From assembly GCA_963281255.1 (NCBI GenBank), contig OY725494.1, positions 1,005,934 to 1,069,933 on the forward strand: a stretch of 64,000 bases of DNA. Direction: 5' to 3'. Positions within the stretch are counted from its first letter, which is position 1, and every line of letters starts with the position of its first letter. The notes under the pieces are model-generated. The model was not told the origin of the DNA and did not search any database. It worked only from the letters and a program-made list of their open reading frames with translations. Origin of the DNA: Aphrocallistes beatrix. Its lineage: Eukaryota; Porifera; Hexactinellida; Sceptrulophora; Aphrocallistidae. Both the position numbers and the translations under genes were made by a program. Positions 1 to 64,000 of this stretch are shown one piece after another.

Positions 1-234
1 ATGAATATTTTTCGAGTTATTCGAGTTTAAAATGGGATGGTGATTTTACCATTGTGAAAATCCTTGGTGAAACAGCAAAAATTCAAAGATTTGTGACGTC
101 ATAACTCAAAAACCACATGACCGATTGATCTGAAATTTTCACAAAAGTAAAGACATATAAGTGCCCCGTTACACAGCAAATTTCAGACCAATCGGCTAAT
201 GGTAGTGAAATCATTGGTTTTTTGACATGGAATT

Positions 235-512
235 CCCCATATATATTTTCACATCATCTGATGAATTTTGAAAATGTTGCTAGAGACAGGCTTCCAACGG
301 TTGACATGGGGTTTTCAGGGGTGTAGATTTCGAATATTATATCTTCGGATCCATAAGAAATTATTCGTTAACTTATGTTTACAATATTTATATAAAGGAA
401 AAAATCCCAAATTAGGTTAGATTGAGTAACTTCAGGCGCTTGCAGGGCGACTCTGGGACACTCAATGTCCGCAAGCGAAGCGCGCTTGTTTTCAAATAAA
501 ATTTCAAAACAA
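235..512 (-). repeat. Repeat family A, truncated copy
   Basis: Matches the other family A copies (see 14594-15520). It has the block around AACGGTTGACATGGGG, the TTTACAATATTTATATAAAG block, and a GC-rich end reading GCGAAGCGCGCTTGT. Reverse orientation. The outer end is missing. Confidence 0.75.
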
Positions 513-1517
513 ATTCGTATCGTACATCCTATATATCTTCTGAAAATGCACAAATCTCGAGCTCAAAAAAGATGCGAGAGAAGAAAGAGAGAAAGGCATT
601 ATTAAATGTCTAGTTGGTATTTGTTATATACTTAATTTAACTCTAATACTCATCACTTTCAATCATTCCCTTCTATTATTTGCCAAAATTATACAACTAT
701 GCTGCGGATAACTTTTATAATCTTGTATAGAGGGGGCCCATCGATACGAGCTTCCCCGGAGCCTTTAAATTCCATCGTCGGCCCTGCATCCGGGCCATAT
801 TCCCGAGTTTGTTTCTCCGCTTGCCCCAGTTTAAAAAATTATTGTGACCGCACCTGATTCTATTCCTGGAGATTTAAGCAGTTGTCGCGATTAATCGATG
901 TCACAGTACCTTGAATCGACTCGACTGTATAATTAGGTATTTTTGTCCCATCCCGCAAATTAATACTGACAAAATTTCCGGAATGGTCCTGTCCCCTCCC
1001 AGAAATAAGGCATCTTTACACGTCTCGTCCCGGAAATTAGGCATCTTTACACGTCCCGTCCTGGAGATTAGGCATCTTAACCCATCCCGTCCCGTAAATT
1101 AGGCATGGCCATCTGGGTGAGGTGCTAAACCTACTGATAGTTGCTGACTGAGGTGTATGCAGCATGTGTGTACTATGCATAAGATAGCATGTTTACAGAG
1201 AAAAACTCGGCTATCAGTAGGCAAGAAAGATAGCACCTAACTTTACCTTTAGTGAGATTAGTGCTTTCAGCTCGCTAAGGTTCTGCAAGAGTGTAGACTC
1301 AGATTGCATTACCGAAGCAATGTAATTGAGAGCAAAATGCAAATGACTGAAACTATCGATTGAACATAAGAAAGGGCCGTCTAAATTGGCTCCACTTATA
1401 AGAAACAGTATTGCACAGCAAATCCGACGATGGATCCATGGCAAGCAAATGTCCTGTTGAAGTTTCTAAAAACACAGTAGCTCGCTGTTTAATTAAAATG
1501 TTTGGAATACACTAAGC
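513..1517. other. No gene seen; short tandem repeat at about 999-1108
   Basis: I recognise no coding region here. About 3.5 copies of a unit near 32 bp with the core TTAGGCATCTTTACACGTC lie at 999-1108. A 76-codon minus-strand reading frame at 1214-1444 matches nothing I recognise. Confidence 0.5.
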
Positions 1518-1692
1518 CAGTGGTTCCCAACGGGAGATCTACCACCCCCCAGGGGGTGTTTGCTTGCCTCAGGGGCGCTGAGAAGGATGATAATTTAGTG
1601 TAAACTGACTTAATAAATAATGAAGTAGGGGGCCTTCTGAAAGTTTCAAGCACTTTAGGGGGCGTTGCAAAGGGAATGGATGGGAATCACTG
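1518..1692. mobile_element. hAT-type MITE with perfect 8-bp target duplication
   Basis: The terminal inverted repeat starts CAGTGGTTCCCAAC and ends GGGAATCACTG. It is flanked by CACTAAGC at 1510-1517 and again at 1693-1700. An 8-bp duplication and CAGTG ends are typical of hAT elements. At 175 bp it is non-autonomous. Confidence 0.85.
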
Positions 1693-1769
1693 CACTAAGC
1701 CATACCCGATCCCAGTTCCAATGCTATCTGAGAAGAATCGTTTGATTAGGCTTGAATGAGCCTACAGAA

Positions 1770-2065
1770 ATATCGATAATACCTCGGAAGACGCGATCTT
1801 CGCCGATGAAGCATCTATCTGGATATCTGGATAAGTAGACGTCGAGTTCGCATGCAGACTAAGAATGGTAGTATCAGGACTTCCCCACCATTAAACATGA
1901 AAAAGCCTCAAAACACCGTAGACTGGCCCAGTCCAGGATGTCAAACCGATTGAGAATTTTTTTGCCTGGTTGAGGAAAGAACTTATCAAACGCGGTCCAG
2001 CGACTCTAAAGGGTCATAAAGATTATATGAGTGATAATATTTGGGAAGGTATAGATGTATTTTCC
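1770..2065 (+). pseudogene. Decayed Tc1/mariner transposase C-terminal fragment
   Basis: Plus-strand translation in shifting frames gives pieces such as FADEASIW, then PIENFFAWLRKELIKRG and DNIWEGI. These resemble the Tc1 C-terminal block (NPIENLWxxLK). Stops and frameshifts interrupt it, so it is a relic. Confidence 0.65.
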
Positions 2066-2194
2066 CTCGAACCATATTGGTGGTCAATGATAAAAGGTGC
2101 CAATTGTTAATCGATAACAATGGTTATAAAATAAATTATTAAAATACAACATATTGATTATTATTTAGAATTATACAATCAATATTATGACATA

Positions 2195-2974
2195 CGAGGG
2201 TCACTACGAAAGTTTCTGGATTAATATAGAAATAATTTAAATATCACACTACAAATTTTATAACTTTTCGAAGTATTATCTATAACATTCTAGGCTACGT
2301 TTCATCCCTTTAAACTGTATATTAATGTATTCTGACCATATTTCGTGAGGTGTGTCCAAAAATACGCTTGATATGCCTGGCCAACCTATTCAGGGGTTGA
2401 AAAATATTTCTATTAGTCTTAACTTTTCCTGGCCTGCAGGAAACAGAAAAATGTTGTATAGGGAAAGTAGTAAAAATAAGTCGGATTGGAAAGCAGAGTG
2501 ACTTCATTTCGGTCAGTCTTGGCGGCGACATGTGTTGATTGCGTCATCATGACGCCAGAATAACACCCTCAATCATGTTCTTGGACGCCCAGTCACTGTT
2601 CTATTTTGTGGTTATAAGGATTCTTGCTTACGGCTATTAACACTTAACTCAATAATGTATACGGTGATCCTAGAAATAGAATAGGATTTGGAATCAAAAT
2701 AGAACCAAATAATCATGTTTTGTGAAAAAGCATTCTGTAATAGGAACTGCAAGTTGCATAATATTATATCAGAGCTTGCTAAGACTTTCTAAGCGGATGT
2801 CTCAGAATTTCACGCAGTGCCTCAGAATTTCACGCAAGTTGTACATCCATGGTTCCTTTTATATAAGTGTCTCAGAATTTCACGCAACAGCTCTAAATAA
2901 TTTCCGATTATAGGAATGATAACTACTTGTATTCGATAACTGTGCTAGTCAGGAAACTTTCGTAATGACCCTCG
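2195..2974. mobile_element. Mariner-like element, internally decayed
   Basis: Inverted ends begin CGAGGGTCACTACGAAAG on the left and CGAGGGTCATTACGAAAG on the right (reverse strand). TA dinucleotides sit at both edges (2193-2194 and 2975-2976). No intact transposase is present. Inside, the 16-mer CTCAGAATTTCACGCA occurs three times (2801, 2821, 2871). Confidence 0.75.
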
Positions 2975-4248
2975 TATATAGTTTTTGAATTTGCGAGTTT
3001 TATTATTCTAAATAATTATGACTGTAATTAGTAAGTGGGATGATTATTTGCACCCTTAAATCAGGGTTAGAAATATCTCACTTAATAGAAATATATAGAA
3101 TATCGTCTAACTCCTGGAACTGGTATACAATTCACACGATCTCATCTGGGAATTATTATTCTTACATCTGGAAACAGCACAGCGGATATCGAGAAAATAG
3201 ATTGTAGATAAGCTAATAATAAATCAAAAAGATATAATTAAGTCAAAAAAGTGAAAGAACTACTTTAGAGTCGGGTAGGGAAAAAATTATGAAATAAATA
3301 AGCAAATAATAAACAACTAAAACTAGTGAATTCAATGAATTCAGTAATTAAAGTATATTTTTGATATCCGCACCTATACTATGCTTTCTATACAATTAGA
3401 ATTTCCTCTCCTGAATATAAAGAGTGAAGAGAAACAAACTTAACTTCAACAATTTACATAATCTAAGCCCATCTTAGTACGTAGTAAACATCAAATGGAT
3501 TGTAGACCCTTTTTAAATTTGGGATCGAGATCATAATTAGCTATGATCAGGATTGGGAACACGATCCAATTTTGAGCATCGACAAATGCCCTAATTTATA
3601 TTATACAAGTGAAAGATTCTAAATGAAGGAAATACAAAAAGTGAGCTTCATGTTAGACCCTCTCAACCATATCTTTAATGTCTGTAGGAGAATAAATGCG
3701 GAGGATGAGGTCAGTGAAGATTGAGACGAGATAAAACATCTTACTATTTAACGTATTATTATGTATTCATCATTTGAAGAATAGTTATCATAACAGACTC
3801 TACATATTATGATAAATATTCTTCAAATGATGAATATATAATAATACGTCCAGAAACTGTGTCTATCATCAAGGTTTTTATTGATTTGGAGGAGGCAATT
3901 TAATGCAATGTGAAACAACAGCTGAATTTGAAGTGAGCTAACTCAATACTGCTTTTGGCTCAGTATTGATCTTGTGAGAGGGTCAACGGCTCACTAAATA
4001 TGTATGTTTACAAAACATATTTATACTTCAAAATTCTCAATACTAAATATTTTGGTTAGTTTTTAAACATGTTGATCAACAATAGACAAATTTGATAGAA
4101 CGCGAAGACTTATATTCCTGATTTTAACAATACTAGACTGCGCTGTGTTGTACCCGAGCTTACACGAATTTGCAGATCGTATTACATAATTAGGCTGGTG
4201 AAATGACGCAAGAAACATTAACATTAACATTATCAAATTAATAGAAAT
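2975..4248. other. No gene seen; 42-bp-arm palindrome at 3751-3849
   Basis: There is no recognisable coding region. An imperfect inverted repeat has arms at about 3751-3793 and 3808-3849, with a short spacer of about 15 bases. It starts ACGTATTATTATG and ends with its complement, and is probably a small foldback element. Confidence 0.5.
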
Positions 4249-4525
4249 TCTATCACACCAGTAATTCCATTGCAGACTACTCCTATGATATAACTGTGTA
4301 GCGTATTATGTTTAAAGTATGTGTTATGTTTTCCGGTGTTGTGAAATTGAATGGATTGTTTGGGAATCAATATTGGACAAAACAGTTAATTAGATGAGCG
4401 GACTCGCGAATCGATTCTGCCACAACTAATATCAGACAGAAGGTAAATGTAAACAACGTTATTGATTGGAGGATTGCAAATGTTTTTGTTGTTCTTTGTT
4501 TCTCTTTATATTCTTGTGGCATCCC
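4249..4525 (-). pseudogene. Fragment of the tandem seven-helix-like gene family
   Basis: Shares long near-identical runs with the copy at 11977-12939, for example the blocks around CACACCAGTAATTCCATTGC and GATTGGAGGATTGC. Only the C-terminal part remains and the reading frame is broken. Confidence 0.75.
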
Positions 4526-5203
4526 ACTATGAATAATGTACGGTTTGTGAAGGAGAACTTGTCCAACTTAATCCAGACAATTGAGGGTTTGCTCTCTTTT
4601 ACCGAAATATTCCCGCTTTCTTAGACCTTTGATTGTTGGATATTGTCCCTTCTGAATAGTCTCCCATAATGTAGTAATTGTAGCTTGTATTTTTGTATTT
4701 CTCTTCTGATAGCGTTTCAATTTATTTGTGAAACTATTTCAAATTCGTTAGGCAATGACTCAATCAGCACATAAAAATTGATGTCATCCCTTTCTAAATT
4801 GCACTAAACTTAGACCATCTATCCTTATTTTTATGTCTTAGGTTTGAAGTTGATTTGAGAGAGTTTTTGGATGAGTGACTACGAGAGTTCAAATGCTTTT
4901 ACTTTCTGCTATTTATTGCTATTTTAGACACTTTGGCCTATAAATAAACTTAATCAAATCCACGCATTTGAAGTGACTTTGATAATCATTTGATTGTACC
5001 ATTTCAAGCCATAGTGAACCACAGTTTTGTCTTTTAGGAAAATATTACTTATATGGATGTCAATTGTTATTTATTGTTTGCTAATGTTAATTAATGATAG
5101 TGGAACACACTCAATACAAATTTTAGCAATAAGTTTTAAACAGCCAATATCTAAAATTACTAGTAAACTAACTATACACACACAGAGAGAGACTGTCACA
5201 AGT
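4526..5203. repeat. Spacer duplicated at 14370-14590
   Basis: About 4840-5080 matches 14370-14590 over roughly 220 bp (for example TTTCAAGCCATAGTGAACCA and TATGGATGTCAATT). The spacer was therefore duplicated along with the neighbouring pseudogene units. No gene is seen. Confidence 0.65.
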
Positions 5204-8200
5204 CACGGGTGTAATATTTCAACGAAAATTTGAGAAAAATTACCAATGCAAACCACCTCTATAACAATGTTTTAGGATGTCTATAGCATAAGAATCTCGG
5301 GTTATCTCACTCTGGTCACGTCAGAATTTTTAAATTTTCGTCTTTTTCACAGGTGTCATTAATATATATTTGAAATTTTTATTTTGTTTATTCTAAGCGG
5401 AAGAAAGATTGAATGGGTATTTATAGCATTAAGAATGGACAGAAATACAATGTATATTGTATTAAGGTGATCATTTAAGACTTGTCAGTTCACTCTTATC
5501 CTATTCTTTAAATTTATTTCAATTTTTGCTAAAATTTATACTTGTATTTCGTCTTTCATTAACATACCTTGAAAGACTACTTAAAATTAATGTTAGAATA
5601 GTGAAGAAGTGATTCTACTTCATTCGGGAGCATTTATGATATAACAGAATATCATATATGATGCTTCTGAAACCTTTTTCACAAAACTATACTTGATTTC
5701 CCATGTCGGCCATTCAATTTCGGACGAAAATGAAATTGAGGATTTTACGTATATTTTACAGTTGTACGCTAGACCTTTAAATTTTAGTTGATAATATAAA
5801 AATGCACTTTTGACTGGTAAATATTTAATCTTTCAACAATATTGGATATGGTACTGTCTCCTGATTCAGAACAGGAGGATATTAATTTCTATTGTGAGCC
5901 TACATTTAATGAAATATCAATTGTCAATCGGAGTCACTCTCATCCGAGTTTTCAGAGTCAGTCAACCAGTTATGTAGTTCTATTCTTTCTTCATCGTGCT
6001 CATTTGATTCGCTTTCAAATTCAAAATCTTGTGCGTTATTAAATTCTTCATCCGTATTTTCTGATGTATTTTCTCGGTTTTCCTATTCAATATCTTACGA
6101 TAAATGTCGAAATTCTTTGAAATTCTATTGTACAAATTAGTATTTTATTGCTCATCTATGGATATTCCAAATGAAATTTCTGATCTTTTTGATAATTATC
6201 ATATTGATAGTTTATATCGCCTTTGTCGGTTTTGTTTCAATCGACTTTCTTCCCAAACTATCCCCAAGGAAGCCATTCGCAAACCACCTACCCAACTGGT
6301 AGTAGAAAGAGCTCTGAAATTTTATCAGATACATTTCAAGGTAGAAATTTCTGATATGACTAAGCCTAAAGTTCTTTGCTCTGGCTGTCGTACTCGTCTT
6401 GCTAATCTGGAAACTGGGAAATTAACTTTGGAAAAATTCGAGAAGGACCGTAAAAATCTCGAGATTCTACCAATTATCGAAGATCAACAATATGGTACTC
6501 GTAGAATTACAGGTTGTACATCAGATAATCGTTGCCATGTTTGCCAAATTAATGGCTCTTGCCTTAACAACTGCATGGTCAAACTTAAAACTCATGGTCC
6601 TAAACCAGGCAGACCTCTAGAACAGTCACCATGTAGAACAATGTTTAGTAAATGTGGAAAATTTCTAGAAAATCACAACGATAAATTTTGTAGAAATATC
6701 CTAAAACACCCCCACAGTTCATCAGAAGCTGGAAAGCATTTTGCAGAGAGAGTAGAAGCACGAGGGTTTACAAGTAAATTAGCAGCTGGTTATATCAAAG
6801 ACACATTAAAAAAAGATATTCATTCTAATCCATGCAAGCCATTAATTGGTCTCAACCATCCCTTTGATGCAAACAACAGACTGGCAATAACAACAATCAA
6901 ATATGATGGTAGAAAAAGTCCAGTACTAAAGCAATTGAGCATTGAATCTGCTCGAGATAGTCAAAGACTAGGACATCTTGGTCTTGGAATACATTCATAT
7001 TGGGAATTGGGCAGAATTTTACGTCGGGATGGGATTGTCTTTCCTTCAGGAGGAATTATAGAGGCATGGGATGAAAAATGGTCGGTATTCGGAAGCATTT
7101 TCACTCCAATCACCCTTCAGATGATATGTAGAGAAAATACAAAGAATCCAATGCCAACGCCATTCGGATTTTGTACAGATATTGAACATCTCCTTAACAT
7201 CATCACTCATAATCAATCGGATAAAGTTTCAAGATTAAAACTACAAATTGATGGAGGAAGAGAATTCCTGAAAATGTCGTTAAATATCGTACCCATGAAT
7301 CCTGGTAGTATCTATTCTCCTACACCAAAGAGCGTACTTTCCAACTTTGTTATTGCAATGGGTCATGGTCTAGAGAACTATCAAAATCTGAAAGAGCTAT
7401 TCAGTTTTCCCTCAATTCAAAAATTGTTTTTAATCAATGCGCCTGTACAAATATCTTGTGATTTTAAGGTAGCAGCTTTAATTGTCGGGATTCAGCAAGC
7501 ATCGAGCAAATATCCCTGTCCTTACTGTTTGTGGCGCAATGGTACTTCTTGCACTGGAGTATCAAACCAATCGAGGATGCGAGAAGAAATGATGAATGAC
7601 CTTGCAAAGAAACATCATAATGTCATTAACGAACCACACATTCATTGGTCAGAGTCAGTAATGGAAAAAATTGCTCTAGCTCCACTGCATATTCTTCTCG
7701 GGCTCGTAAATAGACTATTTTCTGAATCAAAACCTAATGAAAAAGCTACAAATAAAAAAGATCGTCAGTTGTATAAACTCCACTGTATGGCGTTATGTAA
7801 ATACAATGTGTTTCGTTCAGAATATTGGAATGGCACCCTAGAAGGCAATTCTTGTTCGAGACTTCTAGACCACTTAGATGATATTCCATTTCCAGCCAGC
7901 TCAGTATGCTTTATCAATGCATTAAAAACTTTGAAACAAGTCAAAGATACATGCCTAGAGATGGTGAGAAAATCAGGTTGGCAAGATAGTATTCGAGCAT
8001 TTAGAGAAGCATGGCGTGATACAGGGTTACCTTGGTCTTTGAAATCACATATCTTATCGGATCATTATGAGGAATACTTGACCCGTTTTGAAAATGACGC
8101 AAATGCTGGTGCAGCACTTAGCTCAGAGCAAAGCGGGGAAATGCTACATTCCAGACTGCAAAAGGTATGGGATCTTCGATTCAAGACTAGGGCTGAAAAT

Positions 8201-9154
8201 CCATTATTTTCTCAACGTCTTGTTGATTGTATGGTAACATACAACTATAACTTAAATTGGGATAGGGCACAAAGGTCTTTAGAAAATACGGATGGAGAGG
8301 CTAACAATACACAAGAATTTGAAAGCGAATCAAATGAGCACGATGAAGAAAGAATAGAACTACATAACTGGTTGACTGACTCTGAAAACTCGGATGAGAG
8401 TGACTCCGATTGACAATTGATATTTCATTAAATGTAGGCTCACAATAGAAATTAATATCCTCCTGTTCTGAATCAGGAGACAGTACCATATCCAATATTG
8501 TTGAAAGATTAAATATTTACCAGTCAAAAGTGCATTTTTATATTATCAACTAAAATTTAAAGGTCTAGCGTACAACTGTAAAATATACGTAAAATCCTCA
8601 ATTTCATTTTCGTCCGAAATTGAATGGCCGACATGGGAAATCAAGTATAGTTTTGTGAAAAAGGTTTCAGAAGCATCATATATGATATTCTGTTATATCA
8701 TAAATGCTCCCGAATGAAGTAGAATCACTTCTTCACTATTCTAACATTAATTTTAAGTAGTCTTTCAAGGTATGTTAATGAAAGACGAAATACAAGTATA
8801 AATTTTAGCAAAAATTGAAATAAATTTAAAGAATAGGATAAGAGTGAACTGACAAGTCTTAAATGATCACCTTAATACAATATACATTGTATTTCTGTCC
8901 ATTCTTAATGCTATAAATACCCATTCAATCTTTCTTCCGCTTAGAATAAACAAAATAAAAATTTCAAATATATATTAATGACACCTGTGAAAAAGACGAA
9001 AATTCTGTGAAAAAGACGAAAATTCAAAAAATTCTGACGTGACCAGAGTGAGATAACCCGAGATTCTTATGCTATAGACATTCTAAAACATTGTTATAGA
9101 GGTGGTTTGCATTGGTAATTTTTCTCAAATTTTCGTTGAAATATTACACCCGTG
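5204..9154 (+). mobile_element. 3.95 kb DNA transposon with long inverted repeats, 4-bp TSD, RAG1-N-like transposase
   Basis: Termini read CACGGGTGTAATATT and its complement. The flanks are AAGT at 5200-5203 and AAGT at 9155-9158. The inverted repeats are about 830 bp each (5204 to about 6030; about 8318 to 9154) and nearly identical, apart from a roughly 19-bp tandem duplication in the right arm near 9001-9025. A paralogous empty site at about 11967-11985 (GTCACAAGTGCTAG) confirms the borders. CAC...GTG ends with a 4-bp duplication fit the CMC/Chapaev group as I know it. The element landed one base beyond the stop codon of the pseudogene at 9160. Intact ORF and matching arms suggest recent movement. 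Confidence 0.88.
6104..8413 (+). CDS. DDE-type transposase with RAG1-like N-terminal cysteine region
   Basis: Intact 769-residue protein, probably the nuclear enzyme that cuts and pastes this element. An alternative start is Met20 (MDIPNEIS). The N-terminal third has CxxC pairs at C41/C44 (LCRFC), C92/C95 (LCSGC) and C144/C147 (CHVC), then KTHGPKPGRP. This order resembles the zinc-binding N-terminus of RAG1 and of RAG1-N-like transposon proteins. The catalytic-type core has D383 (QIDGG), D453 (SCDFK) followed by C472/C475 (CPYC), and a glutamate near E675 (SSEQSGEM), a D-D-C2C-E layout seen in CMC and Transib relatives. The C-terminus is acidic. The last 30 or so codons lie inside the right inverted repeat, so an antisense copy of them sits in the left repeat. 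Assignment to Chapaev/CMC or to an N-RAG group is inference; that it is a transposase is fairly sure. Confidence 0.85.
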   Translation: MSKFFEILLYKLVFYCSSMDIPNEISDLFDNYHIDSLYRLCRFCFNRLSSQTIPKEAIRKPPTQLVVERALKFYQIHFKVEISDMTKPKVLCSGCRTRLANLETGKLTLEKFEKDRKNLEILPIIEDQQYGTRRITGCTSDNRCHVCQINGSCLNNCMVKLKTHGPKPGRPLEQSPCRTMFSKCGKFLENHNDKFCRNILKHPHSSSEAGKHFAERVEARGFTSKLAAGYIKDTLKKDIHSNPCKPLIGLNHPFDANNRLAITTIKYDGRKSPVLKQLSIESARDSQRLGHLGLGIHSYWELGRILRRDGIVFPSGGIIEAWDEKWSVFGSIFTPITLQMICRENTKNPMPTPFGFCTDIEHLLNIITHNQSDKVSRLKLQIDGGREFLKMSLNIVPMNPGSIYSPTPKSVLSNFVIAMGHGLENYQNLKELFSFPSIQKLFLINAPVQISCDFKVAALIVGIQQASSKYPCPYCLWRNGTSCTGVSNQSRMREEMMNDLAKKHHNVINEPHIHWSESVMEKIALAPLHILLGLVNRLFSESKPNEKATNKKDRQLYKLHCMALCKYNVFRSEYWNGTLEGNSCSRLLDHLDDIPFPASSVCFINALKTLKQVKDTCLEMVRKSGWQDSIRAFREAWRDTGLPWSLKSHILSDHYEEYLTRFENDANAGAALSSEQSGEMLHSRLQKVWDLRFKTRAENPLFSQRLVDCMVTYNYNLNWDRAQRSLENTDGEANNTQEFESESNEHDEERIELHNWLTDSENSDESDSD

Positions 9155-9159
9155 AAGTG

Positions 9160-9460
9160 TTAGTATATTATCTGAGATCTGAAGGCCTGAATGAATGGAG
9201 GTCTCCTTTCTTTGTGTCTTTCTACATCAGCTCTGTACCTCTCCATGAGAGGGCGAGTTATCCACTCGTTTACATGGATGTACTTCTTTCTTCTTCTCAG
9301 CAGCTTTACAATGATTGAAGTGAGGATTGCCAAGTTAAATAGAAACGCCATCACACCAATAATTCCATTGCAGATTCCTATTATGATCGAACAACCGAAA
9401 CATATTATGTGTGAAGTTTGTGTTATGTTTTCGGATATTGTGAAATTGATTGGTCCTTGA
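9160..9460 (-). pseudogene. C-terminal fragment of the tandem seven-helix-like family
   Basis: The last ~100 residues match the C-terminus encoded at 11977-12939 nearly exactly: the final helix, then LLRRRKKYIHVNEW, then the RYRADVERHKER tail. The stop codon is at 9160-9162. Upstream of about 9460 the similarity stops abruptly, so the N-terminal part is lost. The transposon at 5204-9154 abuts the stop codon. Confidence 0.8.
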
Positions 9461-9661
9461 ATTAGAAGACCAGCGTGAATGCAGAGGAATAGCAATGATT
9501 TTGGATTGGGATTCTTAGCGAGCGAAGCGAACAAATAAGGGAGTATGGGAGGCTGGCTCCCCATAAAATTTTAAAATCTTACAGAAATATCAATCTACTG
9601 CTATTCTAACCATCTTATGGAGAATTTTGAGCTAATTTATCCTATTATTCATTCATTTTGA

Positions 9662-9787
9662 CCACGGAAATGCATATCCTCTTCACCTACGTAGTATTAT
9701 GTGCCAAATATTGCATTGATGCTCTCATCCATAATCAAATTATTAGAATAAATTAAGACAAAATCAAATAGGAGCCAAAAGTTAAAA
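9662..9787. repeat. Duplicated spacer (second copy at 11722-11842)
   Basis: Near-identical runs such as GCATATCCTCTTCACCTA and CTCATCCATAATCAAATTAT occur in both places. The match resumes after the two nested transposons (GATGCATCTAGCCACTCC at about 10849), so the copy at 11.8 kb serves as their empty site. Confidence 0.7.
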
Positions 9788-10401
9788 CATAGGCGGATCC
9801 AGGGGGGGCCCAGGGGGCCCCCCCTTCGAGGACTAGCCTAATGCACTCGTTCTCGTAGTAGTATATTCCTTATTACATATTTGGGGCCCCCATTTTCTTT
9901 AGGCCAATCTAGAAAGGCGACTCTTTCCAGATTGGTCTCGCATGGGGACATCTGCTACTGTTGAGAGGGCCAATTCTGCCCTGGCATATGTAAAGACGGA
10001 ACTCCGTAGCTCAATGGGTGAAGAACGATTAAATGATTTAATTCTTCTTTATGTCCACAAAGACATTAATCTCACGTATTCTGAGATTGTAGATCGGTTT
10101 GCCATCAAAAAACCACGCTTGATGAAGTTAAGAAATCTATTAGATAACGCAGGTGATGAGACTGAGTGCTAGCCATCAGCAACTGCTAGTTTTCAGTCTC
10201 TAGTGGTAATACAGTGGCACAGTATTACATACTAAAAAATATTATGAATCTTAGTATAGTATATGCAAATGGTCATTCGATATGGGTTTTAATATAATTA
10301 TTCAAAAGATTTTCTGGGGGTCTCCCCCCAGACCCCACCAAAAGTCGCTCGTTCCACTCGCTTTGGCCCCCCCCTTTCGTGAAATCCTGGATCCGCCCCT
10401 G
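9788..10401 (+). mobile_element. Degenerate hAT element with transposase remnant
   Basis: Inverted ends: left CATAGGCGGATCCAGG, right CCTGGATCCGCCCCTG. A clear 8-bp duplication is not preserved. Codons 9942-10172 encode the hAT C-terminal dimerisation block (SATVERANSALAYVKTELRS, then GEERLNDLILLYVH), which marks the family. The rest of the transposase is gone. Confidence 0.8.
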
Positions 10402-10410
10402 AAAAAAGTA

Positions 10411-10826
10411 CAGGCAGCTTTCGACTATTCGCGGAAAATTTTTGAGTCTTGTTTTGCTATTCGCGACTCGTTCCCTCACTATTCGCGGTTTTCGTTACTC
10501 TCTTCAGTAGTTTCATGGGCTACCATAAGTCCATAACTTTATTCGTATCTACAATTTAGTTTTAGTACTAAAGGCTATACTTTACTATTTAGGTATGGTA
10601 CATAGGTTTTGCTACTTGGGGATCTATATCTTTCATTTATCACTTCATTTATTGCTGAGCATTTTACTTATCAATAACTTATTTAGCAAACTGTATCTAG
10701 CGTCGTTTTTATAATCTAGGAACGTAACCCCACTATTCTCATTGAACTAACGTCTTGCCGTTCGCGATTTTGCCATTCGCGACAATTCTCAGGAACATAA
10801 CCCCCGCGAACGGCGAGGGATACCTG
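10411..10826. mobile_element. TA-flanked MITE (pogo/Tigger-like ends)
   Basis: Sits directly beside the hAT element. Ends are CAGGCAGCTTTCGACTATTC and, on the other strand, CAGGTATCCCTCGCCGTTCG, with TA at 10409-10410 and 10827-10828. Internal repeats of TTCGCG. Non-coding. Confidence 0.65.
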
Positions 10827-10870
10827 TATGAATATATATCAGGATGCATCTAGCCACTCCATCAAGGGAT

Positions 10871-11000
10871 TTTCTGATGTGAGAAATATGGTGTTATGAA
10901 TAAGGCCATGATCAGATAGGACCCAAGTGAAAATGAAGCTACTCGATAAATGTATTTGGTTGGAATCATGTTGTTGTGTATATTTTGCTAGAATCTAACA
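10871..11000 (-). pseudogene. N-terminal fragment of the tandem seven-helix-like family
   Basis: Matches the 5' end of the copy at 15894-17101, for example GGTTGGAATCATG and TATATTTTGCTAGAATCTAAC. Only this piece of its copy survives. Confidence 0.65.
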
Positions 11001-11976
11001 TTATTGTTATACATAACCATCATTATAAGCAATGGAACTGAAAGCAATGAATATTTTATCAAACTGTCCAACATCATTGATTAAGATTAGGATTTCGAAG
11101 AAAAAGCTATAGTATGTTTACTATTCGTATTAGCATCACACTTTCTATTTGCTTACTAGCTTAATTTTTCTTACATCTTGTTACGGAATGTTTATTTTTG
11201 TCTATTTTACGAATTTTGATTCACTTCAATTTTAAAACGAGTGCTTATGTTCCACAAAGCCACTTCCTTCTGATTATCTATAATTAATCCATTTAGTAAT
11301 AAATATTTGTCTCGCATCATAATTTCTAGAATTTGATCAAGTAAGACGGAATTTGATACAACTTCTGCTGTTTGGACATTTTCTGCGTTGGACACTTCAT
11401 ATGATTACAAAAGAACAAAAACTAATACAAACGAATCGTGCACCTTCAGGGTTAAACCTTGGATATTCCACAGAAGTATTGAACATGAATAACTTCATTG
11501 ATCTAAGTAAGATAGCTCTATACGTCGTAGTCTATATCTCATTTTCACTCCCTGTGTATCTTAGACCCAATGTCACAACGGCTCCAATAAAGTGTCAATC
11601 GACCGGACTTAAGTTAGCTATTATATATGTACAAATAATTTGTATTGAACTCTCTCCATTATCCTTAATATTAAATGCTAGAACTGTGAAACCCTGAGCT
11701 GATGTTCAGTTCAACCTTGATGCAAATGCATATCCTCTTCACCTAAGTAATATTATGTGTCAAATATTGCATTATGCTCTCATCCATAATCAAATTATTA
11801 AAATAAATTAAGACAAATCAAATAGAAGCCACACAATTAAAATAGTATAAATATCTTTCAGGGTGCATCTAGCCACTCCCTCAGGTGGTTAACCCCCTAA
11901 CTACCCTTGAAATCCGTGGCTGGATCCAACCCTGATATCCAGACACATCAACACACACAGAAACATGTCACAAGTG
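11001..11976. other. Spacer; duplicated block 11722-11842; no recognised gene
   Basis: A 114-codon plus-strand frame at 11353-11697 matches nothing I know and has no exon context, so I do not call it a gene. The 3' part repeats the spacer at 9662-9787. Confidence 0.45.
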
Positions 11977-13060
11977 CTAGTATAGTATTATCTGAGATCT
12001 GAAGGCTTGAATGAATGGAAGTCTCCTTTCTTTGTGTCTTTCCACATCAGCTCTGTACCTCTCCATGAGAGGGCGAGTTATCCACTCGTTCACATGGATG
12101 TACTTCTTTCTTCTTCTCAGCAGCTTTACAATGATTGAAGTGACGATTATCAAATTTGATAGAAATGCTATCACACCAATAATTCCATTGCATATCCCTT
12201 TTATGATCAAACATCCGTGATATATTATGCGTGAAGTATGTGTTATGTTTTCGGATATTGTGAAATTGATTGGATAGTTCGGGATTAAATTTTGGATCAA
12301 ACAGTAACCTTGATTTATATTAGTGAATTCACGAATCGATTCTGTTGCAACCAATATCAGACAGAGGATAAATGTAAACAACGTTATTGATTGGAGGATT
12401 GCGAATGTTTTTGTTGTTCTTTGTTTCTCTTTATATTCTTGTGGCGTAGAGTGCCATTTAGCTTCTTCACTCATGCCTTTCAGTAGAAGATAGAACTTCT
12501 TACTCACTTTTAAACAGACATAAAAATCAAAGACTAGAAAGGGTAATTCCAATGTGGAAAGGAATAATTGAATAAAGAGAATTAGGTAAACTAGCCTGAA
12601 CAAGAAGTAACCAGAATATCCGATTATCCATCTTCTGTATGGAACACTCAGATATGCTCTCCTCAATACGATTAGGAACAAGTTGATTAGAATCGGTAGA
12701 TGGAATACTAAGCCCACACTAGCCTGGATAAACATAGAAGTCTCCGTTTGATAATTAAATGTGCAAGATTTATTCGTATTTGTGTTTAATACAGTCACAT
12801 TGACAGGATCATCAAGACGGTAATCAAAAGAGGTGCATATACCACCAACCGTGATTAACAGGCTGCATAGAGCCTCGAAGCTGGAGATGATTATGATGAA
12901 GTTATAAATCAATGATTGAATCTTGAGATTCTTTTTCACTTTGCTGAGATCGGTTGCAAAGATGGTTGTTGCTGGTATGTTCTTTATCCTCTGTGAAATC
13001 TGTATTTTCTGATGTACGAAGATGGTATTGCGAAGACAGTAATGATCAGATAAGGAATGA
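11977..13060 (-). pseudogene. Best-preserved copy of the tandem seven-helix-like gene, probably a pseudogene
   Basis: A 320-residue frame (11977-12939) encodes a multi-pass membrane protein: about seven hydrophobic helices, N-glycosylation sequons (NVT, NKS, NFT, NIT) in non-helical stretches, a helix with the ELPFLVFDFY proline, a conserved linker KKFYLLLKGMSEEAKWH, and a basic C-tail. The frame starts without an ATG. Upstream, homology to the copy at 17.0 kb continues to about 13060 but in another frame: one T present near 17013 is missing near 13019. No ATG opens that N-terminal frame either. Function is unknown. The layout resembles the intact proteins at 17929-19035 and 20303-21433 (a proline in helix 5, a proline just after helix 3). 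Confidence 0.7.
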
Positions 13061-13220
13061 GTGCGAATGAACCGACTTTGTTAATTTGATCATTAAGTGT
13101 TGGATCTATGTTGTTGTAGAATTTAATATTTTATTTCTTCTTTTCTCTTATTTATATACTATGACTGTTTACGATGGAAAATTTCGTATTGGGAACATGT
13201 GCATTTTTTAGACAACTAGA

Positions 13221-13995
13221 CAGAGCTGGGCACTAAACCGTTAATCCGTTAATCGTTAATTAACGAAATTAAATTTTTCATTAACGATTTAACTTTTAAG
13301 TTAACTTTAAAATCATTAACGGACTAATTAACTTCCGTTACATTTTATAACTTCCGTTACAAGTCCGTTAACACAAATATGAAGGGCATCTTGAAGGACA
13401 AGAGATCATTTCTGTCTGATGAAAACCTCAACATGTTGATTTTCATGAAGGGCAACATGCGTTTCATGGAACTTTTTCAATAAAATCATGTTGCCCTTCC
13501 ATACTTACCAACCCATTTCGACAATTTACTTGGACTCTGGGAGTGAAATTCCTGGATTTTAAATGATTTCCCTGGATTAAAATTCCTTGATATAATTATT
13601 ATTACTATTTTAGTCGTTAAAATCAATCTAAAAAGTCCTTGGACAGTCCAGTGATTCCTGGTTGGTTGGTAAGTATGCCCTTCTAAGATCCCTTAAACTA
13701 TCTCCCTCATTATTCGCAAAATACACAATATCAAAGTTGTGTTAGGAGATATTTTAGCTAAAAAACAACAACAATAAAGGCTCACTTTATAGTTTTACCA
13801 CTTTTTAGATGTTTTTATTTTGTAAAAACTGATTTTGCTGTTGTCTGTAATATATAAATTAACGTTAACGGTTTATCGTTAACTTCCGTTACATTCTTAA
13901 CGAATTAACAGATTAACGGTTAACGAAGTTAACTTTTTGGTTAACGGATTAACGATTAACGAAGTTAACATTTCGATTAACTGTGCCCACCTTTG
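13221..13995. mobile_element. hAT-type palindromic MITE, perfect 8-bp TSD
   Basis: Ends CAGAGCTGGGCAC and its counterpart GTGCCCACCTTTG. Flanked by CAACTAGA at 13213-13220 and 13996-14003. Both subterminal regions are built from repeats of the TTAACG type. The middle (about 13380-13760) shows no coding region. Confidence 0.88.
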
Positions 13996-14003
13996 CAACT
14001 AGA

Positions 14004-14593
14004 CAACTTTATAGAAAGCACTTTCTATGTAATTCGTACAAACTTTCACTACGCGATTGCTTTCTTGCTTTTAACTGCGACAATATATAGTTTTTTTTCA
14101 ATTTTCATTTTTATGAATGCTGTTATAATGATAAATAAATACTAGACAGATTTATTACAATAGCTATTAATCCTAGCTCTGTTGTTGCATGATATTTCTG
14201 CTACCACTACTTTAGCCAAACAATCGCCACTGAATTGTGTCGAGTGTCACATTTTAATGCCACATGGCATAATTTATGATGGTATTTCATTGTTATTGCA
14301 TCTCCTAGAACTTTGCAGATGCCTACGGCATATTTGTGTCCGCTTAGTGTACACATCCTTATGTGTATGTTGGAGATTTGAAGCTGAATTGTGAGTTTTT
14401 GGATGGGAGCTAGAATTCAAACGTTTCTACTCTCTGACTATTTATAACTATTTTAGACACTTTGTCCTATAAATAGATTTAATCAAGCCCTCCACTCGGA
14501 GTGTCTTTGAGAATAATTTGATTTTACCATTTCAAGCCATAGTGAACCACCGTTGTCAGGCAAAGACCTTATATGGATGTCAATTATTATTTA
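14004..14593. repeat. Duplicated spacer downstream of pseudogene array
   Basis: 14370-14590 is the second copy of the spacer at 4840-5080. The 70-codon frame at 14182-14394 has no recognisable features. Confidence 0.55.
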
Positions 14594-15520
14594 ACAAGCG
14601 CGCTTCGCTTGCTTGCGCTGCGCGGCTTGCGGACACTGCGTGTCCGCAGAGTTGCCCTACGGGCGCCTGAAGTTGCTCAAATTAAGCCATTTGGGAATTA
14701 TTTACTTTTTATAAATATTGTAAACAAAGGTTAACGAATAATTTCTCATATGGATCCGAAAATATGATATTCGAAATCTACACCCCTGAAAACCCCATGT
14801 CAACCGTTGGAAGCTATTCTCTAGCCTATTTTTGTAATTTGTTTACTTTATGTATCTATTGTAAACAAAAGTAAACAAATAATTCATCACATCGATCTGA
14901 AAATATGATATTCGAAATCTACACCCCTAAAACCCCATGTCAACCGTTGGAAGCTATTCTCTAGCCTATTTTTGTAATTTGTTTACTTTATGTATCTATT
15001 GTAAACAAAAGTAAACAAATAATTCATCATATCGATCTGAAAATATGATATTCGAAATATACACCCCTAAAAACCCCATGTCATTCGTTGGAAGCTAGTC
15101 TCTGGCATAATTTTCAAAATTCGTCAAATGGTGTGAAAATATGTATACGTATAAGGTGTGAAAATATACAAATAACCTTTTTTACTGCCATACACTATCA
15201 TATATAATTGAGACATTTATATAAGTTATTGCTTTGAAGTACGTATTAATAACAATGACAGCCTACAATAGTGTCTTATAATGATTTCTATTGTGATAGT
15301 GAAGCCGTACATAGTATTGTATAGAAACGGTGTGAAAAATTGTTTTCCATTTTTTTTTGCAGAGGTGTGAAAATTTCGCTTAGCTTTTCGAACTTAATCC
15401 TAGATTCATCATTTGACACCTACATGCCAATTTTCGTATCTCTACGACTTGCCAATTCTTCAATCAATTCGGACAAACAAACAAACAAACAAATCCTAGT
15501 ATTTTAATATATAAGATATT
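14594..15520 (+). repeat. Repeat family A, longest copy
   Basis: Begins ACAAGCGCGCTTCGCTTGC, then a GC-rich hairpin block with TGCGGACACTGCGTGTCCGC. This is followed by two near-identical units of about 120 bp carrying AACCGTTGGAAGC and TGTTTACTTTATG...GTAAACAAAAGTAAACA. It ends CAATTCTTCAATCAATTCGG plus a CAAA run. No protein is encoded. Other copies: 235-512, 26995-27257, 30270-30743, 39645-40495, 40753-40980, 53076-53979, 56494-57172. Confidence 0.85.
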
Positions 15521-15553
15521 TGTTATATTAATTAGTGATATAGTGCAACAGAA

Positions 15554-15893
15554 TGGCGGACAATTCGTCGCATGGACAATTCGTCGCGGACATTTCGTAA
15601 CGCGGAATTTAGTCCCCAAATGCCCAATTTGCACCTACTTATTTCTCAATAAAAATCCCTCATTTTCACCCTTTTTTCCAAATATACTCCACTCCAAAAG
15701 CCTCAATTTCCATTCCTTACATATTAGTACCCGTTTATTTTAGTCTCTAATGAGACGAATTATTCAGGGACAAAAATTCCAGGGACGCTACTCATTATCC
15801 GGTAACTTATGTTCAGGAGACAAATTGTCTATGTGACGAAATGTCCGCGACGAAATATCCATGCGACGAAATGTCCGTGCGACGAATTGTCCG
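15554..15893. mobile_element. MITE with repeated GGACAATTCGTCGC units at both ends
   Basis: Left end CGGACAATTCGTCGCATGG; the right end carries four inverted variants (GACGAAATGTCCG). It lies inside the pseudogene at 15894-17101, at the codons for the conserved basic C-tail. No clear target duplication. Confidence 0.65.
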
Positions 15894-17101
15894 TCAATGC
15901 TCGTTCATATGGATGTACTTCTTTCTTCTTCTCAACAACTTTACAAGGATTGAAGTGAAGATTGCCAAATTTGAGAAAAATACTATCATACCAACAATTC
16001 CATTGCAGATTCCTCCTATGATATAACTGTAGTAACCAGGGTTGGGTTTTGTCCGTCCAAAACAGGTTTTGGACAGGGCAGTGGACAAAACCTGGTTTTA
16101 ACCGGTTAAAACCGGACAAAACTGGACAAAACCTAATGGAAACTGTAAATCATTGCAGTGGGTACGAAACAGTTTAAGATGGAAAGAGAGTGAGGACAAT
16201 GAATGGATTTTCTTGCTAACTCCTGTTTATTACTATAACTATATTTTGTATTCGATTTATCATGGAAGCCACGAACAACACTTGGACAAAACCTGGACTA
16301 AACTTGGACTAAACTTCGATATAACTGTGAATTTATGAATTAAATTAAATTTTGAGGTTTTGTCCAGTTTTGTCCAGTTTTGTCCACCCAAGAGGTTTTG
16401 GACAGGACGGTTTTAACCTGGTTAAAACCACTAGGTTTTGTCCAAGTGGACAAAACCTGCCAACCCTGGTAGTAACGTATTAGGTTATCCGGTATTGTGA
16501 AACTGATTAGATTGTTTGGAAATAAATATTGCACTAAGCAACAACCCTTAGTTAGATAAGTGGAGTCGCGAATCGATTCTGCAACAACTAATATCAAGCC
16601 GAAGATAAATGTAAACAACGGTATTGATTGGAGGATTGCGAATGTTTTTGTTGTTCTTTGTTTCTCTTTATATTCTTGTGGCGTAGAGTGCCATTTAGCT
16701 TCTTCACTCATGCCTTTCAGTAGAAGATAGAACTTCTTACTCACTTTTAAAGAGACATAAAAATCGAAGGCTAGAAATGGTAATTCAATTTGAAATAGAA
16801 TTTTGGATGAAAATGATCGAAAGTGGTGTATATAGTCCCAATCGTGATTAACAAGCATCCAAGAGCCTCGAAGCTGGAGATGATTATGATGAAGTTATAA
16901 ACCAATGATTGAATCTTGAGATTCTTTTTCACTTTGCTGAGATCGGTTGCAAAGATGGTTGTTGCTGGTATGTTCTTTATCCTCTGTGAAATCTGTACTT
17001 TCTGGTGTGCGAAGTATGGTATTGTGAATAAGGCCATAATCAGATAAGGGATGAATGAAAATGAAGCTACTAGATAAATTCTTTGGTTGGAATCATGTAG
17101 T
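15894..17101 (-). pseudogene. Tandem seven-helix-like copy, deleted and interrupted by a MITE
   Basis: The N-terminal piece (about 16771-17101) contains the FAHQKVQISQRIKN and SKVKKNLKIQ blocks. The central piece has KKFYLLLKGMSEEAKWH. The C-terminal piece (15894-16028) has LLRRRKKYIHMNEH. Against the copy at 11977 it lacks roughly 270 bp covering helices 3-4. It is split by the hAT MITE at 16037-16468, and its last 25 or so codons are displaced by the MITE at 15554-15893. Clearly non-functional. Confidence 0.82.
16037..16468. mobile_element. hAT-type MITE, perfect 8-bp TSD
   Basis: Ends CAGGGTTGGG and CCAACCCTG, flanked by GTAGTAAC at 16029-16036 and 16469-16476. The body is built of TTTTGTCCAGT/ACTGGACAAAA repeats. 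Inserted in the pseudogene above. Confidence 0.9.
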
Positions 17102-17162
17102 TATGTATATTTTGCTAGAATCTAACATTTTTATATTAAAGTGGTCCTGGTTAAAGCTGTAC

Positions 17163-17529
17163 CAGGGCTGGGGTTGGTTAACCGATTTTAGGGCTCGGTT
17201 ATTTTGGTTTCCTCTAGGGCGGTTAACCGGTTAACCATGTCAATATTAATTGGTTGAAAATATGGATTTTGGACAAATATTTAACCTACTAGTGATTAAT
17301 TTGATAATTTTCAGTTATCTCGAAATATACTATATGATTAAAAATAGAAATTAAAATGTATTATTAATTTTTTAGAAGTAAAATTCATGAATCTCTGTCG
17401 AAAAACAATGAAATTAGTGTAAATATTTAGAAAATAAAGCAGATCGGCTAGCCGATCTAAGATTTTATTAACCGTTAACCGAGATCGATGGCGGTTAGCC
17501 GGTTAACCGGTTAACCGAAACCAGCCTTG
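17163..17529. mobile_element. hAT-type MITE, 7-bp matching flanks
   Basis: Ends CAGGGCTGG and CCAGCCTTG. GCTGTAC occurs at 17156-17162 and 17530-17536. Subterminal GGTTAACCG repeats. Confidence 0.82.
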
Positions 17530-17928
17530 GCTGTACGATGGCACTTTCGCTTTTAGTTTTTACAATATGTTATTGACTCCATAAATATACAAGTATGAAT
17601 ATTATAACTTTTTATTTGGGAAATATTGGGGTGTACGAGATAATTTTTAAAAAAATCAGTTTATCAAATCCAACTCTTTATCGAATGATGGCATTTTACC
17701 TATTTGTTTGCTATGTTACAGGATACATTTATTGCAATCAGAACACAAAAATATTTTGAGAATAATGTACTTTACAAAAATATACATTTGAATGGATACA
17801 AAGTGTAAATCGAGCCAGTTTATACAAATGTCTAGTGAAATATTTAAAAGGAATACAACGGCTGGATAGATTTGATGCAGTTTAGGATTCACGCACCATA
17901 TTGTGGATCTTTAAAATATATATTGTCA
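17530..17928. other. 3' flank of the next gene; no gene seen
   Basis: AT-rich sequence without coding features. It probably contains the 3' untranslated region of the minus-strand gene at 17929-19035. Confidence 0.4.
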
Positions 17929-19035
17929 CTAGAGATATCTCTTTCTTCTTAATAGAGGTTGTAGCGTTTGATAATTGTAACGGTACTGGTCCACTTTCTC
18001 AGTGTATCTCATCATGCACTTCAATACAATTGGAGAAAATGTAATCAAACACAAAGGTAAACAACTGGAGATTGAATAGATCATAAGAGAGACTTTGTCA
18101 ATGAAATATATGGCAACAATTATATTATGTCTGATATGTATTGGTACTTCAAGGGGAGTTGGGAAGTACCACATCCATGCTAAAATTTTGATACAGCGGT
18201 GGAATAAAAGTATTTCTATTGCTCTGTATAAAATGAATAAGCACCCATATAAACTGAGAGTCAGAAAAGAAATGAGTAGGGCAACACGAAATATTCGGTA
18301 GAATTTGTATGCTGACAATTGCCGATGATATAATACCTTGTTGTTGGAGAATAGTTTGATTTCTGTAATATTGGATTTCAACACACGTGACAGTATAGAC
18401 GTATCTCTCTGAAGAAGTTTCCAATTTATCAAACAGATAATGGGTAACAACAAAATCAAGAAAAACCAAGTATACCATGTGGAGCAGAATGCTAGCAGTA
18501 TGCCTTGGAATAAGTACCAGGAGATATATTTAACTAAAATATGTTTAAATGGATGGTGTAGATATCGCGCAGCTAAATAGCGAGATAGAATGCAGATGAG
18601 AAGTATTGCAAATAAAACGAGAAACAAACATATATTCTGAAGTAGGACATCGAGAGGGTGTTGGGAATAAATGAGGAACCAGGTTGGACTTGAACAATCA
18701 TAATTTTGGTGCATTAAACTGTTCAGTTTTGTTTCATTAGCTAGGTGTAGGCGTGACTGAATTATTTCTGTAATTCCTGAAAAAATAATGCTAACGATCT
18801 CCACAATACTGCACATAATCATTAGGACATACTTAGTGATGTCTGTTTTATAGTGATATAACAAATCTTTCGAGAAATATTGTATACCTGTTTCCTGTTT
18901 TTCACACTCTCTGTTAAGCCTCCTTGCTTGCTTCACCATGAAAATAATCCAGTAAATAATTAGAATTAGTGTTAATGTCCATATTGGGATAGTAGAATAC
19001 AATATATTTTTGGAAAGAAAAACCAATAAATTCAT
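17929..19035 (-). CDS. Seven-helix receptor-like membrane protein, family unknown
   Basis: Intact intronless frame, 368 residues, starting at an ATG (19033-19035). Hydrophobic helices lie at about 11-34, 67-92, 128-152, 168-185, 187-205, 248-270 and 305-340. Loops after helices 1, 3 and 5 and the C-tail (ends RRKRYL) are rich in K/R. The loop after helix 2 carries a glycosylation sequon (N100-E-T) and Cys114. By the positive-inside rule this gives an outside N-terminus and inside C-terminus, as in GPCRs. Helix 3 ends SRYLAARYLHHPFK, loosely like the DRY...P region of rhodopsin-type receptors. Helix 5 has a central proline (LLPII) and helix 7 has FSPIVL where NPxxY would be. I recognise no family and no ligand can be inferred. 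It is head-to-head with the gene at 20303-21433, about 1.27 kb away. Confidence 0.75.
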   Translation of the reverse strand: MNLLVFLSKNILYSTIPIWTLTLILIIYWIIFMVKQARRLNRECEKQETGIQYFSKDLLYHYKTDITKYVLMIMCSIVEIVSIIFSGITEIIQSRLHLANETKLNSLMHQNYDCSSPTWFLIYSQHPLDVLLQNICLFLVLFAILLICILSRYLAARYLHHPFKHILVKYISWYLFQGILLAFCSTWYTWFFLILLLPIICLINWKLLQRDTSILSRVLKSNITEIKLFSNNKVLYHRQLSAYKFYRIFRVALLISFLTLSLYGCLFILYRAIEILLFHRCIKILAWMWYFPTPLEVPIHIRHNIIVAIYFIDKVSLMIYSISSCLPLCLITFSPIVLKCMMRYTEKVDQYRYNYQTLQPLLRRKRYL

Positions 19036-20302
19036 CGTTGAGATCTAAAAGAATTACGTTTGACTAGAATATTTTGTAAATATACTTTTACGTTTATAAT
19101 ATTATATAATTGCATTATATTTATATAAAGTTAGCAATGCTAAAAACGGTTATTGTAATCTATGTATTTACTAAATTTTGTGGTTAGTGGTTAGATTTCG
19201 TAATGTCTACATGATAGTTATATCATGATCGAATGAGGAAATTATCCTGAGATCATGCAAATACGTTAAACTAAATGCGATATCATGTATCCATTAATCT
19301 TACTCAGTTTTATTCTTGAAATTCGAATAGAAAGTGCATATATAGTATGACACGAGTGCTATATCCTCATTGTGTGCTTGTAAATTTCCCTTTACATTCC
19401 AGTTCTGAACATTTGCATGTTGTTTCTTATCATTCACATTTGTAATGAGAATTCTTCGTATTGGTTACATATAATGAATAAATATAAAGCGAAATATAAA
19501 AGGATTCTCTCGAGCATAGTTCTACCTGTTAGATGAGATATTTTATGGGATGTGGGTTACTTCAACCTTTACAGGATTGTGGAGGTACATATTAATTCTC
19601 AATCACCTCAAACTCTTCGTTGGAATTCACTCTGGACTGGTCTGTCTATATTCGTAGGATCCAAACCCGATTCGAAATTCAATCTTAATTATAACTCCTT
19701 TAATTATTAGTACTAGTAAAATATGCGAAGATGCGTATATAATCTTTTTGGTTGGTCACTACTTAAAAATCTGACTTCGCATAACTATTAGCGAATTTGT
19801 ATCACATTGCGAAATCATAAGCGATTTAATGAATCTTTTACTAGAGTACAAATGAGTTTCTGCAAGATTACGTTGAAAATTGGCCATTAATCACCTCTTG
19901 ATTGTATTTAGTTTTGACCTTGTGGTTTGTGACACATTCATTAGTGATAATCTATGATTTTTTTCATTATGAATAATCGCTAATCTCAGTTAAATACAAA
20001 TCATAACAAGGGATATTCTGAAAGTCTAAAACAAATCAAAGGAAACAAGCACCACATTTTAAAAATTCGACGAGATTAATGCGATATAAATGATTTAGAA
20101 CGGATCAAAGAGGGCATTATCATTAGTTCATAATGAAAGCAAGAATATTGAATTTCATTAATCACATGTACTTAAGGGATAATGATTTGGAGTTTTTATG
20201 TAAAGTCAACATGCATATTTGTACAACAAACCACATAGCAGAAAAATTGATCATCTATATAAAGTGTATTTGTATATATCAATTAAAACTACTGTAGATA
20301 AA
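19036..20302. promoter_or_regulatory. Intergenic region between two divergent receptor-like genes
   Basis: 1.27 kb separates the two start codons, so both promoters should be here unless distal exons exist. I see no coding sequence and no defined core promoter motif that I would stand behind. Confidence 0.4.
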
Positions 20303-21433
20303 ATGAATACGGACAATAATAATAATTATACTCCACAGCTTTCCATTTTACACTTGCAGCATTTTGAAAGGATAAGTGAATATACATCTCATCTTGCATT
20401 AGGAATTCAATTAGCAGGAGAGATAATAATAAATGTACTATCTTGTTTTTGGGCTATACATCTAATACTTAGATTGATAAATACTTCACGAATTCACAAA
20501 TTGCAAACATCACCAACATCCGATGGCTTTAGAGAGATTAGAGAAAAATATAAAATTTTGAGAAATAAAAACTCCATTTTATTGGCAATTTGCATAAGTG
20601 AGTGGATTTTAGTCTTTTCAGCCCTAATAATCTCATTTTTCGGTATTCATGTAGCAAATCCTAAGGTAGAATTTTATCTAAATTCTCTAGGATATCCGCC
20701 ATTTGACCATTCGGAGGCGAACAAACACTTGATATTCAGGTTGAGTAATTCCATTTTTCTCACATCCTTTATGTCGATGTTAATCTTAATAAGAATTATT
20801 ACACAATACATGCACAGTTGTTACAGCTATTTCAAACATCCAATACGATTGAAGTACATGATTATATATTTCTATTTTATAATTGCAGTCATTTTCCTCT
20901 TCGGAATTTACGACAGTTGGACAATTATCGTACAGAGCATTCTCTTTCCGATCATGTTAATAATCGAGTATGTCCTCTACATAATATATGCAATCAAGTT
21001 AAATCGCTGTCTCTACGACCGTTATTTCGATTCAAAGCTTCATGAATATCAATCGAAAGGTGTGATAAGCTACTACCGAAAAGCTTATATTGGTTACAAA
21101 GTATGTTCTATTTCTCTAGCAATAGCGTTTCTTTGCTATATAGTTGTATTCTCAATTATCTCGATTATACCTCAAATTTATTTGCTGGGACCAATACTTT
21201 TTAAGTATTGGAACCTATTTTACTTCGTATTTTTATGCCAAAATTTCTTCGCCAATTTTTTCAGCATATTCGCATTCGTATTTTTCACAGTTCCTTACGT
21301 CCTATTCAGTCTAGGATATCTGTACACTCAAGTAGTGAGATGGTACCGATTCAGGAATAATGATTTCTATTCCAATCCGGGTTTGATCAGTGCACTTTTA
21401 CAACATCAAAACACATCTTATCGCAGAATGTAA
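20303..21433 (+). CDS. Seven-helix receptor-like membrane protein, family unknown (divergent partner)
   Basis: Intact intronless frame of 376 residues from the ATG at 20303; the frame is open further upstream but has no ATG there. Helices at about 32-57, 90-114, 147-169, 183-204, 206-230, 264-288 and 310-341. The Asn-rich N-terminus and K/R-rich first, third and fifth loops and C-tail again imply an outside N-terminus and inside C-terminus. It shares layout with the gene at 17929: a charged ~30-residue first inner loop, a helix 2 with C-x(2)-E (CISE; partner CSIVE), a HP motif after helix 3 (FKHPIRLKY; partner HHPFKH), and a proline in helix 5 (LFPIML; partner LLPIIC). Identity looks low, so they are distant paralogues at best. 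No known family recognised. Confidence 0.75.
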   Translation: MNTDNNNNYTPQLSILHLQHFERISEYTSHLALGIQLAGEIIINVLSCFWAIHLILRLINTSRIHKLQTSPTSDGFREIREKYKILRNKNSILLAICISEWILVFSALIISFFGIHVANPKVEFYLNSLGYPPFDHSEANKHLIFRLSNSIFLTSFMSMLILIRIITQYMHSCYSYFKHPIRLKYMIIYFYFIIAVIFLFGIYDSWTIIVQSILFPIMLIIEYVLYIIYAIKLNRCLYDRYFDSKLHEYQSKGVISYYRKAYIGYKVCSISLAIAFLCYIVVFSIISIIPQIYLLGPILFKYWNLFYFVFLCQNFFANFFSIFAFVFFTVPYVLFSLGYLYTQVVRWYRFRNNDFYSNPGLISALLQHQNTSYRRM

Positions 21434-22093
21434 GGGACTGGAGTTTTCTGTCGAATAAAGTCTATGATTTGAAGGTCTATATACGAGTGAGAGAAAATAG
21501 AGATGTTGGATTTTCTTATCTTGAAAATCCTTTAGTTTTTTAATTTGTACTGTTTGTGTATTGAGCCCCTTTTAAAATTTGTGAATATTTAAAAATTGTA
21601 AAATAATTTTTATACTTGTATAATATTATGTATAAAATTACTTAAATCTGTAAAATTTGGAAATAAGAAAATATTGAAACCTTAAAAATATGTTATTGTA
21701 TCATGAGATTTTATAGTTAGTGGCCTATGTAGAAGTCATATGAATGATCTGAGTTAGCCCAAATTTCTCTGGGGGATCGATATATTATCCAGGGCTTTTC
21801 ACGAGTCTTGATATTATCCTTGATAATAAATTTTACATGACTATCCCACCCGAAATGCCAATTTAGTCTGATTATTCTAGTTCAGCAATTATATGATGAC
21901 GTCATAGTTGAGGAAGTCCGACAACTCGTAAGAGACAAACCGTAAACAGGAAATAAAAGGTTCAAGAACGGACTGAATAAAAAGCAATTCAGTTCATCTT
22001 AAATTGACGCACATTCAGTTCGTTCTCGTTCACCTCTTAACTTCAACCACTAGCGTTTGTTCAGTTTGTTCAGTTTGTTCACCTCAGACTGTA
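21434..22093. other. 3' flank of the receptor-like gene; no gene seen
   Basis: AT-rich, with several A/T runs that could serve for polyadenylation (for example ATTAAA-like and AATAAA-like strings near 21600-21680). No coding region recognised. Confidence 0.4.
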
Positions 22094-22755
22094 TAGGGTG
22101 AGCCAAAAGTTCTGCCACAATACATTTTACTTCATTGATTTGACTAAGATAATTTAGTTTAACTTTAAATCGGATTTCATATATGGAATCTAGCACCCTT
22201 CTAGTTTAGAAATGAACACTATTCATTACGCAAAATATTCTTTATAAAAGTTTTTGACATATATATATATTTATATATATACGTGTATATATATACCCGG
22301 GACTCCAATAATCTGATTTCAAATAGTTCGAAAATAACTATTTCGCTTGATTAAAAATATTTATATCTTCCTAGTTAATACCCCATTGAATTAGTGTTAT
22401 TTCACTAATCGGAACAAATTCACTAATCCGAACGATTTTTTCGATCATTGGCACAGAGCTGTTCGGATTAGCGAGGGTGTACTGTATATACCAGTAATCA
22501 TTAATAAGAAGAACAATTGTTAAAATATAGTCATAGAATATACCTGAATTCGAGTTTTTTTCGTTTCATTTTTATCTTTTTTCTAAACACATTTATGATC
22601 CACCTTGGCCAATATATTAGGAAACACAGGCAATTGGATTGCAAAATAATTAAAATAATCCATATAAATTTCAAGACGAAATGTCAGATGTTAGATTCAC
22701 TTGTGTAAGTATAATACACCAACAAAATTTGTTGCATAATTTTTGACTCACCCTG
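22094..22755. mobile_element. Mariner-type non-autonomous element
   Basis: Right end on the reverse strand: CAGGGTGAGTCAAAAATTAT. Left end: TAGGGTGAGCCAAAAGTTCT. TA is present at both borders (22092-22093, 22756-22757). Its right ~125 bp recur at 39790-39925. A (TA/TATG)-rich run lies at 22258-22298. A decayed pogo-like end (GTTCGGATTAGCGAGGGTGTA) is nested near 22465-22485. Confidence 0.65.
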
Positions 22756-24201
22756 TATGTCCCCGCACGCGAAGATGTCGGCAGATCTTCTTTCTTGAGG
22801 CCCTGGTGGTGATTAAGTACAACAAGCAAACATGAGTCCATGAGGGATGTCTGGAATTAGCACTCTTAATGATCTATTTCTATTTTATGTACCAATATTT
22901 ATCATTTATCATTGTTCAATTTAGTTTGTGCAGTTCACGTTCAAAATGTACAGATCAATTGTCCAGTTCGTTCATTTCAAGTTCAATAAGTTCGTTCGTG
23001 AACCTTTCATTCCCTGCTCGTAGCACCGACAGTGGCACAGATCTATCCATTATACGTAAGAACTAAGATTATGGGAGCCTGGGAGTCAAACAATTTCTGA
23101 GGACCAATACTATATTAATGAGTTAATGAGCTAATTATATCAAAAATTTCAAAATACAGTATGGATTCCACTGCAAACACTCAAGGGTTCATCTTGTTCT
23201 AGTTGATTCTGATTAATGGAAATATTGTTGATGTTATGCCAATTACAACGTAAAATACGAATACATAATAATGAAGTGGTCGAATACTTTTATCCTCTGA
23301 CTGTATATGGGATTAGAACTTTTTGAAGTACATTTTATGGGTCGAACTCAATAGAAAATGCATATTATTCCAGATTTGACCATATAAAGACATATGATTT
23401 AATCCGTGAAATTTATCAACGAACTGAGAATGAACTATACATAGTCCATCAGATTTCCAGTAGAACATAAAATGGTATACTTCCTGTGCGACAAAAAAAT
23501 TCCGTCAAGGAAAATGTTAAACGCGCTACGACGTATCTCTTCGAAAATTAGTGGGGGAACGCTGCCCCCCCTGCAGGCAGCACAGGTAACATTCATGTTG
23601 AAGTTCACAGTGCTGGAGCCAAGATTTTAGAGGTGGTTCGGTTTTTACCATAACAACTGGACCACTTTTGAAAGGTGGTCCGGTTAAATCAATTTAATGA
23701 ATGTGTGAAAGTTCTGATGTTTCCGGAAAGATCTTATTCAAATTTGGTAATGGTAAGGTGAAGGAAGGATGAAAAGCCCTAGATTTTTTGTTATTAGTAA
23801 GGATAGAGTGCTTATCTCTATGACAGTTATCTTCTTAGTATTTATAAAATGAATGGAAACTTTGTTTCTAAATTTAGAACATATGGGAAGGGTAAAATTC
23901 AATATTCAATGCTCCATGTGGTCTTGCTTATAATGAATCGAATAGAGATACGTATTTAAATTTGTGATTGCAATAACTTACAATGACGTCACCGAGAAGA
24001 GAATCTCCACTCGACCACCGAAATATAGTGAAGTGTTATAAACTGGAACTAAGATTGTTTTAATTCTAATCATCTTTAGAATTCTATTGAATATTGTTAT
24101 TGTCCTTCCATAGTCTACTTAATAGTAAGGATTAAAAATCAGCCTGGGTCGTCAGAATACAAAATATTTCCTATTAGTTCTGTGAACATGATTCTTCCAT
24201 C
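22756..24201. other. No gene seen
   Basis: AT-rich sequence without recognisable exons, repeats or RNA genes. Short reading frames here lack family features. Confidence 0.4.
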
Positions 24202-24477
24202 TGCACAGGTCCCGCTAGAGTAAGACAGCTAGCCTAGACTCAAGTACGGTGTGTAATACGCAGGAGGTAACAGTGATGGATCTTGGTCATTACGCACGGT
24301 ACGGTGGTGGGTAGCGCATTGGACAGCGGCTAGGTCCTAGAAGGGCGCGAGTTCGAGACCGGGGTTAGGAACTGAGCAGTTCCTCTGATGAGGCCTAAAG
24401 AGAATTGAAACCCCCACCAACCATCCCCAGCGACAAACACAATCCTAGCGGATAAGTCGCTGCTCCTTCAGTAATAC
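24202..24477 (+). mobile_element. tRNA-like SINE with 12-bp target duplication
   Basis: The direct repeat GATTCTTCCATC lies at 24190-24201 and 24478-24489, the variable-length duplication expected of SINE retrotransposition. Inside are Pol III-type boxes: an A box TAGCGCATTGG (24312-24322) and a B box GTTCGAGACC (24351-24360), spaced as in tRNA genes. A hammerhead-like motif follows immediately. The 3' tail ends CAGTAATAC and is not a poly(A). A ~90-bp leader precedes the A box. No other copy was noticed in this window. Confidence 0.8.
24361..24415 (+). ncRNA. Hammerhead-ribozyme-like motif inside the SINE
   Basis: Order and spacing fit a type III hammerhead. Stem III is GGGGU (24361-24365) with ACCCC (24410-24414). 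The cleavage triplet is GTT (24364-24366). Stem I is a perfect 7-bp hairpin AGGAACT-GAGC-AGTTCCT (24367-24384). The core CTGATGA is at 24385-24391 and GAAA at 24407-24410. Stem II fails: GGCC faces AATT, giving two G-U and two C-A pairs. Probably a decayed ribozyme; activity of this copy is doubtful. Confidence 0.65.
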
Positions 24478-24489
24478 GATTCTTCCATC

Positions 24490-25552
24490 CTGAAAGTTAA
24501 TGTTGGTCCAAACCTCTTTTTTTTCACCGACTGAATTTTTCAAACCAATAAACGTACAGTCGAAGTAGTTTTTTCGTCCAATTGATTTCATAGCCTCAAC
24601 AAAAAACGACACATAAAAAACGCGACTTTTGTAATGGAGTTACTATTACTATTAAAACAATGTTTACAGGGGCCTAGCGACAAAAATAATAATAAAAAAC
24701 AGTAATTGACGAGAAATCCTGCGGTAAAAAAGACTCTTCTTGTAAACTTCTAAATAGTATCATGTGATAGTAGTACTTACTTTCAAATTTCTTAAGTTGA
24801 TATTTATATCGTGAAAACAGCGAAAACTAAATTTATTTTCATTATTTATTCAAATCTCATCAGTGTATCTAGTATACTACGTAATTAACATTTCATAAAT
24901 AATTATAATAATACTGTAAATATATTTACACAAATTTGCACTACAACAACAACAACAATAATAAATGTAAAAATGCTATACACACTTATTAAGAGTAAAT
25001 AATAAATAGTATTTTGATGCTACAATATCTCGGACTGATATTAATCGCTATGACTAATTGAACTTCTAATTTGTAGTAGTCTGCATTAATCTGCTTAAAC
25101 CGCTAATTAGATTAGATGAAACTATTATAACATATAAATACATCGATATTTTAAGTTGATATTACTAATTAGTATTCTCCTAACTTAGAGAATGCATGTA
25201 TATTATGAAGTTTGCTTCTATTTGCTACAAACACTTCATTATTATTTACTTTGCCATCTCTAATTCTTTTAGAATTTTGAGCTCTAAACTTAACACTACT
25301 ATTCTATTATTATTACAAACTCCAGCTACTTTATCATCATCTCCTGCTATACCATATGGACCATTCAACTCACTCTTACATTCTTTTTCATAGTTATGAG
25401 TTAACGAAACGCTTCTTTACCTGTGTTTAATAACCTCATCTGCCAAACTAAATTCTCAGGAACACATTCCCTTTTCAAAAATCACAATGTTACTTCCCAT
25501 TCTTCCTTCCTTATACTTTATCGAACCTAGTTTCTGCAGTATGAAGTAACTA
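24490..25552. other. No gene seen
   Basis: AT-rich sequence with an ACAACA/AATAAT-rich patch near 24943-24965. No exon or RNA gene recognised. Confidence 0.4.
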
Positions 25553-25677
25553 CAGTAGTACCTGCATAATCCAACACATCGTTTTCTACCGTAACTGGCG
25601 TTGGAATAGAAATTGCACTGTATAATCCGACAGTTTTTTCGTTTCCCAAAGGGTGTTGGATTATGCAGTTTCTACTG
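25553..25677. mobile_element. Short TA-flanked MITE
   Basis: Ends CAGTAGTACCTGCATAATCC and, on the other strand, CAGTAGAAACTGCATAATCC. TA on each side. 125 bp, pogo/Tigger-like. Confidence 0.75.
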
Positions 25678-26994
25678 TATGTCTTGTAGAGCTTCATTCC
25701 TATCTATTGCAGTAAATCTTCTAGATGAGATGTGTGGAACTGAGAAATGTAATAAGAGCATCTAGAATTTTTCTTGTTCATCTTTGGTTTTATCCTTGCT
25801 TCAATTTGACTATGAGATTCTGCTCTATCGTTCTTCTCTATGCAACCCATATGATCTGCTCATCATATCTTTTATCTGTTTAATTCATGTCTGTACTTTG
25901 CTGAAGTAGCTGAACTTCATCTCATATAACTCTATCAGCAGTTGTCACTTATCATATCCAAATCAAAAAGTTGAAGTGGATTTGATAAGAAGTTCTGCTC
26001 TTGAAAATGGATTGGAATGGAGTTAAGGTTCACTTTTAGAAATAGTGAAGGCATTGTTTGCTGATAATTTTAGTTAATACTGGACTAATTAGTGCATACT
26101 TATTGCATATGAAAAGTATTGATATCATGAGCTGATAATTGTGTAGTATATCGTAGTGAGGAGAGAGACAAATCATAGAATGAATGGTAGGTTTGTGGCT
26201 AGTTTCTTTGAAACATAATTGTATCATGTTCTGAAAAGATATCTTTTTGTGTAACTTGGATTACAACTAGAATTCACTTTCAGTGTTCTCTACGTATAGA
26301 GAAGATTTAGAAGCGACTCATTAAAGTGGCTAGACTAATTATGTAAATCACTACTGTGATTACAACGACAATAATAAGCTATCGACATACACTGAATGAC
26401 ATTAACATTCACCAAGTTCTATGTATTCTTCCTAAATTTGGACACTTAATGGATGAAGATATAGAAGTATTCAGAGGAGACTAGATTTGTCAACGTGTAA
26501 GATATTTTGGGGTTTATTTTATAATTTATGATTGTGTATCTTGGAATAGAACATTGTATGATTTAAGAAATTTAGTATACTATTTTGATTTAAAATATGT
26601 TCTACTATACTGTAAGAATAAAACTTCTTAGCCTCAACATAAGAGGTTCCTACGGCTTTTTATATTTCAGTGTGGAAGCGGTGCCAATGATCTAGATTTT
26701 ATTCACTTCCGGGTTACATATATTGGTAGATTTTTCTGTACTATGCTTCCTATATTATTATTATATGATTCAACAATCTACAGGTAAACCTCCGAGATGT
26801 GATGCTTGGGAGGTGCATGTGCCAGCTCTCAGAGGTTCACAGTGTATTATTTACAAAGTAGGAATTTCAATCGGTATAATGCATACATGCCAACATGAGC
26901 CATTATAAAAGTGGGACTCGTTGAATTTCGCGGGACATAGCGGGACGCAATAGAAAACTATACGTACATAGAATTAAAAAAAGCAGAACATGCT
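25678..26994. other. No gene seen
   Basis: AT-rich; no exon, repeat or RNA gene recognised with confidence. Confidence 0.4.
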
Positions 26995-27257
26995 CCCAAC
27001 GGTGGACATTGGGTTTGGGATGTAGAATTTGGATGTCATTTTTCGAATATATATAATAAATTCTTATTTTACTTTTGTTTATAATAGATATATACATAAA
27101 GTAAAAAATCCTAAATAGGCTAGAAACTAGCCTCCAAACTTTGAAATGTGGTTTTTAGGGGTATATAATTTGAATGTCAAATTTTCGACTCTGCTCAAAA
27201 CTCTGCGGACACAGTTTCCACAAGCCGCGCAGCGCAGGCAAGCGAAGCAAGCTTGTC
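26995..27257 (-). repeat. Repeat family A, degraded copy
   Basis: Has the TTTACTTTTGTTTATAATAGATATATA block and the closing GCCGCGCAGCGCAGGCAAGC end, with several substitutions relative to other copies. Confidence 0.65.
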
Positions 27258-27512
27258 TTCTTTTAAAATTATTCAGATTATGATTCATACAAAAAGTATT
27301 TAATTCAGAGCAACTATAATTGATCACTACAATTTAACCAATATTCTCAACAGTTTTCTCTTCGACTGAGATCCATTCAATGCAATCCTAAAAGCCTGGT
27401 ATGTCCATTAATTATTATTCAATGCTTAGGCTTAGTCTAACTGTATCACTATTTGTTTGTTTATTTATGCCCTACTCTATTTTTGTACATCCATATTAAT
27501 GTGTGGGTGCTT

Positions 27513-27839
27513 TCAGTTTATTTCTTCCTTTGATAGAGTTTCCTTCAGCTCTTTAATCTCCACTTCAAGTTCATTCTGCTCACTCAGCAAATATTCTTTA
27601 CATTTTTCTAAACTGCTCAGCTCCTTCAACTTTTTCTCCCGACTCATCATTGAGTAGTCTCTGCCACGAAGTCTTCTTCGATGCTTTTTAATTTCATCAA
27701 ACACACTTCTTAAATTATTGCTTTCCACAATGGCAATTAGTTCATTGAATGGCATTTCTTTCAATTGTTTTTCACTTTCAAAATACACCATGTAACTCGG
27801 TTTATTTTCTAATTGGAGTATTGCAATCTTCTCGGCCAT
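27513..27839 (-). CDS. Small Maf-like bZIP protein with altered DNA-contact residue
   Basis: Single-exon frame, 108 residues, ATG at 27837-27839. Residues 29-50 (MPFNELIAIVESNNLRSVFDEI) look like the Maf extended-homology region. The basic region is 51-70 (KKHRRRLRGRDYSMMSREKK), with leucines at 77, 84, 91 and 98 forming a heptad zipper. The spacing matches the bZIP rule N-x7-R-x9-L-x6-L exactly: position 59, R67, L77. Maf proteins carry NRGYA there; here the invariant Asn is Gly59 (GRDYS) and the usual SCR reads MSR. It would act in the nucleus as a dimer. With this basic region it may bind altered sites or act as a dominant inhibitor; that is inference. No large activation domain, as in small Mafs. 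Confidence 0.75.
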   Translation of the reverse strand: MAEKIAILQLENKPSYMVYFESEKQLKEMPFNELIAIVESNNLRSVFDEIKKHRRRLRGRDYSMMSREKKLKELSSLEKCKEYLLSEQNELEVEIKELKETLSKEEIN

Positions 27840-28470
27840 GTTCTTCTTCTCCTTAATACTTATTTCGAAGCGAGTATAATATTTTTAACATTTTTGTGCA
27901 TTTATTATATACAGTTTGTTATTATTCAATGTTGTCATACTTCATTTATTATATTACCCTCATATTTTCTTGTAATCAAGAAGTTTAGGATGCTCACTAG
28001 ACAATCAAAGCTTCGATATTAATGCGTAACTCACGTATAACAATGTGTGTAATAATTGTAATAAATCTGAAAGTGAAATTTTTCTGAAAGACTTAAATAT
28101 AATGTTGCTGGATATATTTGTGAAGAGGATAACTTATCATTTCTCACCAGATTGGATCATATTACATTGATTACAGTTTCAGGTTTTACTTTTGATAAAT
28201 TTCTTTTTTTACTCATTTTTTTGATACAATAAAATGAATATGTTATTTGCAGCCGCCTCAAAAAGACAAAATCCTATCACAGACGAGATATGAAGTGCTT
28301 TTAGATTCTTAGATGGGGACACTAGTATATTTAGAATTATATTCCGTTATGAAGTATAATCCTAAGAATGTGAGGTTACAGTCTTATCCCATGTACATAA
28401 ACTGAATCCAGCTATTATCTGCAATTACTGGTTGGATTCAAAATCACACGGAATTCAATTTATCATTCAA
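27840..28470. other. 5' flank of the bZIP gene; no gene seen
   Basis: AT-rich, without recognisable coding sequence. The promoter of the minus-strand bZIP gene should lie in the first part. Confidence 0.4.
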
Positions 28471-28985
28471 CAGGTCCTGTCACGAAAAAAATGGTCCGGG
28501 GCCAAAAAAATAAATTTTGTGTCATTTAATTACGTACACTAAAGTAGTCCTCTCCTCATAGGATGTGATGACATTACAACAAGTATGTAGAAGTTTTACT
28601 ATTGCGTCCCGCCATTTCCCGCAAACTACAACGCTACGCCCTGCTTTTATCATGACTCAAGTTGGCATTATTCATGTTAAAAAATGTCTGTCGGTAGACC
28701 GATAGTGCAGCTAACTTGGCACGTGAGATATGAATATTGATAACTAAAATTTCGCAGCGTACGGAGATACATACATACATATGGACGGATGTGGTACACC
28801 GTCCTTGCCATAGGGGCATCTTTCTAACTAAAAATGGTCCTCCGGACTAGATTTAGCAACCAAAACTGATCTCTCGGACCAAATTTGGCAGCTAAAACTG
28901 GTCCCCCCGGACCAATTTTGGCGACCAAAACTGGTCCGGGGGGACCAAATTTAGCCAGGGGGGACCAATTTTGGCCTGACAGGCC
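28471..28985. mobile_element. Repeat element C, copy 1
   Basis: Short ends CCTGTCA and TGACAGG. The right part is a ladder of alternating CCAAAACTGGTCC and GGACCAATTTTGGC units (about 28830-28975). The block GTAGTCCTCTCCTCATAGGATGTGATGAC is shared with the second copy at 49915-50893. Class unknown. Confidence 0.6.
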
Positions 28986-29103
28986 CACCTATAGCTTCTT
29001 ATTTGTTATTAACACAAGCAGTCAGATTTCAAGTTTAGAAAATGAATATAATCGATCACTAGTATGCATTGAGATAGGTCTAGTCCCTATTGATCATCCT
29101 TAC

Positions 29104-29630
29104 AATTAAAACTCAATTAATGTTTGTGTGTATATATATACAAGCGCGCTTGGCTTGCTTGCGCTGCGCGGCTGGCGAACACTTTGTGTCCGCAGGTAGA
29201 TAACATCTCTAAATACGTCTGTCTTACTGTTATAATCGATATCACTCTAAAAATCACCAAATTTTTCAATTTTTGATGCGTAATGATGACGTCATAACAG
29301 AGTGATAAGTCATTATTTTTTATGATAGTTGCATCATCTATGAGATATATTAATACACACATTTTATTAATATTTCAGCCTTCTATCACCTAAAATGGCT
29401 GAGTTATAGTCGATAAACTGAAATTTCTAATAATTAAAAAGTGACAATGACGTCATAATTCCATGATGAGTCGACATCTTCGTATGAGGTCATACTTTAG
29501 TGGAGCCATATCCAAAAGACTCCCACTTGCCAATAATCAGCTTTATGTGCCTCTCAGTTTCTTCAATCAATTCGTTACAGAGATATATATACACACATAC
29601 ACATAGTAAATCGAGTTTTAATAGAGTAAG
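29104..29630 (+). repeat. Repeat family B, copy with both outer inverted repeats
   Basis: Outer arms are AATTAAAACTCAATTAATG on the left and the complement of TTAAAACTCGATTTAC on the right. The core starts ACAAGCGCGCTTGGC and ends CAATTCGTTACAG. It has two palindromic TGACGTCA sites. Non-coding. See 48731-49274 for the family description. Confidence 0.8.
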
Positions 29631-30003
29631 CAGGGTTTCATACAGAGAGTGGTAGAAGGGGGGGCACTTGCCCCCTACTCATTCAAGTGCCCCCACTAGA
29701 AATATAATGAAGCATTAAATGAAGGGATGTGATCTAGTACCTGCCCCCTTCAAAATTTAGATATCCCAGAATCCGTGGGTATTTCCATATGGGATGGGAA
29801 TGGGAATGACTTTAAGGCTATGGATATTCCTACATATGGGTTTCTGTGAGTTTTCCTGTGGATTTCTGTGGGGTTTCCAGTGGGTTTCTGGGGGTTTCTG
29901 GGGGTATTCCCACAGAAATCCTGTTAGAATGGGTATTGAAATTCTATTCCCACGGCAACCCTGCAGATTGCCCCCTTGCATGCAAATCCTGTATGAAACA
30001 CTG
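29631..30003. mobile_element. hAT-like MITE with nested GGGAATGGG-rich element
   Basis: Ends CAGGGTTTCATACAG and CTGTATGAAACACTG. Between them is a TTTCTGTGGGGTTTC-rich insert that ends CACGGCAACCCTG, related to the sequence at 39674-39770. It interrupts the right arm of the family B copy (GTAAG on both sides). Confidence 0.6.
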
Positions 30004-30269
30004 GTAAGGATGCGTATTCACTGTTAGATTTTTGCATATATACGACGTTTGGCTAGACATTGTTCTTGTAGGTTGAAAATAATAATCTATGTAGGATATT
30101 GATTTCATCAAATTCCAACTCTAAATCGATCGGACATTGCATTGCTGATTTATTGGTATTCAAAAATTATATTACATATATGCCTACCGTACCGCTTTTT
30201 CACTCTTCTTATTATAATATTATAATTATAATTTTCTAATTTATTTTATAATATTCTAATTTATTACAT
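30004..30269. other. No feature seen
   Basis: AT-rich spacer between two repeats. Confidence 0.35.
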
Positions 30270-30743
30270 AACAAGCACGCTTCGCTTGCTTGCGCTCCGC
30301 GGCTTGGGGACACTGCGTGTCCGCAGAGTCGCCCTGCGGGCGCATGGAGTTACTCAATCTAACATATTTTGGGTTGTGGGTTTGAATTTTTTTCCTTTAT
30401 ATAAATATTGTAAACAAAGGTCAACAAATAATTTCTCATATGGATCCGAAGATATAATATTCGAAATCTACAGCACTTAAAACCCCATGTCAACCGTTGG
30501 AAGCTAGTCTCTAGCCTATTTTTGTAATTTGTTTACTTTATGTACCTATTGTAAACAAAAGTAAACAAATTGATTATCAAATTTACTCGAAAATATGATA
30601 TTCAAAATCGACACCTCTGGAAACCCCATGTCAACCGTTAAAAGCAAGTTTCTAGCATATTTTTGAGATTTGTTTACTTTATGTATCTATTGTAAACAAA
30701 TTAATTATCAAACTTACTCGAAAATATGATATTCGAAATCACA
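30270..30743 (+). repeat. Repeat family A copy running into (CA)n
   Basis: Starts ACAAGCACGCTTCGCTTGC with two internal GTAAACA-bearing units. The 3' end is replaced by a CA microsatellite. Confidence 0.8.
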
Positions 30744-30746
30744 CAC

Positions 30747-30808
<62 letters not shown>
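30744..30808. repeat. (CA)n microsatellite
   Basis: An almost pure ACAC run of about 65 bp. Confidence 0.95.
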
Positions 30809-30812
<4 letters not shown>

Positions 30813-30819
30813 TAACCAG

Positions 30820-32086
30820 TATGCTGATGCGTTGAAACGAGATGTTAAGTTCTCTGTCACCCTAAGCAGCAATTCTACATACCTCTCTCCCCATCTCGAT
30901 TCATGGAGAGAGAGGACATTGCGAGCTGCGTGGCCATCAGAGTTTTGTTTCTTGGAGAGGTAGCGACGCAGTATGGACAGTGGATACCTTACAGGAAAAG
31001 CTTGCAGTGATGGCTGATCTTTATATAGATCGGTTTAAAGAGGAGATATGAAATTAGTCTGATCCCTTCTCTGACTTAGAGAACCATTTCTTGATCGGTG
31101 TCTCTAACGGCTACCTTCAGTGCCTATTCTACTTCATTCCCTATGAGTATTCGGCTCCTATCTTGAGTCCACAAGTCGAAAGATGGGAAAAATTAACTTT
31201 ACACTGCAGAAACTCTACTCGCTTCCTCCCGACCTTGATAACTTGGAGGATTTAACTGTTCTATTCTCTGCTGGCTGTTAGTGCAAGTTTCCCTCTCTCT
31301 CCGGCGTTCAAGAGCTACTTCCCGGGTCTACAATATACCTCCGCATTCATATCAAGGAAGTATATGACCTCCCACCTAACATCAAGTCTGTGTTCTGTCA
31401 ATATAGAGTGTGGGGCTTTGAAAACGCGGTCACAGCCGGAATTCTCACGATTTTGTAAACCAATATATTCCTGATGTTTTTTCTCATTTAATCACATTAG
31501 AATATTCGAGATAGAAGTCACTGATGAGTTTGTTGACTACTGCAGGGAGGGAGTACTCAGTATTGAGGTGTTGGGACACAGGATGGCAGTTAATAATGTT
31601 TTCAATTTAACAAAGTCGATACCTGTTGAAAATAACCAGGATCCGGAGACGAGGTTTCTAGAGAGCCAACTCGGCCGTCTTTCAACTCGCTTCCATGCAA
31701 GGGCCAAATAAAGGCAGGTCGATGTTCCACTCTCCCAGGTGTTGGCTCTCCTACTGAGTGTATGAAGAGAAAATCATTTCCGATGCCTCCTGGGATTCCT
31801 GACTTCAGAACTACAAAAGTGGCAGAAGTGGCATTCAAACTTGATGACAGGTGTTAGTGGAATTTAAAGCTGGAAACAAAGTGGGAAAGGTACGGTACAT
31901 CGGTCAATTTCATCACGGAAAGAGAACGAGACTTGGGTTGGCTTACAGCTGACAGAGCCAGCTGGTAAGAATAACGGGACTCTGGATAGTATATTTTACT
32001 TCGAGTGTAGAGATAAACACGATTCATTTGTCCCTATTTCTAAAGTATTGAAAGTGTTGGAAAATAGAAACCATCCTGATTCCTGA
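30820..32086 (+). pseudogene. Kinesin-3 (KIF13-like) C-terminal region, pseudogene
   Basis: Translated in shifting frames, this gives DPFSDLENHFLIGVSNGYLQ (near 31070-31125). Then come IHIKEVYDLPPNIKSVFCQY (near 31345-31405) and, after a 46-bp GT-AG intron (31455-31500), FEIEVTDEFVDYCREGVLSI followed by EVLGH. The end is a CAP-Gly-like block with GKVRYIG and EPAGKNNGTL (about 31895-31990). This order matches the tail of KIF13-type motors, membrane-cargo transporters with a terminal CAP-Gly. In-frame stops (near 31060 and 31279) and a frameshift inside the CAP-Gly make it a pseudogene, unless the assembly is wrong. It keeps an intron, so it is not a processed copy. The motor half is absent. 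Confidence 0.8.
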
Positions 32087-32260
32087 CACATGAATCAACG
32101 ATTTTTATTGTTATTTTAACATCCCTCTAAAAGGAATAGAATATGTTTAATTTTCACATTTTGTGTTGTAGGATAACTTTATATTGGTGTGAATAGTTTT
32201 ATTTTGACAGATGCGATCAAAATGTGGATTTATTTTTCAGAAAACGAATTCGATACTTAT

Positions 32261-32452
32261 ATAGTCGACTCCGCTTTATAGGGTCACTTCGGTCAGAGGA
32301 CATTTTTCCCCAATTAAGGGGATAACCCTATTAACTGAAAATATTTTGTATTAGCTTCTATGTGTGAGAGCTATTCCGGTCTTGCCAAAAGTGGCCCGAT
32401 TAAGCGGTTGACCCGATTAAACAGATACCACATTAAGCGGAGTCGACTGTAT
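32261..32452. mobile_element. TA-type MITE with GTCGACTCCGC ends
   Basis: Left ATAGTCGACTCCGCTTTAT; the right end on the other strand is ATACAGTCGACTCCGCTTAA. 190 bp, no coding sequence; pogo/Tigger-like ends. Confidence 0.7.
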
Positions 32453-32764
32453 AGAAATGTCTAAAGCTAATAATTTATTTAATAGCCGTTGTTTTCTCTT
32501 ACCATTTGGCAAATTCAGAGATAAATTTCCAAACCATCATTTAGTAAAGTTATAATTTATGTATTTAAGTATGTGGAAGATATATTATAATTATAGATTT
32601 CTCATTGGAGATCTATACCGTGTTTTGTACAACCTTATGTCTTCCATATGTCCCTTACTACTCTAATGAGAAAATAACTTAGCGAAAGCAAGACACTTAG
32701 TTGGCTACAACAACATTGATTCATAGATTGATGAGTACTGTATTGTATTTTGATAGCTCATTTG

Positions 32765-33649
32765 ATGGCAGACTTGGAGAACAGGAATGAGAGTCCTGAG
32801 GCGAGTGAGACTAGCCGCCTGACCGAAGCAGTTCAACCGAGCCCGCTTAGGAAGCCGCTAGACCCGGACTGGCGGGAACAGCTGAAGAAAAAAGCCGCGC
32901 TCGGACCCTTGTCAGACAATTTTCTCCGCATTCCGACTGCAACTGTGTCCCCTGCTAGTGGAGCTGATCTTCAACAGGTCCCATTCGCGTCTACGACCAC
33001 TCGGACGCATCCACACGCTCCCTCCTTCCACCAGTACGCGGGACGTCTGGCTATCACTCTGGCACAGTGCAGATTGAATAAGAATTATGGTCTGACTAGA
33101 ATGGATCCTTACTGTAGGCTTAGTATTGGACATGGCGTGTACGAGACACCAACCGATTTGAATGGAGCTAAGAATCCTAAATGGAACAAATGTATTTACA
33201 TCACTCTACCGACTGGGATAATGAATTTCTATGTTGAAATATTCGACGAGAAAGCCTTTACGGTGGATGAGCGCATCGCGTGGTCGCACATAGAGATACC
33301 AGCGGCCGTGTTTGAAGGTCAGCAGGTTGAAGATTGGTTTCCACTGAATGGGACTCTTGGGGAGGGGAAAGAAGGCACTATGCTTTTAGGTTTCAAATTC
33401 GAGCCGATGGCAAATCAAGGATCTCCGCAGGGCCCACAGCCACACGTAGTCTACCAGCCTGGGAATATGCCCGTGAATGCGCAGCAGCAGAGAACTTCGC
33501 TCCAATCCCAAGTGTCTAAGGAAGGATTCCAACAGTTGAAGGACATGTTTCCAGGTTTTGAAGAGGAGGTGATTGCCAGTGTCCTGATCAGTCAGGGCAA
33601 TAACACGGATAAGACCATCAATGCCCTACTCGCTATGACCAACAGTTAA
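32765..33649 (+). CDS. TOLLIP: TOLLIP: Toll-interacting protein, C2 and CUE domains
   Basis: Intact single-exon frame, 294 residues from the ATG at 32765 (the frame is open a little upstream without an ATG). Residues 46-57 (LGPLSDNFLRIP) match the N-terminal TOM1-binding segment. Residues 93-213 are the C2 domain (GRLAITLAQ, TRMDPYCRLSIG, ETPTDLNGAKNPKWN, EIFDEKAF, DERIAWSH). Residues 253-292 are the CUE domain, with MFPGF and the closing ALLAM helix, which binds ubiquitin. In animals TOLLIP acts on endosomes as an adaptor between phosphoinositide membranes, ubiquitinated cargo and Toll/IL-1 receptor signalling. The N-terminal 45 residues are charged and not conserved in families I know. A TAG-ending acceptor-like stretch at about 32748-32755 leaves room for an upstream non-coding exon. 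Confidence 0.95.
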   Translation: MADLENRNESPEASETSRLTEAVQPSPLRKPLDPDWREQLKKKAALGPLSDNFLRIPTATVSPASGADLQQVPFASTTTRTHPHAPSFHQYAGRLAITLAQCRLNKNYGLTRMDPYCRLSIGHGVYETPTDLNGAKNPKWNKCIYITLPTGIMNFYVEIFDEKAFTVDERIAWSHIEIPAAVFEGQQVEDWFPLNGTLGEGKEGTMLLGFKFEPMANQGSPQGPQPHVVYQPGNMPVNAQQQRTSLQSQVSKEGFQQLKDMFPGFEEEVIASVLISQGNNTDKTINALLAMTNS

Positions 33650-34514
33650 TTAATTATGTCCTTCTCCCCTTCTTTGTGTGTTTTGGATCTTATGAGTAGT
33701 TCATTAAGTTGGATTGTATCTATTATGTATGGATTAGTGGATATCTGTCTAATTATTCATTCCCTAATTGAGATATGACACAATACTGTGTACTGAACTG
33801 GACCTCCTATTTGCAGGGACGTAGACTTTTTGGACAAATCGTATTATGGTTAATAGAAGATAATAGCCTTCGACAAATTATTGGTAGGACCAAAGCCCTA
33901 CCAACCCTGCCGGAGCCTTTGCCTTTGATTTGATAGAACGGAACAGAAGTATGAAGTTATCATCTTCCCGATACATAAACCAACTTAGCCATTATCCATT
34001 TATCAGTTGATGGCTTTGGAGTTATGACGTTTTGAAGTTAAAACATTCTCAAATTTCTGGCTAATTTCAACTTAACTCGCAAAAACGGCACATCTGAGAG
34101 ATATTTTGCGTCGATTGGCGCCAGAAAATCGAGAAAACAAGTTATGATGGTTAGAAGGATTAGAAAAAGTTATTGATCCAATCGAGCAGTTAAAAGATAA
34201 AGCACTCAAAGGGAGCTCTAAAAGTTTTGTCCTTCTAATAACCATCATAACTCAAAAAAGATCTGACAATTTCCAATTCTTTCGTACCAATCGACTTAGA
34301 ATTGTATCTTCAATAATAATATTATTCAGAATCCAAGCGATTCAATAATCATAAAAATAATTTTAGGATAAATATATCGTGTCTTGAATCCTCCTCTGCC
34401 TTAGATAACGTTAATAAAAGATTTTCCTTTTAAGTTAATATAATATACTTATATAAACTTAATTCTTAACTCTACTAATTCTAATCCTAATTTGATTATT
34501 ATTCTCAGTCAATA
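33650..34514. other. Intergenic; no gene seen
   Basis: TOLLIP 3' flank. Contains an hAT-like scrap (CAGGGACGTAGACTTTTTGG near 33816) and two blocks about 60 bp apart with related ACCATCATAACT/AGTTATGATGGTT sequences (34142-34265), an imperfect inverted repeat. Confidence 0.4.
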
Positions 34515-34889
34515 ATGTCAGCAGACTCCGTTCAAGAGATCGACATATCCGGACGTAGTGTGGTAGTGGAGAAGGAGGCGAGTGCTGAAGTAGAATTATT
34601 TCATTTGCAAACTCAACTCTCCACCTCTCTCTCCGTTCCAATCAGAAACACATTCTCGTACTTAGTCTCAAAAGCGGCGAGTGTATTTCCTGATGGCAAG
34701 GTGCAGCTGTATGTTGATGGAGAGATGGTTGGAGAGGACAAGAGCTTGGAAGATATAGGTGTGAGTGCAGGTGCGAAAAAACGCGTGGAAGTGCGATATG
34801 CAGTGGAAGAAGCAGCTATTCAAGACAGCCAAATTCAACCAGAAGCTGAACTAGTCGAAATAGATCCTGTCAAGCCATCTCAGGAAGAT
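34515..34889 (+). CDS. First exon of a gene with a probable ubiquitin-like domain
   Basis: Starts at an ATG and runs 125 codons to a strong donor (GAT|GTGAGT, phase 0). Residues about 45-96 (SYLVSKAASVFPDGKVQLYV, then DGEMVGEDKSLEDIGVSAG) resemble a ubiquitin-type fold: helix after strand, then the short LxDIG helix-turn and a closing VEVRY strand. The tail is acidic. The downstream partner is uncertain: the exons at 41026-43208 are the nearest on this strand, but the acceptor at 41026 needs phase 1, so at least one exon is missing or they are separate genes. Function unknown. Confidence 0.6.
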
Positions 34890-35531
34890 GTGAGTCGATT
34901 ATGTAATAACATATAATTATCGTATTATGCAATATACGTAGTTGATAGCTTACGTACATCTAATTTGGATAAGTCCAAACTGTAAATCCAGAATAAGGCC
35001 GAATTATATTTATACTGGAATAGGCCAATTGTTGAAACTGGAGTATAGGCGAATGATGAATTTGGATCTAGAGGAAGAATTGTGTTTATGTTGTGAAATA
35101 AAGAATAGGGGTCGAATAGAGGCATTTATTTGAAACCAGGGGATATTCTAGGGGTTTTGGTGTGGAATATTTTAATAATTTGCCTGTTATGGTGTTTTTT
35201 AAGCAAATTTTTATCTACACTTGTAATTTATTAGTCACATGTTTGTTCCAGTATCATACACATATTATTTGGCTTTTCCAGTTTTGACTATTCGACCTTA
35301 TTCTAGTCTTGAAATAATTCCGCCTTATTCCAGTTTTCACAATTCTGCTTTACTCCAACCCATTTTAATATGATGGTTGGTCATTTCACCCTATTAAGAT
35401 GAATTAAATCACGCTAAAGAGTTAAAAATTAGAAAATTACAAAAGCCCCTCTTTAGTATCTAAATTTAATTGCTAGAAAATGGAGATATCATTCTATCAA
35501 ATTCCCTACTTTGAGTAAGTAAGAATTTTAC

Positions 35532-35536
<5 letters not shown>

Positions 35537-35579
<43 letters not shown>
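35537..35579. repeat. (TA)n microsatellite
   Basis: Pure TA run at the 5' edge of the Penelope-like element, a common insertion environment for such elements. Confidence 0.9.
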
Positions 35580-35583
<4 letters not shown>

Positions 35584-35626
35584 ACCTTTATTAGGGCCTC
35601 AATCTATTTATACCCACCCATTTATC

Positions 35627-35681
35627 TTGTACTGAGGACGAGCATATAGCTCAGAAAGCCTCTAATGTCTGTGCTTTACAA
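35627..35681 (+). ncRNA. Hammerhead-like motif in the 5' region of the Penelope-like element
   Basis: Reads as a minimal type I hammerhead: stem I TTGTA (35627-35631) with TACAA (35677-35681); core CTGAGGA (35632-35638); stem II GAGC-ATATA-GCTC (35640-35652) with a C-A pair at its base; GAAA (35654-35657); a two-pair stem III (GC with GC); cleavage after CTT (35674-35676). Penelope-like elements are known to carry such minimal ribozymes. The non-canonical base of stem II leaves doubt. Confidence 0.5.
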
Positions 35682-35737
35682 CTATTACTACTATCAACCA
35701 CGAATCTTATCTTCTTATATATCGCGCTGAAAAGCAT

Positions 35738-37060
35738 ATGGCAGCTAATGCTGATGAAACCACCATCATGGACGAGACTCTCGCCCCTGAGTTCCCCTAT
35801 TCTCAACCAGAAGGTCTCACCCTAAACCCAAACCTCCCAGAGGATTGTCCGCTCAGGGAATCCCTATCACTGTACCTCCAAGGTGACTACCAGTCACTCA
35901 CCCAATATGTTCTAGGACTCATAGAACCAATCCCAAGACCTGAATCAGGCCTCTCACAATCAACCCTATCCTCTCAAACAACAGCTGACTCACTTCCAAG
36001 GCATACGCCCTCGGATCTAGCTGCAATCGCAGGTATGTGCTCCTCAATCATTCGAAGTATTCCGCAGACCGTTCTGAATTTTTACTCAGACCTGATCTCC
36101 GCCTGGTTATTTGCCAATGACGACCCGGAAGGAGGTGTACCAGCTAAGTATGCGTACACCGCTGCATCCGGCAACTTTGGAGCCCAAATAGTTGCATATG
36201 GTCTTGATCCCCTTATTGACGCATCTTCGGTAAACCCTCGAACCCCACTGTTAGCTCACCCAAATTTCGACCTTGAAGCATTTCATGCTTTGTTGACCCT
36301 CCTGGGTCCAACCGCTCGCAAACGAACCCTCTATCTCAACGTCCTCATTCGAGCACTAACGTGCAAGCTTGTGGTCCAGGACGCATTCGTGCGAAACCAG
36401 ACAAAGGCTCCCAAAGTTCTATCCTACGCAGCAGCGACTTCGGAAAGAGAACCCATTCGCCCTAAACCCAAACGAACGCAAAAGGTCCAATCTATCCAAC
36501 CCACCCCTCTCCCATGTGCCAGATGTTTGGCCACCGCCACTATACTCACAACCACATCCACCAAGTACACAAATCAGCTCACTGTGAAGACTCGAGGAGT
36601 CTCACTGGAAGAGTACGTTAAGACCTTGCCCGCAAATCTCAGGACGCCTTTTAAAGGCATCTTCAACGCCCTCACCCAGGGTACGCCCAATCACTCAGAG
36701 CGACAAGCCTGTCCCGTTTCAAACTCTCAAGATAGAAGAGATCTGTTCGCAACATCCTCAAATGGTCGCCCTACTCAGATCCAACGTGAATCGATGCAGA
36801 AAGCCGTACTCCTATCCTGTAAGGCTAACGGCCTTTGCATGAAGTGTGGTCGAAATCGTACAGCCCAATCCGCAATAAACCATCTCCACTGTAATCCAGG
36901 CCCCAGAAATTGCCCCCCTCGCAAATCAGAGCAGTGCTTTAACGGCACTTGCACTCACCCGGTAATCACGGCACCCTCGTTCTGGAGAGCGAAAACTACC
37001 TTCACAATTACTCCCCGTGCAGATAATATCGCACGAACTGAGCTCCCAAATTTTCATTAA
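35738..37060 (+). CDS. ORF1 of the Penelope-like element, cysteine-knuckle protein
   Basis: 440 residues from an ATG. The N-terminal half has no recognised domain. The C-terminal third has clustered cysteines and histidines: CARC near residue 265, then CMKCGRN near 368 followed by HLHC, CPPRKSEQC and CTH, likely zinc knuckles for nucleic-acid binding. Basic stretches (KPKRTQKVQ) precede them. By position it may package or chaperone the element RNA. It ends 95 bp before the first ATG of ORF2, which is in another frame. I do not recognise a named family. Confidence 0.6.
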   Translation: MAANADETTIMDETLAPEFPYSQPEGLTLNPNLPEDCPLRESLSLYLQGDYQSLTQYVLGLIEPIPRPESGLSQSTLSSQTTADSLPRHTPSDLAAIAGMCSSIIRSIPQTVLNFYSDLISAWLFANDDPEGGVPAKYAYTAASGNFGAQIVAYGLDPLIDASSVNPRTPLLAHPNFDLEAFHALLTLLGPTARKRTLYLNVLIRALTCKLVVQDAFVRNQTKAPKVLSYAAATSEREPIRPKPKRTQKVQSIQPTPLPCARCLATATILTTTSTKYTNQLTVKTRGVSLEEYVKTLPANLRTPFKGIFNALTQGTPNHSERQACPVSNSQDRRDLFATSSNGRPTQIQRESMQKAVLLSCKANGLCMKCGRNRTAQSAINHLHCNPGPRNCPPRKSEQCFNGTCTHPVITAPSFWRAKTTFTITPRADNIARTELPNFH

Positions 37061-37155
37061 GGGAGGGTGGGCTAGCCCTGGTCCCATCCTCCCTACCCTT
37101 AATCGCTTACGAATCCCATTATTGCGAACTTTGCTCCCATTTGTCCACACCTCAC

Positions 37156-39147
37156 ATGCGCTCACTATATCACCACTTCTTAATGGAACCTATAGCGCCG
37201 ATGAAGATCATCAAACCCCCACTTGATTTCCCACAATCTTTCGATCACCTTCCTCCTCCAGTATTCTTTATGTCTACTATTTCTCCTAAACTCGCACACA
37301 AGGTACAACGAATCTTAGGGTTCGGACCACTATTCCAAACTGCTGAAACACAATCGGATGAAGTCTTTACTACCCCATGGTATTTCGCCCTCAATTTAGA
37401 ACATAATACCCCCCCACTCACTCATTTCTCCCTACCCCGATGGAAAAGGGACCTCCAAAGAGAATTCCGCTATCTCATAAAAGCAGTTAATGCTCAGATC
37501 AACATAGAAGAACTCAAAATTATCTCCGTAGATAAAGGCAAAGGCCTCGTAATAGTCCACAAGTCGGACCTACAGTATATATATAAACTATGGCTCAAAT
37601 CTAACGCTACCCGTGTTCCACCGTACCATTATTTCTCTCAAGTTCAAAAACTAAGACAACTCTTAGCTGAAGAAGACCCAAACCTCACAACTCTCCAAGA
37701 TGACCGCCCCCCCACATTTTACTTTAAGTTAAAGGTCCACAAATCTCAATTCAAATGTCGCGAAGTTTATTCACCATCTCTGTATCGCATCGAAAATTCC
37801 CTCTCTGAACTCACTAGTATCTGTCGACCCATCGCGAACCACAAACCCTCAATTACAACCCTCGTATCGTCCCACTTAAGACCGCTCCTCACACCCATAA
37901 TAGCAAATTCATCTTATCTGTGCGAAGACGTGCACGAAGTGATAGCTACACTTTCTCACCCGTCCATCAATATGGTAACTTTACACACATACGACATAAA
38001 ATCCTTCTACTCCTCTGTCCCTCATACCCTCATCCTCGAGGCATTTGACCACTACCACCCAGATAATCCCTATTCTCCCATATTGCAAGCATTGCTCCCC
38101 CTAAATTTTGTCACTGACGGGGCTCAAATCTATACTCTAGGATCAACAGGTATCCCCATGGGCCTCCCGCTAGCTCCTGAACTAGCACGTATGACAACGG
38201 CCTATCTCATGCTCAATTACCACCTTCCTCTCAATCAAGCGATAGCGATATACTTTGATGATATAGCTTCCACTCTGAAACTACCCCTAGATTTTTTAAG
38301 TCCCTATGTCCTCGAAAGAGGACCTGATAATGTCACTCAAGACGTTCTCTATGACCCCACTAATTACTCATACATTCAAGTGGCACAATCATACCGTCAA
38401 CCCACTCCACTACACGTGGCATCCAATCACCCATCGCAGAATATGCTGACCAGCACTTGGAAAGCAGCAACGCTCCGATCAGCACGCATAGCAACACAGC
38501 CACAACTGGCACTCCATAACCACTATCAGCGGTATATGCCGCACTATATGCGAGCGGGCCATGCCCTTTCAGATCTCGCATACGCTATCGCCGATCTCAT
38601 GTACTTTCCCCGGAACACCCCCAAACGACCCCTCCCCGAAACAACTGGAATATCTTATAATTACTCCCAGACCAGGCCTACTAAAAGACAAATGGCACTT
38701 ATCACTAAACAAGACTATCATCTTGTTCCAATTATACCACCACCCCCAATTATATCGATACTTCAATACTCATATCCCCAGTCTAATCTGGAACATCGCA
38801 TCACTATCTGCAGAGATAGATGCCGCATTTGCATTAGCTACGATCAACGTTTCGGAACACCCACAGCATTTCCCTTCGAACCTTGTGCTCATTTAAGAAT
38901 GATTTACTTACTCCACCACCCCTATATCCCTAATATGGTCTATGTCGGCCAAACTGGTGCGACCAAGCATGTGCTCAGGCAGCCACGATCAGCTCACCGC
39001 ATTTGGCGTCATTTGACAGCCATCCCTGACCTGCTCTGGCAGGTCTGGAAGTTCTTACCTCCATCCTACCGCCCTCCATCCAGAATGGAAACCTCAATGG
39101 AGCTACAAGTAGCCAACATCATAAGAAAAACTCACCCACAAATCCTT
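37156..39147 (+). CDS. ORF2 of the Penelope-like element: reverse transcriptase plus GIY-YIG nuclease (3' end in gap)
   Basis: The first in-frame ATG is at 37156. The reverse transcriptase shows FKLKVHKS (the Penelope KVHK motif), CRPIANHKPSITT, motif A with TYDIKSFYSSVP, motif B with GSTGIPMGLPLAP and motif C with IYFDDIAS (catalytic YFDD). A cysteine-bearing linker (CRDRCRIC) leads to a GIY-YIG-type domain: LRMIYLLHH, then NMVYVGQTG, then an arginine/histidine helix. Such elements prime on nicked target DNA using the nuclease. The reading frame enters the N run at 39148, so the last part of the nuclease is not visible. How ORF2 is started after ORF1 is unclear. Confidence 0.88.
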
Positions 39148-39347
39148 NNNNNNNNNNNNNNNNNNNNNNNNNNNNNNNNNNNNNNNNNNNNNNNNNNNNN
39201 NNNNNNNNNNNNNNNNNNNNNNNNNNNNNNNNNNNNNNNNNNNNNNNNNNNNNNNNNNNNNNNNNNNNNNNNNNNNNNNNNNNNNNNNNNNNNNNNNNNN
39301 NNNNNNNNNNNNNNNNNNNNNNNNNNNNNNNNNNNNNNNNNNNNNNN
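39148..39347. other. Assembly gap, 200 N
   Basis: Exactly 200 unknown bases, a size many scaffolders use for gaps of unknown length. The true distance may differ. Confidence 0.99.
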
Positions 39348-39644
39348 CTACCATTTTAATTTTGTACTTAAGTTAGAACTTAAGTACCAACTTTAAGTAG
39401 CCTAGTTAAAACCGCTAAGCTCTAACTTAACTCGTTTTCACCAAGATTGGTATTCACTAAGATTTTAGTTTGTGCTTAAGTTTAAACTTAAGTAACAGCT
39501 TAAAGTAACCTCCAGAGGTGGCTTTGATATTCGTTAGCTTTTAATTATTGACATATAGTCTATATTTATTCTAGTATCAGCAATTATGACATTACATTAC
39601 ATAGAGATTAGCATCTAACTTATTTTATTTGAAAATACTGCTTC
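39348..39644. repeat. CTTAAGTT-rich repeat
   Basis: Stretches of (T)ACTTAAGTT and AACTTAAGTA. The same words recur at about 40672-40752 and 48185-48295 (AAGTTCGAACTTAGT). Probably fragments of one non-coding MITE family. Confidence 0.5.
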
Positions 39645-40495
39645 AATTAGTCGCCCTGCGGGCGCCTGGAGTTCAGGGTTGCCGTGGGAATGGGAAATGA
39701 TTTTTCCACGTGGGAATTCCCACGGGAAATCTCGTGGGAATGGGATGGGAATGGGAATGGAAATTTCTTTCAAATAAATTGAGTAATACAGGCCATTGGA
39801 ATGCAAAATAATTAAGATAATCCTTTCTATTTTTGATTAAAATGAGGTATCGGATGTTCGATTAATTTATTTATGTATAATACATTAGCAAAATTCGTTG
39901 CAGAACTTTTGAGACACCCTGTATATAAATATTGCAAACAAAAGTTAACAAATAATTTCTCATATGGATACGAAAATATAATATCCAAGATATATACCCC
40001 TGAAAACCCCATGTCAACCGTTGGAAGCTAATCTCTAGCCTATTTTGGTAATTTGTTTACTTTATATATCTATTGTAAACAAAAGTAAACAAAAAATTAT
40101 CATATCGATCTGAAAATATAATATTCGAATTCTACACCCCTAAAAACGCTATGTCAACCGTTGAAAGCAAGTTTCTAACATATTTTGAGATTTGTTTACT
40201 TTATGCACTAATATAAACAAAAGTAAACAAATAATTTTTCTTATCGATTTGAAAATATGATATTCGAAATATACACCCGTAAAAACTCCATGTCAACAAT
40301 TGAAAGCTAGTCTAGCATAATTTTCAAAATTCGTCAAAATGGTGTTAAAATACTAATTTTCGCTTAAATCCTAATAGTAGCCATATCATTTGACACCTAC
40401 ATGCCAATTTTCATATCTCTACGACATGCCAATTCTTCAATCAATTCGGACAAACACAAAAAAATAAAATCCTAGCGTTTTAATATACAAGTGTT
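39645..40495 (+). repeat. Repeat family A copy interrupted near its 5' end
   Basis: Opens with CGCCCTGCGGGCGCCTGGAG, is interrupted at about 39674-39925 by a GGGAATGGG-rich element and by a piece shared with 22632-22755, then resumes with three GTAAACA-bearing units and the CAATTCTTCAATCAATTCGG end. Confidence 0.75.
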
Positions 40496-40752
40496 ATATG
40501 ATATATTTTTTGGATTTATTTGATGTATGCATTAGCCGTGTATTTTTTTCGTTTGATTTTTGGTTATTTGTGTTAAATTGAATGTAATTGATGTCTTTAG
40601 AATATTATACTTCAAGAAATCCTGTGTTTTTTACTTGTACTACATGTGCTCAAGTAAATTGATAATAAAAGTTAGTACTTAAGTTCGAACTTAATTAAAT
40701 CTAAGAGATTACGAGTTAAGCTCGAAATTAACTAAGTTTAAATTTAGTACTT

Positions 40753-40980
40753 ACAAGTGCGCTTCGCTTGCTTGCGCTCCGCGGATGCTAAATTGATGCT
40801 AATTATATCTCACTATTCACTTCCTCCAGTAACACTTTAGAATGGCGCCTGAATTCCGTGAGTCTTTTGATACTAATTATATCTCACACAAATTCCCTGA
40901 GTCTTTTGATACTAATTATATCTCACACTTCGCTTGCTAGTGGACCACTTTGTGCCCGTAAGAGCGCCAGATTAATTTGC
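40753..40980 (+). repeat. Repeat family A/B 5' fragment
   Basis: ACAAGTGCGCTTCGCTTGC head joined to three copies of GATACTAATTATATCTCAC-like sequence (40793-40925). The body of the family is missing. Confidence 0.6.
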
Positions 40981-41025
40981 GTCGCAGGAGGCAAGAAGTT
41001 ATTCATGTCCAATTTCTATTTTTAG

Positions 41026-41301
41026 CACCTAGAGGACAGATTCACGAAGCGACCATAGAGATGGATCCTGACTATCTAAACGTGTCATGCCAAAGTGACA
41101 TGTTCTCTCCCACTAAACCACTTCCTGTGCCACAATCCACTGACGTTTATTGTTCGGACATTGGCATGAATGTACATGGCGGATATCAGAAACTGTTGAA
41201 AGAAATGAACATTCCAAACAACCCTCTAGTATCCAGGCACTGCTACAGCTTAGTGCTCATTTAGCCAATCAGAATGGAGGAGCTCCTCATAATCAGAATA
41301 G
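41026..41301 (+). CDS. Exon of unknown plus-strand gene, with an apparent frameshift
   Basis: Acceptor TTTTTAG|CACC and donor AATAG|GTGAG. The first part reads RGQIHEATIEMDPDYLNVSC and continues to KLLKEMNIPNNPL. The end reads in another frame as SIQALLQLSAHLANQNGG. The switch falls near 41228 and fits one missing base, either a mutation or an assembly error. No domain recognised. The exon ends in phase 2, which matches the next exon. Confidence 0.55.
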
Positions 41302-41387
41302 GTGAGATCTTGATTAGGAAAATTTGTCAGTTCTAAGATGGAAAATTCACCATGGCGTTTAATTAAACATTCCTTGGTGTTATTTAG

Positions 41388-41499
41388 GTATCCAGGAGAA
41401 CAGCAGTCAGTTCATATTGGAACTGGAACTAACAGGTCTCATTCTGGAACTAATTTACTTCATTCAAGTTCCAACTCTCCCAATGCAAGGAATCCTAGA
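41388..41499 (+). CDS. Exon 2 of the unknown gene
   Basis: Acceptor TTATTTAG|GTATCC, donor CCTAGA|GTGAGT. Reads YPGEQQSVHIGTGTNRSHSG and on to NSPNARNPR: serine- and asparagine-rich, probably disordered. Phases 2 in, 0 out, consistent with its neighbours. Confidence 0.65.
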
Positions 41500-42010
41500 G
41501 TGAGTTGTACAGAATGGAAGTCTTATTGAATTCAAACACAATTCTCTCACATCTATGAGCTAGTTCTCTCATACAATATGACTAGAGGATATACTGTATA
41601 CGGTTTACAATACATAGTAGTATATTCCCGTCTTGGTGTAGTTAGTGCAGCTCCTAGTATAGGAGATGTCCCACGTCATGATTCGTATAAATTCCGTAAC
41701 GTCGTTGCTTGAAATTCGATTAAACAAAATTGCACCAATTTTGGATCATATATTCCTTATATGGTAGAGATATGAACCTGCGTGGAGCCTTTGGTAAACT
41801 TCGCACCTTTCCACATAAGGTGTCAAAATGTATTAGCCTATCATAATCTAGAGATTTAGCATTGAAGTTGACTTCGATGTTTTTCACCAATATGGATTAG
41901 ACCTAACTCAATGCAAATAAATCAATTGTAGTTACACTTGAAATCTGATTGGTTGATATGGAGAAAATTGTTTACAATGCAATTATAGCTTTTCACACAT
42001 TTAGTCTCAG
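41500..42010. other. Intron of the unknown gene
   Basis: GT...AG borders; no repeat or RNA recognised. Confidence 0.5.
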
Positions 42011-42202
42011 AGCAATCACATGATGGATCATCGCTGTCACAGAGTACCATCTCCTTTCTACAACATTCCATCCTCCCACTCTCATCACCAACCTTCTAAT
42101 CCCTTCACACCTCCTTGTAACTGCTGTGCAGACACTTCAGGACACATTTGTGCCACTTCACACCTCGAGAAAACTGTCAGTCATAGCTGTACCCCCAATA
42201 CG
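42011..42202 (+). CDS. Exon 3 of the unknown gene, Cys/His-rich
   Basis: Acceptor GTCTCAG|AGC, donor AATACG|GTGAGT, phase 0 on both sides. 64 codons with many His, Ser and Pro and a cysteine group (CNCC, then HIC, later SC). The cysteine spacing fits no zinc motif I know. Confidence 0.65.
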
Positions 42203-42281
42203 GTGAGTGAGACAGGAATGTGAGTTAGAAATTGAAGTGGTTTTAACGCGCTTGGTTTAAGACACATCTTCAATGGCAGAG

Positions 42282-42368
42282 GCTGCCACAGCTGACAGTG
42301 GCATTAGCAGTGTCAAGGCAGACACTCCAGCTCCAGCCATGTGCCACTCTGAAACTGAAACTAACCAA
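42282..42368 (+). CDS. Exon 4 of the unknown gene
   Basis: 29 codons, phase 0 on both sides: AATADSGISSVKADTPAPAM and on to ETETNQ. The acceptor is chosen as GCAGAG|GCT because it keeps phase; the upstream GGCAG|AGG would change frame. Confidence 0.55.
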
Positions 42369-42395
42369 GTTAGTTTGTTAGTTAGTTAATTAGTT

Positions 42396-42583
42396 TTTTA
42401 TTTGTTTGTTTGTTTGTTTGTTTGTTTATTTATTTGTTTGTTTGCTTATTTATTTGTTTGTTTGCTTGTTTGTTTGTTTGTTTGTTTGTTTGTTTATTTA
42501 TTTGTTTGTTTGCTTATTTATTTGTTTGTTTGTTTGTTTGTTTGTTTGTTTGTTTGTTTGTTTGTTTGTTTGTTTGTTTTTAG
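42396..42583. repeat. (TTTG)n microsatellite in an intron
   Basis: About 180 bp of TTTG with TTTA and CTTG variants, ending in the splice acceptor TTTTTAG at 42583. Confidence 0.95.
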
Positions 42584-42643
42584 ATGGGATACATAAACAC
42601 CTCTCTTTACAATATATCGACAGCAATGAATCAGAAGTGGTCA
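42584..42643 (+). CDS. Exon 5 of the unknown gene
   Basis: 20 codons (MGYINTSLYNISTAMNQKWS), phase 0. The donor is taken as TCA|GTTGAC. The earlier candidate TG|GTCAGT would create a stop at the junction. Confidence 0.5.
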
Positions 42644-43091
42644 GTTGACATAAACAACTTTATTCACACCTCTGATTGTTTGTTTACTGTTCTATTTATA
42701 GTATCACTTGACGCTGTGCAAAGACCCAAATGTGGGACTTTTTTAAAGAATCATGAAACAATAAAATATTTTGTATTTTATATTCAACTGTGTAAGATAC
42801 GAATAATCAATCTTTAATAATCTCTATACAGACATACATCCAATCTCGATACTGATACAATATATATATAACTCTTAAATGATTTCCAGATGTTCACTCT
42901 ACTAATTAACTAATCAGAATTTCCAATCTCCATGTTCGCCTTTACTGTACATATAATTAACATTCATTACAACTGTAAACGCATTGTGCTCTGTGTTAAA
43001 ATATTCGAAGTTGATTGGTTGAATTAAAGAGACATTTTTTGATGGAAATGGTGATTGTTTATTTTCATTTTGTTTGTTTGTTTGTTTACAG
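42644..43091. other. Intron of the unknown gene
   Basis: Ends in a TTTG run and the acceptor TTTACAG. No other feature seen. Confidence 0.5.
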
Positions 43092-43208
43092 ATAAACGGC
43101 TTCTCACTTAACAACGCCACACAACAGGAAGCTGTAGAACCTCTAAAAATAGCAGTCGGGAATGTGGAACTGAAACTAAGAAAAGAGAAACTCTCTATCC
43201 TCCTCTAA
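43092..43208 (+). CDS. Last exon of the unknown gene
   Basis: 38 codons and a TAA stop: INGFSLNNATQQEAVEPLKI and on to LKLRKEKLSILL. The charged, leucine-bearing end could form a short helix. The whole spliced gene encodes about 280 residues from 41026 onward; I recognise no family. A link to the ubiquitin-like exon at 34515 is possible but phases disagree. Confidence 0.6.
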   Translation: MNGFSLNNATQQEAVEPLKIAVGNVELKLRKEKLSILL

Positions 43209-43791
43209 CCATCTCACTTTCATGTTTTAACTTATTTTACTATTTTACCTTACAGCTGATCAATTCTTCACACCTGATAGTTTATATGTATAATTTGTCA
43301 CCTCTATACTCAGAACAGATTCTATATTTATCTCAGATTTGTATATTTCGTATTGTCACAAGAACACACGGATTATTCATTTATTGTTTGTTTGTTTACA
43401 TTGTCACCTGATTAAACACTCTCACTTTAAGATTCTCAATCATAGATTGTATTGAAAATGTGACCTATTAGAATAGATCATTTCAAATAGAGAAAGCTGT
43501 GTTTAGTTCTGAAGACACTAATCAGTACAATCTTAGTTATGACACTGGAAGGACACTACATTCCTGTGGAGTCAGATCCCAACACTAATTCTAGACTTAC
43601 CTAGTCTGCAGTCTAGTTAATAGTAATCGTTTTAAACTAATGTTTTAATTCCTAATCCCGGATAAGATAATGTTTAGTAAACAATAATGAATTGTAGGAT
43701 CAATAAACAAACTTCAGACTATTGGATAACATGGGAAATATGCAAATAATCACAGATAAACAGGAATCAAGAAATATACTCTAAATAATGG
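43209..43791. other. Convergent 3' flanks; no gene seen
   Basis: 3' ends of the plus-strand unknown gene and the minus-strand NLR relic meet here. AT-rich. Confidence 0.4.
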
Positions 43792-45132
43792 TCAATAATA
43801 ATGATAATAAACAGAATACTCATCAGCAGTTTGCTCGAGGATTTCGATAGGATTTATATCTGGTTCACTAAGTTCACGTTCATCCATTCTAAGTGTCTTC
43901 AACTGTTTGAGTGTAGGAATAAGATGAGTGAGAGTGTTACAGGATTCAGAAGTCAGATTACAATAATATAATCTTAAATATCTAATAGTAGGATGGTGCA
44001 GGAGACCTATGCTTAGATATGTTACACCAGCATCTTGTAGAGGTATGGACCAAAGTTCTAAACAGAGTAAGCATTTGAGTTTACTCGCTAATGTACACCA
44101 TAGATTAACATCAACATGTTGCAGTTCTAAACCCACAAACTCAATCTGTATTAAGTTAGTGCAGTATTGTAGAGGTATTAGCAATTCATCCAAGCTGAAC
44201 CTTCCTATGCATCCTATATCACGTATATCTAATCCTCTCAATGATTGGTTGTTATTATTCAGAAGATTCTTGAGATGATCTGTGTTGCCAGTTTCTGATT
44301 CCTTAGATTTGTTAGTTTGCAATATTTTTGTCACACCTAGGTATAGTTGTTTGAGGTTGGAGAGAGTGCTGAAGTAAGGCAGTAGTGAGTATGGATCTCC
44401 ATCTGACAAATCTGCATCAAATCCTATTTCCTGCAGATTAGTGAGTTTAGGTAAGACAGTTTTTAGTAAATCAGTTTGCTCCTCAGATAAATCGCGGACG
44501 TTTAATACATTAATCTGTGTTGGAGGATTTAGATTTGCAAACAAAGTTTCGAAATGTTGGTTGCTTTTATTGCTGAAATATAACTCATCTTGACTTGATA
44601 TCTGATCAATATTCTGAGGTATAAGATCACTCAATAAACCTAAACCTGAAAGATTTGGCAAGATCAAACTTGTCGATGGATCAGATCCTGCAATTATAAA
44701 TAAATAAATTTTAATTCCAGTAGATTCCAGTTTGTGTTTCATGACGTCACAGTAACTTGATATATCAGAGTAAGATAGTTTATTTAACTCCACATTTAGG
44801 AATTTGAAGGAGCATGAAGTCAGGTGAGATAATAAAGAAGTAAACTGTAAGAGTGAGACATACTCTGAATAGATTGAAATGAGATGAATGGAGGAAATGT
44901 GATCTAGAGATCTTATGAAACATTCCCACTCATTGGGAGGAGGTGTGACGTCAACAAAATCGAAGCAAAGTGCTTGAGGCAGAAATTCAAGTAAATGCGG
45001 AACTGATTCTGTGATTGAATTGGAGTTGGTCTCAAACAACATTTCTGATAGCGACATGAATTTATTAGTAAATTCTCTCCAACCCAGATGATTATATAGA
45101 GTCGTACTACAATAGTGTATTTGGTGGATCAT
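43792..45132 (-). pseudogene. NLR pseudogene, leucine-rich repeat half (frame still open)
   Basis: A 446-codon uninterrupted frame with irregular leucine-rich repeats: LPKLTNLQEIGFDADLSDGD, LSNLKQLYLGV, SLRGLDIRDI, LKCLLCLELWSIPLQDAGVT, HPTIRYLRLYYCNLTSESCN, LKQLKTLRMDE, the ribonuclease-inhibitor-like pattern of NLR sensors. Upstream it must join the NACHT part, but two frame changes at 45132-45240 prevent that. The first Met (MIHQIHYC) is therefore unlikely to be a real start. In intact NLRs this part recognises ligands or holds the protein inactive. Confidence 0.75.
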
Positions 45133-46310
45133 TGGAATGTGTGTTATTGGGATCGAGGTTGTTGTTTGATATTTGAAAAAATAAACATGACACGATTGGC
45201 CTTATTGAATAGTAATCCACACAAAAATCGAATCGTCATCTTAAATACTGCGAAGCTACAGAATTGACAATGTATCGAGTACTGAGACATTGATCTCCCC
45301 AGGAAGACAGTGATAACCAAGCGGCACCAACGAACTCTTGTATTGTGAGGTGACAAAAGGACCACACACGAATTATTCGGCCAAAATTGTCTCTCTTTAT
45401 GTGCTCCTCCGCTAATCCTAAACACTGACACGACTTCTCGACTTTTCCGATCTTGAGGAGAATATCTTTAGAGGAGGTGAGTTCTCGAAAGGAGACGCCC
45501 ATGTATGCCACTTCTCCAATTCTGAACAAACAGTCGAGCACGGGAGGAGGAAGGAGGAATAGTGTCGTCTTCTTCGACCACTCTTTCAGCTTCATCCTGA
45601 ACAGCTGGCGTCTGATCAAGTACGTGATGAGCTCGGAATAGAGCCGCGTGAGAGTGAATGCTGTGATGTCTTCCGTTCCTCGAATGAGCGCAGCGAACAG
45701 AGATGCATTGACGGGAATTAGAGAGAGTAGATTCATCTCCTCATGCAGATGGATTAGACTATCCAGCTGTTTTAACTTCTCAGGTTTCAGCTGTATACGG
45801 AAGTAGAGGTCTCTGTTTTCTGGTGAAAACCCGAGTACTTGGAAGGACCTGTCAATGAGTAGAGTATGAGAAGAGGAAATGACCGTATAAGCTCCTGGCC
45901 TGCTGGTGATCAGAATAGTAGACTGGGAGAGAGTCTTTCGAGTTAAGAGGAGAAATAATATTGTCTGTTCGAATGGAACTTCCTTTGTAAATTTATCTAA
46001 GCTGTCGATGATGAGTAGAAGTCCTTCTCCATCAGACTCGAGATGTGCTTGGCTAGATCGGATGTCCAGGTCGGTCCAATAGGTATAGACAGACACATCC
46101 ATTTAGCAATGAAATCTCCATCGATTCGTTTCCCTGCGTTTTCTTGCTCCATCTGGTGCCATTCTTGATTTCGACAGGGAATGGAGAGGCAATAAGCGAA
46201 TTGTGTCAATTCTTTCTTTCCAAACCGCAGCGCTGTGATGTGACACAAGAAATTCTTGCCACTTCCTGGATTGCCAAGAATTAACCAGATTTGTGGTTTG
46301 GGAGATTTTT
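45133..46310 (-). pseudogene. NLR pseudogene, NACHT ATPase part
   Basis: Shows a Walker A-like GNPGSGKNF (Asn where Ser/Thr should follow Lys), a Walker B LLLIIDSLDKF, a sensor-like ILITSRPGA, and the post-NACHT sequence FCHLTIQEFVGAAWLSL then RFLCGLL. At least three frame changes: at the A-run near 46305, between 46000 and 46102, and near 45236. Nucleotide binding would drive oligomerisation in an intact protein. This copy cannot make one without correction. Confidence 0.8.
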
Positions 46311-47270
46311 TTAACTTTCAGTTTTGGTTGGACGGTTTTGTTAGATTGAACTGATTCTAGGTCACGCTGAACTTTGTAAGGATTGTATTCCTACAATTCT
46401 CTTCTGAAGTTCATTGGACGGATATTAATTTCTTTCTTTGATATTTTTCCCATAAATTCTATCTCGCTGTATGTAGTCTCATCCTCTAACTCCACTTCTC
46501 TAGGTTTCTGCTCTATGACAGTCAGAGGGACGTATATTGATTCTATGTCCACTGTATATTCATTATCAAATAACTCCTTCACTTGTCTATTCTGAATTTC
46601 AATGAACTTTCTTAAGAAATCTTACCATTTTGCGATTTCCTTCTGCAGTTTGTCCACTTCTTTCTCAAATTTAGAGACAAAAATAGGATTTTGCATTGTA
46701 CAAAACACTTCTCGATATTGTCTCAATTCAATTTCGATATCAGATCTCTTAACGACAGAAACCAATTGACACAGTTTCTTCAGGTCACTAGTGATGTGTC
46801 CTTCTTTCACGAGTGTTTCCATTTTCTGTTCAAATGTCATTGTCGGTTTGAGACCATTCACTATCAAGCTCAATCGAATCCAGTCATTGAAGCTGATTTC
46901 GTTTTTCAACGTGTTTACGAGTGTTTTAACGGACAATTCTTTCTGTAGAGAATTTCCCTTGAGTTCTACCGGGTGGTCTGATGATAGCCAATAGTATTGT
47001 GTCGATTTAACAGCCAAATCTGCTCGACCAATCGATTTCAGTCCTTGATAGAAACGATATGGATCGTGCTCTTCCCATTCTTTTACTGTTAACAGAAATT
47101 CCATTCCATTCGAAACGGTTTCACACAATGCAGCTGGTATATTTAGGTAATTTGAGTTTGTTCACGTCATGAACTGTCAACTGTTCTCCCAGTTCAATCA
47201 ATGCTTCAAATTCTGATATTTTAGTTGCCATTTGAATTCCGTTTCTACACAAAAATTTATTCATAATTGA
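46311..47270 (-). pseudogene. NLR pseudogene, N-terminal death-effector-like region
   Basis: Reads FEALIELGEQLTVHDVNKLK, then after a frame change near 47130 FLLTVKEWEE and GLKSIGRADL. This matches the layout of a death effector domain (LGEQLT...KLK...LKSIGR). A second helical block (about 46640-46900) may be another death-fold domain. Two in-frame stops follow, TAA at 46622-46624 and TAG near 46391; both are one transition from a Gln codon. So this was a DED-NACHT-LRR receptor gene on the minus strand. Confidence 0.72.
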
Positions 47271-48730
47271 ACCAAACAGAAAGGGAGATTCTATTGATGA
47301 ATCCTGGAGGTCCATGGACCCCTTAGTGGTCTACAGAAGATATCAGGGTGTCCACAGGATTTGAAATTTTATGTTGTAGTTAATAGGAGGGGTCCACAGA
47401 ATATAGGAAAATTTTTATACGGGGTGCACTGCCCAAAGATGTTGAAAATTGCTGGTCTAGTTCATTGGTTTTCAAAATATTTACACTGCGTATCACTTCA
47501 GCGAATATTATGGTCTCCATGTACCAACTTAAAAATACCGAAATTTAAATATACCGTTGGCGTACCATGAGAATCAAAAAGGTGACCAATCAACAGGGAT
47601 ATCGTCAGAATTTTCCTCGGCAAAAATAAAAGCAGGTACATGATGCAGGGACACAACAGCCAGATAAATGCCTGACATTAGTCGTTGAAATCTTACTTAT
47701 ATCTTTAAATAAAGCTTTGCAGTGGAAGTGTTAAAATATGAATATACGCTCATAAAAACAGAAGTAATAAGATTCTCCGAAATAATATTCATGGTGCACA
47801 TCTACACCATGAAGAAAATCTACATACATAATTTTATCAAAATCGCATTCTTAGATTTTCAGTGGTGTACATACGGGCGGATGATGGACATCTCTTTACA
47901 AGAGCCTCAATAAAAATGGGTCCCTATTTCTTCACAACCTGCATGCTGCAATTTTACACGGGAATACAAATCGAGTGGAAGAGTTTTCACATGCAACTTG
48001 TGAACAATGCGATGTACGCACCTGAAAACTGTTTGAAAAACACAATTAAAAAAGCACAGAAAATGAACAGTGTAAAATTACAATAATTAAACCATGACTG
48101 ACATTTAACACTCTTTAATTCAATTTTGATATATTTTTTATGTAGAAACTAGATGCCTCAATATCAGTGTTTCCCATAAAACGCGTTATGTACGTTATTT
48201 AACTCGCTTAAGTTCGAATTCTTAGTGAATACGAGTTTTGCTCCGTCTTTACTAAGTTCGAACTTAGTGCTTAACTTCTTAGTGAATACGGCCCCTGATC
48301 TTATATAGAGAGGTGTTGTCATGCCATCTAATAAACATTTCGTCTCAAGTAACCTAATCTCAATCTCTTCTCGTTTTCAAATTAAGTCACTTTTAGCACC
48401 TAATCGAGGTGTGAAAATTGTGAAAATTAAGTAAGAAATTTAGGAAATAAAGGATAAAAAAATCCAAAAGAATCGGAAAACAATCCAATAAAACGATAAA
48501 AATATCGATTATCGATTTCGATTGGTTTGTGAATAAACTTACTGATTTTCAATATTTCGATTGTCGATTGTTTGCCCGCCATCCAGAAAATTTACTTACT
48601 ACATTTTTTTTCCTCCAAAAAATAAAAGGTAGTAATTAGCAAGTAAATTCTTGGTTAAGATTAAGATTTCTTTGAGAAATTATTATATTTTTGAGAATTA
48701 AAGTCAGGATTCTTGATAATAGATCGTATA
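47271..48730. other. No gene seen; MITE scraps
   Basis: An hAT-like scrap with GGTCCATGGACCCC lies near 47310. AAGTTCGAACTTAGT-type repeats lie at 48185-48295. Frames at 47722-48086 show no recognised protein. Confidence 0.4.
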
Positions 48731-49274
48731 TCCTTACTATTAAAACTCGATTATTGTGTATGTGTATATATATATCTCTGTAACGAATTGATTGAAGAAA
48801 CTGCCGGTCATAGAAAGCTAATTTTTGGCATGTGGGAGTATTTTGGCTATGGCTCCAGTAAGTTCTGAGCTCAGAGCAAAATGTCGACTCATCATGGAAT
48901 TATGACGTCATTGTCACATTTTAAAAAGTTAAGCAACACAGTAATTCGGGCATAACTCAGCCATTATAGGAGATAGAAGGCTGAAATTTTAATAGAATCT
49001 GTATACTAACATGTCTCACATATGATGCAACTATCATCAAAAAATGATGACTCATCACTTTGTTATGACGTCATCATCACGCATCAAAAATTTTTAAATT
49101 CACAAATTTGGTGATTTTTCGAGTGATATCGATTAGCACAGTAGGACAGACATATTTAGAGATGTTATCTCCCATATAATTAACCAATGTGACTCCAGGC
49201 GACCGAAGGGAGCCTCCGGCGGACACAAAGTGTCCGCCAGCCGCGCAGCGCAAGCAAGCGCGAAGCGCGCTTGT
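48731..49274 (-). repeat. Repeat family B, reference copy
   Basis: Outer arm TCCTTACTATTAAAACTCG, a TA-rich link, then CTGTAACGAATTGATTGAAG. It ends with the GC block GTGTCCGCCAGCCGCGCAGC and GCGCGCTTGT. It carries two TGACGTCA palindromes (near 48901 and 49068) and one TGACTCA (near 49048). No protein. Other copies: 29104, 52585, 54399, 55431, 56019, 58684, 59966. Confidence 0.85.
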
Positions 49275-49706
49275 CATAAATATAATGTAAAAGAATGAAG
49301 TCTTTGTGGTAATGATTGACTCTTTGACTAAAAATATGGTCTATTATCAAAGATTAGCCTAAATTAATTATAAATTACTATTATAATTATAACCTCCCCC
49401 ACTTATAGCGGTATAAAGAGTTTTAATAACTTCGATTACTCAGAAGACTGTATAAAACAACCCATATAATAGCAACACACTTTTACGTGCTAGTTAATCC
49501 CCATTATCTCACTAACTATTAATCAATATAATATTTGAGGTTTATTTGATAGTAAAATGGTTTCAAAGCATCCATCCAACTGGGTTTACTTGTGTATGTA
49601 ATTATTATGCACATGCACATATAAGCATTTCTATTGTTCTCAACAAATATAATTGGTTAAATTTGCAAAACACAAAACATAAATTTGAATCAAAATTTAA
49701 AAAATA
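49275..49706. other. 5' flank of the TRP-type channel gene
   Basis: AT-rich sequence ahead of the first coding exon; the promoter probably lies here. No specific core motif assigned. Confidence 0.4.
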
Positions 49707-49814
49707 ATGAAAGGTAAACTTCATCCTAACTTCAAGTCACAAGCTGAAATCATTTATGATAATCCTATTGGAGCGACCAGTGAGAGACTTCGAGTGACAG
49801 ATAAGTTAAAAACG
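49707..49814 (+). CDS. TRP-type channel, exon 1
   Basis: ATG at 49707, preceded in frame by a TAA. 36 codons (MKGKLHPNFKSQAEII, later SERLRVTDKLKT) to the donor ACG|GTTTGT in phase 0, which fits exon 2. The cytosolic N-terminus has no recognised motif. Confidence 0.65.
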
Positions 49815-49914
49815 GTTTGTTGCTAGATATTCAATGATATCACGAGGCGAGATCTACGAAATATGTTATCATTATTATTTATTTATTATGAATAGTATTG
49901 AATTCTATGCATGG

Positions 49915-50893
49915 TACTGTCACGGGGGGCCATTTTAGCCGGGCGTAAAGTGGGCCCCCCAGCCAAAATTGGTCCGGATCAATTTTTGTGCCTTTTAATT
50001 GCCTTCACTAAAGTAGTCCTCTCCTAATAGGATGTGATGACGTTACAATCACTCTAGGAGGTCTCTATAGCAAGGTTGAGTCAAATCAATTTGATTTGAA
50101 AAAAACTTCATTTTTTGATTTGATTTGATTGAGTTGGTTAATAAGAAATGATTGATTTGAATGATCTGAATGTTGTCATTGGATGAAATAAAATGATCTG
50201 AATGATCTTTAATTTCATTTAAATTAATTAAATTGAATTGAATTGAATTGATTATAATTGATTCGAGTTATCTGAATTGATTTATATTTGAATGACTGTA
50301 TAAACTCGAATAGTTGCCGGCCCTCGAATAATCGCCCCCCCCCCCCAAAAGAGGGTTCTAAATTTCTTGGTTCACTCGTGCGGTTATATTTATCGAAAGC
50401 TCTCTTGCAACATTTTTTTTTCTTCAGGGGCTAAATGCTAAATGCTAAAAATTATATATGGTATCTGAATTGAATTAAATGATCTGAATTGAATTAAATG
50501 ATTTGAATTGATTTGAATTGAATTGAAATGAATTGAATGATTAAAATGAATGAGCTGAATGATTTGAATAAGCGCAAATGATTGAATTGATTGATCTGGT
50601 GTGTATTATGTAAATGATCAGATGCAATATTGCAAAAAAATAATTCAAATCTTGAGTTTGACACAACCTTGCTCTATAGGCTAATAAGAAGGCTTCACTC
50701 AGTCCTTTCATTCACCTAATCATTGTTAGTAAGCTGTAATATTATCCTGTACTTATTTGTTACTATATCTTGAACTAAAAAACGATACATATCATATTAT
50801 ACTCAATATTACCGTCTTAGAAATAAATACTGGTCCTTGGATCAATTTTGGCTGCCAAAACTGTTCACCCAGACCAATTTTGGTGTGACAGCA
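49915..50893. mobile_element. Repeat element C, copy 2 (in intron 1), split by a hAT MITE
   Basis: Ends CTGTCACGGGGGGCC and TGTGACAG. Shares the TAGTCCTCTCCTAATAGGAT block and the GGTCC...CCAAAATTGG words with 28471-28985. The MITE at 50071-50671 is inserted inside it. Confidence 0.6.
50071..50671. mobile_element. hAT-type MITE, perfect 8-bp TSD, low-complexity body
   Basis: Ends CAAGGTTGAGTCAAA and TTTGACACAACCTTG. Flanks CTCTATAG at 50063-50070 and 50672-50679. The body is degenerate TGAATTGAATTGATTT repeat, with a nested CCCTCGAATAATCGCCCCCC scrap at about 50310-50460 that also occurs near 51020. Confidence 0.88.
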
Positions 50894-51364
50894 CTCGTGT
50901 CCTGATCCACTATTCTGCAGTACCGACCATGTTTTGACAATGATATATTCGTAATAGCGATAATCTAGTAAAATCAAGATAAATCCATTTTTAAATACCG
51001 TCTATTCACGATTAGTAGGCCCTCGAATAATCGCCCCCCTCAAAGAGAGTGTAAAATCTTTTTGCTACCCTTTTTTGTAAATTCTTCCCTTCCGCCATTT
51101 ATACATTCATCAGTGCGGTTATATTGATTGAGAAGTCTCATATTTTGTATATTAATTTTTGAGGTAGCTAATGGAGCTAAAAATTTATAATCGACCCGGC
51201 TACGATTCGAGGATATACGATACTCGACTAAAAAGGTATTCTCTTTTGCATTAAAGGAGTTTTCATCGGAAAACAGTCTATTTTACAATCTACAATGTAT
51301 CATATTTTCTACCATTTTGACTTGAAGGATATGTGCAAGTTATATGCATTTATTTTGTTTACAG
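50894..51364. other. Rest of TRP intron 1
   Basis: Contains a second CCCTCGAATAATCGCCCCC scrap near 51020 and the acceptor TTGTTTACAG. Confidence 0.45.
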
Positions 51365-51626
51365 ACATTGAGTCATGAAAGTTTGACCAGCTCTTTATAT
51401 GCCGCATCCAAAACTGGTCAGGGGTTCAATACCCATGACATGAAGTCCATAATATCCAGCTGGAAAACTCCGCTACACAATGCTGCTGCTGAAGGAAGAT
51501 GCGATGAGCTCAATCTCTTGTTAAGTTATCCTCAGGTTGATATCAATATACAGACTAAGCGATACAATGAATATGATGGACTCATTACACTTGACAATAC
51601 TCCGTTACACCTGGCCGCTAAGAACG
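51365..51626 (+). CDS. TRP-type channel, exon 2 (ankyrin repeats)
   Basis: Phase 0 in, phase 1 out. Encodes LYAASKTGQGF, then two ankyrin repeats: WKTPLHNAAAEGRCDELNLL and NTPLHLAAKNG. The ankyrin domain lies in the cytosol in TRPA, TRPV and TRPN channels. Confidence 0.85.
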
Positions 51627-52584
51627 GTAGTTTTAGTGTCATATCCTTAACTTTAATATCATCATAATTCTATTTTATTAAATTTTTTTCTAATAATGTT
51701 AAATACGTACTATTGACAATTTTTCCCCTTTGTTGTACTAAATCGACGTAATTTAGTCTCATATGAGTGCTTTATAGTTCCAATAAATGATCGTTTTCGG
51801 AATTTAGAATGTTTTATTTAAAATTCCCAAATTTTTAGTTTTGGGATATATATACGGTATATTGGTTTGAAAGAGTTTGAAAATTTTGTGATAATTTCAG
51901 TTTTGAAAATTTTGTGATAATTTCAATTTTGAAATTATCCGAGAAAACGGCGGGATTTTATAATTAGTTAAAAATGCATCTAGTGTGGAATTTAGGGTGT
52001 GTTTTTGCAAAATAACTAATTTTAACGAATATTTGGTTCAAAACTTTTTCTCACAATTTTCCAAAATAGGTCTCGTTGACGTAATTGACCATTTTAACTT
52101 AACAAATTTGTTAAAATGAAAATAATAATTTAGCGGAGGATTTTAGGCTTTTAGGCTTTTAGGTTAAACGTTATAATACTCGTAAATTAAGATATCTAGA
52201 TAAGTTATTGCTTGAAGTATTGATAACAACGACAGTCAATTATAGATATACGCGTATATTGTATAGAAATGGTGTGGAAAATTGTTTTCATTTTATTTGC
52301 AGAGTTGTGAAAAATATTTTTAAATCGTAGACTCATCATTTAACACCTATATGCCAATTGTCGTCTCTACGACTTGCCAATTCTTCAATCAATTCGGACA
52401 AAAGTTATCCAATTACATGCTAGAACACAGTGATGCACAGTTATAAATAAGCAGCGTTTTGTAATTTCCTTACATTGTTTATTGTTCCAAATTATACATT
52501 ATGAAATGGTAAAACTGATGTTACAAACAGATAATTACGGACGTCATCAGAAACATAATTTACTCTGAATTCGATCAAGGTTTA
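51627..52584. other. TRP intron 2, 5' part
   Basis: AT-rich. About 52200-52400 is a plus-oriented fragment of family A (TTGCAGAGTTGTGAAAAATA, then CAATTCTTCAATCAATTCGG). Confidence 0.5.
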
Positions 52585-53075
52585 TCTGTAACGAATTGAT
52601 TGAAGAAACTGCCGGGCGCAGAAGGCTGATTTTTGGCATGTGGGAGTCTTTTGGCTATGGCTCCAGTAAGTTCTGAGTTCAGAGCAAAATGTCGACTCAT
52701 CATGGAATTATGACGTCATTGTCACATTTTTAAAAGTTAAGCAACACAGTTATTCGGGCATAACTCAGCCATTATAGGAGATAGAAGGCTGAAATTTTAA
52801 TAGAGTCTGTATACTAACATACCTCACATATGATGCGACTTTCATCAAAAAATGATGACTCATCACTTTGTTATGACGTCATCATTACGCATCAAAAATT
52901 TTATAATTGACAAATTTGGTGATTTTTCGAGTGATATCGATTAGCACAGTAGAACTTTAGAGATGTTATCTCCCTTATAATTAACCAATGTGACTCCAGG
53001 CGACCGAAGGGAGCCTCCGGCGGACACGAAGTGTCCGTCAGCCGCGCAGCGCAAGCAAGCGCGAAGCGCGCTTGT
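52585..53075 (-). repeat. Repeat family B copy (TRP intron 2)
   Basis: Two TGACGTCA sites and one TGACTCA. Lacks the outer TTACTATTAAAACTC arm and runs straight into a family A copy. Confidence 0.85.
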
Positions 53076-53979
53076 ACATATATTAAAATGCAAAGATTTT
53101 TCTTTTTTTTTGTTTGTCCGAATTGATTGAAGAATTGGGAAGTCATAGAGATGTGAAAATTGGCATGTAGGTGTCAAATGATATGACTACGATTAAGTTC
53201 TAAGATCTAAGTGAAATGTTCACATCTCTGCAAAAAAAATGGAAAACAATTTTTCACACCTTTTCTATGCAAAATAAATGACTACACTATCACAATAGAA
53301 ACCATTGTACGACACTACAATAGATCGCCATTGTTATTAATACTTCTAAGCCACAACTTATGTTTGATATCTTAAATGTATTATAGTGTATGGAAATAAA
53401 AAAGATTAAGTGCATATTTTCCCACCTTTATATACATATTTTCACACCATTTGATAAATTTTGAAAAATATGCTAGAGACTAGCTTCCAACGGGTGACAT
53501 GGGGTTTTTAGGGGTGAAGATTTCGAATATCATATTTTCAGATCTAGTATATGATAAATTATTTGTTTACTTTTGTTTGCAATAGATATATAAAGTAAAC
53601 AAATCTCAAAGATATTCTAGAAACTTGCTTTCAACGGTTGACATGGGGTTTTCAGGGGTGTAGATTTCGAATATCATATTTTCGAGTAAATTTGATAATT
53701 AATTTGTTTACTTTTGTTTACAATAGATACATAAAGTAAACAAATCTCAAAAATATGCTAGAAACTTGCTTTCTACGGTTGACATGGGGTTTTCAGGGGT
53801 GTAGATTTCGAAAATTATATTTTCGGATCCATATGAGAAATTATTCGTTGACATTTGTTTACAATATTTATATAAAGAAAAAATTCCCAAAATAGGTTAG
53901 ATTGAGTAACTCCAAGGGCGATTCTGTGGACACGCAGTGTCCGCAAGCCGCGCAGCGCAAGCAAGCGAAGCGCGCTTGT
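53076..53979 (-). repeat. Repeat family A copy (TRP intron 2)
   Basis: Full-length reverse copy with three GTAAACA/TGTTTAC-bearing units. Directly abuts the family B copy and ends 52 bp before exon 3. Confidence 0.85.
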
Positions 53980-54031
53980 CTTTATTAAATATAAAATATT
54001 ATGTGCATGTATAATTCAATTTTTTTTCCAG

Positions 54032-54199
54032 GTCAAGAGAAAGCTGTAGATATTCTCCTTAAGAGCGGAGCTATATGTGACATTCAGAATTCAAATGGTG
54101 CAACCCCACTACACTTAGCTACATTAAATGGAGCATCAATAGAAATTGTACAGAATCTAGTTTTGGATAGAACTGCAATCTCTATCAAGGATGATAAGG
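54032..54199 (+). CDS. TRP-type channel, exon 3 (ankyrin repeats)
   Basis: 56 codons, phase 1 on both sides: QEKAVDILLKSGAICDIQNS, GATPLHLATLNGASIEIVQN. Acceptor TTTCCAG|GTC, donor AAGG|GTAGTA. Confidence 0.88.
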
Positions 54200-54398
54200 G
54201 TAGTATATAATTAATATTTTTTTAATCAACTTCATGCTTCTGTATGCTTTTTGCCGATTAATAACGTTATAATAATTCTCTGAACAGATTTTACCAGACT
54301 CTACTATTTTTAATATTATATGCAAAATTTGCATGATTACACAGCATTTTGTGATTTCAGTTTTTCTTTGTAACTAGGAAACTACGTATATGCCAATA

Positions 54399-54957
54399 TC
54401 CTTACTATTAAAACTCGATTAATGTATATATATATATATATACAAGCGCGCTTCGCTTGCTTGCGCTGCGCGGCTGGCGGACAATTTGTGTCCTCCGGAG
54501 GCGCCCTTTGGGAACCTGTGGTCATCATTGATTAATTAATGGGAGATAACATCCCTAAATACGTCTGTCATAATGCTATAATCGATAACGCACGAAAAAT
54601 CACCAAATTTGTCAATTTAAAAATTTTTATGCGTAATGATGACGTCTTAACAGAGTGATGAGTCATCATTTTTTGATGATAATTCCATCATATGTGAGGT
54701 ATATTAATATACACATTCTATTAAAATTTCATCCTTCTAACTCCTATAATGGCTGAGTTATGCTCGAATAACTGTATTGCTCAACTTTTAAAGATGTGAC
54801 AATGACGTCATAATGATGAGTCGACATTTTCGTCTGAGCTCAGATCTTACTGGAGCCATAGCCAAAATACTCCCACATGCCAAAAATCAGCTTTCTGCAT
54901 CCGGCTGTTTCTTCAATCAATTCGTTACAGATATATATATATATATATATACATATA
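54399..54957 (+). repeat. Repeat family B copy (TRP intron 3), forward
   Basis: Outer arm TCCTTACTATTAAAACTCG then the ACAAGCGCGCTTCGC head. One intact TGACGTCA (near 54803), one decayed (TGACGTCT). Ends CAATTCGTTACAG plus TA repeat. Confidence 0.82.
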
Positions 54958-55429
54958 CAGTACCAGGACAAAAGTATTCGACCACCACGATAACCCCCGT
55001 ACAAATAGTATCAAAGTGGGTCAATTCATAAAGGAATATGCACTCGAACTGTAAAAAATATTCTATTTTTGATTTCTAATTCGTAATCTACACATTCTAA
55101 TAACGCATAATTGAGAGCCTCAACTCAATTACTAACTCTCAAGTATAAAAATATCTACCTTTGATACTTGATGCTACTTATTCCTAGTCACGGCCATTAT
55201 ATATGATGGCCATTAATGACACAAAGTGGCACAGTATGATAATTTTCGAAGAGAGAATAAGTATTCGTGTTGAAAGTTTCAAAAATGACTAATTCGGATG
55301 TGTAGTTTACGAATTTGTGATAAAAAATAGAGTATTTCTTACAGTTTAAGTATATATTCCTTTATGAGTAGATCCACTTTAATACAATTTGTATGGAGGT
55401 TTTCGTGATGGTCAAATACTTTTGTAGTG
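54958..55429. mobile_element. Tc1-type palindromic MITE between two family B copies
   Basis: Ends CAGTACCAGGACAAAAGTAT and, on the reverse strand, CACTACAAAAGTATTTGACC. TA on both sides. Arms match imperfectly for well over 100 bp. Confidence 0.75.
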
Positions 55430-55430
55430 T

Positions 55431-55996
55431 ATCCTTACTATTAAAACTCGATTAATGTATATATATATATCTGTAACGAATTGATTGAAGAAACTGCGGG
55501 TCATAGATAGCTAATTTTTGGCATGTGGGAGTCTTTTGGCTATGGCTCCATTAAGTTCTGAGCTCAGAGCAAAATGTCGACTCATCATGGAAATATGACG
55601 TCATTGTCACATTTTAAAAAGTTAAGCAATACAGTTATTCGAGCATAACTCAGTCATTATAGGAGATAGAAGGCTGAGATTTTAATAGATTCTGTATACT
55701 AACATATCTCACATATGTGCTATCGTCAAAAAATGATGACTCATCACTTTGTTATGACGTCATCATTACTCATCAAAATTTAAAAATCGACAAATTTGGT
55801 GATTTTCCGTGCGATATAGATTATAATATTAGGACAGACGTATTTAGAGATGTTATCTCCCATATAATTAATCAATGATGACCACAGGCGACCGAAGGGA
55901 GCCTCCGGCGGACACAAAGTGTCTGCCAGCCGCGGAGCGCAAGCAAGCGAAGTGCGCTTGAATATATATATACATTAATCGAGTTTTAATAGTAAG
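55431..55996 (-). repeat. Repeat family B copy with both outer inverted arms
   Basis: Left arm TCCTTACTATTAAAACTCG, right arm CGAGTTTTAATAGTAAG. This shows that the outer arms form a terminal inverted repeat around the core. Two TGACGTCA sites. Confidence 0.85.
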
Positions 55997-56018
55997 TATA
56001 TATGTGTATATATATCTC

Positions 56019-56493
56019 TCTGTAACGAATTGATTGAAGAAACTGCCAGGCGGAGAAAGCTGATTTTTGACATGTGAGGGTCTTCTGAATATGGCTCCAG
56101 GAAGTTCTGAGTTCAGACCAAATGTCGGCTCATCATGGAATTATGACGTCATTGTCACCTTTTTTTATAATTAGAAATTTCAGTTTTTCGACCATAACTC
56201 AGCCATTTTAAGTGATAGAAGGCTGAAATTTTAATAGAAAGTGTATATTAATATACCTCACATATGATGTAACTATCATCAAAAAATGATGACTCATCAC
56301 TCTGTGATGACGTCATTATTGCACATAAAAATTTTAAAAATTGACAAATCGGTGATTTTCCGAGCGATATCGATTATAATAGTAGGACAGACGTAATTAG
56401 AGATGTTATCTCCCTTATAATTAATCAATGTGACCCCAGGCGCACACAAAGTGTCTGCCAGCCGCGCAGCGCAAGCAAGCGAAGCGCGCTTGT
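56019..56493 (-). repeat. Repeat family B copy (TRP intron 3)
   Basis: Core without outer arms; two TGACGTCA and one TGACTCA. Directly followed by family A, as at 52585-53979. Confidence 0.82.
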
Positions 56494-57172
56494 CTTAATA
56501 TTAAAACGCTGGGATTTTCTTTCGTTTTTCTTTTGTTTGATTACTAAGTATTCGAATTGATTGAAGAATTGGCAAGTCGTAGAGATGTGCAAATTGGCAT
56601 ATAGTTGTCAAATGATAAATCTACGATTAAAAAAATGTAAAACTATTTCCACATCTTTTCAATACAACATATATGGCTTCACTCTCACAATAGAAATCAG
56701 TAATGCCTACAATAGACTGTCACTGTTGTCATTACTTCAAAGCAATAACTTATATAGTTGTCTCAATTTAATATAGTGTATAGCAACAAAAAATGTTATG
56801 TGTGCACCATTTGAGGAATTTTGAATAATATGTTAGAGACTAGTTTCCAACGGTTGACATGCTGATAGTACTGATAGTAACGTCATCTAAAACAGTCTTT
56901 TCGTGAGATATTACTAATATTTTAACTATGAAAGTCATTAAATGATGTGTTGAAATTTTAATTCACAACATCCCACTCCATTCAATCGGATAGCTTCCAA
57001 CGGTTGACATGGGGTTTTCAGGGATGTAGATTTCGAATATCATATTTTCGAAGCTATTAGAGAAATTATTTGCTAGCTTGTGTTTAATATTTATATAGTG
57101 TAAACAAATTCCCCAAAATAGGCTAGATTGAGTAACTCCAAGCGCCCGCAGGGAGACTCTGCGGACACAAAT
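56494..57172 (-). repeat. Repeat family A copy (TRP intron 3)
   Basis: Reverse copy with an unrelated stretch at about 56870-56985; ends in a partial GC block (GACTCTGCGGACAC). Confidence 0.75.
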
Positions 57173-58023
57173 TAAAATATTAATAATATCTCACGAATAA
57201 GAAGAATTATAATTAAAAGTATGTTCAGGGTCGCGAACAGCCATTGGCTGTTAACAGTAATTTTCGTAAAAGTCTGGGTCGCTTATGATGAGCTACCTAC
57301 CATGAGGCAAAAAGTGTTATGTTATGTTATTTAATTTCCTTTTCGATTTGTAAGATATTGTATTTCCACTGATTTTCAAAGAAAAGGTCTTGAAATTACA
57401 GCAGTTTGCCTCTGTCTTTCAAAGCAATTACTGTCCAGACACCCTCAAATGTGGCTTCAAATCCAAGCGAGTAGAGTTATCGAGTATAGCCATTGTTCAA
57501 ATAAGTTCCATTGTGATTTCAAGATATCTTTTTCAATATAAGACAGTCTGTAGTTGTATATGAAATTAGTATTTAGCATTAATATCTCTGAAATATAATT
57601 TCGTTGTTGATAAGACTGATAATTATTAAATATGTCATAAATTACTAATGAATAAATAAGTTTAACTTGAACTGTATTTTCGAATCTCATGAATTGAAGT
57701 CAGCCAGTAACTATTAATAAATTATTCAATTCATTTTAACCTTATGCAAGTATGTATTTACTTTATAGCAGTAGCGGCGCGAGAGGCCAACTAGGATGTA
57801 ACAAATGTCATTCAAACACACAAGTTACTATGCATTCTGGTCGGCCGGCCATCACGATAAATTTAAGTTAGCACACTATAAACTAAAAACCGGTATCAAC
57901 TGTATGTTATGACATTCATGGAATTATGCCACAATATTCCGTGTTGAGGCACACTTCCATTCTGTCTGTGTGGGGGTTTCATATAAAAATTAGATTAGGG
58001 CAATTGTTGTTCTACTTCTATAC
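57173..58023. other. TRP intron 3, no feature seen
   Basis: AT-rich. The 77-codon reverse frame at 57457-57690 is not recognisable. Confidence 0.4.
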
Positions 58024-58356
58024 AGGGCCGGATCATGGGTTTATGGACCTATAGGCTGGGTAGAAATTAGGGCCCCCTTCTCCCTTCAACCAATATATGA
58101 ATCACAAAATAAGTGTATTGTAATGTTACTTCTATAATTATTATATATTTTGGCCAAAATTTATATAGTTGGTCCAAACTGTGTTTACAGAAAATGAACT
58201 ATCCTGGCTTTCACTTTGGCGAACTAATTACGCCATTGAAGTCTAATTCACGAAGAATGGCACTCTCAATGCGCATGAGAGATAGATGATTCAGTCGTTC
58301 ATCTTTCATTGTTGTGCGGATTTCATTCTTGACTCGTTTCAACGTTGAAAAGGATC
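58024..58356 (-). mobile_element. hAT element fragment with transposase C-terminus
   Basis: Starts with the hAT-like end CAGGGCCGGATCATGG. The reverse strand of 58190-58356 encodes SFSTLKRVKNEIRTTMKDER followed by LNHLSLMRIES, the hAT dimerisation block. The other end is lost. Confidence 0.75.
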
Positions 58357-58485
58357 TCTCCTAGGGATTCCAATCCCGGCCAAATTTCTCAATCCCGGGA
58401 TTTCGGGATTGATATTTTTCTAATCCCGGGATTCAAGATCTTTCCAATCCCGGGATCCCGGGATTTTTCGGGATTGTATCTTGCA
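58357..58485. repeat. AATCCCGGGAT-rich short repeat
   Basis: Five or more copies of AATCCCGGGAT or its variants in both orientations. Probably one end of a MITE. Confidence 0.6.
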
Positions 58486-58683
58486 GCAAAATTTATTTAA
58501 ATTTTAATTTGGAAAATTTAGAGAAGGAAGATATTGTTTATCTTTCCCCTCAATGCATGGTTGATGCTTGTTATCCAAATTAAGACATAATAGATTTCTA
58601 TTACCTGATGGATTTTTTGGCCTCCAGGTACTTTTTAAAAATTTACGCCTATGTTCATTGTATATACTTTTGTCATTTAATTA

Positions 58684-59226
58684 ATACAAGTGCGCTTCGC
58701 TTGCTTGCGTTGCTCAGCTGGCTGACTCTTTGTGTCCGCCGGAGGCGTCCTTTGGAAGCCTAGGCTCCACATTAGTTAATTATAAGGTAGATAACATCTC
58801 TAAATACTTCTGTTATAATCGAAATCACTCACGACTTGCTGTTACGTATAATCGATATCACTCGAAGAATCACCAAATTTGTCAATTTTTCATTTTTGAT
58901 GCATAAAGATGACGTCATAACAGAATTATGTGTTATCATTCTTTAGTGATAGTTGTATCATATGTGAAGAATATTAATATACATATTCGATCAAAATTTC
59001 AGGCTCTTCTATCACCAAATGACTGAGGTATAGTCAAAAACTGAAATTTCTAGTTATAAAAAGGTGGCAATGACGTAATAATTCCATGATGAGTCGACAT
59101 TTTTGGTATGAGGTCAGAAATTGTGGTGGTGTCATAACCAAAATCGCGCAGCCGCGCAGCGCAAGCAAGCGAAGCGCGCTTTTATATGTACATATATACA
59201 TATTAATCGAGTTTTAATAGTAAGGA
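58684..59226. repeat. Family B copy with the GC head at both ends
   Basis: Begins ACAAGTGCGCTTCGC (forward head) yet closes with GCCGCGCAGCGCAAGC then GCGCGCTT (reverse head) and the outer arm CGAGTTTTAATAGTAAGG. One intact TGACGTCA. Likely a recombinant of two copies. Confidence 0.75.
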
Positions 59227-59499
59227 TTGTTAATTTTTTACATGAAGTCACTTCATAGATTATTTGCCATCATATAGATACATGTCCTTGTACCTTATTC
59301 TTTTGTATTCATACTCGCCAAATGTCCCGTTTTTGGTGGGACGTCCCGCTTTTTTGGGAATTGTTGAAAGTACTTGTAATTTCCCGCGAAAAGTCCCCAA
59401 AGTGTAATTGTCTCGCTTTTCAGTGTGTTGGACTAATACAAATATACTATGCCCTGCTAGAATACGATTTATATCCTGCTTTTTCCATGCAGTGATTGG

Positions 59500-59988
59500 C
59501 AGGGCCGGTCCATGAGTCGGGTTCTAAATCCGCCGCCCTAAGCAAATTTGAAGCCGTGCCGCCCTCCAAATAATCGAATACATGTCCTAAAAATAATATT
59601 TTGAAAAAAGACTAAATGAAGTGTAGGTAGTAAAGTTATAACCATTGGCGCAAAGTACGGTGGTGCAGGTGGTGCAAGTGCACCACTGACACTCTGAAAT
59701 AAAAGTGTCGGTGGTGAAAGGAAAAGTTTTCAAAAAATATCTGTTGAAATGACGAGGCATAACAAGAAATCTAAAGTTTGTCTATATTGTGTGTATAACA
59801 TGGATTAATAGTGTTGATGAAACCGACAGATTCATTACTAGATCGATATTGTAACTAATATATTTAATTCACTACTAGTATGGCAGGAACGAAGGTTAAA
59901 ATTACCTTTTTCGATGTTGCACTATCAACTACTACATACGTACTATGTATATACAATATGACATATCCTTACTATTAAAACTCGATTA

Positions 59989-60020
<32 letters not shown>

Positions 60021-61271
60021 CTGTAACGAATTGATTGAAGGAACTGCCGGTCATAGAAAGCTAATTTTTGGCAAGTGGGAGTCTTTTGGCCATGGCTCCA
60101 GTAAGTTCTGAGCTCAGAGCAAAATGTCGACTCATCATGGAATTATGACGTCATTGTCACATTTTTAAAAGTTAAGCAACACAGTTATTCGAGCATAACT
60201 CAGCCATTATAGGAGATAGAAAGCTGAAATTTTAATAGAATCTGTATACTAACATACCTCACATTTGATACGACTATCATCAAAAAATGATGACTCATCA
60301 CTTTGTTATGACGTCATCATTACGCATCAAAAAATTTTAAATTGACAAATTTGGTGATTTTTCGAGTGATATCTATTTTAAAACTAAGATGGACATATTT
60401 AGAGATGATATCTCCCTAATAATTAACCAATGTCACCTCCAGGCAACCGAAGGGTGCCTCCGGCGGACACGAAGTGTCCGCCAGCCGCGCAGCGCAAGCA
60501 AGCGAAGCGCGCTTGTAGTTTAGAAAGTGTAGTAACGAACTGAGAATTTTAAAGGTATTGGTCCTATAAAATAGCTGTATTGAGGTGCACCACTGGCACT
60601 TTTGATAACAAGTCAAAAGTTTGCGCCTATGGTTATAACAGTAATCTAAGTATCAAAATCTACTTTTCTAGCTTTAGTTTTAGCAAACTCCGTCACTAGT
60701 TTCTTAAGATCTAGCTTTTGCGCTATTTCATGTTCAACAGATATTGTTGACAAGCCCACAAGTCTTTCCTGTATCAGCCCGCGCACCAAGGGGTGAGTGA
60801 TATTTGGGAAATATTTATGAGGGAGCGGGAAAATGGCCCATATCAGGTGCTATCTCCATGTTCATAATACATTAGGTTGGACGAAATTTGAACTATGCAT
60901 ACTTAGGATGTGGGATGCCTAACTCTAGATGAAGCCCTGATTGGAACCTGCAAACCGGGGAAGTTACGGCCCTGCTAAATTCTAAAAACAAACAAAACAT
61001 TGAGTACTTGGAATTTACGAGGAAAAAATATTTAGAGAATTGGGCCATTTAGTTTACGGATTATAAAATCAAATTGGGTGAAATATAAGTCTAATTGATG
61101 TGTATTTTGGATTATGGGTGTGGGATAATCAGAGGATGAGCATTTTCAATTTACATAAGCAAGTGATCGTTGTGTGTCTTCAATTGTTCACTCAGTTTAC
61201 AAATATGCCGCCCCCTAAATTGTGCCGCCCTAGGCGACTGCCTAGTTCGCCTAGTGGAAGGACCGGCCCTG
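59500..61271. mobile_element. hAT-type element, perfect 8-bp TSD, 49 bp before exon 4
   Basis: Ends CAGGGCCGGTCC and GGACCGGCCCTG. GTGATTGG at 59492-59499 and 61272-61279. 1.77 kb including a nested family B copy (59966-60516). No transposase left. Interior words such as GCCGCCCTA occur near both ends. Confidence 0.9.
59966..60516 (-). repeat. Repeat family B copy nested in the hAT element
   Basis: Outer arm TCCTTACTATTAAAACTCG, long TA run, two TGACGTCA sites, one TGACTCA, standard GC end. Confidence 0.85.
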
Positions 61272-61320
61272 GTGATTGGCATGTATATGTTTTGTATTTT
61301 AAATCCCCATTATGCAATAG

Positions 61321-61734
61321 GGAAAACAGCCCTTTTCTGTGCTGCAGAAGAAGGCTGGCACAACCTCATCCTTATCCTAGTGAATGCAGGCGAGAGCATA
61401 GAAGAGAAAGACAACTCTGGGGAAACACCACTTATAGCAGCAACCAAGAATGGATTCTCTCAGACGATGAAAATACTACAAGAGCTAGGTGCTTATATTT
61501 CTAATCGAGATAAACTTGGTAGAAATGCACTGGAATATGCATTATTATGTGATGAAAGAACAATTCAAGATGAAGAAGTATTTGATAAGATTCTATCTGT
61601 CATGCTCAATTCTCAATCCAAAGATATTGCTCTATCTCATCTCCCAAATCTGTTAGGGAAATACTCTCGACTAAAATTAAAACAGAGCATCGTTTCATTG
61701 TTTAAGAGAATTCCTATGCAAAGAGCGAGGAAAG
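61321..61734 (+). CDS. TRP-type channel, exon 4 (ankyrin repeats and linker)
   Basis: 138 codons, phase 1 on both sides. Reads KTALFCAAEEGWHNLILILV, GETPLIAATKNGFSQTMKIL, RNALEYALLC, then a charged linker ending LFKRIPMQRARKG. With exons 2-3 this gives roughly seven ankyrin-like units. Acceptor GCAATAG|GG, donor AAAG|GTAAGC. Confidence 0.88.
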
Positions 61735-62603
61735 GTAAGCGATAATGTATATTATAACTTATATATTAAAACTGTGTTGCTGTCCCATGATTCCGAGATC
61801 CAGTAAATATATTTGACTTCCCACTTCCCGGGAAATACCCCATTTCCCGCCTGGGAAAAAATCGACTGTAATTAATTGATATATGATATGCAAATAATGC
61901 AATGATCTTGTTTGCCTCTAGTAGATTAGTAATTGAAATTGGTTTCATTGCATTCTTCAATGATTACTAAGTTTTTAGTGCATAATCAGGAAATTTAGAT
62001 AGTGAAGACATTTATAGTTGACAATAGTCAACTGAAGTCAGGGCCTACGAGAGGGAGGCAGTCGGGGCACTGCCCCGGTCTCCAGAGGCTGTTATGTTTT
62101 GAATTATTTTAAAAGGATTCATTCAGGAAATGAAATATTCTTCCCTTCCCAAAAAATGTATTTTCCAGTTTTATCTCGCTAAATTTCTTCAAGGAATGGG
62201 GAGCTGAAGCCGCACATATTTTTTTTTCATATACAGGGTTTCTCTAGCTACCCCAAGTGGAACTCAATATCAATCCCCTCCTCCCCCAACTTTTAAAATC
62301 GAGTTTTACCACCATTAACCATAACTGGCAACAGTCAGTCCTATAGTTCTATATAGGGTGCGAGCGGGAGCGCAAGTTCAGCACTCCCGATCGTCTCTCG
62401 CGCTCTCGGCGAGATCCAAAACCTATGCTCTGGTTATTACTGATATTCACCCTCCAAGAAAAGTACTTTTAAGGAACTCCCAAAGCGAATATTTATTTTG
62501 AAGTGTGCCCATCTTAAAGTTCTTAATATTGATTGTCATACAACTAACGTTTGAATAGTTTTTAGTTAATAGCCTTTTAATAACATTACCTTTTCTAAAA
62601 TAG
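61735..62603. other. TRP intron 4
   Basis: Contains an hAT-like scrap starting CAGGGCCTACGAGAGG near 62039 and no other feature. Confidence 0.45.
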
Positions 62604-63595
62604 TTATAATTTACTCAAAGTATCTTGAGAGTGACAAGCAAGGCTTTACACCAGACCAAGATGAATTCCAGCACCGGTCAGTCACTGCGCTTCAAATGAT
62701 CGCCGACACTGGAGAGGAGGATTTCGCATTCCATCCTTCCATTAGAATTATTGTGGATAAGAAGATGCAGAGAATCGGATACTATTTGTTATCGCTCGAA
62801 ATAGCATATTTCTTATTCTTCTTATTCTGTCTGGGTTTCATTTTCATCACAGCGGCTGGGTCTCCAGACCCCCATACCTATAATTCTACAATTGACTATA
62901 TGCGTGGTTGTTTCGAAGTTATAGCAGCCATATCCTGGATTATTTATGTATTTGCATATGTATTGGGGGTTGTTTCAGAGGTGACTCGGGTCTATCAAAA
63001 GGCACTTGTGACTTCGAATTGTGAGAAAAAGTTGAAGAAAGAAACCTCAATTAATAGAATATTTTTAAGAACTGTACAATCGCTCAGTAGAGATACATAC
63101 AACTATTTCAGCATTCTATTTGTCATTTGTTTGTTCCTAGTTCTGCCTTTGAGAATTATAGTGAGTCCTGCTCAATGGATTTTCGCTGCCTCTGCTGTTG
63201 TATTCGGGTTTCTACGAACACTAAAAGTTATCCGATTGTTGCCTGGATTAGGAACTTATGTCCATACTATCACTCTTATCATGTTCTATGATGTGCCTAA
63301 GTTTCTCGTTGTTTGTTTCATGGTTATCATAGTATTCAGTGAATGCTTTTACCTATCCCTTCGTGCCCCATATGGTAATTCGGTTGATAGCTTGAGTACT
63401 GAGCAATTAGGTGAAGAAGGTCTTTTTGATACTTACTACTGGACCATTCTTCTTTTCTTGCGAATGCTTCTGCAAGGTGAAAATATTTTAGAACACAATT
63501 ACCTTTCTAATCATTTGAACTGGCTCAGTGCTCTAATATACCTGTCTAGTCTGATGTTGATTATTCTGATCCTACTCAATATATTCATTGCTCAG
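62604..63595 (+). CDS. TRP-type cation channel, exon 5 (membrane domain; gene continues past the window)
   Basis: 330 codons in frame with exon 4 (phase 1 in, 0 out), read through the acceptor AAAATAG|TT. Encodes a pre-S1 linker (TPDQDEFQHRSVTALQMIAD), S1 (YYLLSLEIAYFLFFLFCLGF), S2, S3, an S4-like segment with few charges (FLRTLKVIRLLPGLG), S5 (FLVVCFMVIIVFSECFYL), a pore helix and loop (YYWTILLFLRMLLQGEN) and S6 ending LNIFIAQ, where TRP channels have NLLIA. With the N-terminal ankyrins this resembles TRPA/TRPV/TRPN-type channels in the plasma membrane. I cannot assign a subfamily: the pore lacks the usual GxG/GMG signature. The C-terminal TRP helix must lie beyond 63595. Five exons give 648 codons so far. 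Confidence 0.85.
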
Positions 63596-64000
63596 GTGAG
63601 TTAAATAATTAATTGTTGCTGATTTAGCCAATATTTCTTATTATTTGTGTGGATTATGGTGTGTATCATAAGCACAACGAGTACATGAATATTTGGCATT
63701 TCCTAAAACTTGAGCAGATTCTGAAAAAAAATAATACATAGAATCATAGCCTACTATAATAAGGCCTCAGAGTAACTTGCGAATTTGGCACTAGGGATGC
63801 AGTAGAAGATGGTTGAAGAAATACATGAGCTGCCTTAAATCACTAACAAAGCACAATAGAGCTTAGGAATGTATTACCAGCATATATAAATATGGTGTCA
63901 AAGCACCCATATCCGTTGTTAAAATTTAGATTAGTCATCAAATGATTGCGCAACAGGCTATATTTGAGTCAAATTTAGTGATTTTCAGAGGTCGTTTAAG
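63596..64000. other. Start of TRP intron 5
   Basis: Follows the donor CAG|GTGAGT. No exon or repeat recognised before the window ends. Confidence 0.5.

Follow-up and report, generated by a model that had tools for sequence, protein, structure and literature searches.

Chapaev transposons are the closest described systems for the element reported here. As summarised in the relevant section of PMC4079192, their hallmarks are CAC...GTG termini, target-site duplications of 3-4 bp and the core motifs C(2)C, LH and H(4)H. In the part of PMC3985635 that treats these families, DUF1280 is equated with Chapaev, and both DUF1280 and RAG1 are placed in clade II. Chapaev proteins with a domain resembling the RAG1 N-terminus (RAG1-N), the so-called Chapa domain, were in print by 2015, and the domain has already been invoked to explain RAG1-N (excerpts of PMC4411706). 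Transib and RAG-like (RAGL) elements produce 5-bp duplications (PMC8355894). The lines of the latter paper on N-RAG-TP of Aplysia describe a further transposable element with RAG1-N-like sequence.

Anatomy and copies of the element

The window is a stretch of 64,000 nucleotides from the glass sponge Aphrocallistes beatrix. It contains a complete DNA transposon (5204-9154) with the termini CACGGG...CCCGTG, flanked by the duplicated target site AAGT (5200..5203 and 9155..9158, both read from the sequence). The left terminal inverted repeat of about 859 bp starts CACGGGTGTAATATTTC (5204..6062, + strand) and the right one comprises about 874 bp (8281..9154, - strand). The identity between the two arms is 98.9%, including a stretch of 690 nt with 100% complementarity. 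The transposase ORF (6104..8413, + strand, as all protein features below) encodes 769 aa without internal stop, and its last 44 codons lie inside the right repeat. It is the sole ORF of the element; no second one of at least 80 aa was found inside it. The relatives L014, L017 and L018 start at residue 19 or at most four residues off. Hence, residues 1-18 are probably non-coding and 6158 (residue 19) is the probable true start.

In the searched genome of 100.5 Mb at least ten near copies of the element were detected, besides divergent families. Both element ends were found at ten places, and sister copies are 97-99% identical. Perfect 4-bp duplications flank seven of these ten copies (AAGT, CTGA, ATCC, GATC, GCAA, GGGG and TGGG) and none was seen at the other three. 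This agrees with the CAC...GTG ends and 4-bp duplications that the first-pass annotation had reported. Only the copy in the window has an uninterrupted ORF of normal length. This observation could point to a domesticated host gene instead of a transposase, a reading we regard as very improbable: the ORF is surrounded by intact ends and an intact duplication, the arms are nearly alike and so are the sister copies. The same observations indicate a young insertion.

CxxC pairs occur in the protein at residues 41, 92, 144 and 472. C1 (CRFC, residues 41-44, 6224..6235) and C2 (CSGC, residues 92-95, 6377..6388, with a conserved P-x-x-x-C ahead) keep both cysteines in all 12 rows of alignment A6, and C3 (CHVC, residues 144-147, 6533..6544) is nearly invariant. 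They are followed by the motif PGRPLEQ (residues 168-174, 6605..6625), AT-hook-like by resemblance and with a presumed function only, and by the zinc-knuckle-like C4, CSKC...H...C (residues 181-196, 6644..6691), conserved in relatives. The first cysteine of C4 (residue 181) is Phe in the window copy, Ser in the copy C13 and Cys in two sister copies. Relatives with 40-67% identity, as well as four families at a greater distance, retain the CxxC pairs. Given this retention and the presence of the element at ten places, the motif pattern is not due to chance.

The catalytic set consists of D383 (7250..7252), D453 (7460..7462), C472PYC475 (7517..7528, ZnC2-like), H529 of the LH motif (residues 528-529, 7685..7690), H649-x4-H654 (8048..8065, ZnH2-like) and E675 (8126..8128). 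D453 lies 19 residues ahead of the CPYC pair. H529 is invariant in alignment A5; H654 is replaced by Asp in L018. Thus, the intact protein with its three N-terminal pairs and D-D-(CPYC)-E core stands as first annotated.

Class of the element

The core motifs, in the order D, D-x18-CxxC, LH, HxxxxH and E, are of the CMC/Transib/RAG1 type. With the four-family core profile no match was obtained in the PDB at E<=10. Thus, the link of the core to RAG1 and Transib rests on motif order and spacing. Together with the CAC...GTG termini and the 4-bp duplications, the C(2)C, LH and H(4)H core corresponds to Chapaev; the Chapa domain is recognised through the multi-family profile only. We are highly confident that the element is a Chapaev-type cut-and-paste DNA transposon of the CMC/Transib/RAG1 clade, with an N-terminal Chapa zinc region and a DDE core.

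Within the genome, the element is homologous to further families that carry this zinc region. The family L046 aligns with the window protein over 644 columns (residues 33-642, E 2e-24), taking in the CxxC pairs and KPGRP. Core pieces of the family L039 align to the window core in order (E 0.015, 6e-10 and 0.002), and this family matches Pfam DUF1280 with E 6.4e-5 and 23.1 bits, just below the cut-off of 25. For the window protein alone the Pfam scan gave no family at E<=10, DUF1280 and RAG1/RAG1_imp_bd included, and the PDB search gave chance chains only. In the genome, a search for RAG1_imp_bd gave no match, and neither did its controls. Five diverged transposase families with the RAG1-N-like zinc region are present in one animal genome, and one of these families includes an intact element. 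Among 51 pattern matches in viral contigs no relatives were found. A search for innexins, bearing on a sponge host, matched nothing in the genome and nothing in any control, and therefore carries no weight either way.

An assignment to Transib or to the RAG-like transposons would agree with the core motif set and with the 19-residue spacing from D to CxxC, which equals that of RAG1. In contrast, the duplications are 4 bp and not 5 bp long, no RAG2-like second gene, as in RAGL, was found among ORFs of at least 80 aa and the window protein has no RAG1 match in Pfam; we consider this assignment hardly credible. Chapaev3 is reported to carry the Chapa domain too, in the available portion of PMC4411706. 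Its duplications are given as 3-bp TWA where PMC4079192 treats them, in contrast to the seven varied 4-bp ones found here, and membership in Chapaev3 is accordingly very unlikely.

The Chapaev-type element therefore joins an already known kind, as Chapaevs with the Chapa domain had been described by 2015. It has the CAC...GTG ends, 4-bp duplications, DDE core motifs and RAG1-N-like zinc region in common with them (Kapitonov and Jurka 2007, as excerpted via PMC4411706). Compared by description only, it may differ in its inverted repeats, which are about 860 bp long and reach into the ORF. Further differences are the additional PGRP motif and C4 knuckle, and no RING was seen after the zinc region, as in part of the Chapaevs. 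A separate second group of the N-RAG-TP type, to which the first-pass annotation had assigned the element, is neither supported nor needed, the Chapa domain having already been used to explain RAG1-N. By its description in PMC8355894, N-RAG-TP consists wholly of RAG1-N-like sequence, in contrast to the element described here.

The zinc region and the RAG1 N-terminus

The N-terminal region of RAG1 (C1-C3; PDB 21wb) has three ordered CxxC pairs in common with the transposase, as well as CRxC, (F/Y)xID and PxxxCxxC. The pair spacings are 65 and 35 in human RAG1 versus 51 and 52 here, the RING of RAG1 is missing in the window protein and the cores are only distantly related. In a search of 177,635 PDB sequences with the four-family N-terminal profile, the mouse RAG1 N-terminus took rank 2 (E 0.17); it kept this rank when a fifth family was added (E 0.079). 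All E-values for RAG1 in these profile searches were above 0.05.

Furthermore, the profile score on human RAG1 was compared with 5000 full and 5000 Cys-fixed shuffles. With the three-family profile and loose gaps it was reached by none of the full and by one of the Cys-fixed shuffles; with strict gaps by 6 and 72, respectively. Lengthening the profile through C4 brought no gain when gaps were loose: 10 of 5000 full and 95 of 5000 Cys-fixed shuffles then reached the score. The family L046 alone showed no likeness to RAG1 beyond shuffles, 617-1520 of 5000 reaching the score. The hhalign comparison of the three-family profile with RAG1 was in register (probability 0.9%, E 0.064); against full-length RAG1 the in-register stretches scored -0.6 and 3.9 bits and the whole -1.8. 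With family 1 only, RAG1 was placed out of register by hhalign, and the best HMMER stretch (3.3 bits) was out of register too, the in-register one scoring -0.5 bits. The full-length AlphaFold model, built on an alignment of seven rows, was not usable (pLDDT 34.5).

These results suggest that residues 19-169 are, as a profile, modestly better than chance in their likeness to RAG1-N. The first annotation of a RAG1-N-like zinc region thus holds for multi-family profiles, which passed the check proposed with that annotation by a modest distance, and does not hold for the single protein. Alternatively, the likeness could be that of a generic zinc treble clef, both regions being rich in cysteine without common descent. 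Consistent with this are the 40 to 290 of 5000 Cys-fixed shuffles that reach the RAG1 score with multi-family profiles and strict gaps, the low hhalign probability and the insect ZAD, whose fit to the profile equals that of RAG1. We regard it as unlikely, because the order of CRxC, the (F/Y)xID...PxxxC block and the third pair is that of RAG1, RAG1-N ranks second in the PDB and the zinc region sits on an enzyme of RAG1's own clade. The Chapa domain had also been published before (PMC4411706, in excerpt). A likeness of KIHLSTK to KIHICTK ahead of the RAG1 RING was noticed on visual inspection alone, and we make no claim of it.

A possible ZAD module

Rank 1 in both PDB profile lists was held by an insect ZAD domain. 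ZAD (zf-AD) of insect transcription factors such as Grauzone and Pita has the C1 and C2 pairs in register and may also be a weak structural match to the transposase module, though the transposase scores stay under the Pfam cut-off. ZAD is found on C2H2 proteins and is not known to have a third pair or to occur on transposases. A ZAD-like treble clef may be formed by the first two cysteine pairs of Chapa and RAG1. We tentatively propose, while holding the opposite to be somewhat more probable, that the C1+C2 module of Chapaev and RAG1-N is a ZAD, and that insect ZAD factors and RAG1-N come from one treble-clef ancestor, plausibly borne by a Chapaev.

Against the ZAD reading, RAG1-N as phmmer query retrieved RAG1 chains and C2H2 fingers and no ZAD, and a scan of human RAG1 at E<=1 did not reveal zf-AD. 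RAG1 chains were absent from the list of the PDB fold search. This is not counted as contrary evidence, as the library, reaching to April 2026, may not include 21wb.

In the favoured reading, the Chapa region comprises a module of two pairs (C1+C2) that is both RAG1-N-like and ZAD-like, followed by C3, the PGRP motif and the C4 knuckle. The DDE core attached to it is RNase H-like by family and bears the ZnC2, LH and ZnH2 motifs. The most likely role of the zinc region is to dimerise the enzyme, to hold the long inverted repeats, or both. The core would cut at the CAC/GTG ends and then paste into a staggered 4-bp target; these steps and the role of each zinc module are inferred. ZAD homodimerises. 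If the ZAD reading is true, homodimerisation can be proposed as function for this part of RAG1, the evolutionary origin of which is under debate.

Five families in one genome give depth enough for profile tests against all solved structures, and these tests point to ZAD. Weak zf-AD matches were obtained for L014 (E 0.19) and L046 (E 8.8), at a level where presumed-chance matches of similar E occur in the same scans, e.g. Sec7 with 0.0036 for L024. None was seen at E<=10 in the window protein, L013, L018, L024, L036, L041, L042 and L045. The whole genome contains three zf-AD matches, the two best being N-termini of such transposases, and the best reaches 21.1 bits in the genome and 20.6 as protein (Pfam cut-off 28). 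The third was taken, on inspection, for a ubiquitin-protease-like ORF.

Structure and copies of the transposon

The whole DNA transposon extends over window positions 5204-9154. It starts with CACGGGTGTAATATTTC, ends with the reverse complement of this sequence and is flanked on both sides by the target-site duplication AAGT. Of its inverted arms (about 859 and 874 bp) 690 nt are fully complementary; after alignment 830 of 839 paired bases were identical (98.9%), with 37 gap positions. The arms of this copy also differ in length by a 20-bp unit, CTGTGAAAAAGACGAAAATT, present twice in tandem at 8985-9024 in the right arm only. The transposase ORF (6104-8413) comprises 769 codons free of stops, the last 44 of which lie inside the right arm. 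The element with intact 769-residue ORF described in the first-pass annotation was confirmed. Three more distant members of the family with uninterrupted ORFs (L014, L017, L018; identity 55-67%) start at residue 19 of this ORF or at most four residues from there. Thus, position 6158 is probably the start of translation.

In the genome (100.5 Mb, 28 contigs) ten copies were examined at both ends: the window copy, L002, L003, L004, L005, C13:1230284, C1:8290356, C1:8877575, C20:223839 and C20:2342928. The 4-bp duplications reported earlier were found again, perfect in seven of them (AAGT, CTGA, ATCC, GATC, GCAA, GGGG, TGGG) and absent from the full-span copies L002, L004 and C1:8877575. These three may have lost them by recombination between copies with long arms, among other possible causes. 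When the window copy, L002, L004 and L005 were compared with one another, their arms and middles were 98.6-99.4% alike; this range leaves out the middle of L003, whose 73-74% came from a comparison in inverted orientation. Among the ten copies, only in the window copy is the ORF both uninterrupted and normal in length. The ORF of C20:223839 (L010/L007) is also uninterrupted, with 1116 aa, enlarged by a 24-bp repeat that replaced the first CxxC pair (C1). Long in-frame arrays of this unit (protein TQLVVERA; dozens of units) were observed N-terminal to the second pair (C2) in this copy and in C1:8290356 (L013).

Superfamily assignment and catalytic core

The Pfam family DUF1280 was found at a single weak place in the genome, the related locus L039 (22.2 bits, cut-off 25). 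As protein, one piece of L039 reached E 6.4e-5 and 23.1 bits, below the same cut-off. Three pieces of this locus align in order to the window core (E 0.015, 6e-10 and 0.002), and L046, of a third family, aligns with window residues 33-642 (E 2e-24). DUF1280 is described as Chapaev transposases, in the same clade as RAG1 (PMC3985635). The DUF1280 link of the sister family, the 4-bp duplications and the CAC...GTG ends give Chapaev as the predicted superfamily. Chapaev3, with 3-bp TWA duplications (PMC4079192), and Transib, with 5-bp duplications (PMC8355894), are disfavoured by the 4 bp found here.

Eight residues do not vary among the four members of the family compared: D383, D453, C472, C475, L528, H529, H649 and E675. 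At the position of H654, L018 has Asp. D453 precedes the CxxC pair by 19 residues, and the aspartate of RAG1 which we take to be catalytic likewise stands 19 residues ahead of C730 (distance counted by hand, CxxC positions computed). Published hallmarks of Chapaev are C(2)C, LH and H(4)H (PMC4079192); C(2)C and H(3-4)H are described for CACTA, Mirage, Chapaev, Transib and RAG1 alike (PMC12730594). The four-family core profile matched no PDB chain at E<=10. Hence, kinship to the RAG1 core and Transib is suggested by motifs.

Zinc region and likeness to the RAG1 N-terminus

Three CxxC pairs in the same order were detected in four other families of this genome (L046/L058, L041/L042/L045, L057/L061 and L072). 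In the 12-row alignment of the 151-aa module C23, C26, Y56, P70, C74 and C77 are invariant; H15, R24, P105, C126 and C129 are nearly so. The zinc motifs of RAG1 and RAG1L are named C1, C2 and C3 (PMC7204232). In our reading, the three transposase pairs would correspond to them. L072 (237-1728) is a fifth Chapaev-type family, and its N-terminus is the best match found in the genome to zf-AD, the insect transcription-factor zinc domain ZAD.

The human RAG1 sequence used was checked by Pfam (RAG1 1269 bits, RAG1_imp_bd 407 bits). Against RAG1 96-240, 5000 shuffles, full and Cys-fixed, were run at two gap settings each. For the window family (family 1) 5 and 11 full and 62 and 67 Cys-fixed shuffles reached the RAG1 score, for family 3 1 and 17 and 5 and 86, and for the three families pooled 0 and 6 and 1 and 72. 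Family 2 (L046) alone gave no signal against this stretch (617 and 759 full, 1496 and 1520 Cys-fixed). When other stretches and weights were used, the counts of 5000 ranged from 0 to 37 for full and from 5 to 290 for Cys-fixed shuffles; in a separate run of family 1 alone they were 11-19 and 46-112 of 4000.

Both HMMER and hhalign aligned the three-family profile to RAG1 with C1 and C2 in register, at weak scores: 3.9 bits for the best stretch, and a probability of 0.9% (E 0.064) with hhalign. The PDB search was not steered towards RAG1. At E<=10 the four-family profile listed only Grauzone (ZAD; 0.082), the mouse RAG1 N-terminus 21wb (0.17), MAK16 (0.56) and CG2712 (6fp5; 1.7), the last of which we take to be a ZAD. 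The five-family profile gave Grauzone (0.06), RAG1 (0.079), two ferredoxins (0.26 and 0.51) and CG2712 (1.9). In the list of the three-family profile Grauzone (0.017) was joined by a tRNA ligase (4.1), and RAG1 was absent. Of three distinct RAG1 sequences in the PDB (2026 copy) that span the zinc region, 21wb alone entered these lists; its chain A is a solved region of 137 aa from C1 to C3. In a set of 93 sequences outside the marked transposases (91 ORFs from fetched loci and the window, two RAG1 entries), RAG1 87-225 ranked first with 14.7 bits, the best ORF reaching 6.0. The score of full-length RAG1 was only 1.3 bits, below three ORFs.

In general, the RAG1-N likeness proposed in the first-pass annotation is better than chance and weak by E-value. 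It is consistent with the RAG1-N 'Chapa' domain described for Chapaev proteins (PMC4411706).

Proposed mechanism and neighbouring sequence

From knowledge of the clade, the transposase would bind the element ends and then pair them, the DDE core would cut at CAC/GTG, and the ends would then be inserted into the target with a stagger of 4 bp. Dimerisation of the enzyme may be the role of the ZAD-like module, DNA contact that of PGRP and C4. C4, a further knuckle (CxxC...H...C), lies downstream of the pairs in families 1 to 4. Its first cysteine, a conserved residue, is lost in the window copy (Phe181), which may affect the activity of the enzyme of this copy.

Next to the transposon, at 9160-21433, several membrane-protein-like ORFs were observed, some of them mutually similar. 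At 35666-39396, ORFs with reverse transcriptase-like and GIY-YIG-like motifs resemble by eye a retroelement of the Penelope type; close to the end of this segment some residues read as X. Animal-type genes seen by eye in the window include Tollip-like, TRP-like and NACHT/LRR-like ORFs. A sponge is a possible host; an innexin search gave no match, either here or in any of its controls. The NACHT/LRR-like ORFs at 43792-47161 possibly represent an innate-immune receptor gene.
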